Positions 1 through 64,000 of a DNA stretch of 64,000 nucleotides are shown in pieces (the first letter of the stretch is position 1; every line of letters begins with the position of its first letter). The notes below the pieces were generated by a model. The model saw nothing but the letters and a program-made list of their open reading frames with translations, made no database searches and was not told where the DNA came from. The DNA is taken from positions 2,666,501 to 2,730,500 of the forward strand of contig NZ_CP022707.1 in assembly GCF_025340265.1 (NCBI RefSeq), written 5' to 3'. The position numbers and the translations under genes were made by a program. This stretch comes from Novosphingobium sp. 9 (GTDB lineage: Bacteria; Pseudomonadota; Alphaproteobacteria; Sphingomonadales; Sphingomonadaceae).

Positions 1-56
1 CACCGGCCTGCCTCCTTGCGGACAAATCCCGAGAAGGGCAAGCACCGAAGATGGGA

Positions 57-79
57 TGGCCGCGATCCGGGCGGCCAGA
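57..79 (-). terminator. possible stem-loop after the DUF481 gene
   Basis: Just past the stop of the DUF481 gene, read on the minus strand, GGCCGC and GCGGCC arms can pair around a short loop. No T-run follows, so this is a weak terminator candidate. Confidence 0.25.
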
Positions 80-1216
80 TCAGAAGCTGTAGATCAGCGA
101 GGCCCTGGCGATGCGATCGGTCGTCTTGGCCCCGTCCGACGGGTTGCTTTCATAGTTGATGTTGTACGACAGCTTGCTCTTGAGCGGGCCGAACAGCGTC
201 GATTCCACCGAGGTTTCCGATGCCACCGTGGTCGCCCCGGCTTCGAGGTAGACTGCCAGCGCTTCCTTCAGCGTCACCGTCTTGGAAGGCATCCACGCGA
301 TGTTCGCGCTGCCGCGTGCGGCAAGGCGGGTCGTCATGTCGTCCTCGTAATAGACGGTATGACGGATTGCCGGACCGACGCTGAGATCGATGGTCAGATC
401 CTTGCGGTTCACGGCCTTGATACCGGCACCGGCCGAGATCGTATAACGCTGGCGGTAGCCCAGGCTCAGATCGTGCTCGAACTGGGAGAGACCATAGATG
501 TAGTTGTTGGCATCGATATTGTAGCGCGGCTGATAGGCCGCCAGCGCACGCTCGGTATCGGTCACGCCGCTGGTCCGGCTGTAGGTGCCCGACATCGTGA
601 TGACGTGCTCCCAGTTGATGCCGGTCCGCTTGAGCGAGACATTGGTGTAGATGCCGACCTGGCTGGTGTTGCCCGAAGTGACATTTCCACCGAGCTCGAC
701 CGAGCCCTTCCACAGCTCGAAAATGCCTGCCGCGCGGATCTTGGCCTTGCGTGCGGCCTCCTTCTCTGCCGTGCTGGCATCGAGCGCGGCGTGATAGCGC
801 TTGCCGATGGCCTCGATATCGTCCTTGTACTCGGGCGAGATCTTCTTGGCGAACTTCACCATGGCATCCACGGTGTTCGCGTCGTTGGCGTCGACTGCGG
901 CGGCCAGCATCGCGCGGATATTGGCCGGCAGCTCGGGGGCAGGCGGCGTCAGGATGACAAGCTGCGGCACCGGATCGGGCAGCAGCATGCGGATCGGCGG
1001 CGGGGGAGGCGGCGGCGGAAGCGGCACCAGCGCATCGGGCGCAGGCACGGCATCGGCCGGCACAGGCTGCACGACAGGCTGGCTCACCAGCGAAGGCGCG
1101 ACCGCGGGCTTCGTCGCCGCGTGCGCAACCTGCGACAGCGCGACGGCCGGGAACAGCGCGACAACGCACGCGAGAACGGGTCCGCTCGGGGGCAGCGGGC
1201 GCGGGACGCTACGGAT
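80..1216 (-). CDS. DUF481 family outer-membrane beta-barrel protein
   Basis: The product of about 378 residues has an export signal (hydrophobic stretch ending AHA near residue 34), a Pro/Ala linker with an eight-proline run, a short alpha-helical part, and a C-terminal region of about 240 residues typical of DUF481 ("salt-stress-induced") barrels. It ends in LIYSF, with the terminal Phe expected of outer-membrane barrels. The start is a problem. A good AGGAG lies eight bases before an ATC codon in frame at 1216, but no ATG, GTG or TTG is in frame between this Shine-Dalgarno and the signal peptide. Either ATC is used, or a base is missing from the five-G run at 1188-1192, which would connect a TTG at about 1219 to the signal peptide. 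In-frame GTG and TTG codons lie further upstream without a visible ribosome site. The specific role is unknown. Confidence 0.75.
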   Translation of the reverse strand: MRSVPRPLPPSGPVLACVVALFPAVALSQVAHAATKPAVAPSLVSQPVVQPVPADAVPAPDALVPLPPPPPPPPIRMLLPDPVPQLVILTPPAPELPANIRAMLAAAVDANDANTVDAMVKFAKKISPEYKDDIEAIGKRYHAALDASTAEKEAARKAKIRAAGIFELWKGSVELGGNVTSGNTSQVGIYTNVSLKRTGINWEHVITMSGTYSRTSGVTDTERALAAYQPRYNIDANNYIYGLSQFEHDLSLGYRQRYTISAGAGIKAVNRKDLTIDLSVGPAIRHTVYYEDDMTTRLAARGSANIAWMPSKTVTLKEALAVYLEAGATTVASETSVESTLFGPLKSKLSYNINYESNPSDGAKTTDRIARASLIYSF

Positions 1217-1374
1217 CGCAACTTCTCCTGGACTTGGTGCGGGGTGAATTCCGAGCCCTTCGTATAACGATCGGTGCCTGTGGCGCAATCCGCGCTGCAA
1301 GCCTTGGCGCTGCACTGCGGCGAACCGAGTATACGGCGCGGCATCATTCCAGTGTCGCGCCGTACACCGTAAGA

Positions 1375-3006
1375 TCAGAGTTTCAGCGCCTTGATCACCG
1401 TCTCGGTAAGCGCGCCCTGCCCGCGTTTCAGGAACAGGCGCAGGTCCGTAGGACCGGCGGCATCTAGCTTGATATCCAGCGCCGCGCGCCACAGGCCGTT
1501 GCCGCGATAGACCGGATAGACATTGGTCGAAAGCAGCTGTGCCTTGTCCAGGTTCGTCACCACCTCGACGCCCGAAGAGCCCGTCAGGCCGGTCAGCGAA
1601 GGCCCCGCGAAGTCGAACACGAACTTCTGGGCGCCGGGAATCGCCGGGCTGTCCGCGACACCCGCCTTGCCCACCCGGATATCGACGCAGCGCGCGGCAT
1701 CGTCGGCGCTGGGATCTTTCGAGGTCCAGGTCAGGCGATAGGCGACAGCGATATGATCGCCCTTGCGCACCGGTTTGTCGGGCGTCCAGAACGCGGCCAT
1801 ATTGTCCTGGTTCTCGTTGTTCGTCGGCATCTCGTAGAGCCGCACGGTGCCCGCGCCCCAGTCTCCCTTCGGTTCGACCCAAAGGTTCGGACGGCGGTCG
1901 AAGAATCCGCCATCGTCCTGATAGTGATCGAAGTTCTGGTCACGCTGGAGCAGGCCGAAGGCCTTGGGGCTGTTCGCCTGAAACGTGAAGATCCGGGCCG
2001 AAGGCGGATTTTCCAGCGGGCGCCAGATATGCTCGCCATCGCCCGGCCAGATGGCGATACCGTCCGAATCGTGGACTTCCGGGCGCCAGTCGGTGCGGTT
2101 GAGCGTCGACTGGTCGTACCAGAACATGCTGGAGGCAGGCGCGAGGCCCAGCTGCTTCACGTCCTGCCGGAAGAACAGCTGCGCCTGCACGTCCTGCACC
2201 GCGCCATTGGGATCGACGTTGCGCGTGTCGAAGGCAAAGGCACCGCAGACGTGCGGACTGTCGAGCATCGCATGGATCATGAAGCGATCGGGGGTGATCT
2301 CCTCGATCCAGAATTTGGTGAAATTGGGGAAGTCCTCCCCCGTCGGCAGGCCGGTGTCGATGGCAAGGCCGCGCGCGGAAATCCCGAACTGGTCGCGCGA
2401 ACCGGAGGTGCGGAAGTACGAGGCGCCCATGAACGAGAGCCAGTCGGCATGACCGTCCGAGGCCATGACGCGGAAACCGGCGATATCGGCCTTGGTCCCG
2501 CCCACGAACAGGTCCGAGGTATCGACGACCGGGCGCGCCTGCCCGTTCTGCACAACGTTCAACTCGACCGCATAGGGTGCAACCGCCGTGCTGGTGGGGA
2601 ACAGACGGATCACGCGGGCAATCGATCCGGCGGTGCCGTAGGTCAGGCGCGCCAGCGTATCGAAGTCCTTCGCCGCCGTGGGCGAGACCGGCGGCTGCAC
2701 ATAGGGCTTGGCCGCCATGGACCGCGCCATCTTCACGAGGCCTTCCCAGCTGAACGCCACCGGTTTGCCGAGGTAGGCAGGCACGGCAGGCGCCGCGGCA
2801 GAGGACGTGGCGGCGGCGCGCGCGGTCGCGGGCAGCAGGCCCGCACCGATCAGCGCGCCGATCAGGCCGGTCATGTCGCGACGCGACAGGGCAATATCGT
2901 CGCGACGCGACAGGCTGATATCAGCCACAGCATCAGGCGCGGCGCCGCTGGCAGCGTCGGTCATCGTAACATTCGGTTCGGCATTGGGCATTCGACGGAT
3001 GGGCAC
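1375..3006 (-). CDS. opgG: glucan biosynthesis protein, OpgG/OpgD (MdoG) family
   Basis: Periplasmic protein of 543 residues covering the whole MdoG domain (about residues 75-540). Family members act on osmoregulated periplasmic beta-glucans, building or trimming the backbone and branches. The N-terminus carries a Tat-type signal, SRRDMTGLIGALIGAGLL, which fits OpgD better than the Sec-exported E. coli OpgG, so the symbol is approximate. The twin-arginine motif is preceded by a near copy of itself (ISLSRRDD-IALSRRDM), made by a 24-bp tandem duplication in the DNA. Possible starts are at 3006, 2991 and 2964; all lie before the Tat motif and the choice is uncertain. No glucosyltransferase opgH is in the window, so the gene stands alone. 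Confidence 0.85.
   Translation of the reverse strand: MPIRRMPNAEPNVTMTDAASGAAPDAVADISLSRRDDIALSRRDMTGLIGALIGAGLLPATARAAATSSAAAPAVPAYLGKPVAFSWEGLVKMARSMAAKPYVQPPVSPTAAKDFDTLARLTYGTAGSIARVIRLFPTSTAVAPYAVELNVVQNGQARPVVDTSDLFVGGTKADIAGFRVMASDGHADWLSFMGASYFRTSGSRDQFGISARGLAIDTGLPTGEDFPNFTKFWIEEITPDRFMIHAMLDSPHVCGAFAFDTRNVDPNGAVQDVQAQLFFRQDVKQLGLAPASSMFWYDQSTLNRTDWRPEVHDSDGIAIWPGDGEHIWRPLENPPSARIFTFQANSPKAFGLLQRDQNFDHYQDDGGFFDRRPNLWVEPKGDWGAGTVRLYEMPTNNENQDNMAAFWTPDKPVRKGDHIAVAYRLTWTSKDPSADDAARCVDIRVGKAGVADSPAIPGAQKFVFDFAGPSLTGLTGSSGVEVVTNLDKAQLLSTNVYPVYRGNGLWRAALDIKLDAAGPTDLRLFLKRGQGALTETVIKALKL
2876..2923 (-). repeat. 24-bp tandem duplication doubling a Tat motif
   Basis: Two 24-bp units (2876-2899 and 2900-2923) match at 20 of 24 positions, the first 15 bases being identical. 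In the reading frame of the glucan gene they encode two consecutive eight-residue units, each with an SRRD twin-arginine core. Confidence 0.8.
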
Positions 3007-3279
3007 AGGCAGGCGTCCTCGCTGGCTTGTTGTCAGTCCTTACGAGCCTTACCGACATCCTTTCCGCAAAACTTTCGCATAGGAACGGCCTCGCGCCCAA
3101 GCCGTTCCCCGTCGCTTTGTAGCCCTTTGTCGCAAGGCCCGGATCGGCCTCTGCGTAGGCTATCGTTGGCGCCCTCTTCGGGATCGCATCGCCGCTTGGC
3201 CATGGCGCAAGGGCGTCAACGGGACGGACGGGGCCTTATCCGCGATGGACCGCCCGTATGATGGACAGGGCTTTAAGCA

Positions 3280-4845
3280 TCACGGCGCGGACGATCCATC
3301 GGGCGCGTCCGCAGCATCGCTCTTCTTGCCTGCAGCCTTACCGGCGGCCTTGCCAGCAACCTTGTCCGCAGCCGCTTTCGCGGCGACAGCGCGTTTGGCA
3401 ATGTCCTCGTCGGTGCTCGGCACGTTCTGCCAGCCGCCGCCCAGTTCCATGAACACCGCGATCTGGCGGTCGACCAGCTTGGCCTGCGCCGCCGCATAGC
3501 TCAGCTGCACATTGACGTGGTTGCCCTGCGCGGACAGCACCGAGAGGAAGTCCGACCGGCCAAAGCGCATCAGCTTGGCCGACTGCTGCGAAGACAGGGC
3601 CGCGCTGGCCGCCGCACGCCGCAGGGCGTCGGCGGTCTTTTCCGCCTGTACATAGCTGTCGAGCGAATCCTCGACCCCGCGCAGGGCCGAAAGCACGGTG
3701 GAATCGAACTTGGCGATATCGGCATCGACCTGTGCATTCGCCGCGTCGATCTTGGCCTTCACGATCGGCCGGTTCGGGAAATTCCAGCTGAGCAGCGGCC
3801 CCAGCCCGAAGGCATAGTTGGTGCTGGAGAACATCTCCGGATACTGGCCGCCTGCCAGCAGTCCGCCACCGATGGAAACGGTGGGATAGAGGTCCGCCAT
3901 GGCCACGCCGATCCGCGCAGTGTCACCGGCGATCATGCGTTCGGCCTGCCGGATATCGGGACGGCGACGGATCATCGCCGCGCCGTCGCCAACGGGCATG
4001 GGCTGCGAAAGCGTGGGCAGCGTATCGCAGGTCTCGACGTCCTTGGGATACTCCGCAGGCGGCTTGCCCAGCAGCGTTGCCAGGAGGAACAGCGCGCCCT
4101 GTCGCTGCGAGACGAAGCCCGGCAGGTTGGCCTCGGTGGTCTCGACCGCCGTGCGCGCACGGGTAACGTCGAACGCGGTGGCCCGCCCGCCCTTCTGCAG
4201 GCGGATCGTCGCGTTCAGCGTCGACTGCTGGTTGGCGATGACGCGCTGCATCACCTTGTACTGGTAATTGGCAGAGCAGGCATCGGCATAGGCCTTGGTG
4301 GTCGCCGCTGCGACGGCGATCCGCACTGCATCGCGCGCGGCCTCCACCGCATCGCGATCGGCAAGGCTACCCTCGATCGCGCGCTTGATCTTGCCGTTGA
4401 GATCGAGCGGATAGGAGAACTGCATCCCCAGCGTATACGTGGTGATGCCCTGCTCTTCCGCGCCCAGCGAGAGCAGCGAGTAGTTGCGTTCGCGCGAGGT
4501 TGCCGCGACCACATCGGTCTTGATGTCGCGCGTGCCCATCGTGCCGCGCACCATCGCATCGGCCTTGCGCAGGTTGGCATCCGCCGCGCGCAGATCGGCA
4601 TTGGCGGCCAGCGCCTGCTGCACCAGCTCGTCAATGCGGGGATTGTTGTAAAGCTCCCACCAGTGGTCGGGCAGCGGCTCCTCGCTGAAGCCCGGCCCCT
4701 CGGCAGACAGGAACGGTGCCTTGGCGGTATCCATGTTGGCCACCGAGTGTTCGGGTGGGTGATAATCCGGCCCGGCGACGCAGCCTGCAAGGGCTACCGC
4801 CAGGCCCGATACAGCCAGCAGGCCGCGAGTGCGCGCGCGGGACAT
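3280..4845 (-). CDS. NodT-family outer-membrane efflux lipoprotein (TolC-like)
   Basis: The protein of 521 residues begins with a lipoprotein signal (lipobox LAGC, Cys22) followed by the CVAGPDYHPP start typical of NodT/OprM channels, then two outer-membrane-efflux repeats with long coiled-coil helices. A Lys/Ala-rich low-complexity tail of about 45 residues follows the usual end. It forms the outer-membrane exit duct of a tripartite pump. The gene starts three bases after the stop of the HlyD-type adaptor gene and is last in the operon MarR-FUSC-DUF1656-HlyD-NodT, so it is very probably dedicated to that pump. Confidence 0.93.
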   Translation of the reverse strand: MSRARTRGLLAVSGLAVALAGCVAGPDYHPPEHSVANMDTAKAPFLSAEGPGFSEEPLPDHWWELYNNPRIDELVQQALAANADLRAADANLRKADAMVRGTMGTRDIKTDVVAATSRERNYSLLSLGAEEQGITTYTLGMQFSYPLDLNGKIKRAIEGSLADRDAVEAARDAVRIAVAAATTKAYADACSANYQYKVMQRVIANQQSTLNATIRLQKGGRATAFDVTRARTAVETTEANLPGFVSQRQGALFLLATLLGKPPAEYPKDVETCDTLPTLSQPMPVGDGAAMIRRRPDIRQAERMIAGDTARIGVAMADLYPTVSIGGGLLAGGQYPEMFSSTNYAFGLGPLLSWNFPNRPIVKAKIDAANAQVDADIAKFDSTVLSALRGVEDSLDSYVQAEKTADALRRAAASAALSSQQSAKLMRFGRSDFLSVLSAQGNHVNVQLSYAAAQAKLVDRQIAVFMELGGGWQNVPSTDEDIAKRAVAAKAAADKVAGKAAGKAAGKKSDAADAPDGSSAP

Positions 4846-4848
4846 CGC

Positions 4849-5817
4849 TTACTGCGCCCCCGTGGCGGCAGGTGCCGGAGCCGGAGCGGGCGTCTGCATC
4901 GGGGCGGGCTGCGGGGCGGCGGGTTTGGCCGCCACCGGCTTGCCCTGCACCGGATGCTGGACGATCGTCACTGTCGCGGTACGACCCGAGATCAGTGCGA
5001 TACCCTGCGGCACCTTGGTCAGGTGGATACGGACCGGGATGCGCTGGGCCAGACGGACCCAGGTGAAGGTCGCCTCGACGCTGGGCAGCAGATTGCCGGA
5101 GTCAGAACGCGTAGTGTCGTTGATACCTGCCGCGATGCTGTCCACCCGGCCTTCCAGCTCGCGCTGCTCGCCCATCAGGTGGATGCGCACCGGTGCGCCG
5201 ACATGGATCAGCGGCAGCTTGGTTTCCTCGAAGTAGCCTTCGATCCGCACCGAATCCTCGTCGGTCAGCGCCATCGCCTGCTTGCCCGGCGCCAGATAGT
5301 CGCCCGGATGCAGATCGAGGTTGGTAACGATGCCGTTGACCGAGGCGACGACATGCGTGCGCGACAGGTTCAGCTTCGCCTCGTCCACCGCGCTTTGCGC
5401 CTTTGCGACTGCCGCCTCGGCAGTCTGCACGGCCGCCACGTTCTCCTCGTGCGTTTCCGCCGCGACCAGATCACCCAGGGCAATGTCGCGCTGCGAGGTG
5501 CGGCGGGCCAGCGCCAGCGTGGCGCGGGCACTGGCAAGGCCCGCCTGGGCCTCGTCCAGCGCCAGTGTGTAGCGCGGCTTGTCGATCACGAACAGCAGGT
5601 CGCCCTTGTGGACCTGCTGGTTGTCGCGCACCTCGACCTCGGTGACGAGACCGCCGACGTCGGGCGTCACCCGCACCACGTCCACGCGCACCCGGCCGTC
5701 GCGCGTCCAGGGGTCCTGCTCGTAATGGCGCCACAGCCAGATGGCGACGATGACGGCGATAACGACGATGACGATGGTGGCGGCACTGCGGCCGATGGCG
5801 GCAAGCACGGGTTTCAT
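4849..5817 (-). CDS. HlyD-family membrane fusion protein of an AaeA-like efflux system
   Basis: Adaptor of 322 residues: one N-terminal transmembrane helix (about 12-32), a biotinyl-lipoyl half-domain (VGGLVTEVEVRDNQQVHKGD), a coiled-coil hairpin of about 80 residues, a second lipoyl half and a beta-barrel, then an unusual Pro/Ala/Gln-rich tail after residue 290. It would bridge the inner-membrane FUSC transporter and the NodT channel. The ATG at 5817 was chosen because it overlaps the stop of the DUF1656 gene (ATGA), although the frame stays open 63 bases further upstream. Order and family composition match aaeXAB, which exports hydroxylated aromatic acids in E. coli. The substrate here is inferred only. 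Confidence 0.92.
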   Translation of the reverse strand: MKPVLAAIGRSAATIVIVVIAVIVAIWLWRHYEQDPWTRDGRVRVDVVRVTPDVGGLVTEVEVRDNQQVHKGDLLFVIDKPRYTLALDEAQAGLASARATLALARRTSQRDIALGDLVAAETHEENVAAVQTAEAAVAKAQSAVDEAKLNLSRTHVVASVNGIVTNLDLHPGDYLAPGKQAMALTDEDSVRIEGYFEETKLPLIHVGAPVRIHLMGEQRELEGRVDSIAAGINDTTRSDSGNLLPSVEATFTWVRLAQRIPVRIHLTKVPQGIALISGRTATVTIVQHPVQGKPVAAKPAAPQPAPMQTPAPAPAPAATGAQ

Positions 5818-6029
5818 ACAAAGGTGCCCATAATGGAGGAAAGCCAGGCGAACAGGCCAAGGAGCAGGATGAACAGGCAAAGGTCCACCAGCGCGCGATA
5901 GGCGAAGAACCGGTAGAGCCCGAGCATGTTGACGAGCGGCGTCAGCAACAGCGTCACGGCTGCCGCCAGTACGCCCAGCAGCAGCAGCGTCGGGATGAAG
6001 ACGCCAAACAGGGAAATCTCGCCGATCAT
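5814..6029 (-). CDS. DUF1656 small membrane protein (AaeX-like)
   Basis: A protein of 71 residues with two predicted membrane helices (about residues 10-32 and 43-65) and the MIGEISLFGVFIPTLL opening typical of DUF1656. Such proteins are nearly always encoded between FUSC and HlyD genes of aromatic-acid pumps; their exact job is unknown. It overlaps both neighbours by four bases (ATGA at 6026-6029 and 5814-5817), so translation of the three pump genes is probably coupled. Confidence 0.9.
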   Translation of the reverse strand: MIGEISLFGVFIPTLLLLGVLAAAVTLLLTPLVNMLGLYRFFAYRALVDLCLFILLLGLFAWLSSIMGTFV

Positions 6030-8122
6030 GCGGGGCTCCGGTTGCCCTCGCCGGTCAGCGACGGGGGGATCGGGGTGGACGGGGGTACGGGGCCGCGCAA
6101 GGGCGCAGCCTCGGGAAACAGGTTGCGGCGCAGGCTGAGCAGGCCCAGCACGCCGGCGCGGCGCACCATCGGGCGGGGATGCGCCAGCACGGCGTCGGTG
6201 GCGGCGTCGATATCGTGCAGCAGCTCGTCGCGCGGCGGCGTGGGATCGGCGGGATCGAGGCGGCGATAGTACGTGCCGACATCGCCCAGCACGCGGGTCA
6301 GCGGCGCCGCTTCCTCAGGCCCGATAGCAAGGCGCAGCTGGCGCAGTTCGCCGATCGCCACACCGGTCCGCAGATCGCGCAAGGCATCGTAGAGCGCATT
6401 GCCGCCAAGACCACTGGCGACCAGCCGTGGCGAAAGCAGCGCAATGCGATCGAGCATCGTGTTGATCCAGCCGCGCACGTTGGGCGGCCCCATCAGGTTC
6501 GCGCGATCGCCGATCTCGCGCCAGCCGATGCGGATGGTCTTGCGCACGGCGTCCTCCGCCCCTGCGGACTGGAGCAGGCGCACCATGACGATGGCGAAAG
6601 CGATGCCCACCAGTTCGGACAGGTTGCCGTTCACGAAGGCCGGGAAATTGCTGACATACTTCTGCGAGATCAGCAGCGGGCTGGCCACGCCCAGCATCGT
6701 CGGCAGCGCGATGCCCATCCAGCGCGGCGAATGCATCAGCGAGCCCAGCACCAGCATCGGCGGCGCGAACACGGCGATGAACTCCGGCCAGTTGGTGACC
6801 CGCGGCAGGATCGCATAACCCATGATGCCCCCCACGACCGTCGCGATCAGGGTGCCGAAGAAGAACGCCTTGAGCGGCGCGATCGGGTTGGGCGCCGCCG
6901 CGAACAGCGCCAGAAACACCGCTGCCAGCATGACGCCGGTCGATCCGTCCTGCCAGCCGCTGCCGATCCACAGCGCCATGCCGACCGCCATCGTCAAAAA
7001 CGCGCCGATCGCCCCGCGCAGCGCCCCGGAATAGTCGCGGTGCACCTCGCGCCCGCGCCGTCCTTCGAGCAGTTCAGCGACGCGCAGCGAGACCGGGCGA
7101 CGGCCCGGCGTCGCCATCTGCTCGGCCAGCGCCCGCGCATCGCGGTGCGCGGCGATCAGATCGGCAAGGCGCGAGGTCAGCGACAGCAGCATCAGCGCGC
7201 GCCAGTCGCTATCCGCCGTCAACGCAGGCTCCAGCGCATGGCAGCGCGCGATCAGCTGGAGCGCCTCGGCCTCACGGTCCTCGCGCGGCATCGCAATGCG
7301 CGAGATCCAGCCGCGCGTATCGGCCAGCAGGGCGCACACGTCATCCGGCAGACCGCCTGCCTCGCGCAGGCCCGCGATGCGATCCGCGACGGCGGCGCCC
7401 AGCGGCATCAGCAGCGAGAGCTGGTCCTGCAAGGCCCGCACCGTCCGGACGCGCGGCGCGATGCGGTTCGTCTCGAACGGCAGATGGACCGACAACTGGT
7501 GCAGTTCGGTCACGTCCTGCGCGAGGCGACGGCGCTCGGCGACATAGGAGGGATCGGGCTCCATCTGCAGCAGATCAAGCGACCAGCGCTCGGCATCGGC
7601 GAGGATGCCGTCCACCCGCCCGAGCAGAAACCCGGCGACCGAGCGCGGCAGCACCAGCGCATGGACGAAACTGCCGCACACGATGCCAAGGGTAATCTCC
7701 TGCACGCGCAGCACGGCATAGGTGAAGATGTCCTGCGGCGCGTCGAGCACCGGGAAGGCGACGATCGCAGTGGTATAGCCCGCCAGCACGAACATGTACG
7801 AGCGCGGCGTGCGGTCCATCATCGAGACGAACACGCACAGGGCCAGCCACCCGGCCATCGCCAGCGTCAGCAGGACCGGGGTGTTGACGAGGTTGGGCAC
7901 CAGCAGCACCGCCATACAGCCGCCGGTGAACGTGCCGATCACGCGAAACAGCGCCTTGGAAACCACCGTTCCCGCCAGCGGCTGGGCGACGATATAGGCC
8001 GTCAGGAACGACCAGAACGGCCGGTCGAGCCCGATCGTCAGGGCGATGTAGACGGCCAGCATCGCCGCCGCGAAAGACTTCAGCGAAAAGATCGCGGCAT
8101 CGATGCCGTACCTGCTGGTCAC
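6026..8122 (-). CDS. FUSC-family inner-membrane transporter (AaeB-like)
   Basis: The 698-residue protein has the fusaric-acid-resistance layout: an N-terminal block of about six membrane helices (residues 12-165), a cytoplasmic domain of roughly 190 residues, a second helix block (about 360-500) and a C-terminal soluble domain. Family members (AaeB, FusC) use proton-motive force to expel aromatic carboxylic acids. It follows the MarR gene by 13 bases and overlaps the DUF1656 gene, so it is the first structural gene of the pump operon. Homogentisate and furan-type acid catabolism encoded nearby would make a relief valve for aromatic acids useful, but no sequence feature fixes the substrate. 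Confidence 0.92.
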   Translation of the reverse strand: MTSRYGIDAAIFSLKSFAAAMLAVYIALTIGLDRPFWSFLTAYIVAQPLAGTVVSKALFRVIGTFTGGCMAVLLVPNLVNTPVLLTLAMAGWLALCVFVSMMDRTPRSYMFVLAGYTTAIVAFPVLDAPQDIFTYAVLRVQEITLGIVCGSFVHALVLPRSVAGFLLGRVDGILADAERWSLDLLQMEPDPSYVAERRRLAQDVTELHQLSVHLPFETNRIAPRVRTVRALQDQLSLLMPLGAAVADRIAGLREAGGLPDDVCALLADTRGWISRIAMPREDREAEALQLIARCHALEPALTADSDWRALMLLSLTSRLADLIAAHRDARALAEQMATPGRRPVSLRVAELLEGRRGREVHRDYSGALRGAIGAFLTMAVGMALWIGSGWQDGSTGVMLAAVFLALFAAAPNPIAPLKAFFFGTLIATVVGGIMGYAILPRVTNWPEFIAVFAPPMLVLGSLMHSPRWMGIALPTMLGVASPLLISQKYVSNFPAFVNGNLSELVGIAFAIVMVRLLQSAGAEDAVRKTIRIGWREIGDRANLMGPPNVRGWINTMLDRIALLSPRLVASGLGGNALYDALRDLRTGVAIGELRQLRLAIGPEEAAPLTRVLGDVGTYYRRLDPADPTPPRDELLHDIDAATDAVLAHPRPMVRRAGVLGLLSLRRNLFPEAAPLRGPVPPSTPIPPSLTGEGNRSPA

Positions 8123-8135
8123 GCCCGCCGCCCCC

Positions 8136-8588
8136 TCAGACCTGTTCGCGACGTTCGGAAATGCGCGCGCTGAACTGGTCGAACACAGCGATCATGCCCT
8201 TGAGCGCCTCGCTCGGCAATCCCTCCAGAAGCTCTGCGCGCAACCGGGCAAGACGGGCATCGAGACGCTGCGCGAGTTCGAGCCCTTCTGCGGTCAGGCT
8301 GAGCTGGCGGGCGCGGCCGTCGTGCTCGTCGGCAACACGCTCGACCAGCCCTGCAGCTTCCAGATGCTTGACGGTGCGTGCGATCGACGCCTCGGTGACG
8401 CCGGTGATCCGCGCGAGATCGCCCTGCCGCATCCCCGGCTCGCCGCTTTCGAGATAGACGAGCGCGCGCCCTTCCGATTCGGACACGCCCAGCGATTCCA
8501 GCTCGACGTTGGCCAGCAGCTGCCAGGCCCGCCCGATGGGAGCAATGCGCATCGTCAGGGCGCGTTCGAGTCTGCGGCGGTCATTCAC
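8136..8588 (-). CDS. MarR-family transcriptional regulator of the efflux operon
   Basis: A 150-residue MarR protein with the winged helix at about 55-110 (MRQGDLARITGVTEASIARTVKHLEAAGLVER, followed by the wing DEHDGRARQLSLT) and flanking dimerisation helices. It is the first gene of the efflux operon, 13 bases from the FUSC start. MarR repressors in this position usually bind their own promoter and release it on binding a phenolic ligand. A matching dyad lies seven bases before the start codon (8596-8615), which supports autoregulation. The ligand is unknown. Confidence 0.92.
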   Translation of the reverse strand: MNDRRRLERALTMRIAPIGRAWQLLANVELESLGVSESEGRALVYLESGEPGMRQGDLARITGVTEASIARTVKHLEAAGLVERVADEHDGRARQLSLTAEGLELAQRLDARLARLRAELLEGLPSEALKGMIAVFDQFSARISERREQV

Positions 8589-8595
8589 GGGGCGG

Positions 8596-8615
8596 TTACT
8601 TAGAACGCTAACTAA
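8596..8615. promoter_or_regulatory. candidate MarR operator
   Basis: TTACTTAG-AACG-CTAACTAA is an inverted repeat with 7 of 8 arm positions matching, lying directly upstream of the MarR start codon in otherwise GC-rich DNA. Position, size and AT-richness fit a MarR dimer site. Binding is inferred. Confidence 0.5.
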
Positions 8616-8820
8616 TTATACTCAACCCCCGTGCTCGACAAATTTTCACGCGGGCGAAATGTTGGATCGAAGGGCGCAAAAGGGCGATATGGCGGGCACC
8701 GCCGCACGCGCAAATGCGAAATCAGCAAATCCGCAGTCGGACAACAGGCCTGTTAGATCTTGAAACACGTTCAGGTTGGCGACGGCAACAATAGGTGGTT
8801 AGCTGACGTTTTCATAATGC

Positions 8821-8853
8821 CGTCATCCCAGCGAAAGCTGGGATCGCTCTCGG
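8821..8853. repeat. 33-bp inverted repeat, left copy, with internal stem-loop
   Basis: This 33-mer is identical to the reverse complement of 9159-9191. Each copy contains its own hairpin, ATCCCAGC-GAAA-GCTGGGAT. The stop codon of the enclosed GIY-YIG frame begins at the very next base (8854). Confidence 0.95.
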
Positions 8854-9138
8854 TCAAATGAGGCGCTCGAACAGATTGCACCATCCGGGATTATGCTTTT
8901 CGATGAGTTCGATTTTCCACTCACGCCTCCATGCCTTAAGTGCCTTCTCTCGGGCCATGGCGGCGATTATCTCGGCGTGTTTCTCCACCAACACCAGGCG
9001 TGTGACGCCGTACTTCCGGCAAAATGCCGATCCGTTTCCGGCACGGTGCTGCATCATCCGCGACGCAAGATTGCTGGTCACTCCGATATACAGGACGCCA
9101 TGTGGCCTGTTTGCAAGAATCTAGGTCCAGCCACCCAT
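8854..9138 (-). pseudogene. GIY-YIG nuclease-domain protein, stop at codon 6
   Basis: Reading from ATG at 9138 gives MGGWT, then TAG, then ILANRPHGVLYIGVTSNLASR and about 70 more residues ending FERLI. The GIY-YIG core shows as GVLYIG, with R26 in NLASR and the later KYGVTRLV and KALKAWRREWK segments usual for the small single-domain family. In most relatives the codon at the stop is Tyr (…YILA…), so TAC to TAG is the simplest explanation. Re-initiation at GTG 9081 would lack the GIY half and probably be inactive. The gene sits exactly between two perfect 33-bp inverted repeats, an arrangement resembling repeat-associated nuclease units. It could be a decayed gene, a suppressed stop, or a base-call error. 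Confidence 0.75.
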
Positions 9139-9158
9139 CCCGCTATCGTTACATAATG

Positions 9159-9191
9159 CCGAGAGCGATCCCAGCTTTCGCTGGGATGACG
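9159..9191. repeat. 33-bp inverted repeat, right copy
   Basis: Perfect inverted copy of 8821-8853, lying 20 bases upstream of the GIY-YIG start codon. A 10-bp word, CATAATGCCG, is also shared in direct orientation at 8813-8822 and 9152-9161. Confidence 0.95.
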
Positions 9192-9240
9192 ACAGGATTT
9201 TAACGTCCACAACGGGGCGTAACCCGCCGCCCTCTTCCCC

Positions 9241-10227
9241 TCACGGCACCGCGTCGATTTCCGCCTTGGCGCCGGGGGCATCGCTGCCAAATTGCTGGCG
9301 GCGGCGGAAGGCGCTGGGGGTCTGGCCGGTGCCGCGCACGAAGAAGCGCGAGAAATAGGGCAGGTCGGTAAAGCCCAGCCATTCGGCGATCTCGCTCACG
9401 CTCATGCCGGTATAGGCGAGGCAGCGCCGGGCCTCGGCCAGAATACGGTCGTGGACGTGCGAGATCGGCGAGGCGCCGGTCACTTCCTTGCAGGCGAGGC
9501 GAAGCTGCGAGGCGCTTACTCCCAGCAGCCCGGCAACTTCCACCAGCGAGGGCTGTTCGCGATAGCGCGCCTCCACCACTTCGCGAAAACGGTCGACCAG
9601 CGCATGGCGCGATCCCAGCGCGGGCGCGGTATCCTCGCCCCCCTGCGCCTCGCCGCGATCGCGCATCAGCATCAGCAGCACCGATTGCAGGTGCAGTTCG
9701 GCGGCGATCTGCGAGCCCTCGCGGCGCTGGTCCAGCTCGCCGCCCAGCCGGGCGAGTTCCGCCTCGATCCGTGCCGCGCTGCCCTCGCCCAGTCCGAACA
9801 CCGCCGGGGTCCCGGCAATCCGGCGCAAGGTGGGCGCGCGCACCAGCAGACTTTCGAGATAGCTGTTCTCGATGGTCATCACCCACCCGCGCGAGCCCTC
9901 GAAATAGCGGTAGCCGTGGATGCGGTAGGGCGGGATAACGATGGCCGACGGCGCCTCGAACGGGATCATCTCCCCTTCCAGCGTGAACTCGCCGCCGCCC
10001 TCGACGCACAGCGCGATCTGGGTGAAGCGCGGATGCGTGTGCGGCGCGATCACCCAGCCACGCTCGCGCCCGCGCCGCTCCAGCCGCTCGACATTGAGGA
10101 ACCAGTCGCCACGCGTACCGGCCTCTCCATACAGCACATAGCGCGGCACTGTGGCCGCGCTGACACTGCCGACCGGAGAACCCTTCAGGTTTGGCGAAAA
10201 GTCCAAACTATTTTGAGAATCCGACAT
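9241..10227 (-). CDS. AraC-family transcriptional regulator (PobR-like)
   Basis: A 328-residue regulator with an N-terminal cupin-like sensing domain (HTHPRFTQIALCVEGGGEFTLEG, about residues 60-85) and a C-terminal double helix-turn-helix (about 230-320) ending in the AraC signature (SVSEIAEWLGFTDLPYFSRFF). The layout resembles PobR-type activators of aromatic-acid genes. The ATG at 10227 was chosen because the alternative 63 bases upstream lacks any match to family N-termini. It is transcribed away from the AAHS transporter gene at 10542, the usual arrangement for an activator of that transporter and perhaps of the porin and hmgA downstream. The inducer is not evident. Confidence 0.9.
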   Translation of the reverse strand: MSDSQNSLDFSPNLKGSPVGSVSAATVPRYVLYGEAGTRGDWFLNVERLERRGRERGWVIAPHTHPRFTQIALCVEGGGEFTLEGEMIPFEAPSAIVIPPYRIHGYRYFEGSRGWVMTIENSYLESLLVRAPTLRRIAGTPAVFGLGEGSAARIEAELARLGGELDQRREGSQIAAELHLQSVLLMLMRDRGEAQGGEDTAPALGSRHALVDRFREVVEARYREQPSLVEVAGLLGVSASQLRLACKEVTGASPISHVHDRILAEARRCLAYTGMSVSEIAEWLGFTDLPYFSRFFVRGTGQTPSAFRRRQQFGSDAPGAKAEIDAVP

Positions 10228-10541
10228 GGACGTTCTGTACCCCCTGCCCCATGCACCGGGCAACAGGCAGGATAAGGCTTCAAGCCTCACGACACTGCCG
10301 AATGCGCAAGGCGAAAAGCCTTAGCCGGTGAGGAGGGTGATTATGATCATCACATATCGTTATGATATCCTCGTTTTGCGCAACGACCGGTGGCTATTGC
10401 CGCTGTAATCGTTTCTGATTGCAAGACGTGGTGAAGCGGGGGGCCGCGACACCATCGAACAAACAACAACATGTGTCGCCGCAAGGCCCGCGCCCCCAAG
10501 ACCCTGAGAAGGGCGCGAGATAGTATTTACAGGAGAAGGGC
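10228..10541. promoter_or_regulatory. divergent intergenic region, AraC regulator / transporter
   Basis: This 314-bp gene-free stretch holds both divergent promoters. Two TTATGAT words in the same orientation at 10341-10347 and 10360-10366 are 19 bases apart, near two helical turns, as expected for an AraC-type direct-repeat site. An AGGAG ribosome site stands nine bases before the transporter ATG. No RNA gene or repeat was seen. Confidence 0.5.
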
Positions 10542-11849
10542 ATGGAAGATCCCCGCGCCATAGTTGCGCGCGAACCGATGCACTATAAGCAGGTTCTCGC
10601 CGTAACCATTGCAACTGCACTCAATGCACTCGATGGTTTCGACGTACTTTCAATCAGTTTCGCCTCCCCCGGCATTGCCAAGGACTGGGGCATCGACCGC
10701 GCTGCGCTGGGCCTCGTGCTGTCGATGGAACTGTTCGGCATGGGCATCGGCGCCTTCATTCTGGGCAACCTGGCCGACCGCGTGGGCCGTCGCCCGACGA
10801 TCCTGGGCTGCCTTGTCATCATGTCGCTGGGCATGCTGGCCGCCTCGACCGCCACGAACGTCGAAATCCTCTCGGCCTATCGCCTGTTCACGGGCCTTGG
10901 CATCGGCGGCATGCTGGCCGCGACCAACGCCGTCGCCGCCGAATGCTCGAACGCCAAGCGTCGTAACCTGACAGTCGCGATCATGGCCGGCGGCTTCCCG
11001 ATGGGCGCCATCGTCGGCGGTTCGCTCGCCTCGTTCGTACTGGGTGCGACCGGGCACTGGCAGTCGGTGTTCGAGTTCGGCTCGGCGCTCACCGCGCTGT
11101 TCATCCCGCTGACGCTGTGGCTGGTGCCCGAGACGATGGCCTTCCTCGTCACCAAGCGCCCCAAGGGTGCGCTGGAGAAGATCAACCGCACGATGGTTGC
11201 GCAAGGGCGCGCGCCGCTGGCCGAGCTGCCGCCGGTCGATGAAAGCAAGAAGCGCGCCTCGTTCGGGGACTTCTTCGCCCCCGGCATGCGCAGCGTGACG
11301 CTGCTGCTGACGCTTACCTACTTCGCGCACATGCTCAGCTTCTACTTCCTGATGAAGTGGATTCCCAAGATCGTCGTCGATCTGGGCTTTGCGCCCCCGA
11401 TGGCGGGCGGCGTGCTGGTGTGGGCCAACGTCGGCGGCGCGATCGGCTCGATCACCGCCTCGATCCTGTCGCAGAAGATGGGCATCCGTCCGGTCGTCAT
11501 CGCTTCGATGTTCCTGGGCTTCGTCGCCGTCGCCGCATTCGGCCAGGGCTTCACGACGCTGGGCGGCCTCTCGCTGATCGCCTGCATCGGCGGCTTCTTC
11601 ACCAACGGTGCGACCGCGGGCCTCTATGCGGTGATCGCGCAGAGCTTCCCGGCGCAGCTGCGCGCTGGCGGCACCGGTGTGGTCATCGGCGTAGGCCGTG
11701 CGGGCGCGGCCCTCGGCCCGATCCTGGGCGGCCTGCTGTTCGCCAACGGCGTTTCGCTATCGCTGGTGGCGATCATCCTCGCCTGCGGCACGCTGGTCGG
11801 CGGCATCGCGCTGTCGCTGCTGCGCTACCGCGAGGATGCGATTGCATAA
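10542..11849 (+). CDS. MFS transporter, aromatic acid:H+ symporter (AAHS) family
   Basis: A 435-residue, twelve-helix major facilitator. The DGFD motif in the first helix (residues 31-34) is diagnostic for the aromatic acid:H+ symporter family (PcaK, BenK, GenK, MhbT); the loop 2-3 motif GNLADRVGRRP is also present. It should import an aromatic carboxylate across the inner membrane with protons. AGGAG precedes the start. Neighbours are a divergent AraC regulator, an alginate-export-type porin and the homogentisate genes, so homogentisate, gentisate or a hydroxyphenyl-acid are plausible substrates. Furoate, degraded by the cluster 9 kb away, cannot be excluded. Confidence 0.92.
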   Translation: MEDPRAIVAREPMHYKQVLAVTIATALNALDGFDVLSISFASPGIAKDWGIDRAALGLVLSMELFGMGIGAFILGNLADRVGRRPTILGCLVIMSLGMLAASTATNVEILSAYRLFTGLGIGGMLAATNAVAAECSNAKRRNLTVAIMAGGFPMGAIVGGSLASFVLGATGHWQSVFEFGSALTALFIPLTLWLVPETMAFLVTKRPKGALEKINRTMVAQGRAPLAELPPVDESKKRASFGDFFAPGMRSVTLLLTLTYFAHMLSFYFLMKWIPKIVVDLGFAPPMAGGVLVWANVGGAIGSITASILSQKMGIRPVVIASMFLGFVAVAAFGQGFTTLGGLSLIACIGGFFTNGATAGLYAVIAQSFPAQLRAGGTGVVIGVGRAGAALGPILGGLLFANGVSLSLVAIILACGTLVGGIALSLLRYREDAIA

Positions 11850-11880
11850 GAGCAGGCGCCCGATCGCCTGAACATACCTT

Positions 11881-11915
11881 CCGGGGCAGGACCGCCAAGG
11901 GCCGCCCTGCCCCGG
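11881..11915 (+). terminator. stem-loop after the AAHS transporter gene
   Basis: CCGGGGCAGG (11881-11890) pairs perfectly with CCTGCCCCGG (11906-11915) across a 15-base loop, 30 bases after the transporter stop. There is no T-run, so termination may be partial, letting the porin be co-transcribed. Confidence 0.45.
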
Positions 11916-11981
11916 CAACAACCTAAAAATCCAATTGCTTACAATTGAGCCTTTCGGCCAAGTTTTTCGGAGAGAATACCC

Positions 11982-13508
11982 ATGCGTCGTCACGCATCTC
12001 GTACCTTGCTGCTCGCCTCAGGCGTGCTCGCGCTCGCCACCGTCACTGCCGGCACCGCCAAAGCCCAGTCGGTGGCACCGGACAGCAAGGACCAGGCAGC
12101 CACCGGCGGTCCGCTCAGTGGTCAATCCGTTGCCGGCGTGCGCCCTGCCAAGTCGCAGGCCAAGCCCGCGCAGGCGATGCCCGGCGGCCAGACCGGCCCG
12201 CAGGGTCTGCCCCAGGCCTTCCGCTGGACCGAGGACTGGTCGGCCAAGCCTGCCGCCGACGCGCCGATCATGGACAAGATCAAGCACATCTCGATCGTGC
12301 CCGACCATGACGACATCTACCTGACGCTGGGCGGCGAAGTGCGCGAATACTACACTGCGTGGTCGCACTCGGCGCTGGGCCGCACCGCAGGGGACGACAA
12401 CACCCTGCTCCAGCAGCGCCTGCGCCTGCTGGCAGACCTGCACCTGGGCCAGAACGTGCGCGCCTATATCGAACTGGGCGACAACCGCGAGTTCGGCGAA
12501 GAGTTCGCCACCAAGCCCAACCGCGACCGCGTGGACATCTATCAGGCCTTCGTCGACGTCTCGATCCCGCTGGGCGATGCCGGCAAGATCACCCTGCGCC
12601 CCGGTCGCTTCGAGATGCCGCTGGGCAACGGCAAGCTTGCCGGCGTGCGCGAAGGGCTCGACATGCGCTTCACCTATCAGGGTATCGAGGGCACCTGGAT
12701 CCTGCCGGGCAAGGTCTCGGTGCAGGCCTTCGCGGTGAAGCCGGTCAACATCAAGCCGGGCACTTTCGACGACGGCCCGAACCACACGCAGGACTTCCAC
12801 GGCGTCTACATCAGCGCGCCCAATCGTCTGGCAGGCTTCGGCACCGACGTCTACTGGTACGAGATGGATCGCGACACCGCGACGCTGCGCACCGGCACCG
12901 GCCGCGACGATCGCAACAACTGGGGCGCGCGCCTGTGGAAGCGCAATGCCACCGTCGATATCGACCTTGAAGGCACGTACCAGAGCGGCACGTTCGCCGG
13001 GCAGGAGATCGAGGCTTACGGCGTGATGTTCGAAGGCGGCTACACCTTCAACGACAGCGCCCTCAAGCCCCGCCTTGGCCTGCGCGCCAACCTGTTCTCG
13101 GGCGACAAGCACGCGAACGACGGCAAGTCGAACACCTTCGTCGCCGCCTCGCCGCGCCTGCCGCTGTTCAGCGAGGCCGCGTTCTTCAACTTCTCGAACA
13201 TCATGGACCTCTACCCCTCGGTCACGGTGAAGCCGACTCCTGCCGTCACGATCATGGCAGGCCCGGACTTCCTGTGGCGCAACACCAAGGCGGACGGCGT
13301 CTACATCGGCCCCACGGGGGCCAGCTTCGCGCCTTATGCATCGAGCCGCGCAATCGGCACCGATCTCAACCTCGAAGCCTCGTGGCAGGCCACAAAGCGC
13401 CTCTCGTTCCGCCTGTTCGAGACCTACTTCGCCGCCAGCAACTCCTTCCAGGACAACGGCGGCAAGAACGGCAACTACTTCGGCCTGCAGGGCGACTACC
13501 GCTTCTAA
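11982..13508 (+). CDS. alginate-export-family outer-membrane porin (paralogue 1)
   Basis: The 508-residue protein has a signal peptide ending AKA (about residues 1-28), a Gln/Ala/Pro-rich linker, and from about residue 80 a beta-barrel of the alginate export (AlgE-like) superfamily, ending in the C-terminal Phe (GDYRF). The conserved RWTEDWS motif before the barrel also occurs in the paralogue at 18942-20522. In sphingomonads and pseudomonads such porins often sit beside aromatic-acid transporters and pass small anionic or aromatic substrates. Here it follows the AAHS transporter by 132 bases and precedes hmgA, which suggests it is the outer-membrane gate of the same uptake route. Confidence 0.88.
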   Translation: MRRHASRTLLLASGVLALATVTAGTAKAQSVAPDSKDQAATGGPLSGQSVAGVRPAKSQAKPAQAMPGGQTGPQGLPQAFRWTEDWSAKPAADAPIMDKIKHISIVPDHDDIYLTLGGEVREYYTAWSHSALGRTAGDDNTLLQQRLRLLADLHLGQNVRAYIELGDNREFGEEFATKPNRDRVDIYQAFVDVSIPLGDAGKITLRPGRFEMPLGNGKLAGVREGLDMRFTYQGIEGTWILPGKVSVQAFAVKPVNIKPGTFDDGPNHTQDFHGVYISAPNRLAGFGTDVYWYEMDRDTATLRTGTGRDDRNNWGARLWKRNATVDIDLEGTYQSGTFAGQEIEAYGVMFEGGYTFNDSALKPRLGLRANLFSGDKHANDGKSNTFVAASPRLPLFSEAAFFNFSNIMDLYPSVTVKPTPAVTIMAGPDFLWRNTKADGVYIGPTGASFAPYASSRAIGTDLNLEASWQATKRLSFRLFETYFAASNSFQDNGGKNGNYFGLQGDYRF

Positions 13509-13531
13509 GGACGATCTTTCCAACCCCAACG

Positions 13532-13564
13532 AAGGCGTCGGCACCCGCACGGTGCCGGCGCCTT
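13532..13564 (+). terminator. rho-independent terminator after porin 1
   Basis: AAGGCGTCGGCACC pairs with GGTGCCGGCGCCTT across the loop CGCAC with a single G-T pair, followed by TTC. It lies 23 bases after the porin stop and separates the porin from hmgA. Confidence 0.75.
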
Positions 13565-13648
13565 TTCAGGTCGGGCACGATCGCAAAACGCCCCTCGACC
13601 TTCCCCGCAAGCGCGCTATCTTCTCCCTTATAAAACAAGGAGAGGATC

Positions 13649-15100
13649 ATGATCCGCGAAACCCGGCCCGAAACGGCCGAGCCCGTGGGCGAACAGGCGA
13701 ACGAACAGGCGCCCGATCGGCCGGCCGCCGGCACGCGCCCGGCAGCCGCAATGCTCACCGGATTTGCCAACCATCACGCCAGCGAGGCGGTGCCCGGCGC
13801 CCTGCCGATCGGGCGCAATTCCCCGCAAGTGCCCCCGTTCGGGCTCTATGCCGAACAGCTTTCGGGCACCGCTTTCACGGCTCCGCGCCATGCCAATCGC
13901 CGCTCGTGGCTCTATCGCCTGCGCCCCAGCGCGCAGCACGCGGCGTGGAAGCTGCTGTGCGGGGCCCCCGATCCCGATTCTGTCAATTTCAGCCGTGACC
14001 AGTTCGGCGATGCCGCGTTCGATGCCATCCCCGCCAGCCCCAACCGGCTGCGCTGGGATGCCCTGCCGCTGCCACCTGTGGGCGAGACCGATTTCGTCGA
14101 TGGCCTCGTCAGCTGGGCCCGCGCGGGCGATCCCCACGAAGGCACCGGATGCAGCATCCATCTTTATGCGGCGGGCCGCTCGATGGAGCACCGCGCTTTC
14201 TTCAGCGCCGATGGCGAATGGCTGATCGTGCCGCAACACGGCGCGCTCCATATCGTGACCGAGATGGGCGCGATCACGGTCGCGCCCCTGCAGATCGCGG
14301 TGATCCCGCGCGGACTTCGCTTCCGTGTCGAGCTGCCCGAGGGCCCGGCGCGCGGCTATGTCTGCGAGAACCACGGCGCGCCGCTGCACCTGCCCGAACT
14401 CGGCCCCATCGGTGCCAATGGCCTTGCCAATTCGCGCGATTTCGAAACGCCTGCCGCCGCCTTCGAGGACGATGACACCCCTTGCGAACTGGTGCAGGCG
14501 TTTCAGGGCCGACTGTGGACCACAACGCTTGGCCACAGCCCGTTCGATGTCGTCGCCTGGCACGGCAACCTTGCCCCCTGTCGCTATGACCTCACCCGCT
14601 TCAATGCGATGAACACGGTGACGTTCGACCATCCCGATCCGTCGATCTTCACTGTGCTGACCTCGCCCAGCGATACGCCGGGGGTGGCGGGCGTGGACTT
14701 CGTGATCTTCCCGCCGCGCTGGTCGGTGGCCGAAGGCACTTTCCGTCCGCCCTATTTCCACCGCAACGTGATGAGCGAGTTCATGGGGCTGATCGAAGGC
14801 GCCTACGATGCCAAGGCGGCCAAGGCAGGAGGCGGCGGCTTCGTGCCCGGCGGGGCCAGTCTGCACAACCGCATGTCCGCGCACGGGCCGGATGCCGCCA
14901 CGCATGCCGCTGCGGGCAAGGCCGCGCTCGAACCGGTACGCTACAGGGATACGATGGCCTTCATGTTCGAGAGCCGCTTCGTGTTCCGCCCCAGCCGCCG
15001 GGCGATGACCGGGCCCAGCTTGCAGCACGACTATGACAGCTGCTGGCAGGACTTTCCCAAAGCGCAGGTGCCGCCGCCTGCCGAGGGCGGCAAGGCATGA
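13649..15100 (+). CDS. hmgA: homogentisate 1,2-dioxygenase
   Basis: Ring-cleaving Fe(II) enzyme converting homogentisate plus O2 to maleylacetoacetate in tyrosine/phenylalanine breakdown. The body starts at [24 protein letters not shown] and continues through the cupin-like domain to the metal site around [14 protein letters not shown] (His and Glu ligands) and the following HGP. At 483 residues it is about 45 longer than usual; the extra part is an N-terminal Glu/Ala/Pro-rich stretch (residues 1-35). The ATG at 13649 follows a strong AAGGAGAGG, so the extension is probably translated. The stop overlaps the fahA start by four bases. No maleylacetoacetate isomerase gene is adjacent. Confidence 0.96.
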
Positions 15101-16446
15101 CGCTGCCCTTGCGCGATGCCACGCATGACCCGAAGCGCACCAGTTGGGTCGCAAGCGCGAACGGCCATGCGCAGTTTCCGGTGCAGAACCTGCCGCTGGG
15201 CGTCTACGCCCCGCCCGCGGGGCCTCCCCGCATCGGCGTTGCCATTGGCGCCGCAGTGCTTGACCTCGCTGCCTGCGCCGTGGCCGATCTCCTGCCCGCT
15301 GCGGCACAGGATGCGGCCTGCCAGGACACGCTGAATGCGATCTTTGCCTTGCCCGCCCGCGAACGACAGGCCCTGCGCCACAGCATCAGCGCCCTGCTCA
15401 GCGACCTGTCCTACCGCGAAATGGTGGAACCGCTGCTCACCCCGGCTGCGGATTGCACGATGCATCTGCCCGCACGGATCGGGGACTACACCGATTTCTA
15501 TGTCGGCATTCATCATGCCGAAGCGGTCGGTCGCCTGTTTCGCCCACAAAATCCTCTGCTGCCCAACTACAAGCACCTGCCCATCGGCTATCACGGACGC
15601 GCCTCCTCTGTCCGCGTCTCGGGCGAACCGGTGATCCGCCCGCGCGGACTGGTGCTTCCCGCAGGTGCCGATGTGCCCACGTACGCACCGACGGCAAGGC
15701 TCGATCACGAAGTGGAGCTGGCCTTGTGGGTCGGTCCCGGCAATGCGCCCGGACAGCCGATCCCGATTGCCGAAGCGGCGCAGCATGTGGTCGGCGTTGG
15801 CCTGCTCAACGACTGGTCGGCGCGCGATATACAGGCTTTCGAATACCAGCCGCTCGGCCCGTTCCTGGGCAAGAGCTTCCACACCTCGGTTTCGCCCTGG
15901 GTGGTGACGCTGGAGGCTCTCGCGCCGTTCCTCACCGCGCAAACACCGCGCCCCGAAGGCGACCCAGCCCCGCCGCCGCATCTGCATGACGAAGAGGACG
16001 CCCGGCGCGGCGCCCTTGCGCTCACGCTCGAAGCCAACCTCACCAGCGAGCGGATGCGACGCCACGGCGATGTGCCGCTGCGCCTCAGCCGCGCGAGTGC
16101 CGGTGCGATGTACTGGACGATGGCGCAGATGATCGCGCACCACACCTCGAACGGGTGCGACCTGCGCCCCGGCGACCTGCTCGGCACCGGCACGATCTCG
16201 GGACCTGATGAAGGCGGATGCGGAAGCCTGCTGGAGATGACGCGCGGCGGAATTGATCTCCTTACCCTGCCCTCCGGCGAGACACGCGCCTTCCTCGAAG
16301 ACGGTGACGAAGTGGTGCTGAGCGCGCGTGCACAGGCCCCCGGTGCGGTGCCGATCGGCCTGGGCGAATGTCGCGCGCGCGTGCTGCCCGCATTCGATGC
16401 CCAGGGCAGCGCTGGAACCCGCCAGGGTGCCTCTAGCCCCGTCTAG
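15097..16446 (+). CDS. fahA: fumarylacetoacetase
   Basis: Hydrolyses fumarylacetoacetate to fumarate and acetoacetate, the last step of homogentisate breakdown. The 449-residue sequence has the N-terminal SH3-like domain (to about residue 120) and the FAH catalytic domain with its metal and catalytic motifs: [11 protein letters not shown] (Asp ligand and catalytic His), [18 protein letters not shown] and [26 protein letters not shown]. It is translationally coupled to hmgA (ATGA at 15097-15100) and closed by a terminator about 45 bases downstream. Length matches family members. Confidence 0.96.
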
Positions 16447-16489
16447 ACCCCCTCTAGACGCGTTTAGGCCGGTTTCTGCCCGACACGCA

Positions 16490-16525
16490 AAAGGGCCGGA
16501 AAGCGGCGTGCTTTTCCGGCCCTTT
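16490..16525. terminator. bidirectional terminator between fahA and the CocE-type hydrolase
   Basis: AAAGGGCCGGAAA and TTTTCCGGCCCTTT form a 13-14 bp stem with a nine-base loop, with A-rich and T-rich sides, between two convergent genes. Confidence 0.85.
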
Positions 16526-16545
16526 CATGCTGCTTTTTCAGCGAC

Positions 16546-18476
16546 TTAATTTGTCGCGGTCGAGGCCGGGACCACCGGCAGCAGCACGGCGCTCTGCCCC
16601 TGCGGCCCGTGCTCGATCGTCACTGTCGCCGCCTTGTAATCGGCGGGCTTGGCGAACAGGATGTTGGGCACGTAAGTCTGCGGATTGCGGTCATAAACCG
16701 GGAACAGGCTCGACTGGATCTGCACCATGATCTTGTGCCCCGGCTTGAACTCGTAGTTCACGGTCGGCAGTCGGAATTTGTACTCCTGCACTTCATTCGC
16801 GGGAATTGCCGACGGGTTCGCAAAGCTCTTGCGATAGCGCCCACGGAAGATGTCGAGCGAGATCGGCAGCTGATACCCCCCATTTCCGGATTGCTGGCAT
16901 CAGTGCCCGGATAGACGTCGATCACCTTGACCACGAAATCGCCGTCCGTCCCGGTGGTACGCGCAAAGATATCCGCGATCGGCGCGCCTTCCAGCTTCAC
17001 CGACTTGGTCAGCACCGGCGTCGTGTACGAAACCACGTCAGGCCGCGCAGTGGCGAAGCGCTGGTCGGTGACGAGCCAGGTGCGCCAGCGATCGTTCTTC
17101 GCCGGGATCGGCAGCGGCAGGAACGGCACGGGCTTCGCCGGATCGGAGACATAGCTGTCTCCGCCACCGCTCGGCGCGGCGAAGGCAAGGCCGTTGTTCG
17201 CCTGTAGATACAACGGGGTAAGCGCCTGCTGGTCGGCGGGCTTCCAGTCGGCAAAGCTGTCCCAGTGCTTGTTCACCGGATCGTAGATCATCGCGTCGGG
17301 AAGCGGCTTGGGCTCCGGCGTGCCGCGCAGATAGTGGTTGAACCAAGGGATCATCACGTTTCGGCGGAAGTCCTGCGTGGTGTTGCCCGGCCACTTCAGC
17401 GGCCCCAGTTCGTTGCCGTCGCGGTTGATCTGGCTGTGATACCAAGGCCCCATCACGAGGTGGTTGTTGGCCCCGTAACCGGCCTGCTTCAGCGCCTCGA
17501 AAGCGTGGACGGCGCCATAGATGTCTTCCTGATCCCACAGGCCCTGCAGCCACATCGTCGGCACGGTCGAAGGGTGCGCGGCAACCTGCTTGTCCAGCGC
17601 CTGAAGCTGCCAGAAAGCATCGTAGGCCGGGTGCGCGGCAAAGCGGTTCCACCAGGGCAACTGCTTGAACCCGTTCTTTTCGGCATAGTCACCGGCCGAA
17701 CCGCCTTCGAGGAAGTTCTGGTAATCGTCATAGTTCGCGCGCGGGATGCCCTGCCCCTCGCCCGCCTTGGTCATCTGGCCGGTGAAGTAGTCGAGGTTCA
17801 CCTGACGGAAGGCGCCATAGTGATACCAGTCATCGCCCATCCAGCCATCGATCATCGGGCTTTCGGGCGCAGCGGCCTTCAGCGCAGGGTGCGGATGGAG
17901 CAGCGCCATGGCAACCGTCCAGCCGTCATACGACGAGCCGATCATGCCGACGTTGCCATTGGTTTCCTTGAGGTTCTTCACCAGCCAGTCGATGGTATCA
18001 TAAGCATCGGTGGTGTCGTCGGTCTTGCTCGGGTTGAGCACGCCCATGGTGGGGCGCGTCATCACGTACTTGCCTTCCGAGCCGTACTTGCCGCGAATGT
18101 CCTGCCAGACAAGGATATAGCTGCCGTCCGCCCAGTCCTTGTTGCCCGACCATACCGCGTCGGCCATGTGCGGGCTGTCCGTGTTCGAGAAGCCGCTGGC
18201 GTTATAAGGGGTGCGCTCCAGCAGGATCGGCAAATCGTGCGCGCCCTTGGGGATCATCACCACGGTGTGCAGCTTCACGCCATCGCGCATCGGGATCATG
18301 ATCTCGCGGCGGACGTAATCGAAGTTATCCTGCGGCTGCTTCCACGTCCCAGTGATGTCCGATCCGGTCTGGATCATGTCGGGCGTCACACCATCGGCAT
18401 TCTTCGGCGCAGGGGCTGCGGCCGACAGGACGAACGCGAGCGAGACAAGCGCCCCGCCCATTGCGACTGATTTCAT
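16546..18476 (-). CDS. CocE/NonD family hydrolase (peptidase S15 type), frameshifted
   Basis: Exported alpha/beta hydrolase of about 640 residues: signal peptide (MKSVAMGGALVSLAFVLSAAA), X-Pro dipeptidyl-peptidase-like catalytic domain with nucleophile motif GMIGSSYDG, Asp region LQGLWDQEDIYGA and His in GPWYHSQ, then the C-terminal jelly-roll domain. The frame is broken at 16876-16881: one extra C in the six-C run (seven G on the coding strand) joins …NPEMGG to YQLPISLDIF and then to …VQEYKFRLPTVNYEF, giving an uninterrupted family-like C-terminus. The two parts fit so well that a missing base in the data is likelier than a real lesion. ATG 18476 was chosen for the signal peptide, with AAGGA upstream. 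Substrate unknown; relatives cleave esters, amides and acyl-amino acids. Confidence 0.85.
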
Positions 18477-18941
18477 GGGGATGCGATCCTTGGCAGGTGG
18501 CGGGCCGCCCTCACGACCCTGAATGGAACCGGTCGCAACTATTGCGGGGTTGTTTCGACGATTGCAACACCCTGCCTTGCGCAAGCCTCGGACCAACGCC
18601 CCGAAGCATCGCGAAAGCGCCGGAAAGCGATCACTTCGGCTGATCGGCGGGATAATCCATCATTATTGGAAGTTTGCGCAAGGCGGCGACAGACTTGGCA
18701 GCATAACCGGTCACAAAGGCCGATACAACGGGAGAGGTCCATGGCCGCGCATAGCGCCGCAGCAGACCCGGCACATTCGACAGCCCCTTCGCAAGGGCTG
18801 CCGCCGTCGGACACCATGCCAAGACGAGCTTTCGCGGGGCTATCCCCGCCGATCTGACGCGCAGTTCGCGCCCATCACCTGAACTCGTATCTGCCCACCG
18901 CCTGACCGGGCGCCGCTGCACAGCGCGCGCCGGGGCGGCAC
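18477..18941. other. 465-bp gene-free region between divergent genes
   Basis: No convincing coding sequence was found on either strand. It must hold the promoters of the CocE-type hydrolase (minus) and the second porin (plus). The 8-bp palindrome TTGCGCAA occurs twice, at 18577-18584 and 18674-18681. No structured RNA or long repeat is visible. Confidence 0.6.
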
Positions 18942-20522
18942 ATGTCTGAAAGACGTGACAAAACCATGATCCTTACCGCCCTTGGCCTTGCTGCCACAAC
19001 CGCTCCCCTGGCGTTAAGCGCAGCCAGTCCGGACGCCATTCTGGTCAATTCCGATGCCGTCGCCGCCATCGCCCCGGCAACAGTGCAGGCTTCCGCGAAG
19101 GCGCCTCCCTCTGCACAGGAACCGGCTCCCGAGCCCGGCGCCAGGACCGATTTTCCCTTCGAGGCGCAAGGGCTCGGCGGCGCGGTCGGCCCGGTCTATC
19201 ACCTCTCGCGCTGGACCGAGGACTGGTCGTATCTGCGTGACAAATCCAAACGCAAGGACCCGTTCGATCCGCTCAAGTTCGTGCCGCTGGACCCCGAAGG
19301 CAACACCTACATCACCTTCAGCAACGAGATGCGGCCGCGCATCAACGTGATGTCGAACCCCGGCCTTATTCCGGGTTCACCCCGGCAGGACCAGTTGCTG
19401 ATGCGCATCTTCGCAGGCGCAGACCTGCATGTCGGGGACCATTTCCGCGCCTATGGCGAACTGGCCAGCAGCCTTGTCGGCGGCAATAACGTGCAGAAGT
19501 CCAAAACCAGCGGCTATGTGAAGAACGACCTGTTCGTCCAGCAGCTCTTCGTCGATGCCCATACGCAGATCGGCAGTGCAGACGTTGGCGTGCGCGTCGG
19601 GCGGCAGGACTTTCTCGACGGCCCACCGGTGATCATCTCCAATCAGGAGAATGCCGATATTCACGTCACTTTCGATGGCGTGCGCGGCTGGATCACCGGC
19701 AAGCGGGTGCGCGCCAGTCTGTTCGATTTCGATTACGTGACGGTCGGCACCGGTGCCTTCGACGATCCCACCGACCATTCCCGCCATCTGCGCGGCGTGA
19801 CCGCCAGCGTCATGCTTACACCGCCGGGCGGCAAAGGCGATCCGCAGATCTTCTTCGACCCTTTCCTGTGGCAATATACCAATCGCGCAGCGAGTTACGG
19901 CGGCGTGACCGGGCATGAGCGGCGCGAGACATACGGCACACGGCTTTGGGGCAGCGGTGGCCCGATCAGCTTCGACTGGACGGCGCTGAAGCAAAGCGGC
20001 CGCTTCGACGGGCGCGACATCGACGCGACGATGGTCTTCACCAAGCAGCTCGTCCAGTTGAGCAGCAAGGGCTGGAAGCCGCAGATCGGCTTCCATGCGG
20101 ACCTTGCGTCGGGTGGCGGCGCGTTCGGCGACGGCACGCTGGGAACCGCGAATTTCCTGGTCGGCTCGGTGCCGTACTGGAGCTGGTCCGTCTCGTTCGG
20201 CATGTCGAACTTCAAGGCGCTGGCCCCGATGGTGAACCTGCAACCGACCAAAAAGCTGAAAGTCCAGATGGAGTACGAGATGCTCTGGCGCGACGACGTA
20301 CACGACGCGATCTACCAGTCCTCCGGCCTGCCCTATGCGCGCACCCAGAACTCGACCGATGCGCATACCGCCAACCTGCTGCGCGCCAACATTTCCTATG
20401 CGATCAATCCCCACCTCACCTGGACTACCCGGCTCGAATATGTCGATGCCAAGGGCGGACTGACGCAGGCGGGCTACGGCGACAGCATGTTTGCGGGAAC
20501 ATGGCTGCAATTCCGGTTTTAA
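18942..20522 (+). CDS. alginate-export-family outer-membrane porin (paralogue 2)
   Basis: A 526-residue outer-membrane barrel related to the protein at 11982-13508: signal peptide within residues 1-28, linker, the shared RWTEDWS motif, then the alginate-export-type barrel ending WLQFRF with the terminal Phe. The ATG at 18942 gives the signal a basic n-region (MSERRDKTMILTALGL); the ATG at 18966 would remove it, so the first is preferred although no clear Shine-Dalgarno precedes it. It lies directly upstream of the molybdenum-hydroxylase operon, separated by a 28-bp palindrome, and may serve uptake of that pathway's substrate. Confidence 0.86.
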   Translation: MSERRDKTMILTALGLAATTAPLALSAASPDAILVNSDAVAAIAPATVQASAKAPPSAQEPAPEPGARTDFPFEAQGLGGAVGPVYHLSRWTEDWSYLRDKSKRKDPFDPLKFVPLDPEGNTYITFSNEMRPRINVMSNPGLIPGSPRQDQLLMRIFAGADLHVGDHFRAYGELASSLVGGNNVQKSKTSGYVKNDLFVQQLFVDAHTQIGSADVGVRVGRQDFLDGPPVIISNQENADIHVTFDGVRGWITGKRVRASLFDFDYVTVGTGAFDDPTDHSRHLRGVTASVMLTPPGGKGDPQIFFDPFLWQYTNRAASYGGVTGHERRETYGTRLWGSGGPISFDWTALKQSGRFDGRDIDATMVFTKQLVQLSSKGWKPQIGFHADLASGGGAFGDGTLGTANFLVGSVPYWSWSVSFGMSNFKALAPMVNLQPTKKLKVQMEYEMLWRDDVHDAIYQSSGLPYARTQNSTDAHTANLLRANISYAINPHLTWTTRLEYVDAKGGLTQAGYGDSMFAGTWLQFRF

Positions 20523-20538
20523 TCACGGCATGATGATC

Positions 20539-20566
20539 ACGGGTGATGATCCGGATCATCACCCGT
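20539..20566. promoter_or_regulatory. 28-bp perfect palindrome (terminator or operator)
   Basis: ACGGGTGATGATCC is followed directly by its exact reverse complement. It starts 17 bases after the porin stop, so it could terminate that transcript. Without loop or T-run and rich in GATGAT/ATCATC words, it could equally be a protein-binding dyad for the downstream operon. Confidence 0.6.
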
Positions 20567-20577
20567 AATTATTTGCA

Positions 20578-20607
20578 GTGATGATAATCCAATCGCATTG
20601 TCATCAC
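20578..20607 (+). promoter_or_regulatory. candidate regulator site upstream of the furoyl-CoA dehydrogenase operon
   Basis: GTGATGA and TCATCAC form a spaced inverted repeat 55 bases before the operon start. The same GATGAT/ATCATC vocabulary appears as a dyad in the lysR-ubiD intergenic region (29619-29633), suggesting control by that LysR protein. Confidence 0.35.
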
Positions 20608-20661
20608 CAACGATGAGAGCCCGCCGTCGGCCTGCATGGCCGATGCGACGGGCGGCAGAGG

Positions 20662-23600
20662 ATGACAGTGTCGGCACCCGCTTCCCGTACCGTACCCGCG
20701 ACCGAAGGCCGTTCCCCGGACGCCCCCACCCCGGATGCAAAGGCTTGGGTCGGGCAGGATCTTCCCCGTGTGGAGGATGCCGCCCTGCTCACCGGACGCG
20801 GGCGTTATGTCGACGATCTGGGTGTGCGGCCGGGCACGGCCCACGCCGCGATCCTGCGCTCTGCCAGTGGCCACGCCCGCATTCGCGGCATCGACACGAC
20901 AGCGGCGCAAGCGCTTCCCGGCGTCTATGCCGTCGTCACGGCCGAGCATATTCAGGCCTTGACCAACAGCCTTGTCGTCGGCCTGAAGATCCCCATCGAA
21001 TGCTGGCCGCTGGCGGTCGACAAGGTGCGCTATTTCGGCGAGCCGGTAGCGGTCGTCGTCGCCCGCGATCGCTATGTGGCCGAAGACGCGCTCGATCTCA
21101 TCAAGGTCGATTACGAGACTCTGCCTTCGGTGATCGACCCGGAGGCCGCGCTCGCACCGGATGCGCCGGTGCTGCACGATGGCCTTGGCAGCAATCTCGC
21201 CAACACGCGCGAGTTCACCTACGGCGATCCCGAAGCCGCCTTCGCCGCCGCGCCGCACCGGATCGCAACGACCGTGCGCTATCCCCGCAGCGCCTGCACG
21301 CCGATAGAGACCTACGGTGTCGTCGCCGAATACGATGCCGGGACCGACAGCTACGATGTCACCGCCAACTTCCAGGGGCCTTTCTCGATCCACGCGGTGA
21401 TGGCCCGCGCGCTCAACGTGCCGGGCAACCGCCTGCGCCTGCGGACACCGGGCGACAGCGGCGGCAGTTTCGGGATCAAGCAGGCGATCTTTCCCTACGT
21501 CGTGCTGATCTCGGTCGCCGCGCGCGTTGCGGGCCGTCCGGTCAAGTGGATCGAGGACCGCCTCGAACACCTGATGGCCTCCTGCGTCGCCACCAACCGC
21601 GTCACCACGCTGAGCGCCGCGGTGGAGGAGGACGGCCGCATCACCGCGCTCGAATGGGACCAGCTGGAAGACACCGGCGCCCATCTGCGCGCGCCGGAGC
21701 CTGCCACGCTCTATCGCATGCACGGCAACATGACCGGTGCCTACGCGATCCAGAACGTGAAAATCCGCAACCGGCTGGTCATGACCAACAAGATGCCGAC
21801 CGGCCTCAATCGCGGCTTCGGCGGCCCGCAGATGTACTATGCGCTGGAGCGGCTGGTGCAGCGCATCGCGGTGGAACTGAACCTCGATCCGGTGGAGGTG
21901 ATCCGCCGCAACTACATTCCCGCCGATGCCTTCCCCTATCGCACCGCCACCGGCGCGCTCTACGACAGCGGCGACTACCAGGCCGCCACCGCCCGCGCGC
22001 TCGATGAAGGCGGCCTTGCGGACTTGCGCGAACGCCAGAAGCAGGCGCGTGCCGAAGGGCGGCTCTATGGCATCGGCTTTGCCGCCGCGATCGAGCCCAG
22101 CGTCTCGAACATGGGCTATATCACCGCTGTCCTGACGCCCGAGCAACGCGCCAAGGCCGGCCCCAAAAACGGTGCGCAGGCGACCGCGACGATCTCCATC
22201 GACGCGGTGGGATCGGTCAGTGTCCACGTCTCCTCGGTGCCGCAGGGTCAGGGCCACCGCACAGTGCTCTCGCAGGTTGTCGCCGACGGGCTGGGACTGG
22301 CGCCGAAGGACATCAGCGTCGTCACCGACCTCGACACCGGCAAGGATGCCTGGTCGATCGCCTCGGGCAACTATTCCAGCCGTTTCGCCGCCGCCGTTGC
22401 CGGGGCCGCGCGCATCGCCTGCGACCGTATCCGCGCCAAGCTGGCAACGGTTGCCGCCGCGCAGCTGAAGGTCGAGGTGGAGGACGTGGTTTTCGCCAAC
22501 GGCCGCGTCCACGGCAGCAATCCGGAAAAGTCGCTGCCTTTCGCCCGCATCGCCTCGTCCAGCCACTGGTCTCCGGGCGAACTGCCGCAGGGGATCGACC
22601 ATACCATTCGCGAAACCGCGTTCTGGTCCCCCCCGCAACTGACCGCGCCGGATGGACAGGACCGCGTCAATTCCTCGCTGTGCCACGGCTTCATCTTCGA
22701 CATCTGCGCGATCGAGATCGACCGCGAGACCTGCGAGATCCGTTTCGACCGCTACGTCACCATGCACGATTGCGGGCGCATCCTGCACCCCGGCATGGTC
22801 GAGGGGCAGGTCACGGGCGGCTTCGTCCATGCTCTTGGCGCCGCGATGTACGAGGAAAGCGCCTATGCGCCCGACGGCAGCCTGCTGACCGGCACACTGG
22901 CCGACTATCTGATCCCGACGATCACCGAAACGCCGCCCCTCACCATCCTGCACCACGAGACGCCCTCCCCCTTCACCCCGCTGGGCGCCAAGGGCGTGGG
23001 CGAAGGCAACTGCATGTCGACCCCGGTGTGCATCGCCAACGCCGTAGCCGACGCTTTGGGCATCGCAGAGATCACCCTGCCGATCACCCCCGCCAAGCTC
23101 GCCGAATTCATTCATGGCGAGGAACCGCAACCTTCCAAACCGGTCATGCAAAAGCCCAAGCCGACGAAGACCGGCCCCGGCGAGCGCGCGTTGACCGGTG
23201 CCGGTCAGGCCACCGTCGATGCCCCGCGCCAGCAGATCTGGAACATGCTGCTCGATCCCGACCAGCTGATGACGATCATCCCCGGCGCGCATGGCGTGGA
23301 AAAGGTATCCGACACCGAATTCACCGCCGACGTCACCCTCGGTATCGGTCCGGTCAAGGGACGCTACACCGCCCGCATCGCGCTGTCCGACCTCGACGAA
23401 CCCAATGCCGTCACGCTGGCGGGCGGCACCGAGGGGGCACTCGGCTCCGGGCAAGGCACGGGACGCATCACGCTCACCGAAGAGAATGGCCGCACCACCA
23501 TCGCCTACAACTACGAAGCCGCTGTCGGCGGCAAGGTGGCGGCCATCGGCGGACGTCTGCTGGACGGCGCCGCGCGCGTCGTCATCGGCCAGTTCTTCGA

Positions 23601-23697
23601 GGCTCTGGCGCGCAAGGCCGGTGGCTCCAGCGGTGCGAAGCTGCGCGTGCCGCTGTGGCTCAAGCGGATCTTCGCAATGGCGGGAGTCGGCAAATGA
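20662..23697 (+). CDS. hmfA: molybdopterin-binding large subunit, probable 2-furoyl-CoA dehydrogenase, fused to CoxG domain
   Basis: A 1011-residue protein with two parts. Residues about 35-825 are a xanthine-dehydrogenase/CoxL-type Mo subunit, including the conserved KGVGEGN segment whose Glu activates water during hydroxylation. Residues about 850-1000 form an SRPBCC domain of the CoxG type (ATVDAPRQQIWNMLLDPDQLMTIIPGAHG). CoxG-type proteins are normally separate genes. The AYxCSFR loop of CO dehydrogenase is absent (LNRGFGGPQM instead), so this is not a CO dehydrogenase. It heads a coupled operon (Mo, FAD, Fe-S subunits, CoA ligase, crotonase, MaoC) matching hmfABCDE, where this enzyme hydroxylates 2-furoyl-CoA at C5. 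The furan substrate is inferred from context; other heteroaromatic acyl-CoAs are possible. Confidence 0.8.
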   Translation: MTVSAPASRTVPATEGRSPDAPTPDAKAWVGQDLPRVEDAALLTGRGRYVDDLGVRPGTAHAAILRSASGHARIRGIDTTAAQALPGVYAVVTAEHIQALTNSLVVGLKIPIECWPLAVDKVRYFGEPVAVVVARDRYVAEDALDLIKVDYETLPSVIDPEAALAPDAPVLHDGLGSNLANTREFTYGDPEAAFAAAPHRIATTVRYPRSACTPIETYGVVAEYDAGTDSYDVTANFQGPFSIHAVMARALNVPGNRLRLRTPGDSGGSFGIKQAIFPYVVLISVAARVAGRPVKWIEDRLEHLMASCVATNRVTTLSAAVEEDGRITALEWDQLEDTGAHLRAPEPATLYRMHGNMTGAYAIQNVKIRNRLVMTNKMPTGLNRGFGGPQMYYALERLVQRIAVELNLDPVEVIRRNYIPADAFPYRTATGALYDSGDYQAATARALDEGGLADLRERQKQARAEGRLYGIGFAAAIEPSVSNMGYITAVLTPEQRAKAGPKNGAQATATISIDAVGSVSVHVSSVPQGQGHRTVLSQVVADGLGLAPKDISVVTDLDTGKDAWSIASGNYSSRFAAAVAGAARIACDRIRAKLATVAAAQLKVEVEDVVFANGRVHGSNPEKSLPFARIASSSHWSPGELPQGIDHTIRETAFWSPPQLTAPDGQDRVNSSLCHGFIFDICAIEIDRETCEIRFDRYVTMHDCGRILHPGMVEGQVTGGFVHALGAAMYEESAYAPDGSLLTGTLADYLIPTITETPPLTILHHETPSPFTPLGAKGVGEGNCMSTPVCIANAVADALGIAEITLPITPAKLAEFIHGEEPQPSKPVMQKPKPTKTGPGERALTGAGQATVDAPRQQIWNMLLDPDQLMTIIPGAHGVEKVSDTEFTADVTLGIGPVKGRYTARIALSDLDEPNAVTLAGGTEGALGSGQGTGRITLTEENGRTTIAYNYEAAVGGKVAAIGGRLLDGAARVVIGQFFEALARKAGGSSGAKLRVPLWLKRIFAMAGVGK

Positions 23698-24521
23698 AGC
23701 CCGCCCCGTTCGATTATCTGCGCGCCGGCCATATCGATGAAGCGCTCGACCTGCTGCGGCGCGAGGGCGGCGATGCCCGCGTGATCGCAGGTGGTCAGTC
23801 GCTGCTGCCGATGCTCAACATGCGCCTAGCCCGGCCCAAGGTCCTGCTCGACGTGATGCACGTCCCCGAACTGGCCGAAGTACGCGAAGAGCGCGGCAGC
23901 CTGCGCATCGGCGCGGGCGTGCGACAGGCACAGGTGCTCGGCATCGAGAACCTTGCCCGGCGCCAGCCCCTGCTCGCTGCCGGACTTTCATGGGTGGGCC
24001 ATGCGCAGACCCGAGCGCGCGGCACCGTCTGCGGCTCGATCGCCCATGCCGACCCTTCCGCCGAACTGCCGCTGACCCTGCTGACGCTGGGCGGTGAAGT
24101 CCACCTGCGCACGGCGAAGAAGCGCCGCACGCTGGCCGCTGCCGATTTCATGACCGGCATGATGGCCACCGCCAAAGCCGACGACGAGATGATCGAGGCG
24201 GTCTCCATCCCGCTCGCCAGATCCGGCACCGGCTATGCCTTCAACGAGATCGGGCGTCGCCACGGCGACTTCGCCATCGTCGCCTGCGCGGCGATGGTGG
24301 ACGAGACCCGCACCGTGCTCGGCATCGGCGGTGTGGCGGACATGCCCGCCCGGCGCGAACTGCCGCTGCCCGATGCACCCGACTTTGCCGACGCGCTCAA
24401 CCAGTTCGCCTGGGAACTGGATGCGCGCGACGACCTTCACGCCAGCGCCCGCTATCGCCGCGACCTCGTTCGCCAGATGGGCGCCCGCACTATCGAGGAG
24501 GCCGCAAGATGCCGCGCCTGA
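23694..24521 (+). CDS. hmfB: FAD-binding subunit of the molybdenum hydroxylase
   Basis: The medium subunit of 275 residues belongs to the CoxM/xanthine-dehydrogenase FAD family: VIAGGQSLLPMLNMRLARP (about 30-48) and the second flavin-contact segment TRARGTVCGSIAHADPSAELP (about 104-124), followed by the CO-dehydrogenase flavoprotein C-terminal domain. It passes electrons from the Fe-S subunit to an acceptor. Its start overlaps the large-subunit stop by four bases and its end overlaps the Fe-S subunit gene by 13 bases, so the three subunits are made together. Confidence 0.88.
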   Translation: MKPAPFDYLRAGHIDEALDLLRREGGDARVIAGGQSLLPMLNMRLARPKVLLDVMHVPELAEVREERGSLRIGAGVRQAQVLGIENLARRQPLLAAGLSWVGHAQTRARGTVCGSIAHADPSAELPLTLLTLGGEVHLRTAKKRRTLAAADFMTGMMATAKADDEMIEAVSIPLARSGTGYAFNEIGRRHGDFAIVACAAMVDETRTVLGIGGVADMPARRELPLPDAPDFADALNQFAWELDARDDLHASARYRRDLVRQMGARTIEEAARCRA

Positions 24522-25072
24522 ACGCCGATACGCGCCACCCCGTCACCTTCACGCTCAACGGCCGCGAAGTCTCCGGCCTGGCCGAACCGCGGCTGCTGCT
24601 GAGCGACTTCCTGCGGCACGAGATCGGCGCCACCGGCACGCATGTCGGGTGCGAGCACGGCGTCTGCGGCGCCTGCACCGTGCAGATCGACGGGCGCCTT
24701 GCCCGCTCGTGCCTCGCGCTGGCCGTGCAGACCCATGGCGCTGATGTGCGCACGGTCGAAGGCCTGTCGCAAGACGGCGGACGCACCCTCTCGGTGCTGC
24801 AGGAGGCGTTCCGTGAACATCACGGATTGCAGTGCGGCTTCTGCACGCCGGGCTTCCTGATGAGCCTCGACGCGCTGCTGCGCACCCGCCCGGATGCAAG
24901 CGAGGACGATATTCGCGAGGTGCTCTCCGGCCATCTGTGCCGCTGCACCGGCTACGCCCCGATCCTGACGGCGGCCCTTGCCGCGCGCGATCGGCTGCTG
25001 GCCGAGAGAGACGCCTCGGGAGAGGACAATGCCCCCGATGCGGGCGACAAGGAGACCATGACCCATGCTTGA
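24509..25072 (+). CDS. hmfC: 2Fe-2S subunit of the molybdenum hydroxylase
   Basis: The small subunit of 187 residues carries both clusters: the plant-ferredoxin type (Cys48, Cys53, Cys56, Cys68 in CEHGVCGAC…SC) and the [2Fe-2S]-binding helical domain (Cys109, Cys112, Cys144, Cys146 in CGFC…CRC). All eight ligands are present. It relays electrons from the Mo centre to FAD. The C-terminal 25 residues are acidic and variable. Its stop lies inside the start of the following CoA-ligase gene (8-base overlap). Confidence 0.92.
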
Positions 25073-26633
25073 CCTGGGAACGACGTTCATCGCCGCGCTG
25101 GAGCGCGATCCCGACCGGATCGCGATCATCGACGGCGACGTGCGGCTGACATACGCACAATGGTACGCCAGGATTTCCGCGCTGGTCGCCTCGCTGGAGA
25201 AGATCGGCCTCAAGCCCGGCGATCACCTCGTCAGCGTGCTCAAGAACCGCTGGCAGGCCGCGACGCTGCACTGGGCCTGCCAGTTCTCGGGCGTGATCCT
25301 CACCCCGATCAACTGGCGCTCCAAGGCCGACGAGGTCAGCTATGCGGTGCACGATGCCGAAGCCTGCGCCATCGTCTACGAGGACCTGCCGGAAAAGACC
25401 GTCGCCTCGGCGGGGCTCGATGGCTCGGTAGTCCACATCACGCTCGACACGCCCCGCGTGGGTGAACTGGCTTTCGACGACCTGATCGCCGATACCGCCG
25501 CCCCGCCTGCAAAGCCGCGCGCCAAGGCCGACGACTGGTCGCTGATGCTCTACACCTCGGGCACCACCTCGCGTCCCAAGGGTGTACCGCGCCGCCAGCG
25601 GGCCGAGCGCGCCGCCGCCATCGCCCATGTCGCGCAGAACCTCTACGGCTACGGCGAAAAGACGCTGGGTGTCATGCCGCTCTATCACACGATGGGCGTG
25701 CGCTCGCTGCTGGCCACCGCGATCATCAACGGCACCTTCGTGTGCATGCCCAAGTTCGATCCCGCCGAGGCGGTAACGCTGATCGAGAAGGAGGGCATCC
25801 AGAACCTCTATCTCGTGCCCACGCTGTACCATGACATTGTGCGCCATCCCGATTTCGCGCCCGAACGGGTCGCCTCGGTGCGCAAGATCGGCTTTGCCGG
25901 CGCACCGATGACCGACGGATTGCTCAAGCAGGTCGATGCCGCGTTCGGCCCCGAGCTGTTCGTCAACCACTACGGCTCTTCCGAGATCTACACCTGCACC
26001 ATCGACCAGAACGCGCAGGCCAAACCCGGCAGCGCAGGCAAATCGGGCATCAACCAGCTGATCCGCGTGGTCGCCTTCGACCATGACGATCCCGAAGCCG
26101 TGGCCCCCCACGGCACCGAAGGCCAGATCATCGCGCTGCTGGAAGGCGACGAGGCCTTCGAGGGATACTGGCGGCGGCCCGAAGCCAACGAGAAATCGCT
26201 GAAGAACGGCTGGTTCTTCTCCTCCGACACCGGCTATTTCGACGAGGACGGCGATCTGTTCGTCACCGGTCGCCTTGACGACATGATCATCTCGGGCGGC
26301 GAGAATGTCTCCCCGGTCGAGGTCGAAAGCCAGCTCTCGCTGCACCCGGCAGTGGGCGAAGTCGCCGTCGTCGGGCTGCCGCACGAGCGCTGGGGCAAAG
26401 TCGTCACCGCGTTCGTCGCACCCTCGAAACCCGTCACCGCCGAGGAGCTGGACGCCTTCTGCGCCGCCTCCACGCTCGCCAACTTCAAGCGCCCGCGTGC
26501 CTTCGTATTCGTGCGCGAAATTCCCAAGTCGCCGGTCGGCAAGCTGCTGCGCCGCAAGCTGGTTTCCGGCGAATACGAAGAACTCACCCCTTCCGATCTC
26601 CCCACTTCCGACATCAAGGATACCGCCGCATGA
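25065..26633 (+). CDS. hmfD: acyl-CoA synthetase, probable 2-furoate-CoA ligase
   Basis: AMP-forming ligase of 522 residues. The P-loop LMLYTSGTTSRPKGVPR (about 160-176), the acyl-site region NHYGSSEIYTC (about 300) and the C-terminal hinge DDMIISGGENVSPVEVE (about 405-421) are intact, and the final Lys needed for adenylation appears in KSPVGKLLRR. It should convert a carboxylic acid, ATP and CoA to the acyl-CoA that the Mo hydroxylase oxidises. GGAG precedes the ATG at a suitable distance, and both ends overlap neighbouring genes. HmfD assignment rests on operon content; a general aryl- or acyl-CoA ligase role cannot be excluded. Confidence 0.85.
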   Translation: MLDLGTTFIAALERDPDRIAIIDGDVRLTYAQWYARISALVASLEKIGLKPGDHLVSVLKNRWQAATLHWACQFSGVILTPINWRSKADEVSYAVHDAEACAIVYEDLPEKTVASAGLDGSVVHITLDTPRVGELAFDDLIADTAAPPAKPRAKADDWSLMLYTSGTTSRPKGVPRRQRAERAAAIAHVAQNLYGYGEKTLGVMPLYHTMGVRSLLATAIINGTFVCMPKFDPAEAVTLIEKEGIQNLYLVPTLYHDIVRHPDFAPERVASVRKIGFAGAPMTDGLLKQVDAAFGPELFVNHYGSSEIYTCTIDQNAQAKPGSAGKSGINQLIRVVAFDHDDPEAVAPHGTEGQIIALLEGDEAFEGYWRRPEANEKSLKNGWFFSSDTGYFDEDGDLFVTGRLDDMIISGGENVSPVEVESQLSLHPAVGEVAVVGLPHERWGKVVTAFVAPSKPVTAEELDAFCAASTLANFKRPRAFVFVREIPKSPVGKLLRRKLVSGEYEELTPSDLPTSDIKDTAA

Positions 26634-27415
26634 CCGACCCTTATGCCAACCTCGAAGGCTTCACCGTCGAGATCGACGCCGAGCAGCAGCGCGGCGACAT
26701 CATCCTCGACAATGGTGAGTTCAACACCATCTCGATGGCCCAGCGCGACCAGCTGAAAACCGTGTTCGAGGCGCTCGACGCCGATGACCGCGTGCGCGTG
26801 ATCGTGGTGCGCGCAATCGGCCAGCACTTCTCCTCGGGCGGCTACATCATGGGCTTCCTCGAAGCCTCGCCCGAACATGTCTCGAAGCTCGCCTGGAACA
26901 TCGCCGCGCCGGTGCGCTGCGAAAAGCCGGTGATCGCCGCCAACCGCGGCTTCGCTTTCGGTGTCGGCTTCGAGCTGTCGCTCGCCTGCGATTTCCGCAT
27001 CGTCACCGAGACGACGCGCTATGCCCTGCCCGAACAGAAGCTGGGCCAGATTCCCGGCTCGGGCGGCTCGGCGCGCCTTCAGAAGATCGTCGGCGTCGCG
27101 CGCACCAAGAACATCGTGATGCGCTCGCGCCGCGTCACCGGGCAGGAAGCCTACGATTGGGGCCTTGCCAGCGAGATCGTGCCCGATGCCGAACTGGAAG
27201 CCGCAACCGACGCCCTCGTCAAGGAACTGATCGGCTTCTCGCCGATCGCCCAGCGCACCGCCAAGAAGCTGCTCAACGACAGCGACGACGCGTTCCTTTC
27301 GACCGCAATCGAACTGGAAGGGCACTGCTATTCGCGCCTGCGCACCTCGGATGACTTCGCCGAGGGCGTCAAGGCCTTCCACGAAAAGCGCAAGCCTGTA
27401 TTCAAGGGGAGCTAA
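26630..27415 (+). CDS. hmfE: enoyl-CoA hydratase/isomerase-fold protein, probable 2-oxoglutaroyl-CoA hydrolase
   Basis: Crotonase-fold protein of 261 residues with the first oxyanion-hole segment HFSSGGYIMGF (about 65-75) and the second, RGFAFGVGFELSLACDFRI (about 105-123). In the known furoate pathway a protein of this fold, HmfE, releases 2-oxoglutarate from 2-oxoglutaroyl-CoA after ring opening. Members with other activities (hydratase, isomerase, decarboxylase) look similar, so the hydrolase role rests on its place right after the ligase (ATGA overlap 26630-26633). The MaoC gene follows after 25 bases. Confidence 0.8.
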   Translation: MTDPYANLEGFTVEIDAEQQRGDIILDNGEFNTISMAQRDQLKTVFEALDADDRVRVIVVRAIGQHFSSGGYIMGFLEASPEHVSKLAWNIAAPVRCEKPVIAANRGFAFGVGFELSLACDFRIVTETTRYALPEQKLGQIPGSGGSARLQKIVGVARTKNIVMRSRRVTGQEAYDWGLASEIVPDAELEAATDALVKELIGFSPIAQRTAKKLLNDSDDAFLSTAIELEGHCYSRLRTSDDFAEGVKAFHEKRKPVFKGS

Positions 27416-27440
27416 CCCCTCCACAAGGATTCCCCACGCG

Positions 27441-27917
27441 ATGACCGAGCCGACCGAAACCGCCCGCCCCCCGATGCGCTGGCTGGATGACATCGAGGTC
27501 GGCTTCGCGTGGGAAGGCCGCCCCATCGCGATGGACGAGGCGGCGATCATCGCCTTTGCGAAACTCTACGACCCCCAGCCCATGCACATCGACCCCGAAG
27601 CCGCCGCGAAAGGCCGCTTCGGCACCGTGATCGCCAGCGGCTGGCAAGTCGCCGCGCTGGTGATGCGCGATTATGTCGAGACCAGCCCTTTCGGCGATCT
27701 CGAACTGCTCGGCCTCGGCCTCGACGATCTCGCCTGGAGCGAAGCCGTCCGCCCCGGCGACACGCTTGTCGCCCGCCGTGAAATCGTCGAGGCCCGCCCC
27801 TCGCGCAGCAAACCGGATCGCGGCGTTGTGCGCATCGCCGTCACCGTCACCAACCAGCACGACCGCACCGTGATGCGCTACGTCAACGCGATCCAGATGT
27901 TCCGCAAGCCGGAGTAA
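27441..27917 (+). CDS. MaoC-family (R)-hydratase-like dehydratase
   Basis: A 158-residue single hot-dog-fold MaoC protein. The catalytic motif region is seen as AKLYDPQPMHIDPEAAA (Asp and His) and FGTVIASGWQVAA. MaoC hydratases add water across C=C bonds of acyl-CoAs. It is the last gene of the operon, 25 bases after the crotonase gene with AAGGA before the ATG. The canonical hmfABCDE set has no MaoC gene; here it could hydrate 5-hydroxy-2-furoyl-CoA or its lactone tautomer to help ring opening. That role is inference. Confidence 0.85.
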   Translation: MTEPTETARPPMRWLDDIEVGFAWEGRPIAMDEAAIIAFAKLYDPQPMHIDPEAAAKGRFGTVIASGWQVAALVMRDYVETSPFGDLELLGLGLDDLAWSEAVRPGDTLVARREIVEARPSRSKPDRGVVRIAVTVTNQHDRTVMRYVNAIQMFRKPE

Positions 27918-27965
27918 GGTTCAGTAGAACGAGGCCATATTGCTGAAAGTTGGCTTCGCGATTTC

Positions 27966-28535
27966 TCACGCTTTCCAGCGGCGCACCAGTTGGGTGTCGA
28001 TATCGAACAGGTCGAGCACGCGGCCGAGAGTATGGTCGACCATGTCCTCGATGCTCTGCGGCCTGGCGTAGAATGCGGGGACCGGCGGAGCGACGATTGC
28101 GCCCATTTCCGAAACCTGGGTCATCGTGCGCAAGTGCCCGGTGTGCAGTGGTGTTTCGCGCACCATCATCACCAGACGGCGACGGTCCTTCAACACCACG
28201 TCGGCGGCACGCGTCAGCAGTCCGGTCGTGGTGCCCCAGGCGATCTCCGACATCGACTTGATCGAGCACGGCGCCACGATCATGCCACGCGTGCGGAACG
28301 AGCCCGAAGCAATCGATGCGCCGATATCGGCCTGCGCGTGGACCTGTGTCGCCAGTTCGCGCACGGCGGCGAGCTTCCAGTCGGTTTCGTGCGCGACGGT
28401 GATCTCTGCCCCGCGCGACATGACAAGATGCGTCTCGATACCAAGATCGCGCAGGATCTGCAGCAGGCGTATCCCGTAGATCGCGCCCGACGCGCCGGAC
28501 ATCCCCACGATCAGCGGGCGGCTGTCTGCGGTCAT
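27966..28535 (-). CDS. ubiX: UbiX-family flavin prenyltransferase
   Basis: Flavoprotein of 189 residues opening with the FMN-binding GMSGASGAIYGIRLLQIL, followed by the APCSIKSMSEIAWG and MMVRETPLHTGHLRTM segments conserved in UbiX/Pad1. It makes the prenylated FMN cofactor needed by UbiD decarboxylases from FMN and dimethylallyl phosphate. It lies on the minus strand, ends 48 bases from the MaoC gene and is followed upstream by the LysR gene; the partner UbiD decarboxylase is at 29752. This corresponds to HmfG of the HMF pathway. A second, ubiquinone-related UbiX may exist elsewhere. Confidence 0.93.
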   Translation of the reverse strand: MTADSRPLIVGMSGASGAIYGIRLLQILRDLGIETHLVMSRGAEITVAHETDWKLAAVRELATQVHAQADIGASIASGSFRTRGMIVAPCSIKSMSEIAWGTTTGLLTRAADVVLKDRRRLVMMVRETPLHTGHLRTMTQVSEMGAIVAPPVPAFYARPQSIEDMVDHTLGRVLDLFDIDTQLVRRWKA

Positions 28536-28654
28536 CTCTATCCTCTCCTCAAGGCGGAAGCGCCGGACTTCAGGCCCGGTCGCCTCGGTATCGTGGCCGA
28601 TCAGTCTAGGCCGGACACACCATCACGTCGAATAAGCAGAATTGAGAGATAGCA

Positions 28655-29602
28655 TCACGCTTCCTGATCATCATCGCTCTCATCGTCCTGCACCGCCACG
28701 GCATGTCCGTCACCGCCAAGCGCCTTCACCGCCGCCTCGCGCATCATCGTGATGAAGGCGTCGGCGGCGGGGGAGAGCGGGTGGCGCGGGTGATGGATGA
28801 TCGCCAGCTTGCGCGTGAGCGGCGGTGACAGGGGGCGGGTGCTGAGTCGTCCCGCCAGCGCCTCCCGGCGGATGGCAAGGCTCGGCAGCACCGTCGCCCA
28901 GTCCGACCGCGCCACCGTCTCGCAGATACCGTCAATCGAATCCATCTCCAGCCGCATGGTCAGATCGAGATCGCGCGCCTGAAAATAGCGGTCCAGTTCG
29001 AGCCGCAGGCCGTGGCGGCGCGAGGGCAGTACCAGCTTGGCCTGCGCAAGGTCGGCAGCGGCGATCGGCTTGCCGTCCGCCGCCTTCCCTGCCGCCGTGA
29101 CGAACATCATCTGTTCGTCGATCAGCGTTTCGGACACGAGACCAAGGCGACGCGGCGGCTTGTTGATGATCGCAAAATCCAGCGCGCCCTGCTGCACCTG
29201 CTCGATGAAAGTGGAGGAGAACCCGTCCACCACGTCCACTTCCACCTCGGGATAGGTCGCCGCGAAGTCGATCAGCATGGCGGGCACGAAGCTGGCGGTC
29301 AGGCTGGCAAGGATACCCACGGTAATGCGGCCCGAGATCACGCCCGAAAGCTTGGCCATATGCTCGCGCGCCACCGAAAGGTCGCGCAGCACCGGCACGA
29401 CCAGGCGATAGAGCGTGCGCCCCGCGCTGGTCGGCACCATGGCCTTGGAGCGACGTTCGAACAGTTGCAGCCCGAACTCCTTCTCCAGCTTGGCGAGTTG
29501 CATCGAGACCGCCGGCTGCACCACGTAAAGCCGCGCCGCCGCGCGGGTCACGCTGCCCTCTTCGTAGAGCGCCACGAAATAGCTGATCTGCCGCAGGTCC
29601 AA
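28655..29602 (-). CDS. LysR-family transcriptional regulator
   Basis: A 315-residue regulator with the winged helix at 1-60 (MDLRQISYFVALYEEGSVTRAAARLYVVQPAVSMQLAKLEKEFG) and a periplasmic-binding-like effector domain (about 90-300), plus an acidic tail. It is transcribed away from the UbiD gene across a 149-bp gap that holds a T-N11-A dyad (29619-29633), the classical LysR arrangement. It probably controls ubiX, ubiD-SDR-ALDH and perhaps the upstream Mo-hydroxylase operon, responding to a furan acid or CoA ester. The effector is unknown. Confidence 0.92.
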   Translation of the reverse strand: MDLRQISYFVALYEEGSVTRAAARLYVVQPAVSMQLAKLEKEFGLQLFERRSKAMVPTSAGRTLYRLVVPVLRDLSVAREHMAKLSGVISGRITVGILASLTASFVPAMLIDFAATYPEVEVDVVDGFSSTFIEQVQQGALDFAIINKPPRRLGLVSETLIDEQMMFVTAAGKAADGKPIAAADLAQAKLVLPSRRHGLRLELDRYFQARDLDLTMRLEMDSIDGICETVARSDWATVLPSLAIRREALAGRLSTRPLSPPLTRKLAIIHHPRHPLSPAADAFITMMREAAVKALGGDGHAVAVQDDESDDDQEA

Positions 29603-29618
29603 TCGCTCTCACCTTTTT

Positions 29619-29633
29619 ATCATCGCCGATGAT
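29619..29633. promoter_or_regulatory. LysR-type T-N11-A dyad between lysR and ubiD
   Basis: ATCATC-GCC-GATGAT is a perfect six-base-arm dyad that also reads T-N11-A, starting 17 bases before the LysR start codon and about 120 before the UbiD start. This is the usual position for autoregulation and divergent activation. Confidence 0.55.
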
Positions 29634-29751
29634 CCTGAAGATCACCAATCCTTACTTTGGTTTATAGCATACGGCCTTAGACTGGCAGCGCAAACAGCAA
29701 AGACGGCCACGCATCCAATGGCCGCAAGGAACGGATACGGGAAAGGATACG

Positions 29752-31131
29752 ATGAAAGCCGACCGCACACGCACCGCGCTCTCGCTGCGCGACTGGATGG
29801 AGCGCCTCCAGGCCACCGGACGCCTCGCCATCGCCAACCCGGATCGCGATCTCGTCCACGAAGTCGCCGCCATCGCCAACCGGCTCGATGGTCACAAAGC
29901 CAGCGTCTTTCCCAAGGTGGGCGCGATGGACGGGACGGTGATCTGCGGCCTGCTGTCGGACCGCAACTGGATGGCCGAAGCGCTCGACGTCGCCCCGTCC
30001 GAGCTGATCGCGCTCTACAAGCGGGCCTGCGACGAGCCGGTCGCCAGCATCGAGGTGGCGGACGCCCCGGTGCAGGAGGTCGTCCACACCGACGTCGATA
30101 TCCTTGCCCAGCTGCCGGTGCCCACGCACAACGAACATGACTCCGGCCCTTACATCACCGCCGGGCTGCTGATCAGCCGCGATCCCGAAACCGGCGTGCA
30201 GAACGTCACCATCCACCGCTGCCAGATCAGCAGCCGCAACCGCATCGGCGTGCTGCTGCTGCCGCGCCATACCGACAACTTCTTCCGCAAGGCCAAGGCG
30301 ATGGGCAAGGCGCTGGAAATCGCCATCGTCATCGGTTGCGAACCCTCGCTGATGATGGCGAGCCAGGCCATCGTGCCGCTGGGGCATGACGAACTGGAGA
30401 TCGCGGGAACCCTGCGCGGGGCCGCGCTGCCGGTGGTAAAGTGCAAGACCAATGACGTGCGCGTCCCCGCAGAGGCCGAGATCGTCGTCGAAGGGCGCAT
30501 CCTGCCCGATGCCATGGAACCCGAAGGGCCCTTCGGCGAATTCCCGCAGTATTATGGCGAGCGCGACAACCGTCACGTCATCGAAGTGGACGCGATCACC
30601 CATCGCCGCGATCCGCTGTTCCACACCATCGTCGGCGGCGGGCTGGAGCACCTGCTGCTGGGCGCGATCCCGCGCGAGGCCTCGATCCTCGCCACCATGC
30701 GCCGCAGCTTTCCGGGCGTGGTGGATGTTGCGCTCGGCCTCGGCGGTGTCGGGCGCTATCACCTCTATATCCAGCTCGACAAGACACAGGACGGCGAGGG
30801 CAAGAACGTGCTGATGGCCGCCTTCGCCGCGCACTACGACATCAAGCACGCGGTCGTCGTCGATCTGGACGTGAACATCCACGATGCCCGCGAAGTCGAA
30901 TGGGCCGTCGCCACGCGCTTCCAAGCCGATTGCGACCTGCTGCTGGTAACGGAAAGCCAGGGCTCCAAGCTCGATCCCTCCACCCGCGATGGCGTGGGCG
31001 CCAAGCTCGGCTTCGATGCGACGATCCCGGTCAATGCGCCCGAGATGAAGTTCAAGCGCATCCGCGTGCCGGGACAGGCCGAGGTCGATCTTGATGCCGT
31101 ACTGGATCAAAATGCGACTTTCAAGTTTTAA
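29752..31131 (+). CDS. hmfF: UbiD-family decarboxylase, probable furan-2,5-dicarboxylate decarboxylase
   Basis: A 459-residue UbiD enzyme. The prenyl-FMN/metal-binding and catalytic parts appear as NVTIHRCQISSRNRIG (Arg) and the EGPFGEFPQYYG segment holding the catalytic Glu pair. UbiD enzymes reversibly decarboxylate unsaturated or (hetero)aromatic acids. With a UbiX gene beside it and a furoyl-CoA-type operon next door, the best match is HmfF, which turns 2,5-furandicarboxylate into 2-furoate. Related pyrrole- and indole-carboxylate decarboxylases are very similar, so substrate is not settled by sequence. It leads an operon with an SDR and an aldehyde dehydrogenase. Confidence 0.82.
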   Translation: MKADRTRTALSLRDWMERLQATGRLAIANPDRDLVHEVAAIANRLDGHKASVFPKVGAMDGTVICGLLSDRNWMAEALDVAPSELIALYKRACDEPVASIEVADAPVQEVVHTDVDILAQLPVPTHNEHDSGPYITAGLLISRDPETGVQNVTIHRCQISSRNRIGVLLLPRHTDNFFRKAKAMGKALEIAIVIGCEPSLMMASQAIVPLGHDELEIAGTLRGAALPVVKCKTNDVRVPAEAEIVVEGRILPDAMEPEGPFGEFPQYYGERDNRHVIEVDAITHRRDPLFHTIVGGGLEHLLLGAIPREASILATMRRSFPGVVDVALGLGGVGRYHLYIQLDKTQDGEGKNVLMAAFAAHYDIKHAVVVDLDVNIHDAREVEWAVATRFQADCDLLLVTESQGSKLDPSTRDGVGAKLGFDATIPVNAPEMKFKRIRVPGQAEVDLDAVLDQNATFKF

Positions 31132-31170
31132 AACAAAGATTTGGGCGGGGAAGCCTTGAAGGAGAAGACT

Positions 31171-31953
31171 ATGGCCGGATTGGCCCAGAACCGTACGACG
31201 CGGCTGGAAGGCCGCGCGATCATCGTGACCGGCGCGGCGCAGGGCATTGGCGCCGCCTATGCCAAGGCGCTCGCCGCGCACGGCGCCCGTCTCGCGCTGT
31301 GTGACATTGCTGCGCCCGAGGACACCGCCGCCGCGATCCGCGCTGAGGGCGCCGAGGCTTTAGCCATGGCAGCCGACATCACCGATGCCACAGCGCTTGC
31401 GGCCTTCGTCGCAAAGACGGTCGAAACCTACGGCTCGGTCGACGTGCTGGTGAACAACGCCGCCCTGTTCGCGACGCTGGCGCTCAAGCCGCTGGAAGAG
31501 ATTTCCTCCGACGAGTGGGACAAGGTGATGACCGTCAACGTGCGCGGCACGTTCGAGTGCATCAAGGCGGTCACCCCGCAGATGAAAAAGCAGGGCCACG
31601 GCAAGATCATCAACGTGGCATCGGGCACCGTGTTCAAGGGCGCACCGATGATGCTGCACTATGTCTCGTCCAAGGGCGCGATCGTGGGCATGACCCGCTC
31701 GGTCGCGCGTGAACTGGGCGATGCCGGGATCACCTGCAACTGCCTTGCGCCGGGCCTGACCATGAGCGCCAACGTCCAGCACAATGCCGACTGGGCAGGC
31801 CGGATCGTGGAGGCCAACGTCGCCAGCCGCTGCATCAAGCGTGAGGCGGTGCCCGAGGATCTGACCGGCGCCCTCGCCTTCCTCGCCAGCGCCGACAGCG
31901 ACTTCATGACCGGCCAGACCGTCGTGGTCGACGGCGGTTCGGTCACGCATTGA
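31171..31953 (+). CDS. short-chain dehydrogenase/reductase
   Basis: Classical SDR of 260 residues: NAD-binding TGAAQGIG (about 20-27), NNAA (about 95), catalytic Ser in NVASG and Tyr-x-x-x-Lys in YVSSK, with the usual PG turn after it (CLAPGLTM). ATG 31171 follows AAGGAGAAG. It stands 39 bases after the UbiD gene and just before an aldehyde dehydrogenase. In a furan pathway an alcohol dehydrogenase is needed to oxidise furfuryl alcohol or hydroxymethylfurfural, which this enzyme could supply in place of the HmfH oxidase. The substrate is inferred. Confidence 0.88.
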   Translation: MAGLAQNRTTRLEGRAIIVTGAAQGIGAAYAKALAAHGARLALCDIAAPEDTAAAIRAEGAEALAMAADITDATALAAFVAKTVETYGSVDVLVNNAALFATLALKPLEEISSDEWDKVMTVNVRGTFECIKAVTPQMKKQGHGKIINVASGTVFKGAPMMLHYVSSKGAIVGMTRSVARELGDAGITCNCLAPGLTMSANVQHNADWAGRIVEANVASRCIKREAVPEDLTGALAFLASADSDFMTGQTVVVDGGSVTH

Positions 31954-31964
31954 GGAGACAGGAC

Positions 31965-33421
31965 ATGGAAGTGCCCGCTATGCAGGCTATCGCCTCCCAC
32001 TGGATCGACGGCAAGCCCGTCGAGACCCCCGCCGCCCAGAGCATCGACCCGGCGACGGGCGAGGTCGTCGGCCACTTTGCCGATGGCGGCGAACCCGAGG
32101 CACGCGCCGCCATCGCCGCCGCCCGTCACGCCTTCGAGACCAGCGACTGGCCCATGGCCCCGCGCCTGCGCCAGCGCGTGATGCTCGACTGGGCCGCCGC
32201 ACTGCACACACAGGTCGATGCCCTTGCCGAACTGCTGACGCGCGAAAACGGCAAACCGCTGGCCGCCTCGAAAGGCGAAGTGCTCGGCGCGATCTCGGAA
32301 GTCGAATATTACGCCGGGATCACCCGCTACATTCCGGGGCATGTGCTGGAGCCTGCCCCCGGCGTGCTCTCCACCGTGCTGCGCGAACCGGCGGGCGTCG
32401 CGGCCGTGATCGTGCCGTGGAACGCGCCAGCAGTGTTGCTGGCGCGTGGCCTTGGCCCGGCGCTGGCAGCGGGCTGCACCACCGTGATCAAGCCCGCACC
32501 GCAAACGGTGCTATTCAACGCCGCCTTCCTCGCCCCGCTTGTGCGCCATCCGCAGCTTCCGGCGGGCGTGGTCAACATCTTCGCCGAGACGGGTGCGGCG
32601 GGATCGAAGCTGCTCGCCTCCTCGCACGATGTCGACGTGATGTGCTTCACCGGCTCGACCGACGTGGGCAAGGACATCATGCGCGCCTCTGCGGATTCGA
32701 TGAAGAAGCTCTCGCTGGAGTTGGGCGGCAAGTCCTGCGCCATTGTGCTCGCCGATGCCGACCTTGCCGCCATCGCCCCGCAGATCGCGGCAGCCGCGAC
32801 GATCATCTCGGGCCAGCAGTGTACTGCCGCGCGCCGCGTGCTCGTCCACGCCTCGCGCTTCGTGGAGATGAAGCGCGTGCTGGCCGATGCCCTCGCCGCC
32901 ATCCCCATCGGCAACGGGCTGGATGCCGGGGTCGCGATGGGACCGCTGATCGACGTGCCCTCGCGCGACAAGGTGAAGGCCCGCATCGACGAGGCCTGTG
33001 CGCTGGCGGACGAAGTGGTGCTCGCAGGCACCGTACCCGAAGGCAACGGCGCGTTCCTGACGCCCACGCTGGTCCATCATCAGGACACCAGGGCCTTCTT
33101 CATGCAGGAAGAGATCTTCGGCCCCTTCCTGACCATCGAGAGCTTCGAGACAGAGGCCGAGGCCGTCCAGCGCGCCAACGATACCACCTATGGCCTTTCC
33201 GCCAGCGTTTGGACCCATGATGGCAGCGCGGCGCTGCGCCTTGCCCGTGCCCTGCGCAACGGCACCGTCTGGATCAATGCCCACAACCCCTGCTTCCCGA
33301 AGTGGAGACCGGTGGATATCGCCAGAGCGGTATCGGTCGTCTCCACGGCTACGATGCCTTGGCCGATTTCACCGAGCTGAAGCACATCTACCAGGCCCCG
33401 GGGGTCGCCGGCCGGACCTGA
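31965..33421 (+). CDS. aldehyde dehydrogenase, frameshifted near the C-terminus
   Basis: NAD(P)-dependent aldehyde dehydrogenase, about 485 residues after correction. Visible motifs are the nucleotide-binding PWNAP and GSTDVGK, catalytic Glu in ELGGKS, catalytic Cys in SGQQCTAARR and EEIFGPF. The frame breaks at the CCCC run 33287-33290: with one extra C the protein reads INAHNPLLPEVETGGYRQSG, IGRLHGYDALADFTELK and on to a stop at 33421, the normal family ending. Without it a wrong tail ends at 33380. A lost base in the data is the simpler explanation. ATG 31965 follows GAGGAG just after the SDR stop. It probably oxidises furfural or hydroxymethylfurfural-type aldehydes to acids. Confidence 0.88.
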
Positions 33422-33451
33422 CGGCAAAACCCGCACAGTCCGGTTCGTACC

Positions 33452-33485
33452 AAAAGCGCCGGTGGATCACTCCACCGGCGCTTTT
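33452..33485. terminator. bidirectional terminator between ALDH and COQ9 genes
   Basis: AAAAGCGCCGGTGGA and TCCACCGGCGCTTTT form a perfect 15-bp stem around TCAC, with A and T tracts, between convergent genes. Confidence 0.9.
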
Positions 33486-33509
33486 CTTTTCGCGGTCTTT
33501 TGAACGCAA

Positions 33510-34178
33510 TCAGCGAGCAGGGTAGCGCAGCCTTCCCAGCAGGCGCGTCATGCTGAAACGCTCTTCCTTGGGGCGCAGGAGCTGGCTCTTCACCTTCTCG
33601 AAGCGCATCACCCCGGCGATGCGGCGGTCGAGGAAGGCGCGGGCCTCGGCCTTGTCAGCGTTTTCATCGCCCGCGAAGACCTGCAGCGTCGAGCCGTAGA
33701 GCGCGGCCAGCGTCGCGCGCTTGGTATAGTGGTTGTAATCCACCGCCGTATCGCCTGCCAGGCGCCACATCGCATCGGCGCTGCGCCAGCCCAGCTTCGC
33801 GGCACGGCGCAGGTTCTGCGGCATCGACAGGATCGCCAGCGCGCGCGAAAGCGCCTCTTCCTTGCCGCGCGCGGCTTCCAGCCGGGTCCACACCAGCGTG
33901 CGGATACGCTCGCGGATCGGCAGCAGCGCCATATCGCTGCGCGGGCACGCGGCGTTCATGGCAAGGTCGGTCGAAGCGATCCATGCCTCGATCATGGCCA
34001 TGGCCCCGTCGCGGAAAGCAAAGGCGGCGAGCGCGGGATCGACGCCCTGCTCCACCGCCGCCGCCTCTACCGCCTTGGCCGTCCAGCCATCGAAGCTCGC
34101 CGCCGAGGCGACGGCAGGCGCCAGCGCCACGCGCAGATCGTCGAGCGTGAGGGCTTCGGAAAGGGCGGTGTCAGTCAT
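33510..34178 (-). CDS. COQ9 family protein
   Basis: A 222-residue all-helical protein of the COQ9 family (MALLPIRERIRTLVWTRLEAA, SMPQNLRRAAKLGWRSADAMWRLAGDTAVDYNHYTKRATLAALYGST is the conserved core, about 90-165). COQ9 binds lipid and helps the COQ7 hydroxylase in ubiquinone biosynthesis; the fold derives from TetR regulators but the DNA-binding part is not functional. Such genes are widespread in Alphaproteobacteria. It follows an ankyrin-repeat gene by 15 bases and may share its transcript. Confidence 0.92.
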   Translation of the reverse strand: MTDTALSEALTLDDLRVALAPAVASAASFDGWTAKAVEAAAVEQGVDPALAAFAFRDGAMAMIEAWIASTDLAMNAACPRSDMALLPIRERIRTLVWTRLEAARGKEEALSRALAILSMPQNLRRAAKLGWRSADAMWRLAGDTAVDYNHYTKRATLAALYGSTLQVFAGDENADKAEARAFLDRRIAGVMRFEKVKSQLLRPKEERFSMTRLLGRLRYPAR

Positions 34179-34193
34179 CGGATCGTCCTCGGA

Positions 34194-34838
34194 TCAGGGA
34201 ATGGAAGGGCCGTACATGCCCTTGTTCGACGTTGCCTTCGCATTCTTGGCATAGCTGCCCAGCACGTCGAGCACGCCGCGATCGCCGTCGAGCTTGGCAT
34301 AGTCGAGCGAGGAGCGCCCCGAATTGTCGGTGCGGGCAGGGTTGGCCCCTGCTTCGAGTAGCAGGCGCATGATCTGCAGGTTCTTGCGGTGCGTCGCGCT
34401 CATCAGCGGGGTTTCGCCCGCATCGTTCACCGGATCGACATTGGCATGCTGCGCGATCAGGAACGAGACGCCATCGGCCCAGCCCTGATCGACCGCGACC
34501 TGCAACGGGGTGATGTTGCTGTCGTTCTGCACGTTCACGTCCGCGCCCTTGCCGATCAGATAGCTCAGCCAGGTCAGATCGCGGCGGGCCACGACGATAT
34601 GCAGCGCGGTGTCACCGTTCGACGTGTCCTTGGTGTTCACGATCCGGTTGTTGGTGTCCATCAGCGCCTTTTCGACCGCGTCACCGTCCTTCTTCTTCAC
34701 CGAATCGAGGAACTTGTACGGATCGGTATAGGCCTGCGCGGGGCTGGCCACCATCAGCGCGGCGCCTGCCGCCAGAGGTGCGAGCGCCAGTGCGCCCGGC
34801 AATGCGCCCGGCAGCACTCTAGCGAAAACCCCAGCCAT
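34194..34838 (-). CDS. ankyrin-repeat protein with signal peptide
   Basis: An exported protein of about 214 residues: an N-terminal hydrophobic segment ending SPAQA, then three to four ankyrin repeats (NGDTALHIVVARRDLTWLSYLIGKGADVNVQ; ITPLQVAVDQGWADGVSFLIAQHANVDP; ETPLMSATHRKNLQIMRLLLEAGANPA). It probably binds a partner in the periplasm. ATG 34838 has GGAAG nine bases upstream and gives a standard signal; GTG 34871 with AAGGTAAGG upstream is an alternative. It precedes COQ9 on the same strand and is divergent from the SCO gene. Confidence 0.85.
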   Translation of the reverse strand: MAGVFARVLPGALPGALALAPLAAGAALMVASPAQAYTDPYKFLDSVKKKDGDAVEKALMDTNNRIVNTKDTSNGDTALHIVVARRDLTWLSYLIGKGADVNVQNDSNITPLQVAVDQGWADGVSFLIAQHANVDPVNDAGETPLMSATHRKNLQIMRLLLEAGANPARTDNSGRSSLDYAKLDGDRGVLDVLGSYAKNAKATSNKGMYGPSIP

Positions 34839-34999
34839 CACGGCGAACTTCCGGTTCCCGATTGTCGACACGCTTGCCTTACCTTCTCTGTTCGTCCCGG
34901 CCCGCAGCTTCGGCGAAGTTTCTCCTGCGCGAAACCGGCACCGGCAGCATCGCACCTGCCTTGCATCGCGGCGTCTAGCAGAGCATTACCGGCGGCGCC

Positions 35000-35638
35000 A
35001 TGATCAAGCGCTTCTCCCGCCGCCGTTTCCCCGTTTCGTTCCATGCATCGGTGCTTGCGCCCGCCGCGCTGCTGCTGGCAGGCGCCCTGCCGCTCGCCGC
35101 CTGCAACCAGACGCCTTCCGCCGAGGCGCCGCCGCTGGCAGGCGCCGATGTCGGCGGGCCGTTCACGCTGATGGACAAGACCGGCAAGACCGTGAAGTGG
35201 TCCGATTTCCGGGGCCGCTACACCACCGTCTACTTCGGCTACACCTTCTGCCCCGATGCCTGCCCGCTGGACATGCAGGCGCTGATGAAGGGCTTCAACA
35301 CCTTTGCAAAAGCGCACCCGGCGCTCGCCGCGAAAGTCCAGCCGATCTTCATCACCATCGACCCTGCGCGCGACACGCCGCAGGTGGTGGGCGAATGGAC
35401 CGCTGCCTTCAGCCCGAAGCTGCTCGGCCTCACCGGCAGCGCCGCGCAGGTGAAGCAGGCCGCCGATGCCTTTGCCGCCTATTACAAGCGCGGGGAATCG
35501 ACGCCGGGCGGCGGCTATCTGATGGATCACACCCGCGCCGCCTACCTGATGGGCCCCGACGGCAAGCCGATCGCGCTGCTGCCGATCGACCAGAGCCCCG
35601 AGGCGGTCGCGCAGACGCTTTCGCAGTGGGTGAAGTAG
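35000..35638 (+). CDS. SCO family copper-chaperone-like protein
   Basis: A 212-residue thioredoxin-fold protein with an N-terminal anchor or lipoprotein signal (LLLAGALPLAAC, Cys near 34), the CPDAC copper motif inside YTFCPDACPLDM and the conserved His in MDHTRAAYL. SCO proteins deliver Cu to the CuA site of cytochrome c oxidase or act as periplasmic thiol reductases. It is followed after 24 bases by the YcgN-type gene, with which it may be co-transcribed. Confidence 0.94.
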   Translation: MIKRFSRRRFPVSFHASVLAPAALLLAGALPLAACNQTPSAEAPPLAGADVGGPFTLMDKTGKTVKWSDFRGRYTTVYFGYTFCPDACPLDMQALMKGFNTFAKAHPALAAKVQPIFITIDPARDTPQVVGEWTAAFSPKLLGLTGSAAQVKQAADAFAAYYKRGESTPGGGYLMDHTRAAYLMGPDGKPIALLPIDQSPEAVAQTLSQWVK

Positions 35639-35662
35639 GCGAGATGCAGTAAGGCGCCGGAG

Positions 35663-36184
35663 ATGACCGCGAACCGCCCTTCGACCGACCGTTTCTGGGA
35701 GCGCCCGCTCTCCACCCTTTCCACCACCGAGTGGGAAGCGCTGTGCGACGGCTGCGGCCAGTGCTGCCTGCACAAGGTGGAAGATGCCGATACCGGCGAG
35801 ATCTATCACACCAACGTCGCCTGCAAGCTGCTGAACCTCAAGACCGCGCAGTGTTCCGACTATGCCCATCGTCGCCGCTTCGTGCCCGACTGCATGAGCC
35901 TGACGCCGAAGAACGCGGGCAACCTTGCCTGGCTGCCCGAAAGCTGCGCCTATCGCCTGCGCGCCGATGGCGAGCCGCTGCCCGAATGGCACTATCTGGT
36001 GTGTGGAGACCGCGAGGCGGTGCACCGCGCGGGTATCTCGATCGCGGGCAAGGTGATTTCCGAGGTCGATGCCGGGCCGCTCGAACAGCACATCGTCTGG
36101 CCCCATGGTGAGGACTGGGAAATCGTCGAGGACGACGAGGATGAGGAAGACAACCCGCCTTACGTCTCGGGCCGGCGGGACTGA
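35663..36184 (+). CDS. YcgN family cysteine-cluster protein (UPF0260)
   Basis: A 173-residue protein with the CDGCGQCCLHK cluster near residue 28, further conserved cysteines (NVACKLLNLKTAQCSDY, PDCMSL, ESCAYRL, LVCGD) and an acidic C-terminal stretch. These match the YcgN/YkgJ family, likely metal binding, whose function is unknown. It is followed directly by a GTG-started M48-type peptidase gene. Confidence 0.92.
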   Translation: MTANRPSTDRFWERPLSTLSTTEWEALCDGCGQCCLHKVEDADTGEIYHTNVACKLLNLKTAQCSDYAHRRRFVPDCMSLTPKNAGNLAWLPESCAYRLRADGEPLPEWHYLVCGDREAVHRAGISIAGKVISEVDAGPLEQHIVWPHGEDWEIVEDDEDEEDNPPYVSGRRD

Positions 36185-36189
36185 CCCCG

Positions 36190-36930
36190 GTGCTCGACTG
36201 GCTGCGGCGCGATCCGCGTTCGCCGCAGGCGCGACAGGCCGAAACCATCGAGATCGACGGGCGCGTGCTCGCCATCGAGGTGCGCCAACTGGCGCAGGCC
36301 CGCCGCATGACCATGCGCCTTGCCCCCGATGGCAGCGCCGTGCGCATCTCGGTGCCGCGCTGGGTGCCCGCGCGTGAGGCCCATGCCTTCGCCCGTTCCC
36401 GGCGCGACTGGCTGGCGGGGCAACTCGCGAAGATCCCGCTGCCGACCACGCTGGCGGACGGCGCCACCCTGCATGTCCGGGGCGAGGCGCTGGTGCTGCG
36501 CCACGATCCCGCTGCGCCGCGCCGGGTGCGGATCGCAGATGGCATCCTCAATGTCGGTGGGCCGTCCGACTCGCTCGAAAGCCGCTTGAAGCGCTGGCTC
36601 CAGGCCGAAGCGCGCGCGCGGGTGGAGCCCGATCTTGCCCACTACTGCGCGCTGGCCGGGCAAGCGGTGCCCGCGCTCTCGCTTTCGGGCGCGCAGCGGC
36701 GCTGGGGCTCGTGCTCGTCGGGCGGGACGATCCGCATCAACTGGCGGCTGATCATGGCGCCCGACCTCGTGCGCCGCTCGGTGGTGGCCCACGAAGTGGC
36801 GCATCTGGTCCATTTCGACCATTCGCCCGCGTTCCACAAATGCCTTGCCGACCTGTTCGAGGGCAATGTCCATCACGCCAACCGCTGGCTGAGCGAACAC
36901 GGCCGCTCGCTCTACGGCCCCTTCGGCTGA
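36190..36930 (+). CDS. M48/YgjP-like metallopeptidase
   Basis: A 246-residue protein with the zinc-protease signature HEVAHLVHFDH (about residues 200-210) preceded by the RWGSCSSGGTIRINWRLI segment typical of DUF45/YgjP (SprT-like) peptidases. The third ligand is probably the His of FHKC or HHANRW. It has no signal peptide, so it is cytoplasmic. A GTG start at 36190, five bases after the YcgN stop, is the only start consistent with the family N-terminus. Confidence 0.88.
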   Translation: MLDWLRRDPRSPQARQAETIEIDGRVLAIEVRQLAQARRMTMRLAPDGSAVRISVPRWVPAREAHAFARSRRDWLAGQLAKIPLPTTLADGATLHVRGEALVLRHDPAAPRRVRIADGILNVGGPSDSLESRLKRWLQAEARARVEPDLAHYCALAGQAVPALSLSGAQRRWGSCSSGGTIRINWRLIMAPDLVRRSVVAHEVAHLVHFDHSPAFHKCLADLFEGNVHHANRWLSEHGRSLYGPFG

Positions 36931-36988
36931 GGCCACTGGACCTACCCACCGCTGGCGTTTCGCGGCTGCCTGCCCTACATAGGCGCAG

Positions 36989-37567
36989 ATGACACCCTTC
37001 AAGCGCTCCGGTATCTGGAAAGACGTCGTGAACCCGTCCGGCATGGTCGCCGAATTCCGCATGGTGTGGAAGGAGGCGGGGCAGCACCGCTGGCGGATCG
37101 CCGCGCTGTCCGCCGCGACCACCTTCGGGGTGTTCTACCTGATGGCGGGCCAGCAGGGCGAGGCGCCCTACCCCTCGCCCAAGATCACCTGGATTTCCAC
37201 GTTCAAGCCCGGCCGCACGGATGCCGAGATCGAGGCCTCGAACGTCGAGAACCAGAAGCGCAAGGAATTCGTCGAGGCCGCGCAGGCGAAGAACGATGCG
37301 CAAGTGCGCGACCTCTACAAGACGGTCGGCCGCTATTCGGGCATGGACGTCGACAAGATTGTCGCTCAGGCCGATGCCGACAACGCGGCCAAGGCCAAGG
37401 CCGACCAGAAGGCTTTCGAAGCCCGTCAGGCCGAGCGCGCGAAGTACGCCGCCAGCCAGCCCGACGCACAGGAATTTGCCGAGGACGAGAAGCTGGCGAA
37501 GGACGCGAAGGCCGAAGAGAACGCGGCGCCTTCCCCTCACTCTGCCCCCACCAAGACCAACCCGTGA
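36989..37567 (+). CDS. single-pass membrane protein of unknown function
   Basis: A 192-residue protein with one membrane helix at about 35-55 ([20 protein letters not shown]), a conserved-looking segment [20 protein letters not shown], then a long Ala/Lys/Glu-rich helical tail likely to form a coiled coil. Family not recognised beyond resemblance to sphingomonad conserved hypothetical proteins. Its TGA overlaps the GTG start of ribD (GTGA), so the two are translated together. Confidence 0.8.
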
Positions 37568-38550
37568 ACGCAGGCCCCGTCGAGGATGCGCGCTGGCTTG
37601 CCGCCACCGCCGCCCTTGCCGCGCGCGCCCGGCCGCTGAGCCGCCCCAACCCCGGCGTCGCCGCGCTGGTGGTCAAAGACGGTAGGGTCATCGCGCGCGG
37701 CTGGACGCAAGTCGGCGGGCGCCCCCATGCCGAGGCGATGGCGCTGGAGGCTGCGGGTGCAGCCGCAAGCGGTGCCACGCTCTATGTCACGCTGGAGCCC
37801 TGCGCGCATGTCTCACCGCGCGGTCCTGCCTGTGCCGATCTGGTCGCCGCCGCGCCGCTCGAACGGGTGGTGATCGGCTGCATGGACCCGGACCCGCGCA
37901 CCAGCGGCGCAGGCCTTGCCCGCATCCGCGCCGCCGGGATCGCGGCGGAGCATGTCCCCTCACCGGCGTGCGAGGCCAGCCTTGCAGGCTACCTCGTGCG
38001 GGCGCGGCAGGGGCGTCCGCGCGTCACGCTCAAGCTCGCGCTCTCGCTCGACGGCTGCATCGCCACCGCAGGCGGGGAAAGCCAGTGGATCACCGGGGCC
38101 GAGGCGCGCGCGCATACCCATGCCATGCGGGCGCGCAGCGATGCGATCCTCGTCGGCGGCGCCACCGTGCGCACGGACAATCCCCGCCTCGACGTGCGCC
38201 TGCCGGGGCTGGAGGACCGCTCGCCCGAGCGCTGGGTGCTGACCTGGGGCGCGGTGCCCGAAGGCTGGCACCCCTTGCGCAAACCTGCCGACATCGCCTC
38301 CGCCATGCCCCATGTGCAGGACCTGTTCGTCGAGGGCGGCGCCCGCACCGCTGCCGCGTTTCTGCGCGATGCCCTCGTCGACCGCCTGCTGATCTACCGC
38401 GCGCCGATCCTGATCGGCGGTCGCCCCGGCCTTGCCGACTACGGCCTTGCCGCGCTGCCCATGGCCCATGGCCGCTGGCACCGCACCGACCGCCGCGAAT
38501 TCGGCGCCGATACGCTCGAAATCTACGAAACGCGCGAAAGCCAAGGATAA
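37564..38550 (+). CDS. ribD: bifunctional diaminohydroxyphosphoribosylaminopyrimidine deaminase / reductase
   Basis: A 328-residue riboflavin enzyme with an N-terminal deaminase domain holding the zinc site (PHAEAMAL His/Glu; EPCAH and GPACADL Cys) and a C-terminal reductase domain ([43 protein letters not shown]). It performs steps two and three of riboflavin synthesis from GTP. Its GTG overlaps the preceding stop, and ribE follows after 8 bases. No FMN riboswitch is seen ahead of it. Confidence 0.94.
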
Positions 38551-38558
38551 GCTGCCCC

Positions 38559-39176
38559 ATGTTCACCGGAATCGTCACCGCCACCGGCACCATCCGCGAG
38601 GCCCATCAGGCCGGAGACCTGCGCGCGGTGATCGCCTGTCCCTATGACCCCGCCGCGATCGCCATCGGCGCCTCGATCGCGTGCTCGGGCGTGTGCCTGA
38701 CGGTGGTGGAAAAAGGCGGCCGGAAGGGCGATGCCTGGTTCGCGGTGCAGATTTCCGCCGAAACCGTCGCGCGCACGGTACCGGGCCGCTGGGTGGAAGG
38801 CGGCGCGCTCAATCTGGAGCAGGCGCTGAAGCTGGGCGACGAACTGGGCGGCCACATCGTGACCGGCCATGTCGATGGCGTGGGCACCGTATCCTCGGTC
38901 ACGCCCGAGGGCGATTCGCACCGGGTGGTGATCGCCGCACCGTCCGACCTTGCGCCCTACATTGCCGCCAAGGGCTCGGTGACGCTCGAAGGCGTCTCGC
39001 TGACGGTCAATTCGGTGACGGACGAGGCCGACGGCACCTGCCTGTTCGGGCTGAACATCATCCCCCACACCGCAGACGTCACCACGCTCGGCGCGCTGAA
39101 GGCGGGCGATGCGGTGAACATCGAGATCGACGTGCTCGCGCGGTATCTCCAGCGCATGCAGTCGCTGCGGGGCTGA
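38559..39176 (+). CDS. ribE: riboflavin synthase alpha subunit
   Basis: Dismutates two 6,7-dimethyl-8-ribityllumazines to riboflavin and the pyrimidine. The 205-residue sequence starts with the invariant MFTGIV and shows both lumazine-binding repeats (CSGVCLTV and, about 100 residues on, LEGVSLTVNSV, with GHVDGVG between them). It is 8 bases behind ribD. Confidence 0.95.
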   Translation: MFTGIVTATGTIREAHQAGDLRAVIACPYDPAAIAIGASIACSGVCLTVVEKGGRKGDAWFAVQISAETVARTVPGRWVEGGALNLEQALKLGDELGGHIVTGHVDGVGTVSSVTPEGDSHRVVIAAPSDLAPYIAAKGSVTLEGVSLTVNSVTDEADGTCLFGLNIIPHTADVTTLGALKAGDAVNIEIDVLARYLQRMQSLRG

Positions 39177-39251
39177 CGGCCCCACCCGCAGTCCCCCCAT
39201 CTATCGAGCAGAAGCGGGGCGCTCGCCCCTGCACGCCCCCCTTTACCTCCA

Positions 39252-39280
39252 TGTACGGTAGGGGTAGGGGGTATGGGTAT
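39252..39280 (+). promoter_or_regulatory. G-tract operator for the DmeR/RcnR-type repressor
   Basis: Immediately before the regulator start codon lie three G tracts spaced by TA steps (GGTAGGGGTAGGGGGTATGGGT). RcnR/CsoR/DmeR-type repressors recognise TA-flanked G/C tracts, so this is very likely the autoregulatory site covering the ribosome-binding region. Confidence 0.7.
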
Positions 39281-39559
39281 ATGGCCCATCTTCACGAATC
39301 GAATGCCGACCTCATTGCCCGCGTGCGCCGCATCGGCGGGCAGGTGAATGCCGTCGAGCGCGCCCTGTCGGACGAGAGCTCCGACTGCGCGAAAGTCCTG
39401 CATCTGGTGGCGGCGGTGCGCGGCGCGGTGAACGGGCTGCTCGACGAGATCATCGCCGATCACCTCGAAGCGCATGTCGCCCACCCCGACCTCTCCGACG
39501 ACGAGCGCCGTCAGGGCGCGCAAGACCTGCTGGCGGTGATCCGCCGCTATTCCAAATAA
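39281..39559 (+). CDS. dmeR: metal-sensing transcriptional repressor, RcnR/DmeR type
   Basis: A 92-residue all-helical CsoR/RcnR-family repressor. Lined up with E. coli RcnR, whose Ni/Co ligands are His3, Cys35, His60 and His64, it has His3, Cys36, His61 and His65 (MAHLHES…SSDCAKVL…ADHLEAHVAH), so a Co/Ni sensor rather than a Cu sensor. It is followed 12 bases later by a DmeF-type exporter, the known dmeRF pairing. A start 30 bases earlier is possible in frame, but ATG 39281 places His at position 3 as the metal site requires. Confidence 0.92.
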   Translation: MAHLHESNADLIARVRRIGGQVNAVERALSDESSDCAKVLHLVAAVRGAVNGLLDEIIADHLEAHVAHPDLSDDERRQGAQDLLAVIRRYSK

Positions 39560-39570
39560 GGACCCGCGCC

Positions 39571-40527
39571 ATGGCCACCCTTCCCGAGATCGCGGTGCTC
39601 CAGCCGCACGATCACATGTTCCTCGGCGCCTCGCACGACAAGAACGCGCGCCGCACGCTGTGGGTGGTCGCGCTGACCGCCGTGATGATGGTGGGCGAGA
39701 TCGTCGCCGGGTACTGGACCGGCTCGATGGCGCTGCTGGCCGACGGCTTCCACATGGCGACGCACGCGGGCGCGCTGTCGGTCGCCGCCGCAGCCTATGC
39801 CTATGCCCGCCGCCATGCGAGCAGCCCGGCCTACAGCTTCGGGACTGGCAAGGTGGGCGATCTGGCGGGCTTCGCCTCGGCCATGGTGCTGGGAATCATC
39901 AGCCTGGGCATCGGCGTCGAATCGGTGCTGCGCCTGCTCCAGCCGACCGCCGTGGCCTTCGGCGAGGCGACGCTGATCGCGGTCGTCGGCCTTGGCGTGA
40001 ACATCGCCAGCGCCTTTCTGCTGATGGCGGGCGGGCATGATCATCATGGGCATTCTCATGGCCACGGGCATCACGATCACCATCATCATGATCATTCGCA
40101 TGACCATCACCACGGGCACGGTCATGGCGACAACAACCTACGCTCGGCCTATGTCCACGTTCTGGCCGATGCGCTGACTTCGATCTTCGCGATCGCCGCG
40201 CTGGTCGCCGGGCGCTATCTCGGCTGGGTCTGGCTCGATCCGGTGATGGGCATCGTCGGCGCGGTGGTGATCGCGCGCTGGTCGTGGACGCTGATGCGCG
40301 ATACCGCCGCCGTCCTGCTCGACCGTACCGACGCGCATGTCGCCGCCGAAGTGCGCGAACTGGTCGAAGGCCCCGGCGACGCGCGCGTGACCGACCTGCA
40401 CGTCTGGCGCATCGGCCCCGAGGCCCACGCCGCGATCGTCAGCGTCACCGGCACCCTGCCCGCCACCATCCGCACCCGCCTCGCCCCGGTTCACGAACTC
40501 GCGCACCTGACGGTGGAGTGCGGGTAG
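39571..40527 (+). CDS. dmeF: cation diffusion facilitator, DmeF type (Co2+/Ni2+ exporter)
   Basis: A 318-residue CDF transporter with six predicted helices, metal-site motifs HMATHAG / DGFHM and HVLADALTSIFA, and a very His-rich cytoplasmic loop (about residues 152-190: more than 20 His mixed with Gly and Asp) between helices 4 and 5. DmeF proteins expel Co2+ and Ni2+ in exchange for protons. Pairing with the RcnR-like repressor and the G-tract operator supports this metal choice over zinc. Confidence 0.92.
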   Translation: MATLPEIAVLQPHDHMFLGASHDKNARRTLWVVALTAVMMVGEIVAGYWTGSMALLADGFHMATHAGALSVAAAAYAYARRHASSPAYSFGTGKVGDLAGFASAMVLGIISLGIGVESVLRLLQPTAVAFGEATLIAVVGLGVNIASAFLLMAGGHDHHGHSHGHGHHDHHHHDHSHDHHHGHGHGDNNLRSAYVHVLADALTSIFAIAALVAGRYLGWVWLDPVMGIVGAVVIARWSWTLMRDTAAVLLDRTDAHVAAEVRELVEGPGDARVTDLHVWRIGPEAHAAIVSVTGTLPATIRTRLAPVHELAHLTVECG

Positions 40528-40544
40528 GCCTTAGCTCTAAGTCT

Positions 40545-41087
40545 TCAGGCCAGCGGCCCTGCGGCGAAGCTTTCGCGGGTGATGGCGTAGATCACGTGCG
40601 GGCTGGGCACGCCGCAGCGCTCGACCGTGAAATCTCGGCCAGAAAGCACCTCGCCGCCGATCTTCGCCATGGCCTTGCGCGAGACGACATTGTCGGCGCC
40701 GACAAGAAACACGCAAGTCGGGTAATGCGCCAGCGCGTGGGTGAGCATCAGGCGCTTGAACTCGGCATTGTAGCCGGTGCCCCAGAACGCGCGGGAGAGG
40801 AACGACCAGCCGATCTCGATCTCGCCGGAGCCGGTATGCTCGGGCGTACCAAAGCGGCTGGAGCCGATCACCGCACCGCTGGCCTTGTCGACGATGGCCA
40901 GCGCCCCGCCGCCTGCCATGGCATCGGCGAAGAAATCGCGGAACACCGGTTCCTGCCAGCGGTCGTGCGAGGGGTGGACCGCCCAGATCTGGCGGTCCGA
41001 CGCGACGGCGAACAGCGCCGCGTAATCATCCTGGGTGAGCGGGCGGAGGACCAGCCGGTCCCCTTCGAGAACCGGCTGGCGATCCAT
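40545..41087 (-). CDS. GNAT family N-acetyltransferase (RimJ/RimL-like)
   Basis: A 180-residue acetyltransferase with the ERLRL-type opening (LEGDRLVLRPLTQDDYAALF) and the family centre EIEIGWSFLSRAFWGTGYNAEFKRLMLTHA, followed by VGADNVVSRKAMAKIGG. Such proteins acetylate protein N-termini or small molecules; the target cannot be told. Its start is 10 bases after the aminotransferase stop, so the two likely share a transcript. It converges with dmeF across 17 bases. Confidence 0.9.
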   Translation of the reverse strand: MDRQPVLEGDRLVLRPLTQDDYAALFAVASDRQIWAVHPSHDRWQEPVFRDFFADAMAGGGALAIVDKASGAVIGSSRFGTPEHTGSGEIEIGWSFLSRAFWGTGYNAEFKRLMLTHALAHYPTCVFLVGADNVVSRKAMAKIGGEVLSGRDFTVERCGVPSPHVIYAITRESFAAGPLA

Positions 41088-41097
41088 CAGCCGATCC

Positions 41098-42291
41098 TCA
41101 GGCGTCCACAGCCGCGCCGGTGACGTCGGCCACGGCAGCGATGAACTGGTCGATGTTGCCCATGGTCAGACCGGCCACGTTGATGCGGCCCGATGCGGCC
41201 ATGTAGATGCCGTGCTTGGTGCGCAGTTCGAGCACCTGCTCCTTGCTGACCGGAACCATCGAAAACAGGCCGTTCTGCCCGCCCATCGGGGTGAGGTCGG
41301 CCTTGCCCGCGGTGCCAGCCGCGGCCAGCCTGTCGCGCACCTGACGCATGCGGTCACGCATCTGGTCCAGCTCGTCGAGCCACTGCGCGGTCAGCGCCGC
41401 GTCCTGAAGGATCAGGCGCACGGCGGCAGCGCCGTGGTCTGGCGGCTGCGACCAGTTGGCGCGGGCCAGCGAATGGCCGTTCGACATGACGGCGCCCAGC
41501 GTGGCGACGTCGGCGACCATCGCATAGAGCGCGCCGACGCGATCGCGATAGAGGCCGAAGTTCTTGTCGCACGAATAGCACACCAGCGCCTCGGGCACGG
41601 CGGCGAGCACGGTGCGCAGGCCGTAGGCGTCCGCCTCCATGCCCTTGCCGAGGCCCTGATAGGCCAGATCGAGGATCGGCAGGATCTTCGTCTCAGCCAG
41701 CAGCGCGGCGATCTCGTCCCACTGCGCGTCGGTGTAGTCGATGCCGGTCGGGTTGTGGCAGCAACCGTGCAGCAGGATCGCGTCGGCGGGCTGAGCCTCT
41801 GCCAGCGCCTTGCGCAGCGCGTCGATATCGGTGACGCCCTCTGCGGTGGCGTGGGTGAACTCCACGACCTCAAGGCCGATGTCCTTGCAGATCTGCGCGT
41901 GGTTGGGCCAGCTGGGGGTGCCGACGATCAGGCGCTTGACGCCTGCCTTGTGCGCCATCGCCAGCGCGAGGCGCAGCGAGCCGGTGCCGCCGGGGGTCTG
42001 CATGCCCTCGATGCGACCGTCCATGTCGGGGTTCTCGGCACCGAACACGTAAGGCATCAGCGCGCGCACAAAGCCCATGTCGCCCTCGGGGCCGAGGTAG
42101 GCTTTCGAATCCTGCTCGGCGACGAGTTTCGCCTCCGCCGCCTTGATCGCGCCAAACACGGGCGTGTCGCCCTGCCCGGTACGGTAGACACCCACGCCAA
42201 GATCGATCTTGTCGGCGCGCGGGTCGTCGTTGTGGAGCTTGATCAGCGCAAGAAGCGCGTCGGCGGGCTGTTGCTGAAGGTTCGTAAGCAT
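41098..42291 (-). CDS. tyrB: aromatic amino acid / aspartate aminotransferase (class I)
   Basis: A 397-residue PLP enzyme of the AspC/TyrB group: DKIDLGVGVYRTGQGDTPVF near the N-terminus, QTPGGTGSLRLA, HGCCHNPTGIDYT, the PLP-binding Lys in YSCDKNFGLYRDR, and the C-terminal GMFSMV-like segment (QNGLFSMVPVSKEQ). It transfers the amino group between tyrosine, phenylalanine or aspartate and 2-oxoglutarate. A tyrosine route would feed homogentisate to the hmgA-fahA genes at 13.6-16.4 kb. TyrB versus AspC cannot be settled from sequence alone. Confidence 0.9.
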   Translation of the reverse strand: MLTNLQQQPADALLALIKLHNDDPRADKIDLGVGVYRTGQGDTPVFGAIKAAEAKLVAEQDSKAYLGPEGDMGFVRALMPYVFGAENPDMDGRIEGMQTPGGTGSLRLALAMAHKAGVKRLIVGTPSWPNHAQICKDIGLEVVEFTHATAEGVTDIDALRKALAEAQPADAILLHGCCHNPTGIDYTDAQWDEIAALLAETKILPILDLAYQGLGKGMEADAYGLRTVLAAVPEALVCYSCDKNFGLYRDRVGALYAMVADVATLGAVMSNGHSLARANWSQPPDHGAAAVRLILQDAALTAQWLDELDQMRDRMRQVRDRLAAAGTAGKADLTPMGGQNGLFSMVPVSKEQVLELRTKHGIYMAASGRINVAGLTMGNIDQFIAAVADVTGAAVDA

Positions 42292-42393
42292 GGCGGCGGG
42301 GGCTTACTCCCGCAAAACCCGCCATGCAACCGGCGATTTCAGGAAATATTGTTGCGCAAGTCGCAGGCGACGGTTCGGCCTGCGCAAACGCAC

Positions 42394-42440
42394 GAAGGCG
42401 CCGTCTCCCCCTGCCCTGGAAGCGGGGAAACGGCGCCTTC
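42394..42440 (-). terminator. stem-loop terminator after the EipA-like gene
   Basis: GAAGGCGCCGTCTCCCC (42394-42410) pairs with GGGGAAACGGCGCCTTC (42424-42440), one mismatch, between the EipA-like stop and the aminotransferase start. Confidence 0.7.
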
Positions 42441-42474
42441 GCAAAGCACGGTATCGGCGCGAGAAAGGCTCCGA

Positions 42475-43413
42475 TTAGAACGGCAACCAGTTCTGCTTGT
42501 GCGAGAATTTCATGTAACCCATGTTCGCGCCCAAACGCAGACCGGCACCGGCACGCACCGGGATCAGCACCACGTTGCCGCGCCGCAGATAGCTGACGGT
42601 GAAGCCGCCAATCAGATAGGCCTGGCCCTCGCCCGCCGCGAACCGGTGATAAAGGTCGTCCGTATCGTAGAGGTTATAGACCAGCACGAAGGCCGAGCTG
42701 GCATTGGCGCCCGCATCGAATCCGATCGACGGGCCGGTCCAGTAGACCGGCTGGGTGCCCTCGATCTTGTGGTGCAGCGTGCCCGAACCATAGCGCAAGC
42801 CAATCGCCAGCGCGGCGCCCGCCTCGCGCCCGACGATATAGGCATCGGGCTCACCCTGTTTCTTGAGCAGGTCCTTGATCAGGTCGGCGAGGCCCGAGGC
42901 GCCCTTGCCGAACACGCCTTCGGCGGCGCCGATCAGGTCATCCTCGTGATAGGTCTGGTCCGAGCCGGGCTGGCCGGGCGGCGGCGCGACCGGGCCTCCC
43001 TGCTGGGGATAGGCGGGGTTCTGGCTCGGAGCCTGACTCGGCGATTGCACCGGCGGCTGGGCCGGGCTGTTCGGGTTCCAGCCGTTGTCGGTGCTCTGAT
43101 CCAGCGGCTGGGAGGGGTAGACAGAACCGCTGGCCTGCGGCGAAGGCATCTGCGTGCCGTTCGACGCGGGCAGTTCGCCCGAAGAGGTAGTGGACTGGCT
43201 TGTCGTCGACTGACCAGAGGACGCGGTTGCCGGATGGCCGATATCGGCATCAATCGCCTGATCGGGATCGACGGTGCGGACCTGCGCCATCGCCCCGCTC
43301 ACCGGTGCCGCCACGCAGGCGAGCGCGAGCAGCGCGCCGCCGCCGATCTTCGCCCAGCGGCGCAGGCTGCCTCTACGCTCCACGGTTGCCGGAGTGTGCT
43401 GATTGAAACGCAT
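42475..43413 (-). CDS. DUF1134 (EipA-like) envelope protein
   Basis: An exported 312-residue protein with a signal peptide ending AMAQ (about 43), a low-complexity Ser/Gln/Pro linker (about 60-150), then the DUF1134 domain (about 155-312: YIVGREAGAALAIGLRYGSG, IGFDAGANASSAFVLVYNL, YLIGGFTVSYLRRGNVVLIPVRAG). The Brucella member, EipA, is a small periplasmic beta-barrel needed for envelope integrity. The linker is much longer than in Brucella. It is monocistronic, with a stem-loop behind it. Confidence 0.9.
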   Translation of the reverse strand: MRFNQHTPATVERRGSLRRWAKIGGGALLALACVAAPVSGAMAQVRTVDPDQAIDADIGHPATASSGQSTTSQSTTSSGELPASNGTQMPSPQASGSVYPSQPLDQSTDNGWNPNSPAQPPVQSPSQAPSQNPAYPQQGGPVAPPPGQPGSDQTYHEDDLIGAAEGVFGKGASGLADLIKDLLKKQGEPDAYIVGREAGAALAIGLRYGSGTLHHKIEGTQPVYWTGPSIGFDAGANASSAFVLVYNLYDTDDLYHRFAAGEGQAYLIGGFTVSYLRRGNVVLIPVRAGAGLRLGANMGYMKFSHKQNWLPF

Positions 43414-43704
43414 TGAAATCCACCCTTATGTGCCGGACCACCGCAGGTCCGCCCTGCTTGCCGCCGCAGGCCCCGGACAGGAAATCCGAAGGGCGACGGC
43501 GCAGGAAAGTCCACCTTCCATCACAAAGCAACGCGGCTGACCGGGCAATGAACGGTCGGCAGTCCGAGTCGGTTTTGCGGCGGAACGAATCCGCCCGCCA
43601 GTGTGCGCACCGGGCCATCCCCAACAAAAAGCACAATTCTCGCAACAACGCCCCTTGCCGCCCCGCAAACCCCTCGTTATAGGCCGCCTCCTAGCCACTA
43701 GTGC
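43414..43704. other. intergenic region before tRNA-Ser
   Basis: 291 bp without a convincing gene. It must hold the EipA-like promoter (minus) and the tRNA-Ser promoter (plus). No repeat or integration remnant was seen beside the tRNA. Confidence 0.5.
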
Positions 43705-43796
43705 GGAGACGTGGGTGAGTGGCTGAAACCAGCGGTTTGCTAAACCGTCGTGCTCTTAAGGGGGCACCGAGGGTTCGAATCCCTCCGTCTCCGCCA
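43705..43796 (+). tRNA. tRNA-Ser(GCT)
   Basis: A 92-base type II tRNA: acceptor GGAGACG pairs with CGTCTCC, discriminator G and encoded CCA follow. The anticodon loop TTGCTAA gives GCT, the variable arm is long (GTCGTGCTCTTAAGGGGGCACC), and the T loop is GGTTCGAATCC. Confidence 0.97.
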
Positions 43797-43800
43797 TCTT

Positions 43801-43848
43801 CCCGCCTGTCATCGGCGCTTCCCAGAAGGAAGCGACCAGACAGGCGGG
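43801..43848. terminator. long hairpin after tRNA-Ser
   Basis: CCCGCCTGTC pairs with GACAGGCGGG, and inside it CGCTTCC pairs with GGAAGCG. It lies between the tRNA (plus) and the convergent unknown gene (minus). Confidence 0.7.
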
Positions 43849-43869
43849 AGTGATCCTGCGGATCGCACG

Positions 43870-44601
43870 CTACCTGCGGCTTGCACTTTCCAGCCGCGCC
43901 AGCCCTTCCAGCCGGATTTCCAGCGAGCGGCGCCGCACCAGCCCATGATCGCGCAGCCGCGCCAGCGCCAGCCGCGCCGCCTCCACGCCATGGCGCGAGA
44001 GCAGCGCAAGATTGTCCAGCGTCAGCCCCGCACCGCGATCCGTCCGTTCATCAGCCCTCCCATCCCCGCGCCCATCAGCACAGCGCCCGAAGCTGGCGAT
44101 CCGCAGCAGCACCATCGAACCGCGCACCCAGCCGTGCGTGTCGTCGAAAAAGTCGAGGTCCTCGGGCAGCGCCTCCCAGACCGCCAGCACCCGCCGCGAA
44201 AGCGCCGCATCGAAGTGCGCCGCGCCGAAGCGCTGCCACTCGATCGCGTGCGAATCGGGCGCGACGATCCGCGTGCGCCGCAGACAGGCAAGGCCATCCT
44301 GCACCTCTTCGGCAGAGAGCCCGGCGCGGCGCGACACCAGTTCGAGATCCGCGCCCACGGGACCAGGCTGAACGCCGACCAGCGCTTCCAGCACCTGAAT
44401 CCCGGTGCAGGCGGTTTCGTGCGAGAACGGTGCCTGCCGCACCGCCTTTTCCAGCGCGGAGCGGCGCGAGCGCCTTGCCCCCGCCGCGAACTGCCGCGCG
44501 GCATCGAGGAACGCGCGCTCGCGCGAGAGAAACGTCAGCGGCTCGGCATCCAGCCCGGTGCGCCGCGTTCCTGTTCCCTCACCGCTCGTCTCGTTGCGCA
44601 T
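43870..44601 (-). CDS. hypothetical protein with winged-helix-like segments
   Basis: A 243-residue soluble protein that I do not recognise. Two segments look like winged helix-turn-helices (LELVSRRAGLSAEEVQDGLACLRRTRIVAP, about 95-124, and LLSRHGVEAARLALARLRDHGLVRRRSLEIRLE, about 200-232), so a DNA-related role is possible. A short Asp/Gly/Arg-rich stretch separates them. It lies alone between tRNA-Ser and a small conserved gene. Third-position GC matches neighbours, supporting real coding. Confidence 0.7.
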   Translation of the reverse strand: MRNETSGEGTGTRRTGLDAEPLTFLSRERAFLDAARQFAAGARRSRRSALEKAVRQAPFSHETACTGIQVLEALVGVQPGPVGADLELVSRRAGLSAEEVQDGLACLRRTRIVAPDSHAIEWQRFGAAHFDAALSRRVLAVWEALPEDLDFFDDTHGWVRGSMVLLRIASFGRCADGRGDGRADERTDRGAGLTLDNLALLSRHGVEAARLALARLRDHGLVRRRSLEIRLEGLARLESASRR

Positions 44602-44773
44602 GGCATCCTCTCGTCCCTGTCTTCTCCCCTATGCTATATTTCCATGAATACAGTTGCGGCAACAAAAAAGGCCGTCATGCAAAGGCATACCCTCTGCACG
44701 ACAGCCTGCATTTCGAAGATCAGCCGGTCAGACCCGGCCCGATCCTGCGACGATCAGCGATACCGGAGCGACC

Positions 44774-45076
44774 TTATTCCTCGTGAACGAAGGCCAGCCC
44801 GTCACCCGCGCCCAGCTTTTCCTCGCCCCTGAAGATACCGTCGAGGCGGGCGCAGACGTCGCGGCGGAAATCGGCCTGCAGCATCGAGCGCGGCGCGGTC
44901 AGCGCGATCTCGTCGGCGATGGCGTCCTTGATGCGCGAGACGGCGGCATCGTCGAGCACACCGACGCGCTGCAACTCCTTGCACAGCTGCACCAGCCCGG
45001 ACGCGGTCGCCTGCGCGCGCAGGCCCACGTTCTTGAGATCGTAGTGGTGACGCTTGTTGTCGGCAGATGTAGCCAT
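44774..45076 (-). CDS. small conserved hypothetical protein
   Basis: A protein of 100 residues, helical and charged (KNVGLRAQATASGLVQLCKELQRVGVLDDAAVSRIKDAIADEIAL), without membrane segments or recognisable motifs. ATG 45076 has GAGGA five bases before it; a GTG four codons upstream is the alternative. It lies downstream of obgE on the same strand. Confidence 0.7.
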   Translation of the reverse strand: MATSADNKRHHYDLKNVGLRAQATASGLVQLCKELQRVGVLDDAAVSRIKDAIADEIALTAPRSMLQADFRRDVCARLDGIFRGEEKLGAGDGLAFVHEE

Positions 45077-45225
45077 GACAGTCCTCACTCCTCTTTTCGC
45101 GAGTTATGCGAGGAGGATATGCCTGTCAGGGCAGCGTCGCAATCGCTTGTTCGACGATTGTGGCCGGGCCGGTCCCATCGCGGGACCGGGGGTACTTTGA
45201 AACGGCGCGGGCCGGTGCCGCCTCT

Positions 45226-45247
45226 GAAATCGCTCTTTCGCGATTTC
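45226..45247 (-). terminator. possible stem-loop after obgE
   Basis: GAAATCGC and GCGATTTC pair around TCTTTC 13 bases beyond the obgE stop. A second hairpin (CCGGTCCC/GGGACCGG) follows at 45169-45189. Neither has a long T-run. Confidence 0.45.
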
Positions 45248-45259
45248 TCGAACGAACTC

Positions 45260-46315
45260 TCAGATCGGCGACCAGGGCTTCTCGTCGAGTTCCTCGCGCT
45301 CGCCTTCGGGGCGTTCGGTCACGGTCGCAGCCGGCAGGTAGTCAATCACCGCGTCGAGCAGCTTCGAGATGCCCTTGCCGCTGAGACCCGAGATCGGGAA
45401 CACCTCGTCGGCCCCGGCCTTGAGCAGCTCGCGCGCATAGTCCGCCGCCAGCGCATCGTCGATCAGGTCGACCTTGTTCAGCGCGACCAGACGCGGCTTG
45501 TCCTCAAGCCCGTTGCCGTAGGCTTCCAGCTCTTCCTCGACCACGCGCATCGCTTCGACCGGATCGGCATCCGACACGTCGATCAGGTGGACGAGCACGC
45601 GGCAGCGCTCGATATGGCCCAGGAACCGGTCACCGATACCCGCACCGTCCGCCGCGCCCGCGATCAGCCCCGGAATGTCGGCCAGCACGAATTCGCGGTA
45701 CTTGTGGCTGACCACGCCCAGCTGCGGACGCAGCGTGGTGAAGGCGTAGTTGCCGACCTTTGCCTTGGTGTTCGACAGCTGGTTGATGAAAGTGGACTTG
45801 CCCGCATTGGGCATGCCGACCAGGCCGACGTCGGCCAGCAGCTTGAGCCGCAGCCACACCCACAGCTCCTCAGCCGGGATGCCCGGCTGGTGCTGGCGCG
45901 GCGCGCGGTTGGTGCTGGTCTTGTAGCTGGCATTGCCGCGACCGCCCATGCCGCCTTCGAGCAGCGTCACGCGCTCGCCCGCTTCGGTAAGGTCGGCCAG
46001 GATCGTCTCGCCGTCCTCGTCCGAGATCAGCTGGGTGCCCACCGGCACCTTGATGACCAGATCGTCGGCAGCGGCGCCGTTGCGGTTCTTGCCCATGCCG
46101 TGGCCGCCGCGCTTCGCCTTGAAGTGCTGGGTATAGCGGAAGTCGATCAGGGTATTGAGGCCCGGCACCGCCTCGAACACGATATCGCCGCCCTTGCCGC
46201 CGTTGCCGCCGTCAGGGCCGCCGTATTCGACGTACTTCTCGCGACGGAAACTGACGGCACCGGGGCCGCCGCCGCCCGAACGGATGTAGATCTTGGCCTG
46301 GTCGAGAAAGTGCAT
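45260..46315 (-). CDS. obgE: GTPase ObgE/CgtA
   Basis: Essential ribosome-associated GTPase of 351 residues: the glycine-rich Obg domain (about 1-158: YIRSGGGGPGAVSFRREKYVEYGGPDGGNGGKGG) and a G domain with G1 GMPNAGKSTF, switch region TTLRPQLGVV, G3 DIPGLI, G4 NKVD and a final SG(L)SGKG. It acts in 50S assembly, growth and stress control. The C-terminal extension is short. It is downstream of tRNA-Ala. Confidence 0.96.
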   Translation of the reverse strand: MHFLDQAKIYIRSGGGGPGAVSFRREKYVEYGGPDGGNGGKGGDIVFEAVPGLNTLIDFRYTQHFKAKRGGHGMGKNRNGAAADDLVIKVPVGTQLISDEDGETILADLTEAGERVTLLEGGMGGRGNASYKTSTNRAPRQHQPGIPAEELWVWLRLKLLADVGLVGMPNAGKSTFINQLSNTKAKVGNYAFTTLRPQLGVVSHKYREFVLADIPGLIAGAADGAGIGDRFLGHIERCRVLVHLIDVSDADPVEAMRVVEEELEAYGNGLEDKPRLVALNKVDLIDDALAADYARELLKAGADEVFPISGLSGKGISKLLDAVIDYLPAATVTERPEGEREELDEKPWSPI

Positions 46316-46393
46316 TGCAGTGGTTCCGGTTCATCTGACGGGCTGGCGGCCGGCCCGTGCAGAGATCATCTCGCGAACAACCGCCCAAACGCG

Positions 46394-46416
46394 AAAAGGC
46401 CGCGACGGGCGCGGCC
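46394..46416 (-). terminator. terminator after tRNA-Ala
   Basis: Read on the minus strand, GGCCGCG pairs with CGCGGCC around a five-base loop and is followed by TTTT, 25 bases past the tRNA end. Confidence 0.7.
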
Positions 46417-46440
46417 ATTCCATACTTCGATTTCAATCAC

Positions 46441-46516
<76 letters not shown>

Positions 46517-46632
46517 GTTCCAGCAATCAGCAGACCAACATCCGGCGCCCGAAGGTCCCTTCCGCCGGTCTGCGGAGGCGCTCCCTTAGCGAATGCCGCA
46601 GAAGCGCGAAAGCAAAAAATGCGCGATCCCGC

Positions 46633-47520
46633 TCAATTCCCCGCTGCTGGCGCGGGTTGCGGCGTCGTGGTCGAAGACGTTCCGGCCGGGCCTGCGGAAG
46701 GCCCCATGCCGCCCGAAGGTAACGTCATCTGGCTGGGCGGGGTCATCGCCTTGATCATCGCCTGCTGTTCGGCAGAGGGCTTCACGATGACCAGCGCATT
46801 GCCATAGCGGGCCTGCCAGGCGGCAAGGTCAGCCATGTACTGCGCATAGGCATCGAAGAACGCCTTGAACGGCGCTTCCATCTTGGCAAGCCCGGTGCGG
46901 GCATAGCCCTGGAAGTGATCGGCATCGATCGTCGACAGGTCGTTGATCACGTCCGCTGCGGCGGCGCAGAAGTTCTTGTTCACCGGCGGCAGCGCGAAGA
47001 AGTTGTAGACCGAGGTCTGGTAGCTCTCACGCGCGACCGTCGCCGCGCGACCCGAGGCCTTGAGCGAGAAGCTGCGCGCAACCGTGGCGTTCGCCGCGTC
47101 AAGCTGCTTGTCGTAAGTCACAAGGAAGCGCTTGTACCCGGTCAGGATCTGCGTGGAATTCACAGGGTCCATGCAGTTGAGCGCCGCGACGTTCAGCGCC
47201 GAGCGCAGGTTCCATTCGGCCTGCGTGCTCGAAATATCGTAGTTCACGGTATGGCGCGTGCCATCGTCGCTGACCGGCGGGATATTGAGGCTGTCGGGCG
47301 CCTGGTTGGGCGGCGTCGGCTTGGGCGGCACCACCACGATCGGCGGAGGGGGCGGAGGCGGCGGAGGCGGAGGCGGAGGCGAGGCGCAGCCTGCCAGCAG
47401 CGCGAAGGCACCGGATACCGCGCCCCCTGCCAGCAGCGGCCACTTGCGCTGTACGGTCGCACGCGCGACGGCACTGATGCGGCTCAACTTCCCCTGAGCC
47501 GACTTGGACACCTCGTTCAC
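46633..47520 (-). CDS. predicted lipoprotein with polyproline run
   Basis: A protein of about 295 residues: hydrophobic segment and lipobox LLAGC, then thirteen consecutive prolines, IVVVPPKP, and a mostly helical domain (SALNVAALNCMDPVNSTQILTGYKRFLVTYDKQLDAANATVARSF) ending in a Pro/Thr/Ala-rich tail. I recognise no family beyond resemblance to sphingomonad conserved hypotheticals. The start is taken as GTG 47520 with GGGAG upstream; an ATG nearer the ribosome site is out of frame. The proline tract is encoded by a GGC/GGA-type repeat. Confidence 0.78.
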   Translation of the reverse strand: MNEVSKSAQGKLSRISAVARATVQRKWPLLAGGAVSGAFALLAGCASPPPPPPPPPPPPPIVVVPPKPTPPNQAPDSLNIPPVSDDGTRHTVNYDISSTQAEWNLRSALNVAALNCMDPVNSTQILTGYKRFLVTYDKQLDAANATVARSFSLKASGRAATVARESYQTSVYNFFALPPVNKNFCAAAADVINDLSTIDADHFQGYARTGLAKMEAPFKAFFDAYAQYMADLAAWQARYGNALVIVKPSAEQQAMIKAMTPPSQMTLPSGGMGPSAGPAGTSSTTTPQPAPAAGN

Positions 47521-47577
47521 CCTGACATAACTCCCTTGGCAGGCGCAGTTCTCTAACGCGCCCTCCCCGCAAAGCAA

Positions 47578-47607
47578 ATGCCCGGTGCGACGAAACGCAC
47601 CGGGCAT
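47578..47607 (-). terminator. stem-loop terminator after the Bax-inhibitor-1 gene
   Basis: ATGCCCGGTGCG and CGCACCGGGCAT form a perfect 12-bp stem around ACGAAA, followed on the minus strand by a TTTGCTTT tract. Confidence 0.75.
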
Positions 47608-47678
47608 GATGCCTGTCTGACGATTTTTGGTGGATGACCGGCGCCGGGACTGCCCGAAGCCGGTCTATCCGAACCGGA

Positions 47679-48422
47679 TCAGTTACGCTGCTGGCCCATG
47701 AAGCTGAGCAGGAACTGGAACATGTTGATGAAGTCCAGGTACAGGCTCAGCGCGCCCATCACCACCATCTTGGCCGCCCACGGCGTGCCCTGAAGCTGGT
47801 AGTACTGGTTCTTGAGCATCTGCGTATCGTAGGCGGTAAGGCCTGCGAAGATCAGCACGCCCAGCACCGAAATCGCCATCTGCAGTGCGCTGGAGCCCAC
47901 GAAGATGTTGATCAGCATCGCGATCATGATGCCGAACAGGCCCATGATCAGGAAGCTGCCGAAGCCCGACAGGTCCTTCTTGGTGGTGTAGCCGAACAGG
48001 CTGAGACCTGCGAAGGCTGCTGCCGTCGCGAAGAAGGTCGTCGCGATCGAGGTGGCGGTGAAGACCATGAACAGCGTCGACATCGACAGGCCCATGACCG
48101 CGCAGAAGCCCCAGTAGAGCATCTGCAGCGTCGAGGTCTTCATGCGCTGGAAGCCGAAGTTCATCGCGAAGACGAAGCCGAGCGGGGCCAGCATCACCAG
48201 CCACTTGAGAGGCGAGAACATCATCTGCTGGGCAAAGCCGGAGCTGGCGAACAGCAGCGCCACGACGCCCGAGAGCAGCACGCCCGAGGCCATGTAGTTG
48301 TAGATCGACAGCATGTGTCGACGCAGGCCCTGGTCGTAGCTTACGCGGCCACCGGTCCGTCCGTCGAGGCTCGGAGACGCACCGAAGCCCTCACGGGGCC
48401 GGGGGTCGTTCCAGTTCGCCAT
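47679..48422 (-). CDS. Bax inhibitor-1/YccA family membrane protein
   Basis: A 247-residue protein with seven predicted transmembrane helices from about residue 50 on and the family features MSTLFMVFTATSIATTFFATAAAFAGLSLFGYTTKKDLSGFGSFL and YDTQMLKNQYY. YccA-type proteins interact with FtsH or act as pH-sensitive Ca2+ leaks. The ATG at 48422 follows GGAG at good spacing; a reading upstream to 48509 is open but has no family match. It is monocistronic. Confidence 0.93.
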   Translation of the reverse strand: MANWNDPRPREGFGASPSLDGRTGGRVSYDQGLRRHMLSIYNYMASGVLLSGVVALLFASSGFAQQMMFSPLKWLVMLAPLGFVFAMNFGFQRMKTSTLQMLYWGFCAVMGLSMSTLFMVFTATSIATTFFATAAAFAGLSLFGYTTKKDLSGFGSFLIMGLFGIMIAMLINIFVGSSALQMAISVLGVLIFAGLTAYDTQMLKNQYYQLQGTPWAAKMVVMGALSLYLDFINMFQFLLSFMGQQRN

Positions 48423-48589
48423 TTCAAACTCCACAATTGCCGGTGTGCAGCGCCCAATGCGCCTGACCGGGATGAACACGAATATCGGCCCCTCTTTTTC
48501 CCTTTTCAAGGAAAACCGGGTCGCATTCCGTATGACAAAGTGTGTCTGAAGCGCGGTTGAATGCGCGCGTCATCACACAGACACGAGAT

Positions 48590-49393
48590 TCAGCGCGCGG
48601 CGGCGGCCATTTCCGCATTGCGATCGCGCGATGCGGTCATCGTCGCCTCGATCAGGCGGGCGAGCGCGGCGTCCTCATCGAGCACGTTCATGCCCGCCCG
48701 CGTCGAGCCGCCGGGGCTCGCCACCTTGTCTGCCAGCGCGCCGGGGCTGTCGGGGGAAATCGCCGCCAGTTGCGCCGCTCCCTCGACCATCGCGATCGCG
48801 AGGCGCTGCGCCTGCCCGGCCTCGATGCCGAGCGCCACCGCGCCTGCCGCCAGCGAATCGATGAAGCGATAGACGAAGGCCGGACCGCAGCCCGCCAGCG
48901 CCGTCACCGAATCGAACAGGCTCTCGTCCGCCAGCCATTCGGGCGTGCCGAGCGGCGTCATCAGCGCGGTCACATCGGCGCGGCCGGCCTCGTCGAGACC
49001 TCGGGCATCCAGAGCGACGGGCGCCTTGCCGATGGCGACGGCCAGGTTGGGCATGATGCGCAGGATGCCGCCCGCCTCGGGGAAGCGCGCGGCGAGGCTG
49101 TCGAACTCGACACCCGCCAGGATCGAGAACAGCACCGTCCCGCTGCCGATCAGCGGACGGATCGCGGGCGCGGCCTGATCGAGGCCCTGCGGCTTGATGC
49201 CCAGCATCACCGCGTCGAACGCTTCTTCGGCGGGCAGTTCGCGCAGCAGGGTGACGCCTTCGGGTACGCTGGTGCGGTGCGGATCGACCACGGTGAAGAC
49301 CGCAGGCGCGATGCCGCCTGCCAGCCAGCCTTCGAGCATGGCCCCTGCCATGTTGCCGCAGCCCACGAGCAGGATGGAATTGAAACGGGTCAT
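48590..49393 (-). CDS. proC: pyrroline-5-carboxylate reductase
   Basis: Makes proline from pyrroline-5-carboxylate with NAD(P)H. The 267-residue protein has an N-terminal Rossmann motif (LLVGCGNMAGAMLEGWL), the central GIKPQ, and the C-terminal signature around GGSTRAGMNVL near residue 240. It follows the YbjN gene by about 95 bases on the same strand. Confidence 0.94.
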   Translation of the reverse strand: MTRFNSILLVGCGNMAGAMLEGWLAGGIAPAVFTVVDPHRTSVPEGVTLLRELPAEEAFDAVMLGIKPQGLDQAAPAIRPLIGSGTVLFSILAGVEFDSLAARFPEAGGILRIMPNLAVAIGKAPVALDARGLDEAGRADVTALMTPLGTPEWLADESLFDSVTALAGCGPAFVYRFIDSLAAGAVALGIEAGQAQRLAIAMVEGAAQLAAISPDSPGALADKVASPGGSTRAGMNVLDEDAALARLIEATMTASRDRNAEMAAAAR

Positions 49394-49489
49394 CGCGGCG
49401 GTCTCCTCGGATGGGTTCGGCAGGAGGTCCGCCCTGCCCTTCCCCGCCGACTAGAGGCTGACCGCCGCGATTTGAAGGGGTAATTGCCC

Positions 49490-49996
49490 TCAGGCTTCTC
49501 CGGCAGCGTCCACCAGCGCGGCGGCGAGCGCCTCGGCGGGGGTCTTGTCGCCCCACAGGATGAACTGGAACACCGGATAGAAGCGGTCGCACTCTTCGAG
49601 CGCGCCCTCGATCGCCAGCTGCGCCTGACCCGGCCCCAGCAGGCCATCGTCGCCCAGCACCAGCCCGTGGCGATAGAGCACCACGCCGCCGTTCGACCAG
49701 ATGTCGAAGTGGCCGACCCAGAGCTGTTCGTTGATCAGCGCCAGCGCCTCGAAAATCGGGCCGCGCTTGCCTTCGGGTACGCGCACGTCGGGCAGGCAGA
49801 TGATCTGCAGCACGCGATCCTCGCCGCGCCAGATCGCCTGGAGCTGATAGGTCGCCCAGCTGCCCTTGATCTCGACCGAGATCTCGTCCTCGCCGACGAA
49901 TTCGAACGGCCAGCCGCGTGCCTCGAACAGCGAGGCCAGCATCTCGACCGGCGCGGCATCGTCGTTGCGATCGATGTCGTCCTGCACTGTTCTCAT
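49490..49996 (-). CDS. YbjN domain-containing protein
   Basis: A 168-residue acidic protein of the YbjN family (APVEMLASLFEARGWPFEFVGEDEISVEIKGSWATYQLQAIWRGEDRVLQIICLPD), with a fold related to type III secretion chaperones and unknown function. The ATG at 49996 is chosen; a GTG four codons upstream with GGAGGG before it is also possible. It lies just upstream of proC, as in many Alphaproteobacteria. Confidence 0.88.
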   Translation of the reverse strand: MRTVQDDIDRNDDAAPVEMLASLFEARGWPFEFVGEDEISVEIKGSWATYQLQAIWRGEDRVLQIICLPDVRVPEGKRGPIFEALALINEQLWVGHFDIWSNGGVVLYRHGLVLGDDGLLGPGQAQLAIEGALEECDRFYPVFQFILWGDKTPAEALAAALVDAAGEA

Positions 49997-50128
49997 GATC
50001 CCCGTCACTGACCCTCCGCAAGTCGCATCCAAGTCGTCCTGTGCCTGCAGGAATGACGTGCTGCGGGCCTGCCGCCCAGCCCACCCCCGCGAACGCCTGT
50101 GCATGACTGCACAAGCCTGTTCACAGGG

Positions 50129-50137
50129 TGTGGATAA
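50129..50137 (-). promoter_or_regulatory. isolated consensus DnaA box
   Basis: TGTGGATAA (TTATCCACA on the minus strand) is a perfect DnaA box in the 195-bp gap between the SPOR gene and the YbjN gene. A single 9-mer can arise by chance. Confidence 0.35.
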
Positions 50138-50191
50138 GGTGTGCGAAAGGTTAAGCCGCGCAACCCGGCAGAGGCGCCGCGCGGCATCGGA

Positions 50192-52657
50192 TCAATCGAC
50201 CGGCAGCGCGTCGACGGCTTCGCCCTCGTCGCTGCTCCAGGGTACGAAATCGGTGATGCCGCCCTTCTTCAGCGCATCCATCGCGCGCTGCGCCGCCTTG
50301 TCGCTGGCGAACGGGCCGATGACCATGCGGTTGGTGCGACCCATCTTCGCCACGGAGGGCGACTGCCCCTTGAGCGCGCTCGGCGACTTCTTCGCCAGGC
50401 GATTCCAGGTGAAGGCCAGCGCGTCCTTGTCGCGCCCCACGCCGATCTGCACCCACTGGCGCGCGGGCGCAGGCGGGGCCTTGGCCTCGGCCTTCTTCGC
50501 GCCCTTGCGACCGGTAGCCTTGCCCGAATCCTTCTCGTCACCCTTCTCATCAGCGGCCTTGTCGGATGCCTTGGCGCCCTTCTTCTTGGCGCTCGAAGAC
50601 TTTTCGGACGGCGGCGAAATGGCATCGACTGAAGGCGCGCCGGGCACGGCCTCGACCGCCTCGCCCGCATCGCTCGACCATGGCACGGTATCGCTGATGC
50701 CGCCGTCGCGCAGGTCGGACATGAAGGCGGCGGCGTCCTTGTCGCTGTCGAACGGGCCAACGACGATGCGATTGGTCCCGCCCATGTCCGCCGTGAACAC
50801 CGACTGGCCCCGGAAGGCGTCGGGCGCCTTGAGCACCAGCTGGCGCCAGGTCCAGCGGATCGCGTTCATGTTCGAGCCGACGCCGATCTGCACCCATTTG
50901 CGCGCGGGCACCGGCGGCGGTGCGGGCTTCTTGGGCTCGACCTTCTTGCGCGGCGCCGGTTTGGCGACGGGCTTGGCCACCTCCTTGGCCGCTGTGACAG
51001 TGGCGACGGGCGCCTCGACCACAGGCTTGGGCGCCTCGACCGGCACGGGAGCAGGCGCCGGTAGGGGCGTCGGCTGCGGCGCTGGCAGGGTCGGGCGACC
51101 GAGATCGGCAAAGGCCTGCGCCAGCGTCGGACGCTCGACCACCGCGTGCGAATCGGCGGACGAGGACGGCGGCGGCGGCGTGTCCGCAGCAGCGGCAGGC
51201 AGCGTGCGCGAGCCAGTGGACTGCGCCAGATCGAAGCCCGGCTGAGGCCGCGTTTGAGGTTGAGGTTGAGGCTGGGGCGCCTCGGGCGTCGGCTGGACCA
51301 CGGGCCGCGAGGTTGCCGCAGGCGCATCGCCCCTCACCGCCGCAGGCGCATCACCCATCGCCGCCGCAGACGGCATGGTGATCGGCGCGGGCATCGCCAC
51401 CGTAGAGGCAGATCTTTCAGGGACAGACCGTTCAGGCGCCGGGGTGGAGGCGCGAGCCGGGTTGGGCATCGCCGCCGTATTCGTGGGCGGGGCCACGGTC
51501 GGCGACGGCATCGCGGTCGGCGAAGGCATCGGCGTATTGCCCGCCATGGCCGTGGAGCGGCCTGCATCGACCGGCGGCAGTTCGCCCGAACTGTCGCGCT
51601 CGATCGTCGCCTGCACCTCGCCCGGCGCCACACGCGGGGTATTGGCGGCAAGCTGCGTCGGCGTGGGGCGCTCGCCCCGATCGGCATGCTTCTTCTTCGC
51701 GCGGCCCGAGCCCAGCGCCTCGCCCTGCGGGATCAGCCCGGCATCGGCGCTGCGCACCGCGCCCGTGCTGCCATGCTGCGCCGAATAGGCGGCGACGGCA
51801 GGCGAATCGGTGCCGATTTCCGCCGCCTTGGGGAAATCGCCCAGGTTCGCGGCGGCGGCCTGCTGCGCGCGCGTCAGGCGCGGCATGTAGCGCATGTAGG
51901 GCGTCACCGCCTCGGCCAGCTTGGCGGGCAGGATCGCCGCCACGGTGGTTTCGGCCTTCGTCGTGTCGCCGCCGATGGCATAGACGAAAGCGCGGGTGCG
52001 CCACGCGGGTTTGTCCTGCTTGCGCAGCAGCGGCATCAGCGTGTCGTCGGCAGCCTTGCCGTCGCCCGAGATCGCCTGGCTGACCGCGAGGCGCAGGCGC
52101 ACCTCGTCCGCATCGGCAGGGTTCGTCGCCTGCGCATACATCCGCTGGGCCGAGGCATTGTCGCCTGCCAGATCGTAGGCGAGGCCCCAGTCGGCGGCGA
52201 TCTGCGCGGTGCCGATACCGCCCCGGTCGGCGGCGGCGAACAGCGGCAGCGCGCCCACCGGATCGCCGCCCAGCGCCATCGCGCGGGCCAGCCCCGCCTG
52301 CGTCTGCGGGTTATTGGGCGAAATCTCGTCCGCCCGCTTGTAGAAGCCCTTCGCGGCCTGAAAATCGCCGAGCCCGGTGGCGGCATCGCCTGCATCGACC
52401 AGCGCCGAGACGTCCTTCGGATTGCGCGCCAGCCGCTTCATCGCGGCATCGAGCTTGCCCTTGTTGGGGTCCGGCAGCGGCTGAACCACCTCGCGCGAGG
52501 CGGCCTGCGCATGGGCGGGCGCGCTGGTCCCCAGCAGGGCGAAGACCGGCGCGGCACAGGCCAGCAAACCTGCGGCAAGCGCCCGGAAACGCGCACGGCG
52601 GGCGGATTTGGCAGACGGGCGGTCATAAGGGCGGGCAGAGGCGGAAGTGATGGGCAT
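50192..52657 (-). CDS. TPR and double-SPOR-domain protein
   Basis: An exported protein of about 821 residues: basic n-region and signal (RFRALAAGLLACAAPVFALLGTSAPAHA), TPR-like helical repeats (about 60-260), a long Pro/Ala/Thr-rich linker, and two SPOR domains (about 583-670 and 730-820), each opening with WVQIGVG and ending VPWSSD-GEAV. SPOR domains bind denuded peptidoglycan at the septum, so it probably works with the division genes that follow. Duplicated SPOR domains joined by a Lys/Ala-rich stretch are unusual. Start uncertain: ATG 52657 or ATG 52708. Confidence 0.87.
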   Translation of the reverse strand: MPITSASARPYDRPSAKSARRARFRALAAGLLACAAPVFALLGTSAPAHAQAASREVVQPLPDPNKGKLDAAMKRLARNPKDVSALVDAGDAATGLGDFQAAKGFYKRADEISPNNPQTQAGLARAMALGGDPVGALPLFAAADRGGIGTAQIAADWGLAYDLAGDNASAQRMYAQATNPADADEVRLRLAVSQAISGDGKAADDTLMPLLRKQDKPAWRTRAFVYAIGGDTTKAETTVAAILPAKLAEAVTPYMRYMPRLTRAQQAAAANLGDFPKAAEIGTDSPAVAAYSAQHGSTGAVRSADAGLIPQGEALGSGRAKKKHADRGERPTPTQLAANTPRVAPGEVQATIERDSSGELPPVDAGRSTAMAGNTPMPSPTAMPSPTVAPPTNTAAMPNPARASTPAPERSVPERSASTVAMPAPITMPSAAAMGDAPAAVRGDAPAATSRPVVQPTPEAPQPQPQPQTRPQPGFDLAQSTGSRTLPAAAADTPPPPSSSADSHAVVERPTLAQAFADLGRPTLPAPQPTPLPAPAPVPVEAPKPVVEAPVATVTAAKEVAKPVAKPAPRKKVEPKKPAPPPVPARKWVQIGVGSNMNAIRWTWRQLVLKAPDAFRGQSVFTADMGGTNRIVVGPFDSDKDAAAFMSDLRDGGISDTVPWSSDAGEAVEAVPGAPSVDAISPPSEKSSSAKKKGAKASDKAADEKGDEKDSGKATGRKGAKKAEAKAPPAPARQWVQIGVGRDKDALAFTWNRLAKKSPSALKGQSPSVAKMGRTNRMVIGPFASDKAAQRAMDALKKGGITDFVPWSSDEGEAVDALPVD

Positions 52658-52900
52658 GCGGCGGATTTCAGCAAAGTCCTGCGTTGCGAAAATGGAGCGG
52701 TCAGGCATCTGCGGGATGCCCTGCAAGGCACCGCGCGTCACCCTCCCCTTCATCCTTGTCATGACATAGCGCCGGGGGCAGCACACAGCAATCGGGCGAC
52801 GGGCTCCGCCGTGGCCTGTCCACGGCGAATATGCGCGCACATAAGCGCAGGCGCGTGAACAGCGCCAGAATGACGCGAAGTCGAAGGGGCACGGAAAACG

Positions 52901-52938
52901 AAAAACGGCGGGCGCCCCAAAGGCACCCGCCGCTTTTT
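52901..52938 (-). terminator. terminator after ftsZ
   Basis: AAAAACGGCGGGCGCC and GGCACCCGCCGCTTTTT can pair with one bulge, giving a GC stem with A and T tracts, about 65 bases past the ftsZ stop. Confidence 0.75.
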
Positions 52939-53000
52939 CGTCATCCTGGACCACCCCGATCAGAACCGGATGGAATTCGGTTACGGGCGGTCACTGGGGA

Positions 53001-54569
53001 TCACTGATTGTTCTGGCGCCCGAGAAAACGCGGGATGCTGAACGAGGACTGGTCGCCCTCACCGCCCTGCGGCTCTTCGGCGGGCCGCGAGCGCGACATC
53101 GAGCTCATGCGGTCGAACAGCGAGGAGCCGGTTGCCGGACGCGGTGCCGCCGGAGCGGGCGCAGCAGCAGCGCCGGGCGCGCGGTACGCTTCCGAACCTG
53201 CGCCGCCGCCGAACAGTTCGTCCTGCTTGCGGGCACCAACGCCGGGCGCAGCCTGCGTATCGGGGCCAAGCTCCAGCGGATCGCTGCGGCCGGGCGCCGG
53301 ATAGGCGGAAGCATCCTGCACGGGCACTTCATGACCGACGCCGAGTTCGAGCGCCTGCTCGGGCTCGACCGGCGCGCGATAGGCATTGCCCACTGCGGGT
53401 GCGGCAGGCGCGGGCGCAGCAGGCGCCTGCGGAGCCGGAGCAGCATAAGCCGTCGGCGCCGGGGCGGGTGCCGGGGCAGCCTCGTAACTCACCGGCGAAG
53501 GTGCCGGGGCCGGGGCGGCTGTCGGCGTGGCGATCGACGGACGCACCGGCCCGCGCGAGGCCGACATGCTGACCGGGCGCTGGGCGACTTCGGCCTGCTC
53601 GGTGGTCTGCTCGATGCCGGTAGCGACGACCGAGACGCGGATCTTGCCGTCGAGATCGGGATTGAACGCCGAGCCCCAGATGATGTTCGCATCGGGATCG
53701 ACCAGATCGCGGATGTGGTTCGCCGCCTCGTCGACTTCGAGGAGCTTCATGTCCTCGCCGCCGATGATCGAGATGATGACGCCCTTCGCGCCCTGCATCG
53801 ACACGCCGTCAAGCAGCGGGTTGGCAATGGCGCGCTCGGCGGCTTCCAGCGCACGGTTCTGGCCTTCGCCCTCACCCGTGCCCATCATCGCCTTGCCCAT
53901 CTCGGCCATGACCGAGCGGACGTCGGCGAAGTCGAGGTTGATGAGGCCCGGCATGATCATCAGGTCGGTGATCGAACGCACGCCCTGCTGGAGCACTTCG
54001 TCGGCCAGCTGGAACGCTTCCTTGAACGTGGTCTCCGCCTTGGCGACGAGGAACAGGTTCTGGTTCGGAATGACGATCAGCGTGTCGACCTGCTTCTGCA
54101 GCTCCTCGATGCCCGCTTCGGCGGCGCGCATGCGGCGCGTGCCTTCGAACAGGAACGGCTTGGACACGACGCCGACGGTCAGCACGCCCTTTTCACGCGC
54201 GGCCTGTGCGATGATCGGCGCGGCGCCGGTGCCGGTGCCGCCGCCCATGCCCGCTGCGATGAAGCACATGTGCACGCCATCGAGCACGCGCTCGATCTCG
54301 GCGATGGTCTCTTCCGCAGCGGCGCGGCCCACTTCGGGGCGTGCGCCTGCGCCGAGGCCCTGCGTGATATCCGGGCCCAACTGGATGCGCGTTTCCGCGA
54401 TCGAGTTGTTGAGCGCCTGCGCGTCCGTATTGGCGACGACGAAATCGACACCCTCGATCTGGGCTTCGATCATGTTGGCGATGGCGTTGCCGCCCGCACC
54501 GCCCACGCCGATCACGACGATGCGCGGACGAAGCTCGTCGATCGCCGGCGGTCCGATGTTAATGCTCAT
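53001..54569 (-). CDS. ftsZ: cell division protein FtsZ
   Basis: Tubulin-like GTPase of 522 residues forming the Z-ring. Motifs are [14 protein letters not shown] (about 22-35), the tubulin signature [13 protein letters not shown] (about 109-121), and [11 protein letters not shown]. The linker (about 330-505) is long and Ala/Pro-rich, as in Alphaproteobacteria, and ends in the conserved partner-binding peptide [12 protein letters not shown]. It is last in the dcw cluster, 190 bases from ftsA, which may carry its own promoter; a GANTC methylation site lies at 54632-54636. Confidence 0.97.
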
Positions 54570-54759
54570 TTCGCTCTCCTGGCAGGCACGTGCGCGAAGA
54601 ATTTACCTTGACCGATTTGATTGCACGCTTCGATTCGGCGATGCAAAGACCGCAAGTCCGTTGTCCACAGCGAAATCGGCCAATTCCGCCGTTTTTCGAG
54701 CCCGCTGCGACGAATGGGAGCCGTCGCACGGCAGGAAGCCCATGAAAGGCGCTCCATCC

Positions 54760-56040
54760 TCAGAAATACTCCCGAAGCGCGCGGTACACGCGGTTCACGA
54801 TGCCGAGGCCCTTGTAGCTGGTCGCATCGGCCTGTCGCCGCCCCAGCGAGCGGATATCGGTCGGGCTCGACGAGGCGTATAGCACAAGTCCGGCCAGCGT
54901 GGAAAACCCCGGCTTCACATGCGTTTCGGCAAGCCCTGCGATCTGCGGCACCCGGCCGATGCGGACCGGACGGCCCAGCGCGGCCTGCGCATAGTCGGCA
55001 AGGCCCACCAGTTCCGCGCCGCCGCCGGTGAACACCACCTGCTTGCCGCGCTGCCCTGCGAACTGCATCGTGCGCAGCACCTTGTTGATCTCTTCCATCA
55101 GCACGCCGAGCTGGCCGGTGATGACGCCGATCAGTTCGGCGCGCGGGATGCGGTTCTTCTCGTCGGCATGGCGCGCGATCGGCCCGGTGTCCTCCTCGCC
55201 CGGCGCGTTGACCGGGATCATCTCGCGATGGTCGGTCGGGCTGGCGATGGCCGAGCCGTTGACGCATTTCAGGCGCTCGGCCTGATAGCGGCGGATGCCG
55301 AAGGCCGAGGCGATGGCGTCGGTAATGTCGGCAGAGCCCATCGGGATTGCCACCATGTCGATCAGCATGCCCTGCGCATAGAGCGCCACGTTCGTCACTT
55401 CCGCGCCGAATTCGACCAGCGCGACGCCCAGATCGCGCTCCTCCGGCGAAAGGCAGGCCTGCCCTGCCGCCACCGGCGAGGCGACTACCGCCTCGACATC
55501 GAGGTGCGCGCTCTGCACCGCTTCGGTCAGGTTGCGGATCGGCGCGCCGTCCGCCAGCATGACATGGATATCGACGCCCAGCCGCTCGGCATGGAGGCCC
55601 CGCGGATCGATCACGCCGTGCGCGCCGTCGAGCCGGTATTGCGCGGGCTGGGCATGGAGCACCAGCCGCCCATCGGGCTGGATCACCTCGCGCGCCGACC
55701 ACAGCAGCGCGTCGATATCCTCCTGCTCGATCCGGCGCCCGCCGATCTCGGCATCGACCTGGGCGATCTGGCTGGCAAGGCCTGCGCCCGAACAGCCGAT
55801 GTAGACCTTCTGGACCGAGGTATCGGCCATGCGCTCGGCCCGGTCGATGGCGTCGCGGATCGCGAACGTCGCGGCGGTCATATCGGTGACGAAGCCGCGC
55901 TTGATGCCCTGACTGGCACGGTGGCCCGAGCCGAGCACGACCATGTCGCCCATCTCGGTGAGCCCGGCGACGATGGCGGAAACGCGGAAGGAGCCGATAT
56001 TGACCGCGCCGAATACGCGGGTGATGCGGGGGCTGGGCAT
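54760..56040 (-). CDS. ftsA: cell division protein FtsA
   Basis: Actin-like protein that ties FtsZ to the membrane; 426 residues. Visible are the phosphate-1 region NIGSFRVSAIVAG, the SHS2/1C domain (about 85-165), and phosphate-2 VVFTGGGAELVGL. The protein ends at REYF without a typical amphipathic membrane helix separated by a linker, although YKGLGIVNRVYRALREYF could serve. Its start overlaps the ftsQ stop by one base. Confidence 0.95.
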   Translation of the reverse strand: MPSPRITRVFGAVNIGSFRVSAIVAGLTEMGDMVVLGSGHRASQGIKRGFVTDMTAATFAIRDAIDRAERMADTSVQKVYIGCSGAGLASQIAQVDAEIGGRRIEQEDIDALLWSAREVIQPDGRLVLHAQPAQYRLDGAHGVIDPRGLHAERLGVDIHVMLADGAPIRNLTEAVQSAHLDVEAVVASPVAAGQACLSPEERDLGVALVEFGAEVTNVALYAQGMLIDMVAIPMGSADITDAIASAFGIRRYQAERLKCVNGSAIASPTDHREMIPVNAPGEEDTGPIARHADEKNRIPRAELIGVITGQLGVLMEEINKVLRTMQFAGQRGKQVVFTGGGAELVGLADYAQAALGRPVRIGRVPQIAGLAETHVKPGFSTLAGLVLYASSSPTDIRSLGRRQADATSYKGLGIVNRVYRALREYF

Positions 56041-57014
56041 CAGTCGTCCCCTTCGAGAGTTGCAGCAGGTTTGGCCGAGGCCTTCGCGTCCTTCGCGGCC
56101 TTGGCAGCGGCGGCCTTGTCGGCGGCTTCCTGCTCTTCCAGCCCCGGAACGCGCATGTACATGCGGTCGCCCGCGCGCATGTCGAACGCGGCGACCTTGC
56201 CGCCGAGCAGGCGGTTGGTGCCATCGAGCCGCGCGAATTCGACCAGCGCGGCGGCGGATTCCTGATCGCCTTCGGGCAGCGCGAGCACCTGCCCGGTCGA
56301 GAACGTCAGGTTCCAGCGGCGATCGCCCACCCATTCTGCCTCGGTGACGCGGGGCTTCAACGCGGGCGCGGCATCGAGCAGTTGTGAAAGCGCGACGACC
56401 TGCGGCCCGGCCCCGTCACCCGAGACGATCAGCTTGCCCTGCGCCTGTCGGCGGTCGACCTGCTGGAGCAGATGGCCGGTCTCATCGATCAGCCAGTACC
56501 CTTGCGCATCGCGCAGCACCGCGTGGGGCGTGCGCTCGACGATATCGATCACCAGCGTATCGGGCAGCTGACGCGAGACGCGCGCATCCTTGACCCAAGA
56601 AAGCGCCAGCAGCTGTTCGCGCAAGTGGTCGATATCGACCTGCGGCATCGCCCGGTTCTGCTCCTGCGCCAGCGCGATCGCATAGACCTGTTTCTTGTCG
56701 ATATGCTGGACGCCGCGCACTTCGACGCGCTTCACCTCGAAGCCGGTATCGGCGGCCACGCGCGAGATCTGGTCTCCCGCCAGCGCCGGCACGCCTACCA
56801 CCTGCGCGACGATCCACAGCGCCAGCGCGCCGCCCGCCAGGATCGCGAACAGGAAGATGCGGTGCAGCTGCGCCTCGCTGAACGGCAGCCACGCCATCAC
56901 CGAATCGAGCGCGGAGCCCGTGGTCTTCTTCGCTTTCTGGACGCGGGCGCGATTGCCCTGCGCAACCGCACTCTTGCGGGCAGTCTTGCCCTTGCGGCGG
57001 ATGGTCTGGCTCAT
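56040..57014 (-). CDS. ftsQ: cell division protein FtsQ
   Basis: A 324-residue bitopic protein: basic cytoplasmic N-terminus, one membrane helix (about 50-70: IFLFAILAGGALALWIVAQV), POTRA domain (FEVKRVEVRGVQHIDKKQVYAIAL) and beta domain (LPDTLVIDIVERTPHAVLRD), then a Lys/Ala-rich tail. It bridges early and late division proteins. Its start overlaps the ddl stop by four bases. Confidence 0.95.
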   Translation of the reverse strand: MSQTIRRKGKTARKSAVAQGNRARVQKAKKTTGSALDSVMAWLPFSEAQLHRIFLFAILAGGALALWIVAQVVGVPALAGDQISRVAADTGFEVKRVEVRGVQHIDKKQVYAIALAQEQNRAMPQVDIDHLREQLLALSWVKDARVSRQLPDTLVIDIVERTPHAVLRDAQGYWLIDETGHLLQQVDRRQAQGKLIVSGDGAGPQVVALSQLLDAAPALKPRVTEAEWVGDRRWNLTFSTGQVLALPEGDQESAAALVEFARLDGTNRLLGGKVAAFDMRAGDRMYMRVPGLEEQEAADKAAAAKAAKDAKASAKPAATLEGDD

Positions 57015-57979
57015 GAAGCCCTGCTGGTGCGCGCCGCGTCAGCCGCCGCGCGATCGGAAAGCGCCTCGGCGATGATCGCCTCGACGAGTTCGGGATAGTC
57101 CATGCCGCAGGCACGCGCCTGTTCGGGCACGAGGCTGAGCGGGGTCATGCCGGGCTGGGTGTTCACTTCCAGCAGGAACAGCCCCTCGACGCCTTGCGTA
57201 TCGTCCCAGCGGAAGTCCGAACGGCTGGTGCCCTTGCAGCCGAGCAGGCGATGCGCGCGCAGCGCGATCTCCTTGCAGGCCTGCGCGATCTCGTCGGGGA
57301 TCTCTGCCGGGCAGACGTGCTCGGTCATGCCGTCGGTGTACTTGGAATCGAAATCGTAGAAGCCCGACTTGGGCTTGAGTTCGGTGACGAGCAGCGCCTT
57401 GTCGGCGATCACCGCCGTCGTCAGCTCGCGCCCGCGGATATAGGGCTCGGCCAGCAGTTCCTCAAACTCCTGCCACGGCCCCTTCGCCTCGCGCGCGATC
57501 GGGTTGCCGTAGTTGCCTTCCGCCGTGACGATGGCGACGCCGACCGATGAGCCTTCGTTCACCGGCTTGAGCACATAGGGACGCGGCAGCGGATCGCGCT
57601 CGTGGATTTCCGCGCACTTCACCACGCGGCCTCCGGGCATCGGCACGCCGTGCGGGACCAGCGCCTGCTTGGTCAGTTCCTTGTCGATGGCGATCACCGA
57701 GGTGGCGAGGCCCGAGTGCGTGTAGGTCAGGCCCATCAGGTCCATCATACCCTGCACGGTGCCGTCTTCGCCGGGTGTGCCGTGGAGCGCGTTGAACACC
57801 ACGTCGGGCTTCGCCTCGGCCAGTTTCAGCGCAACATCGCGGTCCATGTCGATGCGGGTGACGCGGTGGCCCTTGCTTTCGAGCGCCTTGGCCACGCCCT
57901 CGCCGCTCATCAGCGAGACGGGGCGTTCGGCCGACCAGCCACCCATCAGGACCGCGACGTGAAGCTTAGGAAGTGTCAT
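57011..57979 (-). CDS. ddl: D-alanine-D-alanine ligase
   Basis: ATP-grasp enzyme of 322 residues making D-Ala-D-Ala for peptidoglycan. Motifs are VLMGGWSAERPVSLMSG (about 10-26), ALHGTPGEDGTVQG, PYVLKPVNEGSSVGV, and LLEVNTQPGMTPLSLVPEQA with the metal Asp/Glu/Asn set. The start overlaps the DUF4262 stop (ATGA) and the stop overlaps ftsQ. Confidence 0.96.
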   Translation of the reverse strand: MTLPKLHVAVLMGGWSAERPVSLMSGEGVAKALESKGHRVTRIDMDRDVALKLAEAKPDVVFNALHGTPGEDGTVQGMMDLMGLTYTHSGLATSVIAIDKELTKQALVPHGVPMPGGRVVKCAEIHERDPLPRPYVLKPVNEGSSVGVAIVTAEGNYGNPIAREAKGPWQEFEELLAEPYIRGRELTTAVIADKALLVTELKPKSGFYDFDSKYTDGMTEHVCPAEIPDEIAQACKEIALRAHRLLGCKGTSRSDFRWDDTQGVEGLFLLEVNTQPGMTPLSLVPEQARACGMDYPELVEAIIAEALSDRAAADAARTSRAS

Positions 57980-58503
57980 GAATTCAGGCTCGTTCGATAG
58001 AGGGGCGGTTGTTCGTCGATGGTGCTGCGCGCACAGCCCGGCTGCCAGGGATAGAGGCCGTCATGGGCGCCGGGCCAGACGATCTGGAACGCGCGCGACA
58101 GCGGCTTGCCGGTGAGGCGGCGGGAAAACCAGATGGCGGAATTGAAGAAGTCCTCGACAAGGTTCGCAGGCTCGACCTCGCGCAGCATCACCGGGTGACC
58201 TTCGAGCAGCCCCGGCACTTCGCACCAGTCGTCCATCTCCAGCCCGTCGCGGCACAGCTCCAGCATGCCGTTGATCAGCGAGGCGGCCAGCTTGGTGGAG
58301 AAGCCGAAGACGATCACCTCGCCCTGCCCCACCGTCTCGGTGAAGCCGATCGAATAGGCAAAGCGCACGATGCCCGGCTCGCCCTCGTCTTCCTCGCCCT
58401 CGTCTTCCTCCGGCGGGAACACGCTGGTGATATGGCAGCCGAATTCCTCCACGTTATCGAGGATCTGCTGCTCCAGACGGGTGGTGGGACGCATGTCGAT
58501 CAT
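57976..58503 (-). CDS. DUF4262 domain protein inserted in the dcw cluster
   Basis: A 175-residue soluble protein (LEQQILDNVEEFGCHITSVFPPEED…RFAYSIGFTETVGQGEVIVFG…DFFNSAIWFSRRLTGKPLSRAFQIVWPGAHDGLYPWQ) that matches the DUF4262 pattern of unknown function. An acidic DEGEEDEGE insert is present. It overlaps both murB (ATGA at 58500-58503) and ddl (ATGA at 57976-57979), so it is expressed with peptidoglycan genes, although DUF4262 is not a known cell-wall family. Confidence 0.85.
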   Translation of the reverse strand: MIDMRPTTRLEQQILDNVEEFGCHITSVFPPEEDEGEEDEGEPGIVRFAYSIGFTETVGQGEVIVFGFSTKLAASLINGMLELCRDGLEMDDWCEVPGLLEGHPVMLREVEPANLVEDFFNSAIWFSRRLTGKPLSRAFQIVWPGAHDGLYPWQPGCARSTIDEQPPLYRTSLNS

Positions 58504-59555
58504 GACGATGCGCTTGCCTTGGGCGCGCGCCCGACGCGCTGGATTTCCCATTCGAGCGTCACGCCCGACTGCGCCTTGACCCGCGCGCGCACTTCCTCGC
58601 CCAGCGCCTCGATATCGCTGCTGGTGGCATCGGCGACGTTGAGCAGGAAATTGGTGTGCTTCTCGCTGACCTGCGCGCCGCCGAGCATGAGGCCGCGACA
58701 GCCCGCCTCGTCCACAAGCTTCCACGCGGCATGGCCTTCGGGGTTCTTGAAGGTCGACCCGCCGGTCTTCGAACGCAGCGGCTGGCTGGCCTCGCGGCTG
58801 GCCGAAATGCGGTCCATCTCCGCCTGGATCGCGGCAGGCTCGCCCGCGCGGCCCTTGAAGCGCGCAGCGACCACCACCGCGCCTTCGGGAAGCGCGGAAT
58901 GGCGGTAGGTATAGCCGAGATCGGCGTTGCTCAATGTCACCAGTTCGCCCGAGCGCAGCATCACGTCGCAATCGACGAGAATGTCCTTCACCTCGCCCCC
59001 GTAGGCGCCGCCGTTCATCCGCACGAAGCCGCCGACAGTGCCGGGGATCGAGCGCAGGAACTCGACCCCTGCAATCCCGGCATCACGCGCAGTGGAGGAC
59101 ACCAGAATGCCGCTCGCCCCGCCGCCGCAGGACAGCGTGTGACCTTCGCCCGCGACCACCCTGGCGAACGGCTTGCCGAGGCGGATCACCACGCCCGGAA
59201 CGCCGCCATCGCGCACGATCATGTTCGATCCGAGCCCCAGCGCCATCACTGGAACCGCCGGATCGAGACCGCGCAGGAAGCTGCGCAGATCGTCCAGATC
59301 CTTCGGCTCGAACAGCCAGTCAGCCACGCCGCCCGACTTGAACCAGACCAGCGGCGCCAGCGGCGCGTTGGCCGTCAGCTTGCCGCGAACGCCTTCCAGG
59401 CTCAGTCCAGTTACCGCCGATGCTAAAGAGCCGTTCGTGTCGAGCGCAGTCGAGACACCTTCTTCGGACGTGCCACCTTCGCGCAACGTGTCTCGACTAC
59501 GCTCGACACGAACGGAAGGGGTGTTTTCAGGGGTTGGAGAGTTGGAGGATGTCAC
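58500..59555 (-). CDS. murB: UDP-N-acetylmuramate dehydrogenase with repeat-derived N-terminus
   Basis: Reduces UDP-GlcNAc-enolpyruvate to UDP-MurNAc. FAD domain motifs are [21 protein letters not shown] and [18 protein letters not shown]; the substrate domain ends with GSTFKNP and [16 protein letters not shown]. At 351 residues it is about 45 longer at the N-terminus than usual. The GTG at 59555 overlaps the murC stop (GTGA) and follows GGAGG, and no ATG, GTG or TTG occurs between the repeat and the enzyme body, so the extension is translated. Residues about 14-42 come from a palindromic repeat (59431-59515) lying in frame inside the gene. Confidence 0.93.
59431..59515. repeat. palindromic repeat element inside murB
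   Basis: Arms of 28 bp (59431-59458 and 59488-59515) are inverted copies with one mismatch around a 29-bp spacer. The core, TTCGTGTCGAGC…GTCGAGACAC, resembles a palindrome frequent between genes in sphingomonads. Here it encodes part of the MurB N-terminus. Confidence 0.85.
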
Positions 59556-60985
59556 CCCGCCCTCCGGCTGCGGATGGCGTCGGCAAGACCGGCGGCCCAC
59601 TTGGTGATATCTCCCGCGCCAAGGCACACGATCATGTCGCCGGGCTGGATCGAGCCTGCCAGTGCGTCGGCAAGCGCATCGGCGCCCGCGATGACCTGTG
59701 CCGAGCGGTGCCCGCGCGCCTTCATGCCGGCGACCATCGCGGCGCTGTCGATCCCGTCGAGCGGCGCTTCGCCCGCGGCGTAGACCGGCGCGGCATAGAC
59801 CACGTCGGCATCGTTGAAGGCGCCCTGGAAGTCTTCCATGTGATCGCGCAGGCGCGTGAAGCGGTGCGGCTGGACCACGGCGATGACGCGGTTCTTCACG
59901 CCCTCGCGCGCGGCGGCGAGCACGGCGCGGATCTCTACCGGGTGATGGCCGTAATCGTCGATGACCGTGACCTCGCCACCCTCGCCAGCGCCTTCCAGCG
60001 CGATCTCGCCCACCTTGGTAAAGCGACGCTTGACCCCGCCGAACTTGGAAAAGCCGGTCTGGATGCACGCGTCCGAGCAGCCCATCTCCACCGCGACGCC
60101 GATCGCCGCGAGGGCGTTCTGTACGTTGTGGCGGCCCGGCATCGGCAGTTCGATGCCCTCGATCCGGCGGAACGAGCCGTCGCGCTGGCGCAGCGCCACG
60201 TCGAAGCGGTTGCCGCCCGGAACCGGCGTCACGTTCTCGCCGCGAATGTCGGCCTGCGCGGAAAAGCCGTAAGTCACCACGCGGCGGTCGCGCACCTTGG
60301 GGATGATCGCCTGCACTTCGGGATGATCGATGCACAGCATCGCCGCGCCGTAGAACGGCACGTTCTCGATGAATTCGACGAAGCTCTGCTTGATCCTGTC
60401 GAACGAGCCGTAGTGATCGAGGTGCTCGGGATCGATGTTGGTGACGATGGCGATAGTGCCGTCGAGCCGCAGGAACGAGCCGTCGCTCTCGTCGGCCTCG
60501 ACCACCATCCAGTCGCTCTCGCCCAGACGCGCGTTCGATCCGTAGGCGTTGATGATGCCGCCGTTGATCACCGTGGGATCGACGCCGCCCGCATCGAGCA
60601 GCGCCGCGACCAGCGAGGTCGTCGTCGTCTTGCCGTGGGTGCCGGCCACCGCGACGGTGTTCTTGAGGCGCATCAGTTCGGCCAGCATCTCGGCGCGGCG
60701 CACCACCGGGATGCGGTGCTCCAGCGCATAGACGACTTCGGGGTTCTCGCGCTTGACCGCCGTGGAGGTGACGACCACCGCCGCACCCTCGACGTTTTCC
60801 GCCGCGTGGCCGATCATGACCTTGATCCCGCGCGCGCGCAGGCCTTCGACCACATAGCCCTCGGCAATGTCCGAACCCTGCACGGCATAGCCCAGGTTGT
60901 GCATCACTTCGGCAATGCCCGACATGCCGATGCCGCCGATGCCGACGAAGTGGATCGTCCCGATATCGGTGCCGACGCCCTTCAT
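59552..60985 (-). CDS. murC: UDP-N-acetylmuramate-L-alanine ligase
   Basis: Adds L-Ala to UDP-MurNAc; 477 residues. Motifs are the N-terminal Rossmann [19 protein letters not shown]-loop [14 protein letters not shown] (about 115), [20 protein letters not shown] and C-terminal [10 protein letters not shown]. The ATG at 60985 overlaps the murG stop (ATGA at 60982-60985). Confidence 0.96.
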
Positions 60986-62164
60986 TCGCCGAACTCCTTC
61001 GCCAGCGCTTCGCCGGAAAGGGGGGCAACGGGCTTCGGGGTCATGCGGATTACGTCCTGAATGGGAGTGGCGCCGAAGCTCTCGACAATGTCGGCAAGGT
61101 CGGCGGCGGCATTGGGATAGCCGCAGTTCCATGCGGCATGGGCGGCATTGCCCAGCGTTTCGGGATGCTGCGCCATGGCGAGGATCTGCTTGGCCAGTTC
61201 GCTGGCGGTAAACTTGTCCTGCCGGATCGATCGCGCCCCGCCCGCCACGACGATCTCGCGCGCGTTGGCGGCCTGATGATCGTCGGTGGCGATCGGCAGC
61301 GGCACGAGGATCGCGGGACGGCCCACGGCGGTCAGCTCGGCAATGGTCGAGGCGCCCGAGCGGCCGATGAACAGGTGGGCATCGGCCAGACGCTCGGCCA
61401 TGTCCTCGAAGTAGGTGGCGAGTTCGGCAGGGATGCCGTGGCTGGCATAGCGCTGGCGCACCGCGTCGATATCCTCGGCACGGCACTGCTGGATCACCTG
61501 CAGGCGCGAGCGCAGCGCGGTGGGCAGCATGGCAAGGCCATCGGGCACCACTTCCGACAGCACCCGTGCGCCCTGGCTGCCGCCGGTGACGAGGATGCGC
61601 AGCAGGCTGTCCTCGGTGAAATCGGGGAACGGCCGCTCCCGCAGCGCCATCACCTCTTCGCGCACCGGATTGCCGACCAGCGTGACCTTGGGGGCCAGCT
61701 TGGGATCGAGGCGGTCCACCTGCGCCGAGGAGGTCGCCAGCGCATTGGCCTTGGCGGCGAAGCGGCGGTTGACGCGGCCAGCACCGCGTTCTGCTCGTGC
61801 AGCACGGTCGGGATCTTCGCCGAAGTCGCCGCCATCAGCGTGGGCACCGAAGGATAGCCGCCAAAGCCGATCACCGCGCTCGGCTGGAAGCCCTCGAACA
61901 GGCGCAGCGCCATGCGGCGCCCTTCGAGCACGCCCAGCGCGCCCTTGATCCAGTTCAGCGGGTTCTTCCCGCGATGCGGCCTGGCGGCAGGATATGCGCG
62001 GGCATGAAATCGGGCTTGCCGGGAATCCTCGCGCCGCGCTCGTCGGTGATGAGCGCGACGTGGTGGCCGCGCTTCTCCAGCTCGACCGCCAGCGCGAAGG
62101 CCGGGATCAAGTGTCCGCCGGTCCCGCCCGCGGCGAGCACATAGTGACGGCTGACGGTAGTCAT
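60982..62164 (-). CDS. murG: UDP-GlcNAc transferase MurG, broken by two one-base gaps
   Basis: Makes lipid II by adding GlcNAc to lipid I. Three frames must be joined. Frame 1 has [21 protein letters not shown] to LPPGRI; one extra C in the CCC run at 61968-61970 continues to [20 protein letters not shown] and GFGGYPSVP; one more in the CC at 61778-61779 links EQNAVL to [15 protein letters not shown] and on to [20 protein letters not shown] and [13 protein letters not shown]. The joined protein, about 394 residues, is complete, and the gene overlaps ftsW and murC by four bases each. As MurG is essential, sequence errors are likelier than mutation. Confidence 0.92.
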
Positions 62165-63357
62165 GAACGCTCTCCGATAGCGCCGAGCGAAAACCGCTCG
62201 CGCTCGATGAAGGGGTTGCGGCGGGTGATCGCCAGCAGCAGCCCTACACATAAACACATGGCGACGGTGGATGATCCGCCATAGCTGATCAGCGGCAGGG
62301 TCATGCCCTTGGACGGGAACAGCTGCAGGTTCACCAGCACGTTGATGAACGCCTGTCCGCCGAACTGCGCGGCAAAGCCCGAGGCGGCGAGCACGGTGAA
62401 CAGGTCTTCCTCGCGCGTCAGGCGCAGCATCACGCGGGTCAGCAGCCCCAGATAGAGGAAGATGATGACCATGCAGGCCAGGAGCCCAAACTCCTCGCCG
62501 ATGACCGAGAAGATATAGTCGGTATGCGCCTCGGGCAGCGCGAACTTGCGCACGCCCATCCAGAAGCCCCGGCCCGTCCACCCGCCGTTGAGCAGCGTGC
62601 GCTGGGCAAGGTCGACCTGATCGAACGCCTGCCCACCGAACAGGAAGTTGTTGATGCGGTTGCGACCGTTCGAATAGGTGAAATACATCAGGACGATCAG
62701 CACGGCGCCCAGCCCGCCGAACTGGCCGATGCGCTTCAATGGCATGCCCGCCAGCAGGATCATCACGAAGAAGGTGCAGCCGAACAGCATCGTCGATCCG
62801 AAGTCGGGCTGCATCATCAGCAGCGCGGCCAGCATCGCCATGATCGCAAAGCAGATCGCGATCACCGGCATCTTGGGATCGCGCGCCTTCCACGAGAGAA
62901 TCCACGCCAGCAGGATCGGGAATCCGGCCTTCAGGAACTCGGACGGCTGGAGCGAGATGCCGAAGCGCAGCCAGCGCTTGGCGCCGTTCACTTCCGAGCC
63001 CACCAGCGGCACCAGCACCAGCGCGAACAGCATCGCCCCGCCCAGCAGGATGCCGAAACGGCGCGCGTTCTCGCGGCTCATCGTCGAGACGCCGAACATC
63101 GCGACAAGGCCCACCAGCTGCCAGCGCACGCCCAGCCAGAAGAAGTAGAGATCGGGCAGCTTCTCGTGCGCGGTCGACAGGCGCTTGGCACTGGCGGGAG
63201 ACCCGGCGGCAACGGCAACGGCCCCGATCGCCATCAGGATCAGCACGAGGATGAGAAGGCCCTGGTCGATCTCCTGCCACCACACCGCCAGACTGCTACG
63301 GCGATTGCGGTTGTAGCGGGCGATCTGCGCTCCGGGCGCGGGCGAGATCGTTGCCAT
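62161..63357 (-). CDS. ftsW: SEDS-family peptidoglycan glycosyltransferase FtsW
   Basis: Septal peptidoglycan polymerase of 398 residues with about ten membrane helices. Family features are LQPSEFLKAG (about 135), the QPDFGSTM loop and, near the C-terminus, FINVLVNLQLFPSKGMTLPLISYGGSS. It overlaps murD by one base upstream and murG by four bases downstream. Confidence 0.95.
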   Translation of the reverse strand: MATISPAPGAQIARYNRNRRSSLAVWWQEIDQGLLILVLILMAIGAVAVAAGSPASAKRLSTAHEKLPDLYFFWLGVRWQLVGLVAMFGVSTMSRENARRFGILLGGAMLFALVLVPLVGSEVNGAKRWLRFGISLQPSEFLKAGFPILLAWILSWKARDPKMPVIAICFAIMAMLAALLMMQPDFGSTMLFGCTFFVMILLAGMPLKRIGQFGGLGAVLIVLMYFTYSNGRNRINNFLFGGQAFDQVDLAQRTLLNGGWTGRGFWMGVRKFALPEAHTDYIFSVIGEEFGLLACMVIIFLYLGLLTRVMLRLTREEDLFTVLAASGFAAQFGGQAFINVLVNLQLFPSKGMTLPLISYGGSSTVAMCLCVGLLLAITRRNPFIERERFSLGAIGERS

Positions 63358-64000
63358 CAGCCGGCCTCCGCTCCATCGCTGGTATCGCTACTCTGGGTGG
63401 ATTTCATCGTGTTTTCGAGGCCGCGCTCGGCGATCAGCGCATCGACGATCTGGCGGAACACGTCGCCCCGCGCCTCGTAATCGCGGAACTGGTCGAAGCT
63501 GGCGCAGGCGGGCGAGAGCAGCACCACGTCGCCGGGGCGCGCCGCGTCCATCGCCTGGCGGATCGCCTCGGCCATCATTTCCGAGCGTGTCACCGGCAGA
63601 ACCGGGCCGAGGATCTCGGCAAACCGCGCCCCGGCATCGCCGATGGTATAGGCCGCCGCGACCTGACCGAACCACGGCGCGCACTCGTCGAGATCGTCGC
63701 CCTTGGGAAGGCCGCCCAGAATCCAGTGGATGCGTGGGCCGTTCCCGGCCGGCGGGAAGGCCGCCAGTGCAGGCGCGGTCGAAGCCGGGTTGGTCGCCTT
63801 GCTGTCGTTGACGAAAGTGATCCCGCCCGCCTCGGCCACGCGCTCCATGCGGTGCGGCAAGCCGTGGAAGGTGGGAAGCGCGGGCAGCCACTGCTCGCGC
63901 GTGACGCCCAGCACCTCGACCAGCGCGACGGCGACGGCCACGTTCTGGAGGTTGTGCGGCCCCTGCAACGAAGGCCAGGCGCCCTGAAACGCCACGAGAT
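63357..64000 (-). CDS. murD: UDP-N-acetylmuramoylalanine-D-glutamate ligase, C-terminal part
   Basis: Partial: the gene runs off the right end of the window. The visible 214 residues cover the end of the central domain (GPHNLQNVAVAVAL) and the C-terminal ligase domain (HRMERVAEAGGITFVNDSKATNPAST, WILGGLPKGDDLDE, VLLSPACASFDQFRDYEARGDVF). It adds D-Glu to UDP-MurNAc-L-Ala. The stop overlaps the ftsW start. Confidence 0.95.
   Translation of the reverse strand, partial: LVAFQGAWPSLQGPHNLQNVAVAVALVEVLGVTREQWLPALPTFHGLPHRMERVAEAGGITFVNDSKATNPASTAPALAAFPPAGNGPRIHWILGGLPKGDDLDECAPWFGQVAAAYTIGDAGARFAEILGPVLPVTRSEMMAEAIRQAMDAARPGDVVLLSPACASFDQFRDYEARGDVFRQIVDALIAERGLENTMKSTQSSDTSDGAEAG

Follow-up and report, generated by a model that had tools for sequence, protein, structure and literature searches.

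Gene Content and Organization of the Locus

The window analysed here is a 64,000-nucleotide (64-kb) stretch of DNA from Novosphingobium sp. 9. Between 20662 and 33380 it carries every gene type named in the original prediction of a complete furan catabolic region, all in open frames and with domain matches far above the cut-off (Pfam, and a separate model for UbiX). The genes and candidate regulatory features are as follows.

18942 to 20522, + strand: Alginate_exp (PF13372) outer-membrane protein, 130.9 bits (Pfam)
20545 to 20560: palindrome GATGATCCGGATCATC, before hmfA; it may be a LysR operator or else the preceding gene's terminator
20662 to 23697, + strand: hmfA-like, Mo subunit of 2-furoyl-CoA dehydrogenase with a C-terminal CoxG domain (Pfam, identity to hmf loci)
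23694 to 24521, + strand: hmfB-like, FAD subunit (PF00941, 150 bits, scored on a longer frame containing hmfB)
24509 to 25072, + strand: hmfC-like, [2Fe-2S] subunit (PF01799, 104 bits)
25065 to 26633, + strand: hmfD-like, predicted 2-furoyl-CoA synthetase, an acyl-CoA ligase (PF00501, 219 bits)
26630 to 27415, + strand: hmfE-like, crotonase fold, proposed 2-oxoglutaroyl-CoA hydrolase (PF00378, 166 bits)
27441 to 27917, + strand: MaoC-family hydratase-like protein (PF01575, 60.6 bits, scored on a frame that starts further upstream)
27966 to 28535, − strand: hmfG/psfC-like, UbiX flavin prenyltransferase, supplying prFMN for UbiD (NF004685, 269.5 bits, cut-off 188)
28655 to 29602, − strand: psfB-like, LysR regulator divergent from ubiD (Pfam, homology)
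29619 to 29633: palindrome ATCATCGCCGATGAT between lysR and ubiD, a candidate operator for LysR (exact match in the window)
29752 to 31131, + strand: hmfF-like, predicted UbiD-family 2,5-furandicarboxylate decarboxylase (structure match, tree, residues)
31141 to 31953, + strand: psfG-like, short-chain dehydrogenase (SDR), proposed oxidation of HMF-acid to formylfuroate (homology)
31950 to 33380, + strand: psfA-like, aldehyde dehydrogenase (ALDH), proposed oxidation of formylfuroate to furandicarboxylate (PF00171, 414 bits)

The lower-pathway genes follow the order A-B-C-D-E in one operon-like run with overlaps of 4–13 bp. Throughout the + strand blocks, neighbouring genes either overlap by 4–13 bp or sit 9–25 bp apart (9 bp from ubiD to sdr, followed by a 4 bp sdr/aldh overlap), and the spacing between ubiX and lysR is 119 bp. 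Two transcription blocks had been described; by strand there are three, hmfABCDE-maoC (+), lysR-ubiX (−) and ubiD-sdr-aldh (+), and the last gene stops at 33380 rather than at the proposed cluster end of 33421. The gene order is indeed unlike that of the described cluster, yet this is ordinary, because order varies between related loci. The grouping itself is not due to chance, since comparable gene sets are found repeatedly among Alpha-, Beta- and Gammaproteobacteria.

Lower-Pathway Genes

Domain scans and identities show that each member of the HmfABCDE set is homologous to known hmf genes. The Mo subunit is 46–77% (mostly 56–70%) identical to the Mo subunits of other hmf loci, while the hmfB-, hmfC- and hmfD-like proteins share 50–68%, 56–79% and 57–74%, respectively, with their counterparts in most of the fetched loci having one; for the hmfE-like protein, identity rises to 85% (Sphingomonas desiccabilis). 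Many of the 120 Mo-subunit relatives listed, out of 7962 matches, carry the JGI name 2-furoyl-CoA dehydrogenase. The closest solved Mo enzyme is CoxL (430 bits), and the S. desiccabilis HmfA scores 1481 bits, in a different program. Identity as a CO dehydrogenase was rejected because the NCBIfam models for this and the other listed Mo enzymes score far below their cut-offs. The CoxG domain spans residues 848–986, and its fusion to the Mo subunit is not an unusual trait, being present in all 120 relatives listed out of the 7962 matches. In Geobacillus, CoxG is encoded as a separate gene.

Predicted UbiD Decarboxylase and UbiX

Compared with solved structures, the UbiD protein matches the HmfF entry 6h6v best (441 bits), followed by the indole-3-carboxylate decarboxylase AnInD (218 bits) and 3,4-dihydroxybenzoate decarboxylases (173–182 bits). 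On these match scores to solved enzymes an indole-, pyrrole-, protocatechuate- or ubiquinone-type UbiD was rejected. The predicted furan type is borne out, the protein lying nearer to HmfF than to indole-, pyrrole- or protocatechuate-type enzymes by score, as the latter are absent from the tree. In the phylogeny, which was built with characterised non-furan enzymes left out and with UbiDs of same-genus and same-order genomes as outgroup, it clusters with the UbiDs of bacteria that carry hmf genes, apart from 17 same-genus or same-order UbiDs. Its immediate group of 10 rows (support 99) includes S. desiccabilis, Azospirillum, Bosea, Methylobacterium and Lichenibacterium, and is nested in an 89-row set that also holds Pseudomonas umsongensis and Cupriavidus, whose support of 92 falls under the mark of 95. 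The branch is fairly long (0.38), and identity to the fetched relatives is at most 71%. The partner UbiX is 68% identical to its P. umsongensis counterpart.

Alignment to the HmfF chain places His300 and Arg308 at positions tied to specificity, Arg308 falling on HmfF Arg304, likewise a specificity residue. His300 is kept in all 88 UbiD relatives and Arg308 in 85 of them; at the same positions the outgroup UbiDs (n = 18) have the histidine in three cases and the arginine in none. The furan-specificity histidine of HmfF is written H297 in the available text of PMC7976604 and is residue 296 by count on the structure chain.

Upper Pathway: an SDR and an ALDH in Place of HmfH

The SDR is 67–71% identical to the SDRs of Pseudomonas and Sphingomonas hmf loci, and the ALDH 63–76% identical to counterparts in P. 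umsongensis, P. baetica and S. desiccabilis. No GMC domain, as expected for an HmfH-type oxidoreductase, was found in a scan of 20 frames from the 16758–38550 interval. The proposal that SDR and ALDH would replace HmfH agrees with the knock-outs of P. umsongensis GO16, which assigned the corresponding oxidation roles to PsfG and PsfA (PMC12064950); the type-strain counterparts are 67% and 64% identical. According to the same paper, the GO16 psfG, psfA and hmfF knock-outs had the growth defects expected from the proposed scheme. The pair without HmfH was rejected as an unusual feature, as it has been knock-out-tested in GO16 (PMC12064950) and occurs in 12 of the 88 related UbiD loci.

The MaoC Gene

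Directly after hmfE lies the MaoC gene, which was missed in the first reading. It has no match in any of the 88 related UbiD loci, many of them only partly covered, and is absent from the hmf gene lists in the available portions of PMC6678421 and PMC12064950. Database relatives reach 71% identity, in alignments covering 91% or more of the length. The one from S. desiccabilis is unlinked to hmf: it lies on a different contig, flanked by genes for a trehalase and a Mn-catalase. A MaoC match and an HmfA match from the same source lie on contigs of equal size (24769, and also 12906), a hint of linkage elsewhere.

The MaoC gene is the sole part of the cluster that may be new. A tentative and rather doubtful role would be the opening of the furan-derived enol-lactone, with hydration of 5-oxo-2-furoyl-CoA before HmfE frees 2-oxoglutarate. 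This step, on which no other gene of the cluster sheds new light, has no assigned gene according to PMC6678421 (2019); PMC12064950 mentions a putative hydrolase, hyd, for the lactone step in Pseudomonas, credited to Donoso 2021. If MaoC were the lactone-opening enzyme, some sphingomonads would have recruited their own hot-dog-fold enzyme for the step.

Regulation and Outer-Membrane Protein

The LysR protein is 60% identical to its S. desiccabilis counterpart and 43% to that of P. umsongensis, and probably controls both + strand units. The 14-base core of GATGATCCGGATCATC has a single exact match in the genome, and S. desiccabilis carries a near copy of the palindrome between lysR and ubiD; GATGATCCGGATCATC also scores as terminator-like. 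The motif is not general, because few other loci (L002, L010, L054 and L072) have similar palindromes upstream of ubiD.

The Alginate_exp gene, located 139 bp before hmfA, was also missed in the first reading. Its product is likely the outer-membrane channel of the cluster. The gene may belong to the cluster because a 44%-identical counterpart lies near hmfA in S. desiccabilis, separated from it by an MFS gene.

Comparison with Known Systems

The locus of the P. umsongensis type strain (L026) encodes counterparts of HmfF (65%), PsfG (the SDR, 67%), PsfA (the ALDH, 64%), PsfB (LysR, 43%) and PsfC (UbiX, 68%). For GO16, HmfA-E are listed too in the available text of PMC12064950, which also gives the HmfT and HmfI transporters, psfD and araC, whose counterparts were not recognised in the Novosphingobium cluster. 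Gene order differs between P. umsongensis and Novosphingobium, and the MaoC and Alginate_exp genes are extra relative to P. umsongensis.

Cupriavidus basilensis HMF14 was represented by loci of Cupriavidus necator and C. oxalaticus (L006, L009) together with the accessible part of PMC6678421. These two loci hold HmfA-D, F and G counterparts at 52–64%, with HmfE at 74% in L009, and in both of them ubiX comes after ubiD without a change of strand; L006 encodes a GMC oxidoreductase in addition to an ALDH. As described in PMC6678421, HMF14 (hmfABCDE, hmfFGH) has HmfH, whereas the Novosphingobium cluster has the SDR and ALDH instead.

A close counterpart is found in S. desiccabilis (L010, L110, L111), with hmfA-E, UbiX, ALDH, SDR, LysR and UbiD at 60–85% and the Alginate_exp protein at 44%. 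There, the ALDH and SDR genes share the opposite strand with UbiX and LysR, and the cluster has two MFS genes and one for an SSF symporter nearby.

Distribution, Genomic Site and Alternative Readings

At least one lower-pathway gene is present in 59 of the 88 related UbiD loci and the whole hmfABCDE set in 38, many loci being only partly covered; the other 29 show no lower-pathway gene within the stretch covered. Five loci forming one subclade (L027, L032, L043, L048 and L055) have different neighbours. This, together with the additional MaoC gene and the many substrates spanned by the UbiD and Mo-hydroxylase families, would suit a cluster for the breakdown of some neighbouring heteroaromatic acid (the carboxylate of a thiophene, a pyrrole or a substituted furan, for example) by the same ligase/Mo-hydroxylase/UbiD logic. 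Such a function is nevertheless very improbable, given the conserved His300 and Arg308, the hmf-locus counterparts of nine partner genes, MaoC excepted, and the match of the SDR/ALDH pair to that of P. umsongensis.

The cluster is rare: its UbiD occurs in a single genome out of 195 from the same genus and a single one out of 396 from the same order. The flank marker coq9, used for comparison with an empty site, is present in 56 of 59 genomes from the genus; across 29 relatives' loci the ankyrin neighbour of coq9 is kept in 29 and the next gene in 28. In eight extended relatives (two of which span just 4.0 and 7.9 kb), neither the hmf genes nor the other queried left-flank window genes stand beside coq9. 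The gene that relatives share next to coq9 lies about 1.56 Mb away in the contig of this genome; therefore, the site is rearranged and offers no clean insertion boundary.

The term "complete" proved slightly overstated: HmfA-E, UbiX, LysR, UbiD, SDR and ALDH are present, but an inner-membrane transporter, a PsfD-type gene and an oxidase of HMF to HMF-acid were not recognised in the cluster. In the Pfam domain scan of frames, no inner-membrane transporter was recognised within 20662–33380, and no XdhC-like (PsfD-type maturation) gene lies next to the cluster, both XdhC_CoxI matches falling outside the 64-kb window. The set might thus have been acquired without its own uptake and maturation genes and be unexpressed or non-functional as a pathway here, a reading that the rarity within the genus would also fit. 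It is, if anything, the least probable one: all frames are open and tightly spaced, two XdhC-family genes occur elsewhere in the same genome, and the locus includes a gene for an outer-membrane protein and palindromes that are candidate operators.

Proposed Pathway and Significance

Judged from its genes, the locus is very probably an hmf/psf cluster for furan-acid catabolism and belongs to the PsfG/PsfA type. In the predicted order of steps, the SDR would oxidize 5-hydroxymethyl-2-furoate to 5-formyl-2-furoate, and the ALDH would convert the latter to 2,5-furandicarboxylate, which UbiD, with prFMN from UbiX, would decarboxylate to 2-furoate. The ligase would then form 2-furoyl-CoA, to be hydroxylated at C5 by the three-subunit Mo enzyme, and lactone opening and thioester cleavage (HmfE, perhaps with MaoC) would yield 2-oxoglutarate. 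Furfural or furfuryl alcohol could join at furoate via the same or other dehydrogenases.

The cluster is a well-preserved copy of a known furan-breakdown gene set, with one or two extra genes and otherwise of a known kind, and a specialist would not find it surprising. It represents a rare example of furan catabolism, probably in a sphingomonad, an assignment in keeping with the named best database matches. Furan compounds arise when plant sugars are heated, and the gene set may be useful for the removal of furan inhibitors from plant hydrolysates or for furandicarboxylate production.

Gene Content and Layout

Judged by its predicted proteins, the cluster is an hmf/psf furan-acid catabolic cluster of known type in an uncommon host; no report of sphingomonads with hmf genes was found by title or abstract in the open-licence literature. 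Domain matches for every gene type bear out the gene list of the original prediction, which had proposed a furan catabolic region here, and add a MaoC gene and an outer-membrane protein that were absent from it.

Genes identified by domain search (window coordinates, strand)
18942-20522, +, Alginate_exp outer-membrane protein
20662-23697, +, Mo subunit (HmfA), CoxG domain at the C-terminal end
23694-24521, +, FAD subunit (HmfB)
24509-25072, +, [2Fe-2S] subunit (HmfC)
25065-26633, +, acyl-CoA ligase (HmfD)
26630-27415, +, crotonase-fold protein (HmfE)
27441-27917, +, MaoC-domain protein
27966-28535, -, UbiX
28655-29602, -, LysR
29752-31131, +, UbiD
31141-31953, +, SDR
31950-33380, +, ALDH

The Alginate_exp gene lies 139 bp from the Mo-subunit gene, and the Mo subunit through MaoC form a tight plus-strand series. 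The ubiD-SDR-ALDH block (+) is divergent from lysR (-). The Novosphingobium sp. 9 genome comprises 4.39 Mb in 2 contigs.

UbiD and the Upper Pathway

Among solved proteins, the nearest to the window UbiD are chains 6h6v (441 bits) and 6h6x (432 bits), of which 6H6V is identified as HmfF in the available text of PMC8988006. The next different enzyme is AnInD (218 bits); 3,4-dihydroxybenzoate (AroY-type) enzymes score 173-182 bits, UbiD proper 154 and PA0254/HudA about 79. By score against solved enzymes, a placement of the protein with pyrrole or indole enzymes, which the original prediction had named as evidence against itself, finds no support. In HmfF, the residue numbered H297 is described as key for furan-type substrates (PMC7976604, in part). 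This histidine, counted as 296 on the solved chain, aligns with window His300. HmfF Arg304, which we take to be a specificity-linked position, has Arg308 as its window counterpart. Of 88 fetched UbiD relatives, 88 have His300 and 85 have Arg308; among 18 UbiDs taken as outgroup from genomes of the genus and the order, the counts are 3 and 0. A quick maximum-likelihood tree was built from 106 UbiDs, namely the window protein, fetched relatives and outgroup members from the genus and the order. It places the window protein with those of Sphingomonas desiccabilis, Azospirillum, Bosea, Methylobacterium and Lichenibacterium in a 10-row group (support 99), itself nested in an 89-row set (support 92) that also contains Pseudomonas umsongensis and Cupriavidus.

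According to the available text of PMC12064950, the P. umsongensis GO16 cluster is without hmfH. Deletion there of psfG (SDR) or psfA (ALDH) abolishes growth on HMF and HMF-acid, and that of psfA also on formylfuroate, while both strains retain growth on furandicarboxylate and furoate; deletion of hmfF removes growth on HMF and furandicarboxylate and leaves that on furoate (PMC12064950). The P. umsongensis type-strain locus resembles the window in UbiD (65%), SDR (67%), ALDH (64%), LysR (43%) and UbiX (68%). Taken together, these knock-outs and counterparts indicate that the replacement of HmfH by SDR and ALDH, inferred in the original prediction, exists and has been tested elsewhere.

Related Loci

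The 88 related loci comprise 8 plasmid loci, examined out of 30 listed from 421 plasmid records with a match (the record behind L003 is without annotation), and the best 80 from a genome scan with at least 80 matches. Mo, FAD, Fe-S and ligase genes lie near UbiD in seven of the eight plasmid loci; in the eighth, from Bosea, ligase and HmfE alone are seen, at the very border of the fetched stretch. Of the 88 loci, 59 have one or more of the lower-pathway genes and 38 have all five, many loci ending at contig ends. UbiX (at least 50% identity) is found in 59/88, and SDR (at least 50%) together with ALDH (at least 48%) in 12/88. Among the 120 HmfA-like matches listed, 2-furoyl-CoA dehydrogenase large subunit is a frequent JGI annotation, such names being no test, and a few are named otherwise, e.g. 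caffeine dehydrogenase or carbon monoxide dehydrogenase. CoxG is fused in these listed relatives, unlike in the hmf-like set of plasmid pHTA426 from the Gram-positive Geobacillus kaustophilus, where it is a separate gene adjoining the Mo subunit.

Among the 88 related loci, S. desiccabilis is the closest whole counterpart: HmfA 75-77%, HmfB 64%, HmfC 79%, HmfD 74%, HmfE 85%, UbiX 79%, LysR 60%, UbiD 71%, SDR 71%, ALDH 76% and Alginate_exp 44%.

A TIGR02444-family gene adjoins ubiX in the hmf regions of Bosea (L002, 11937-12455) and Dinoroseobacter (L004, 9765-10241); none was recognised in the window cluster. Loci L027, L032, L043, L048 and L055, from MAGs of Proteobacteria, form one subclade of HmfF-like UbiDs. 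Their neighbours are merely 29-35% alike to the window ligase and SDR, no hmfABC match was found in the fetched stretches, and the subclade possibly serves a different pathway.

Lower Pathway and the MaoC Gene

In the available text of PMC6678421, furoyl-CoA synthetase is HmfD, furoyl-CoA dehydrogenase is HmfABC, the role proposed for HmfE is that of 2-oxoglutaroyl-CoA thioesterase, and lactone hydrolysis is left without a gene; hyd is listed, after Donoso 2021, as a putative 5-hydroxy-2-furoyl-CoA hydrolase (PMC12064950, in part). The MaoC gene begins 25 bp after hmfE, and its protein has no match (E up to 0.01) in the fetched stretches of the 88 related loci. Among the matches listed, the top identity is 73% (fragmentary), named relatives at 66-71% are all Sphingomonas, and most are nameless; the best other match in the genus (59 genomes) reaches 44%. 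The S. desiccabilis relative (69-71%) lies on another contig than hmf, flanked by trehalase and Mn-catalase genes, which counts against a fixed MaoC role in furan breakdown. Two pairs of MaoC and HmfA matches, P0023 with P0133 (same source, longest contig 24769 in both) and P0019 with P0221 (12906 in both), hint at MaoC-HmfA linkage in other genomes. In Bosea, a PaaI-family thioesterase gene stands immediately 3' of the hmfE-like gene; PaaI and MaoC have the hot-dog fold in common. No report coupling MaoC with furoyl-CoA was found in the open-licence literature.

Regulation

A palindrome, GATGATCCGGATCATC, lies at 20545-20560 in the gap 5' of hmfA, its 14-base core matching exactly at one genome site; another, ATCATCGCCGATGAT, lies at 29619-29633 in the lysR-ubiD gap. 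The corresponding S. desiccabilis gap contains GATGATCGCGATCATC, shortly followed by AATTATTT, which likewise occurs shortly after the palindrome before hmfA. This resemblance suggests a single LysR regulon covering both plus-strand blocks. Against a single regulon weigh the terminator score of the GATGATCCGGATCATC palindrome and the scarcity of the motif, a similar one being found in few other related loci.

Distribution and Neighbouring Catabolic Set

At E 1e-100 or better, the window-type UbiD occurs in 1/195 same-genus genomes and 1/396 genomes sampled from the order, in both cases Novosphingobium sp. 9 itself; S. desiccabilis comes from a separate genome collection. On the side of the cluster where coq9 lies, the 29 relatives examined show conservation, and none of 8 extended relatives has hmf genes beside coq9. 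The comparison on this side revealed no insertion boundary. The cluster was likely gained by transfer.

A second catabolic set at 9241-16446 encodes an AraC regulator, an MFS transporter, homogentisate dioxygenase, fumarylacetoacetase and a further Alginate_exp outer-membrane protein (11982-13508, domain search). The presence of two Alginate_exp proteins beside two catabolic sets points to a role for the family in the uptake of aromatic acids by Novosphingobium sp. 9.
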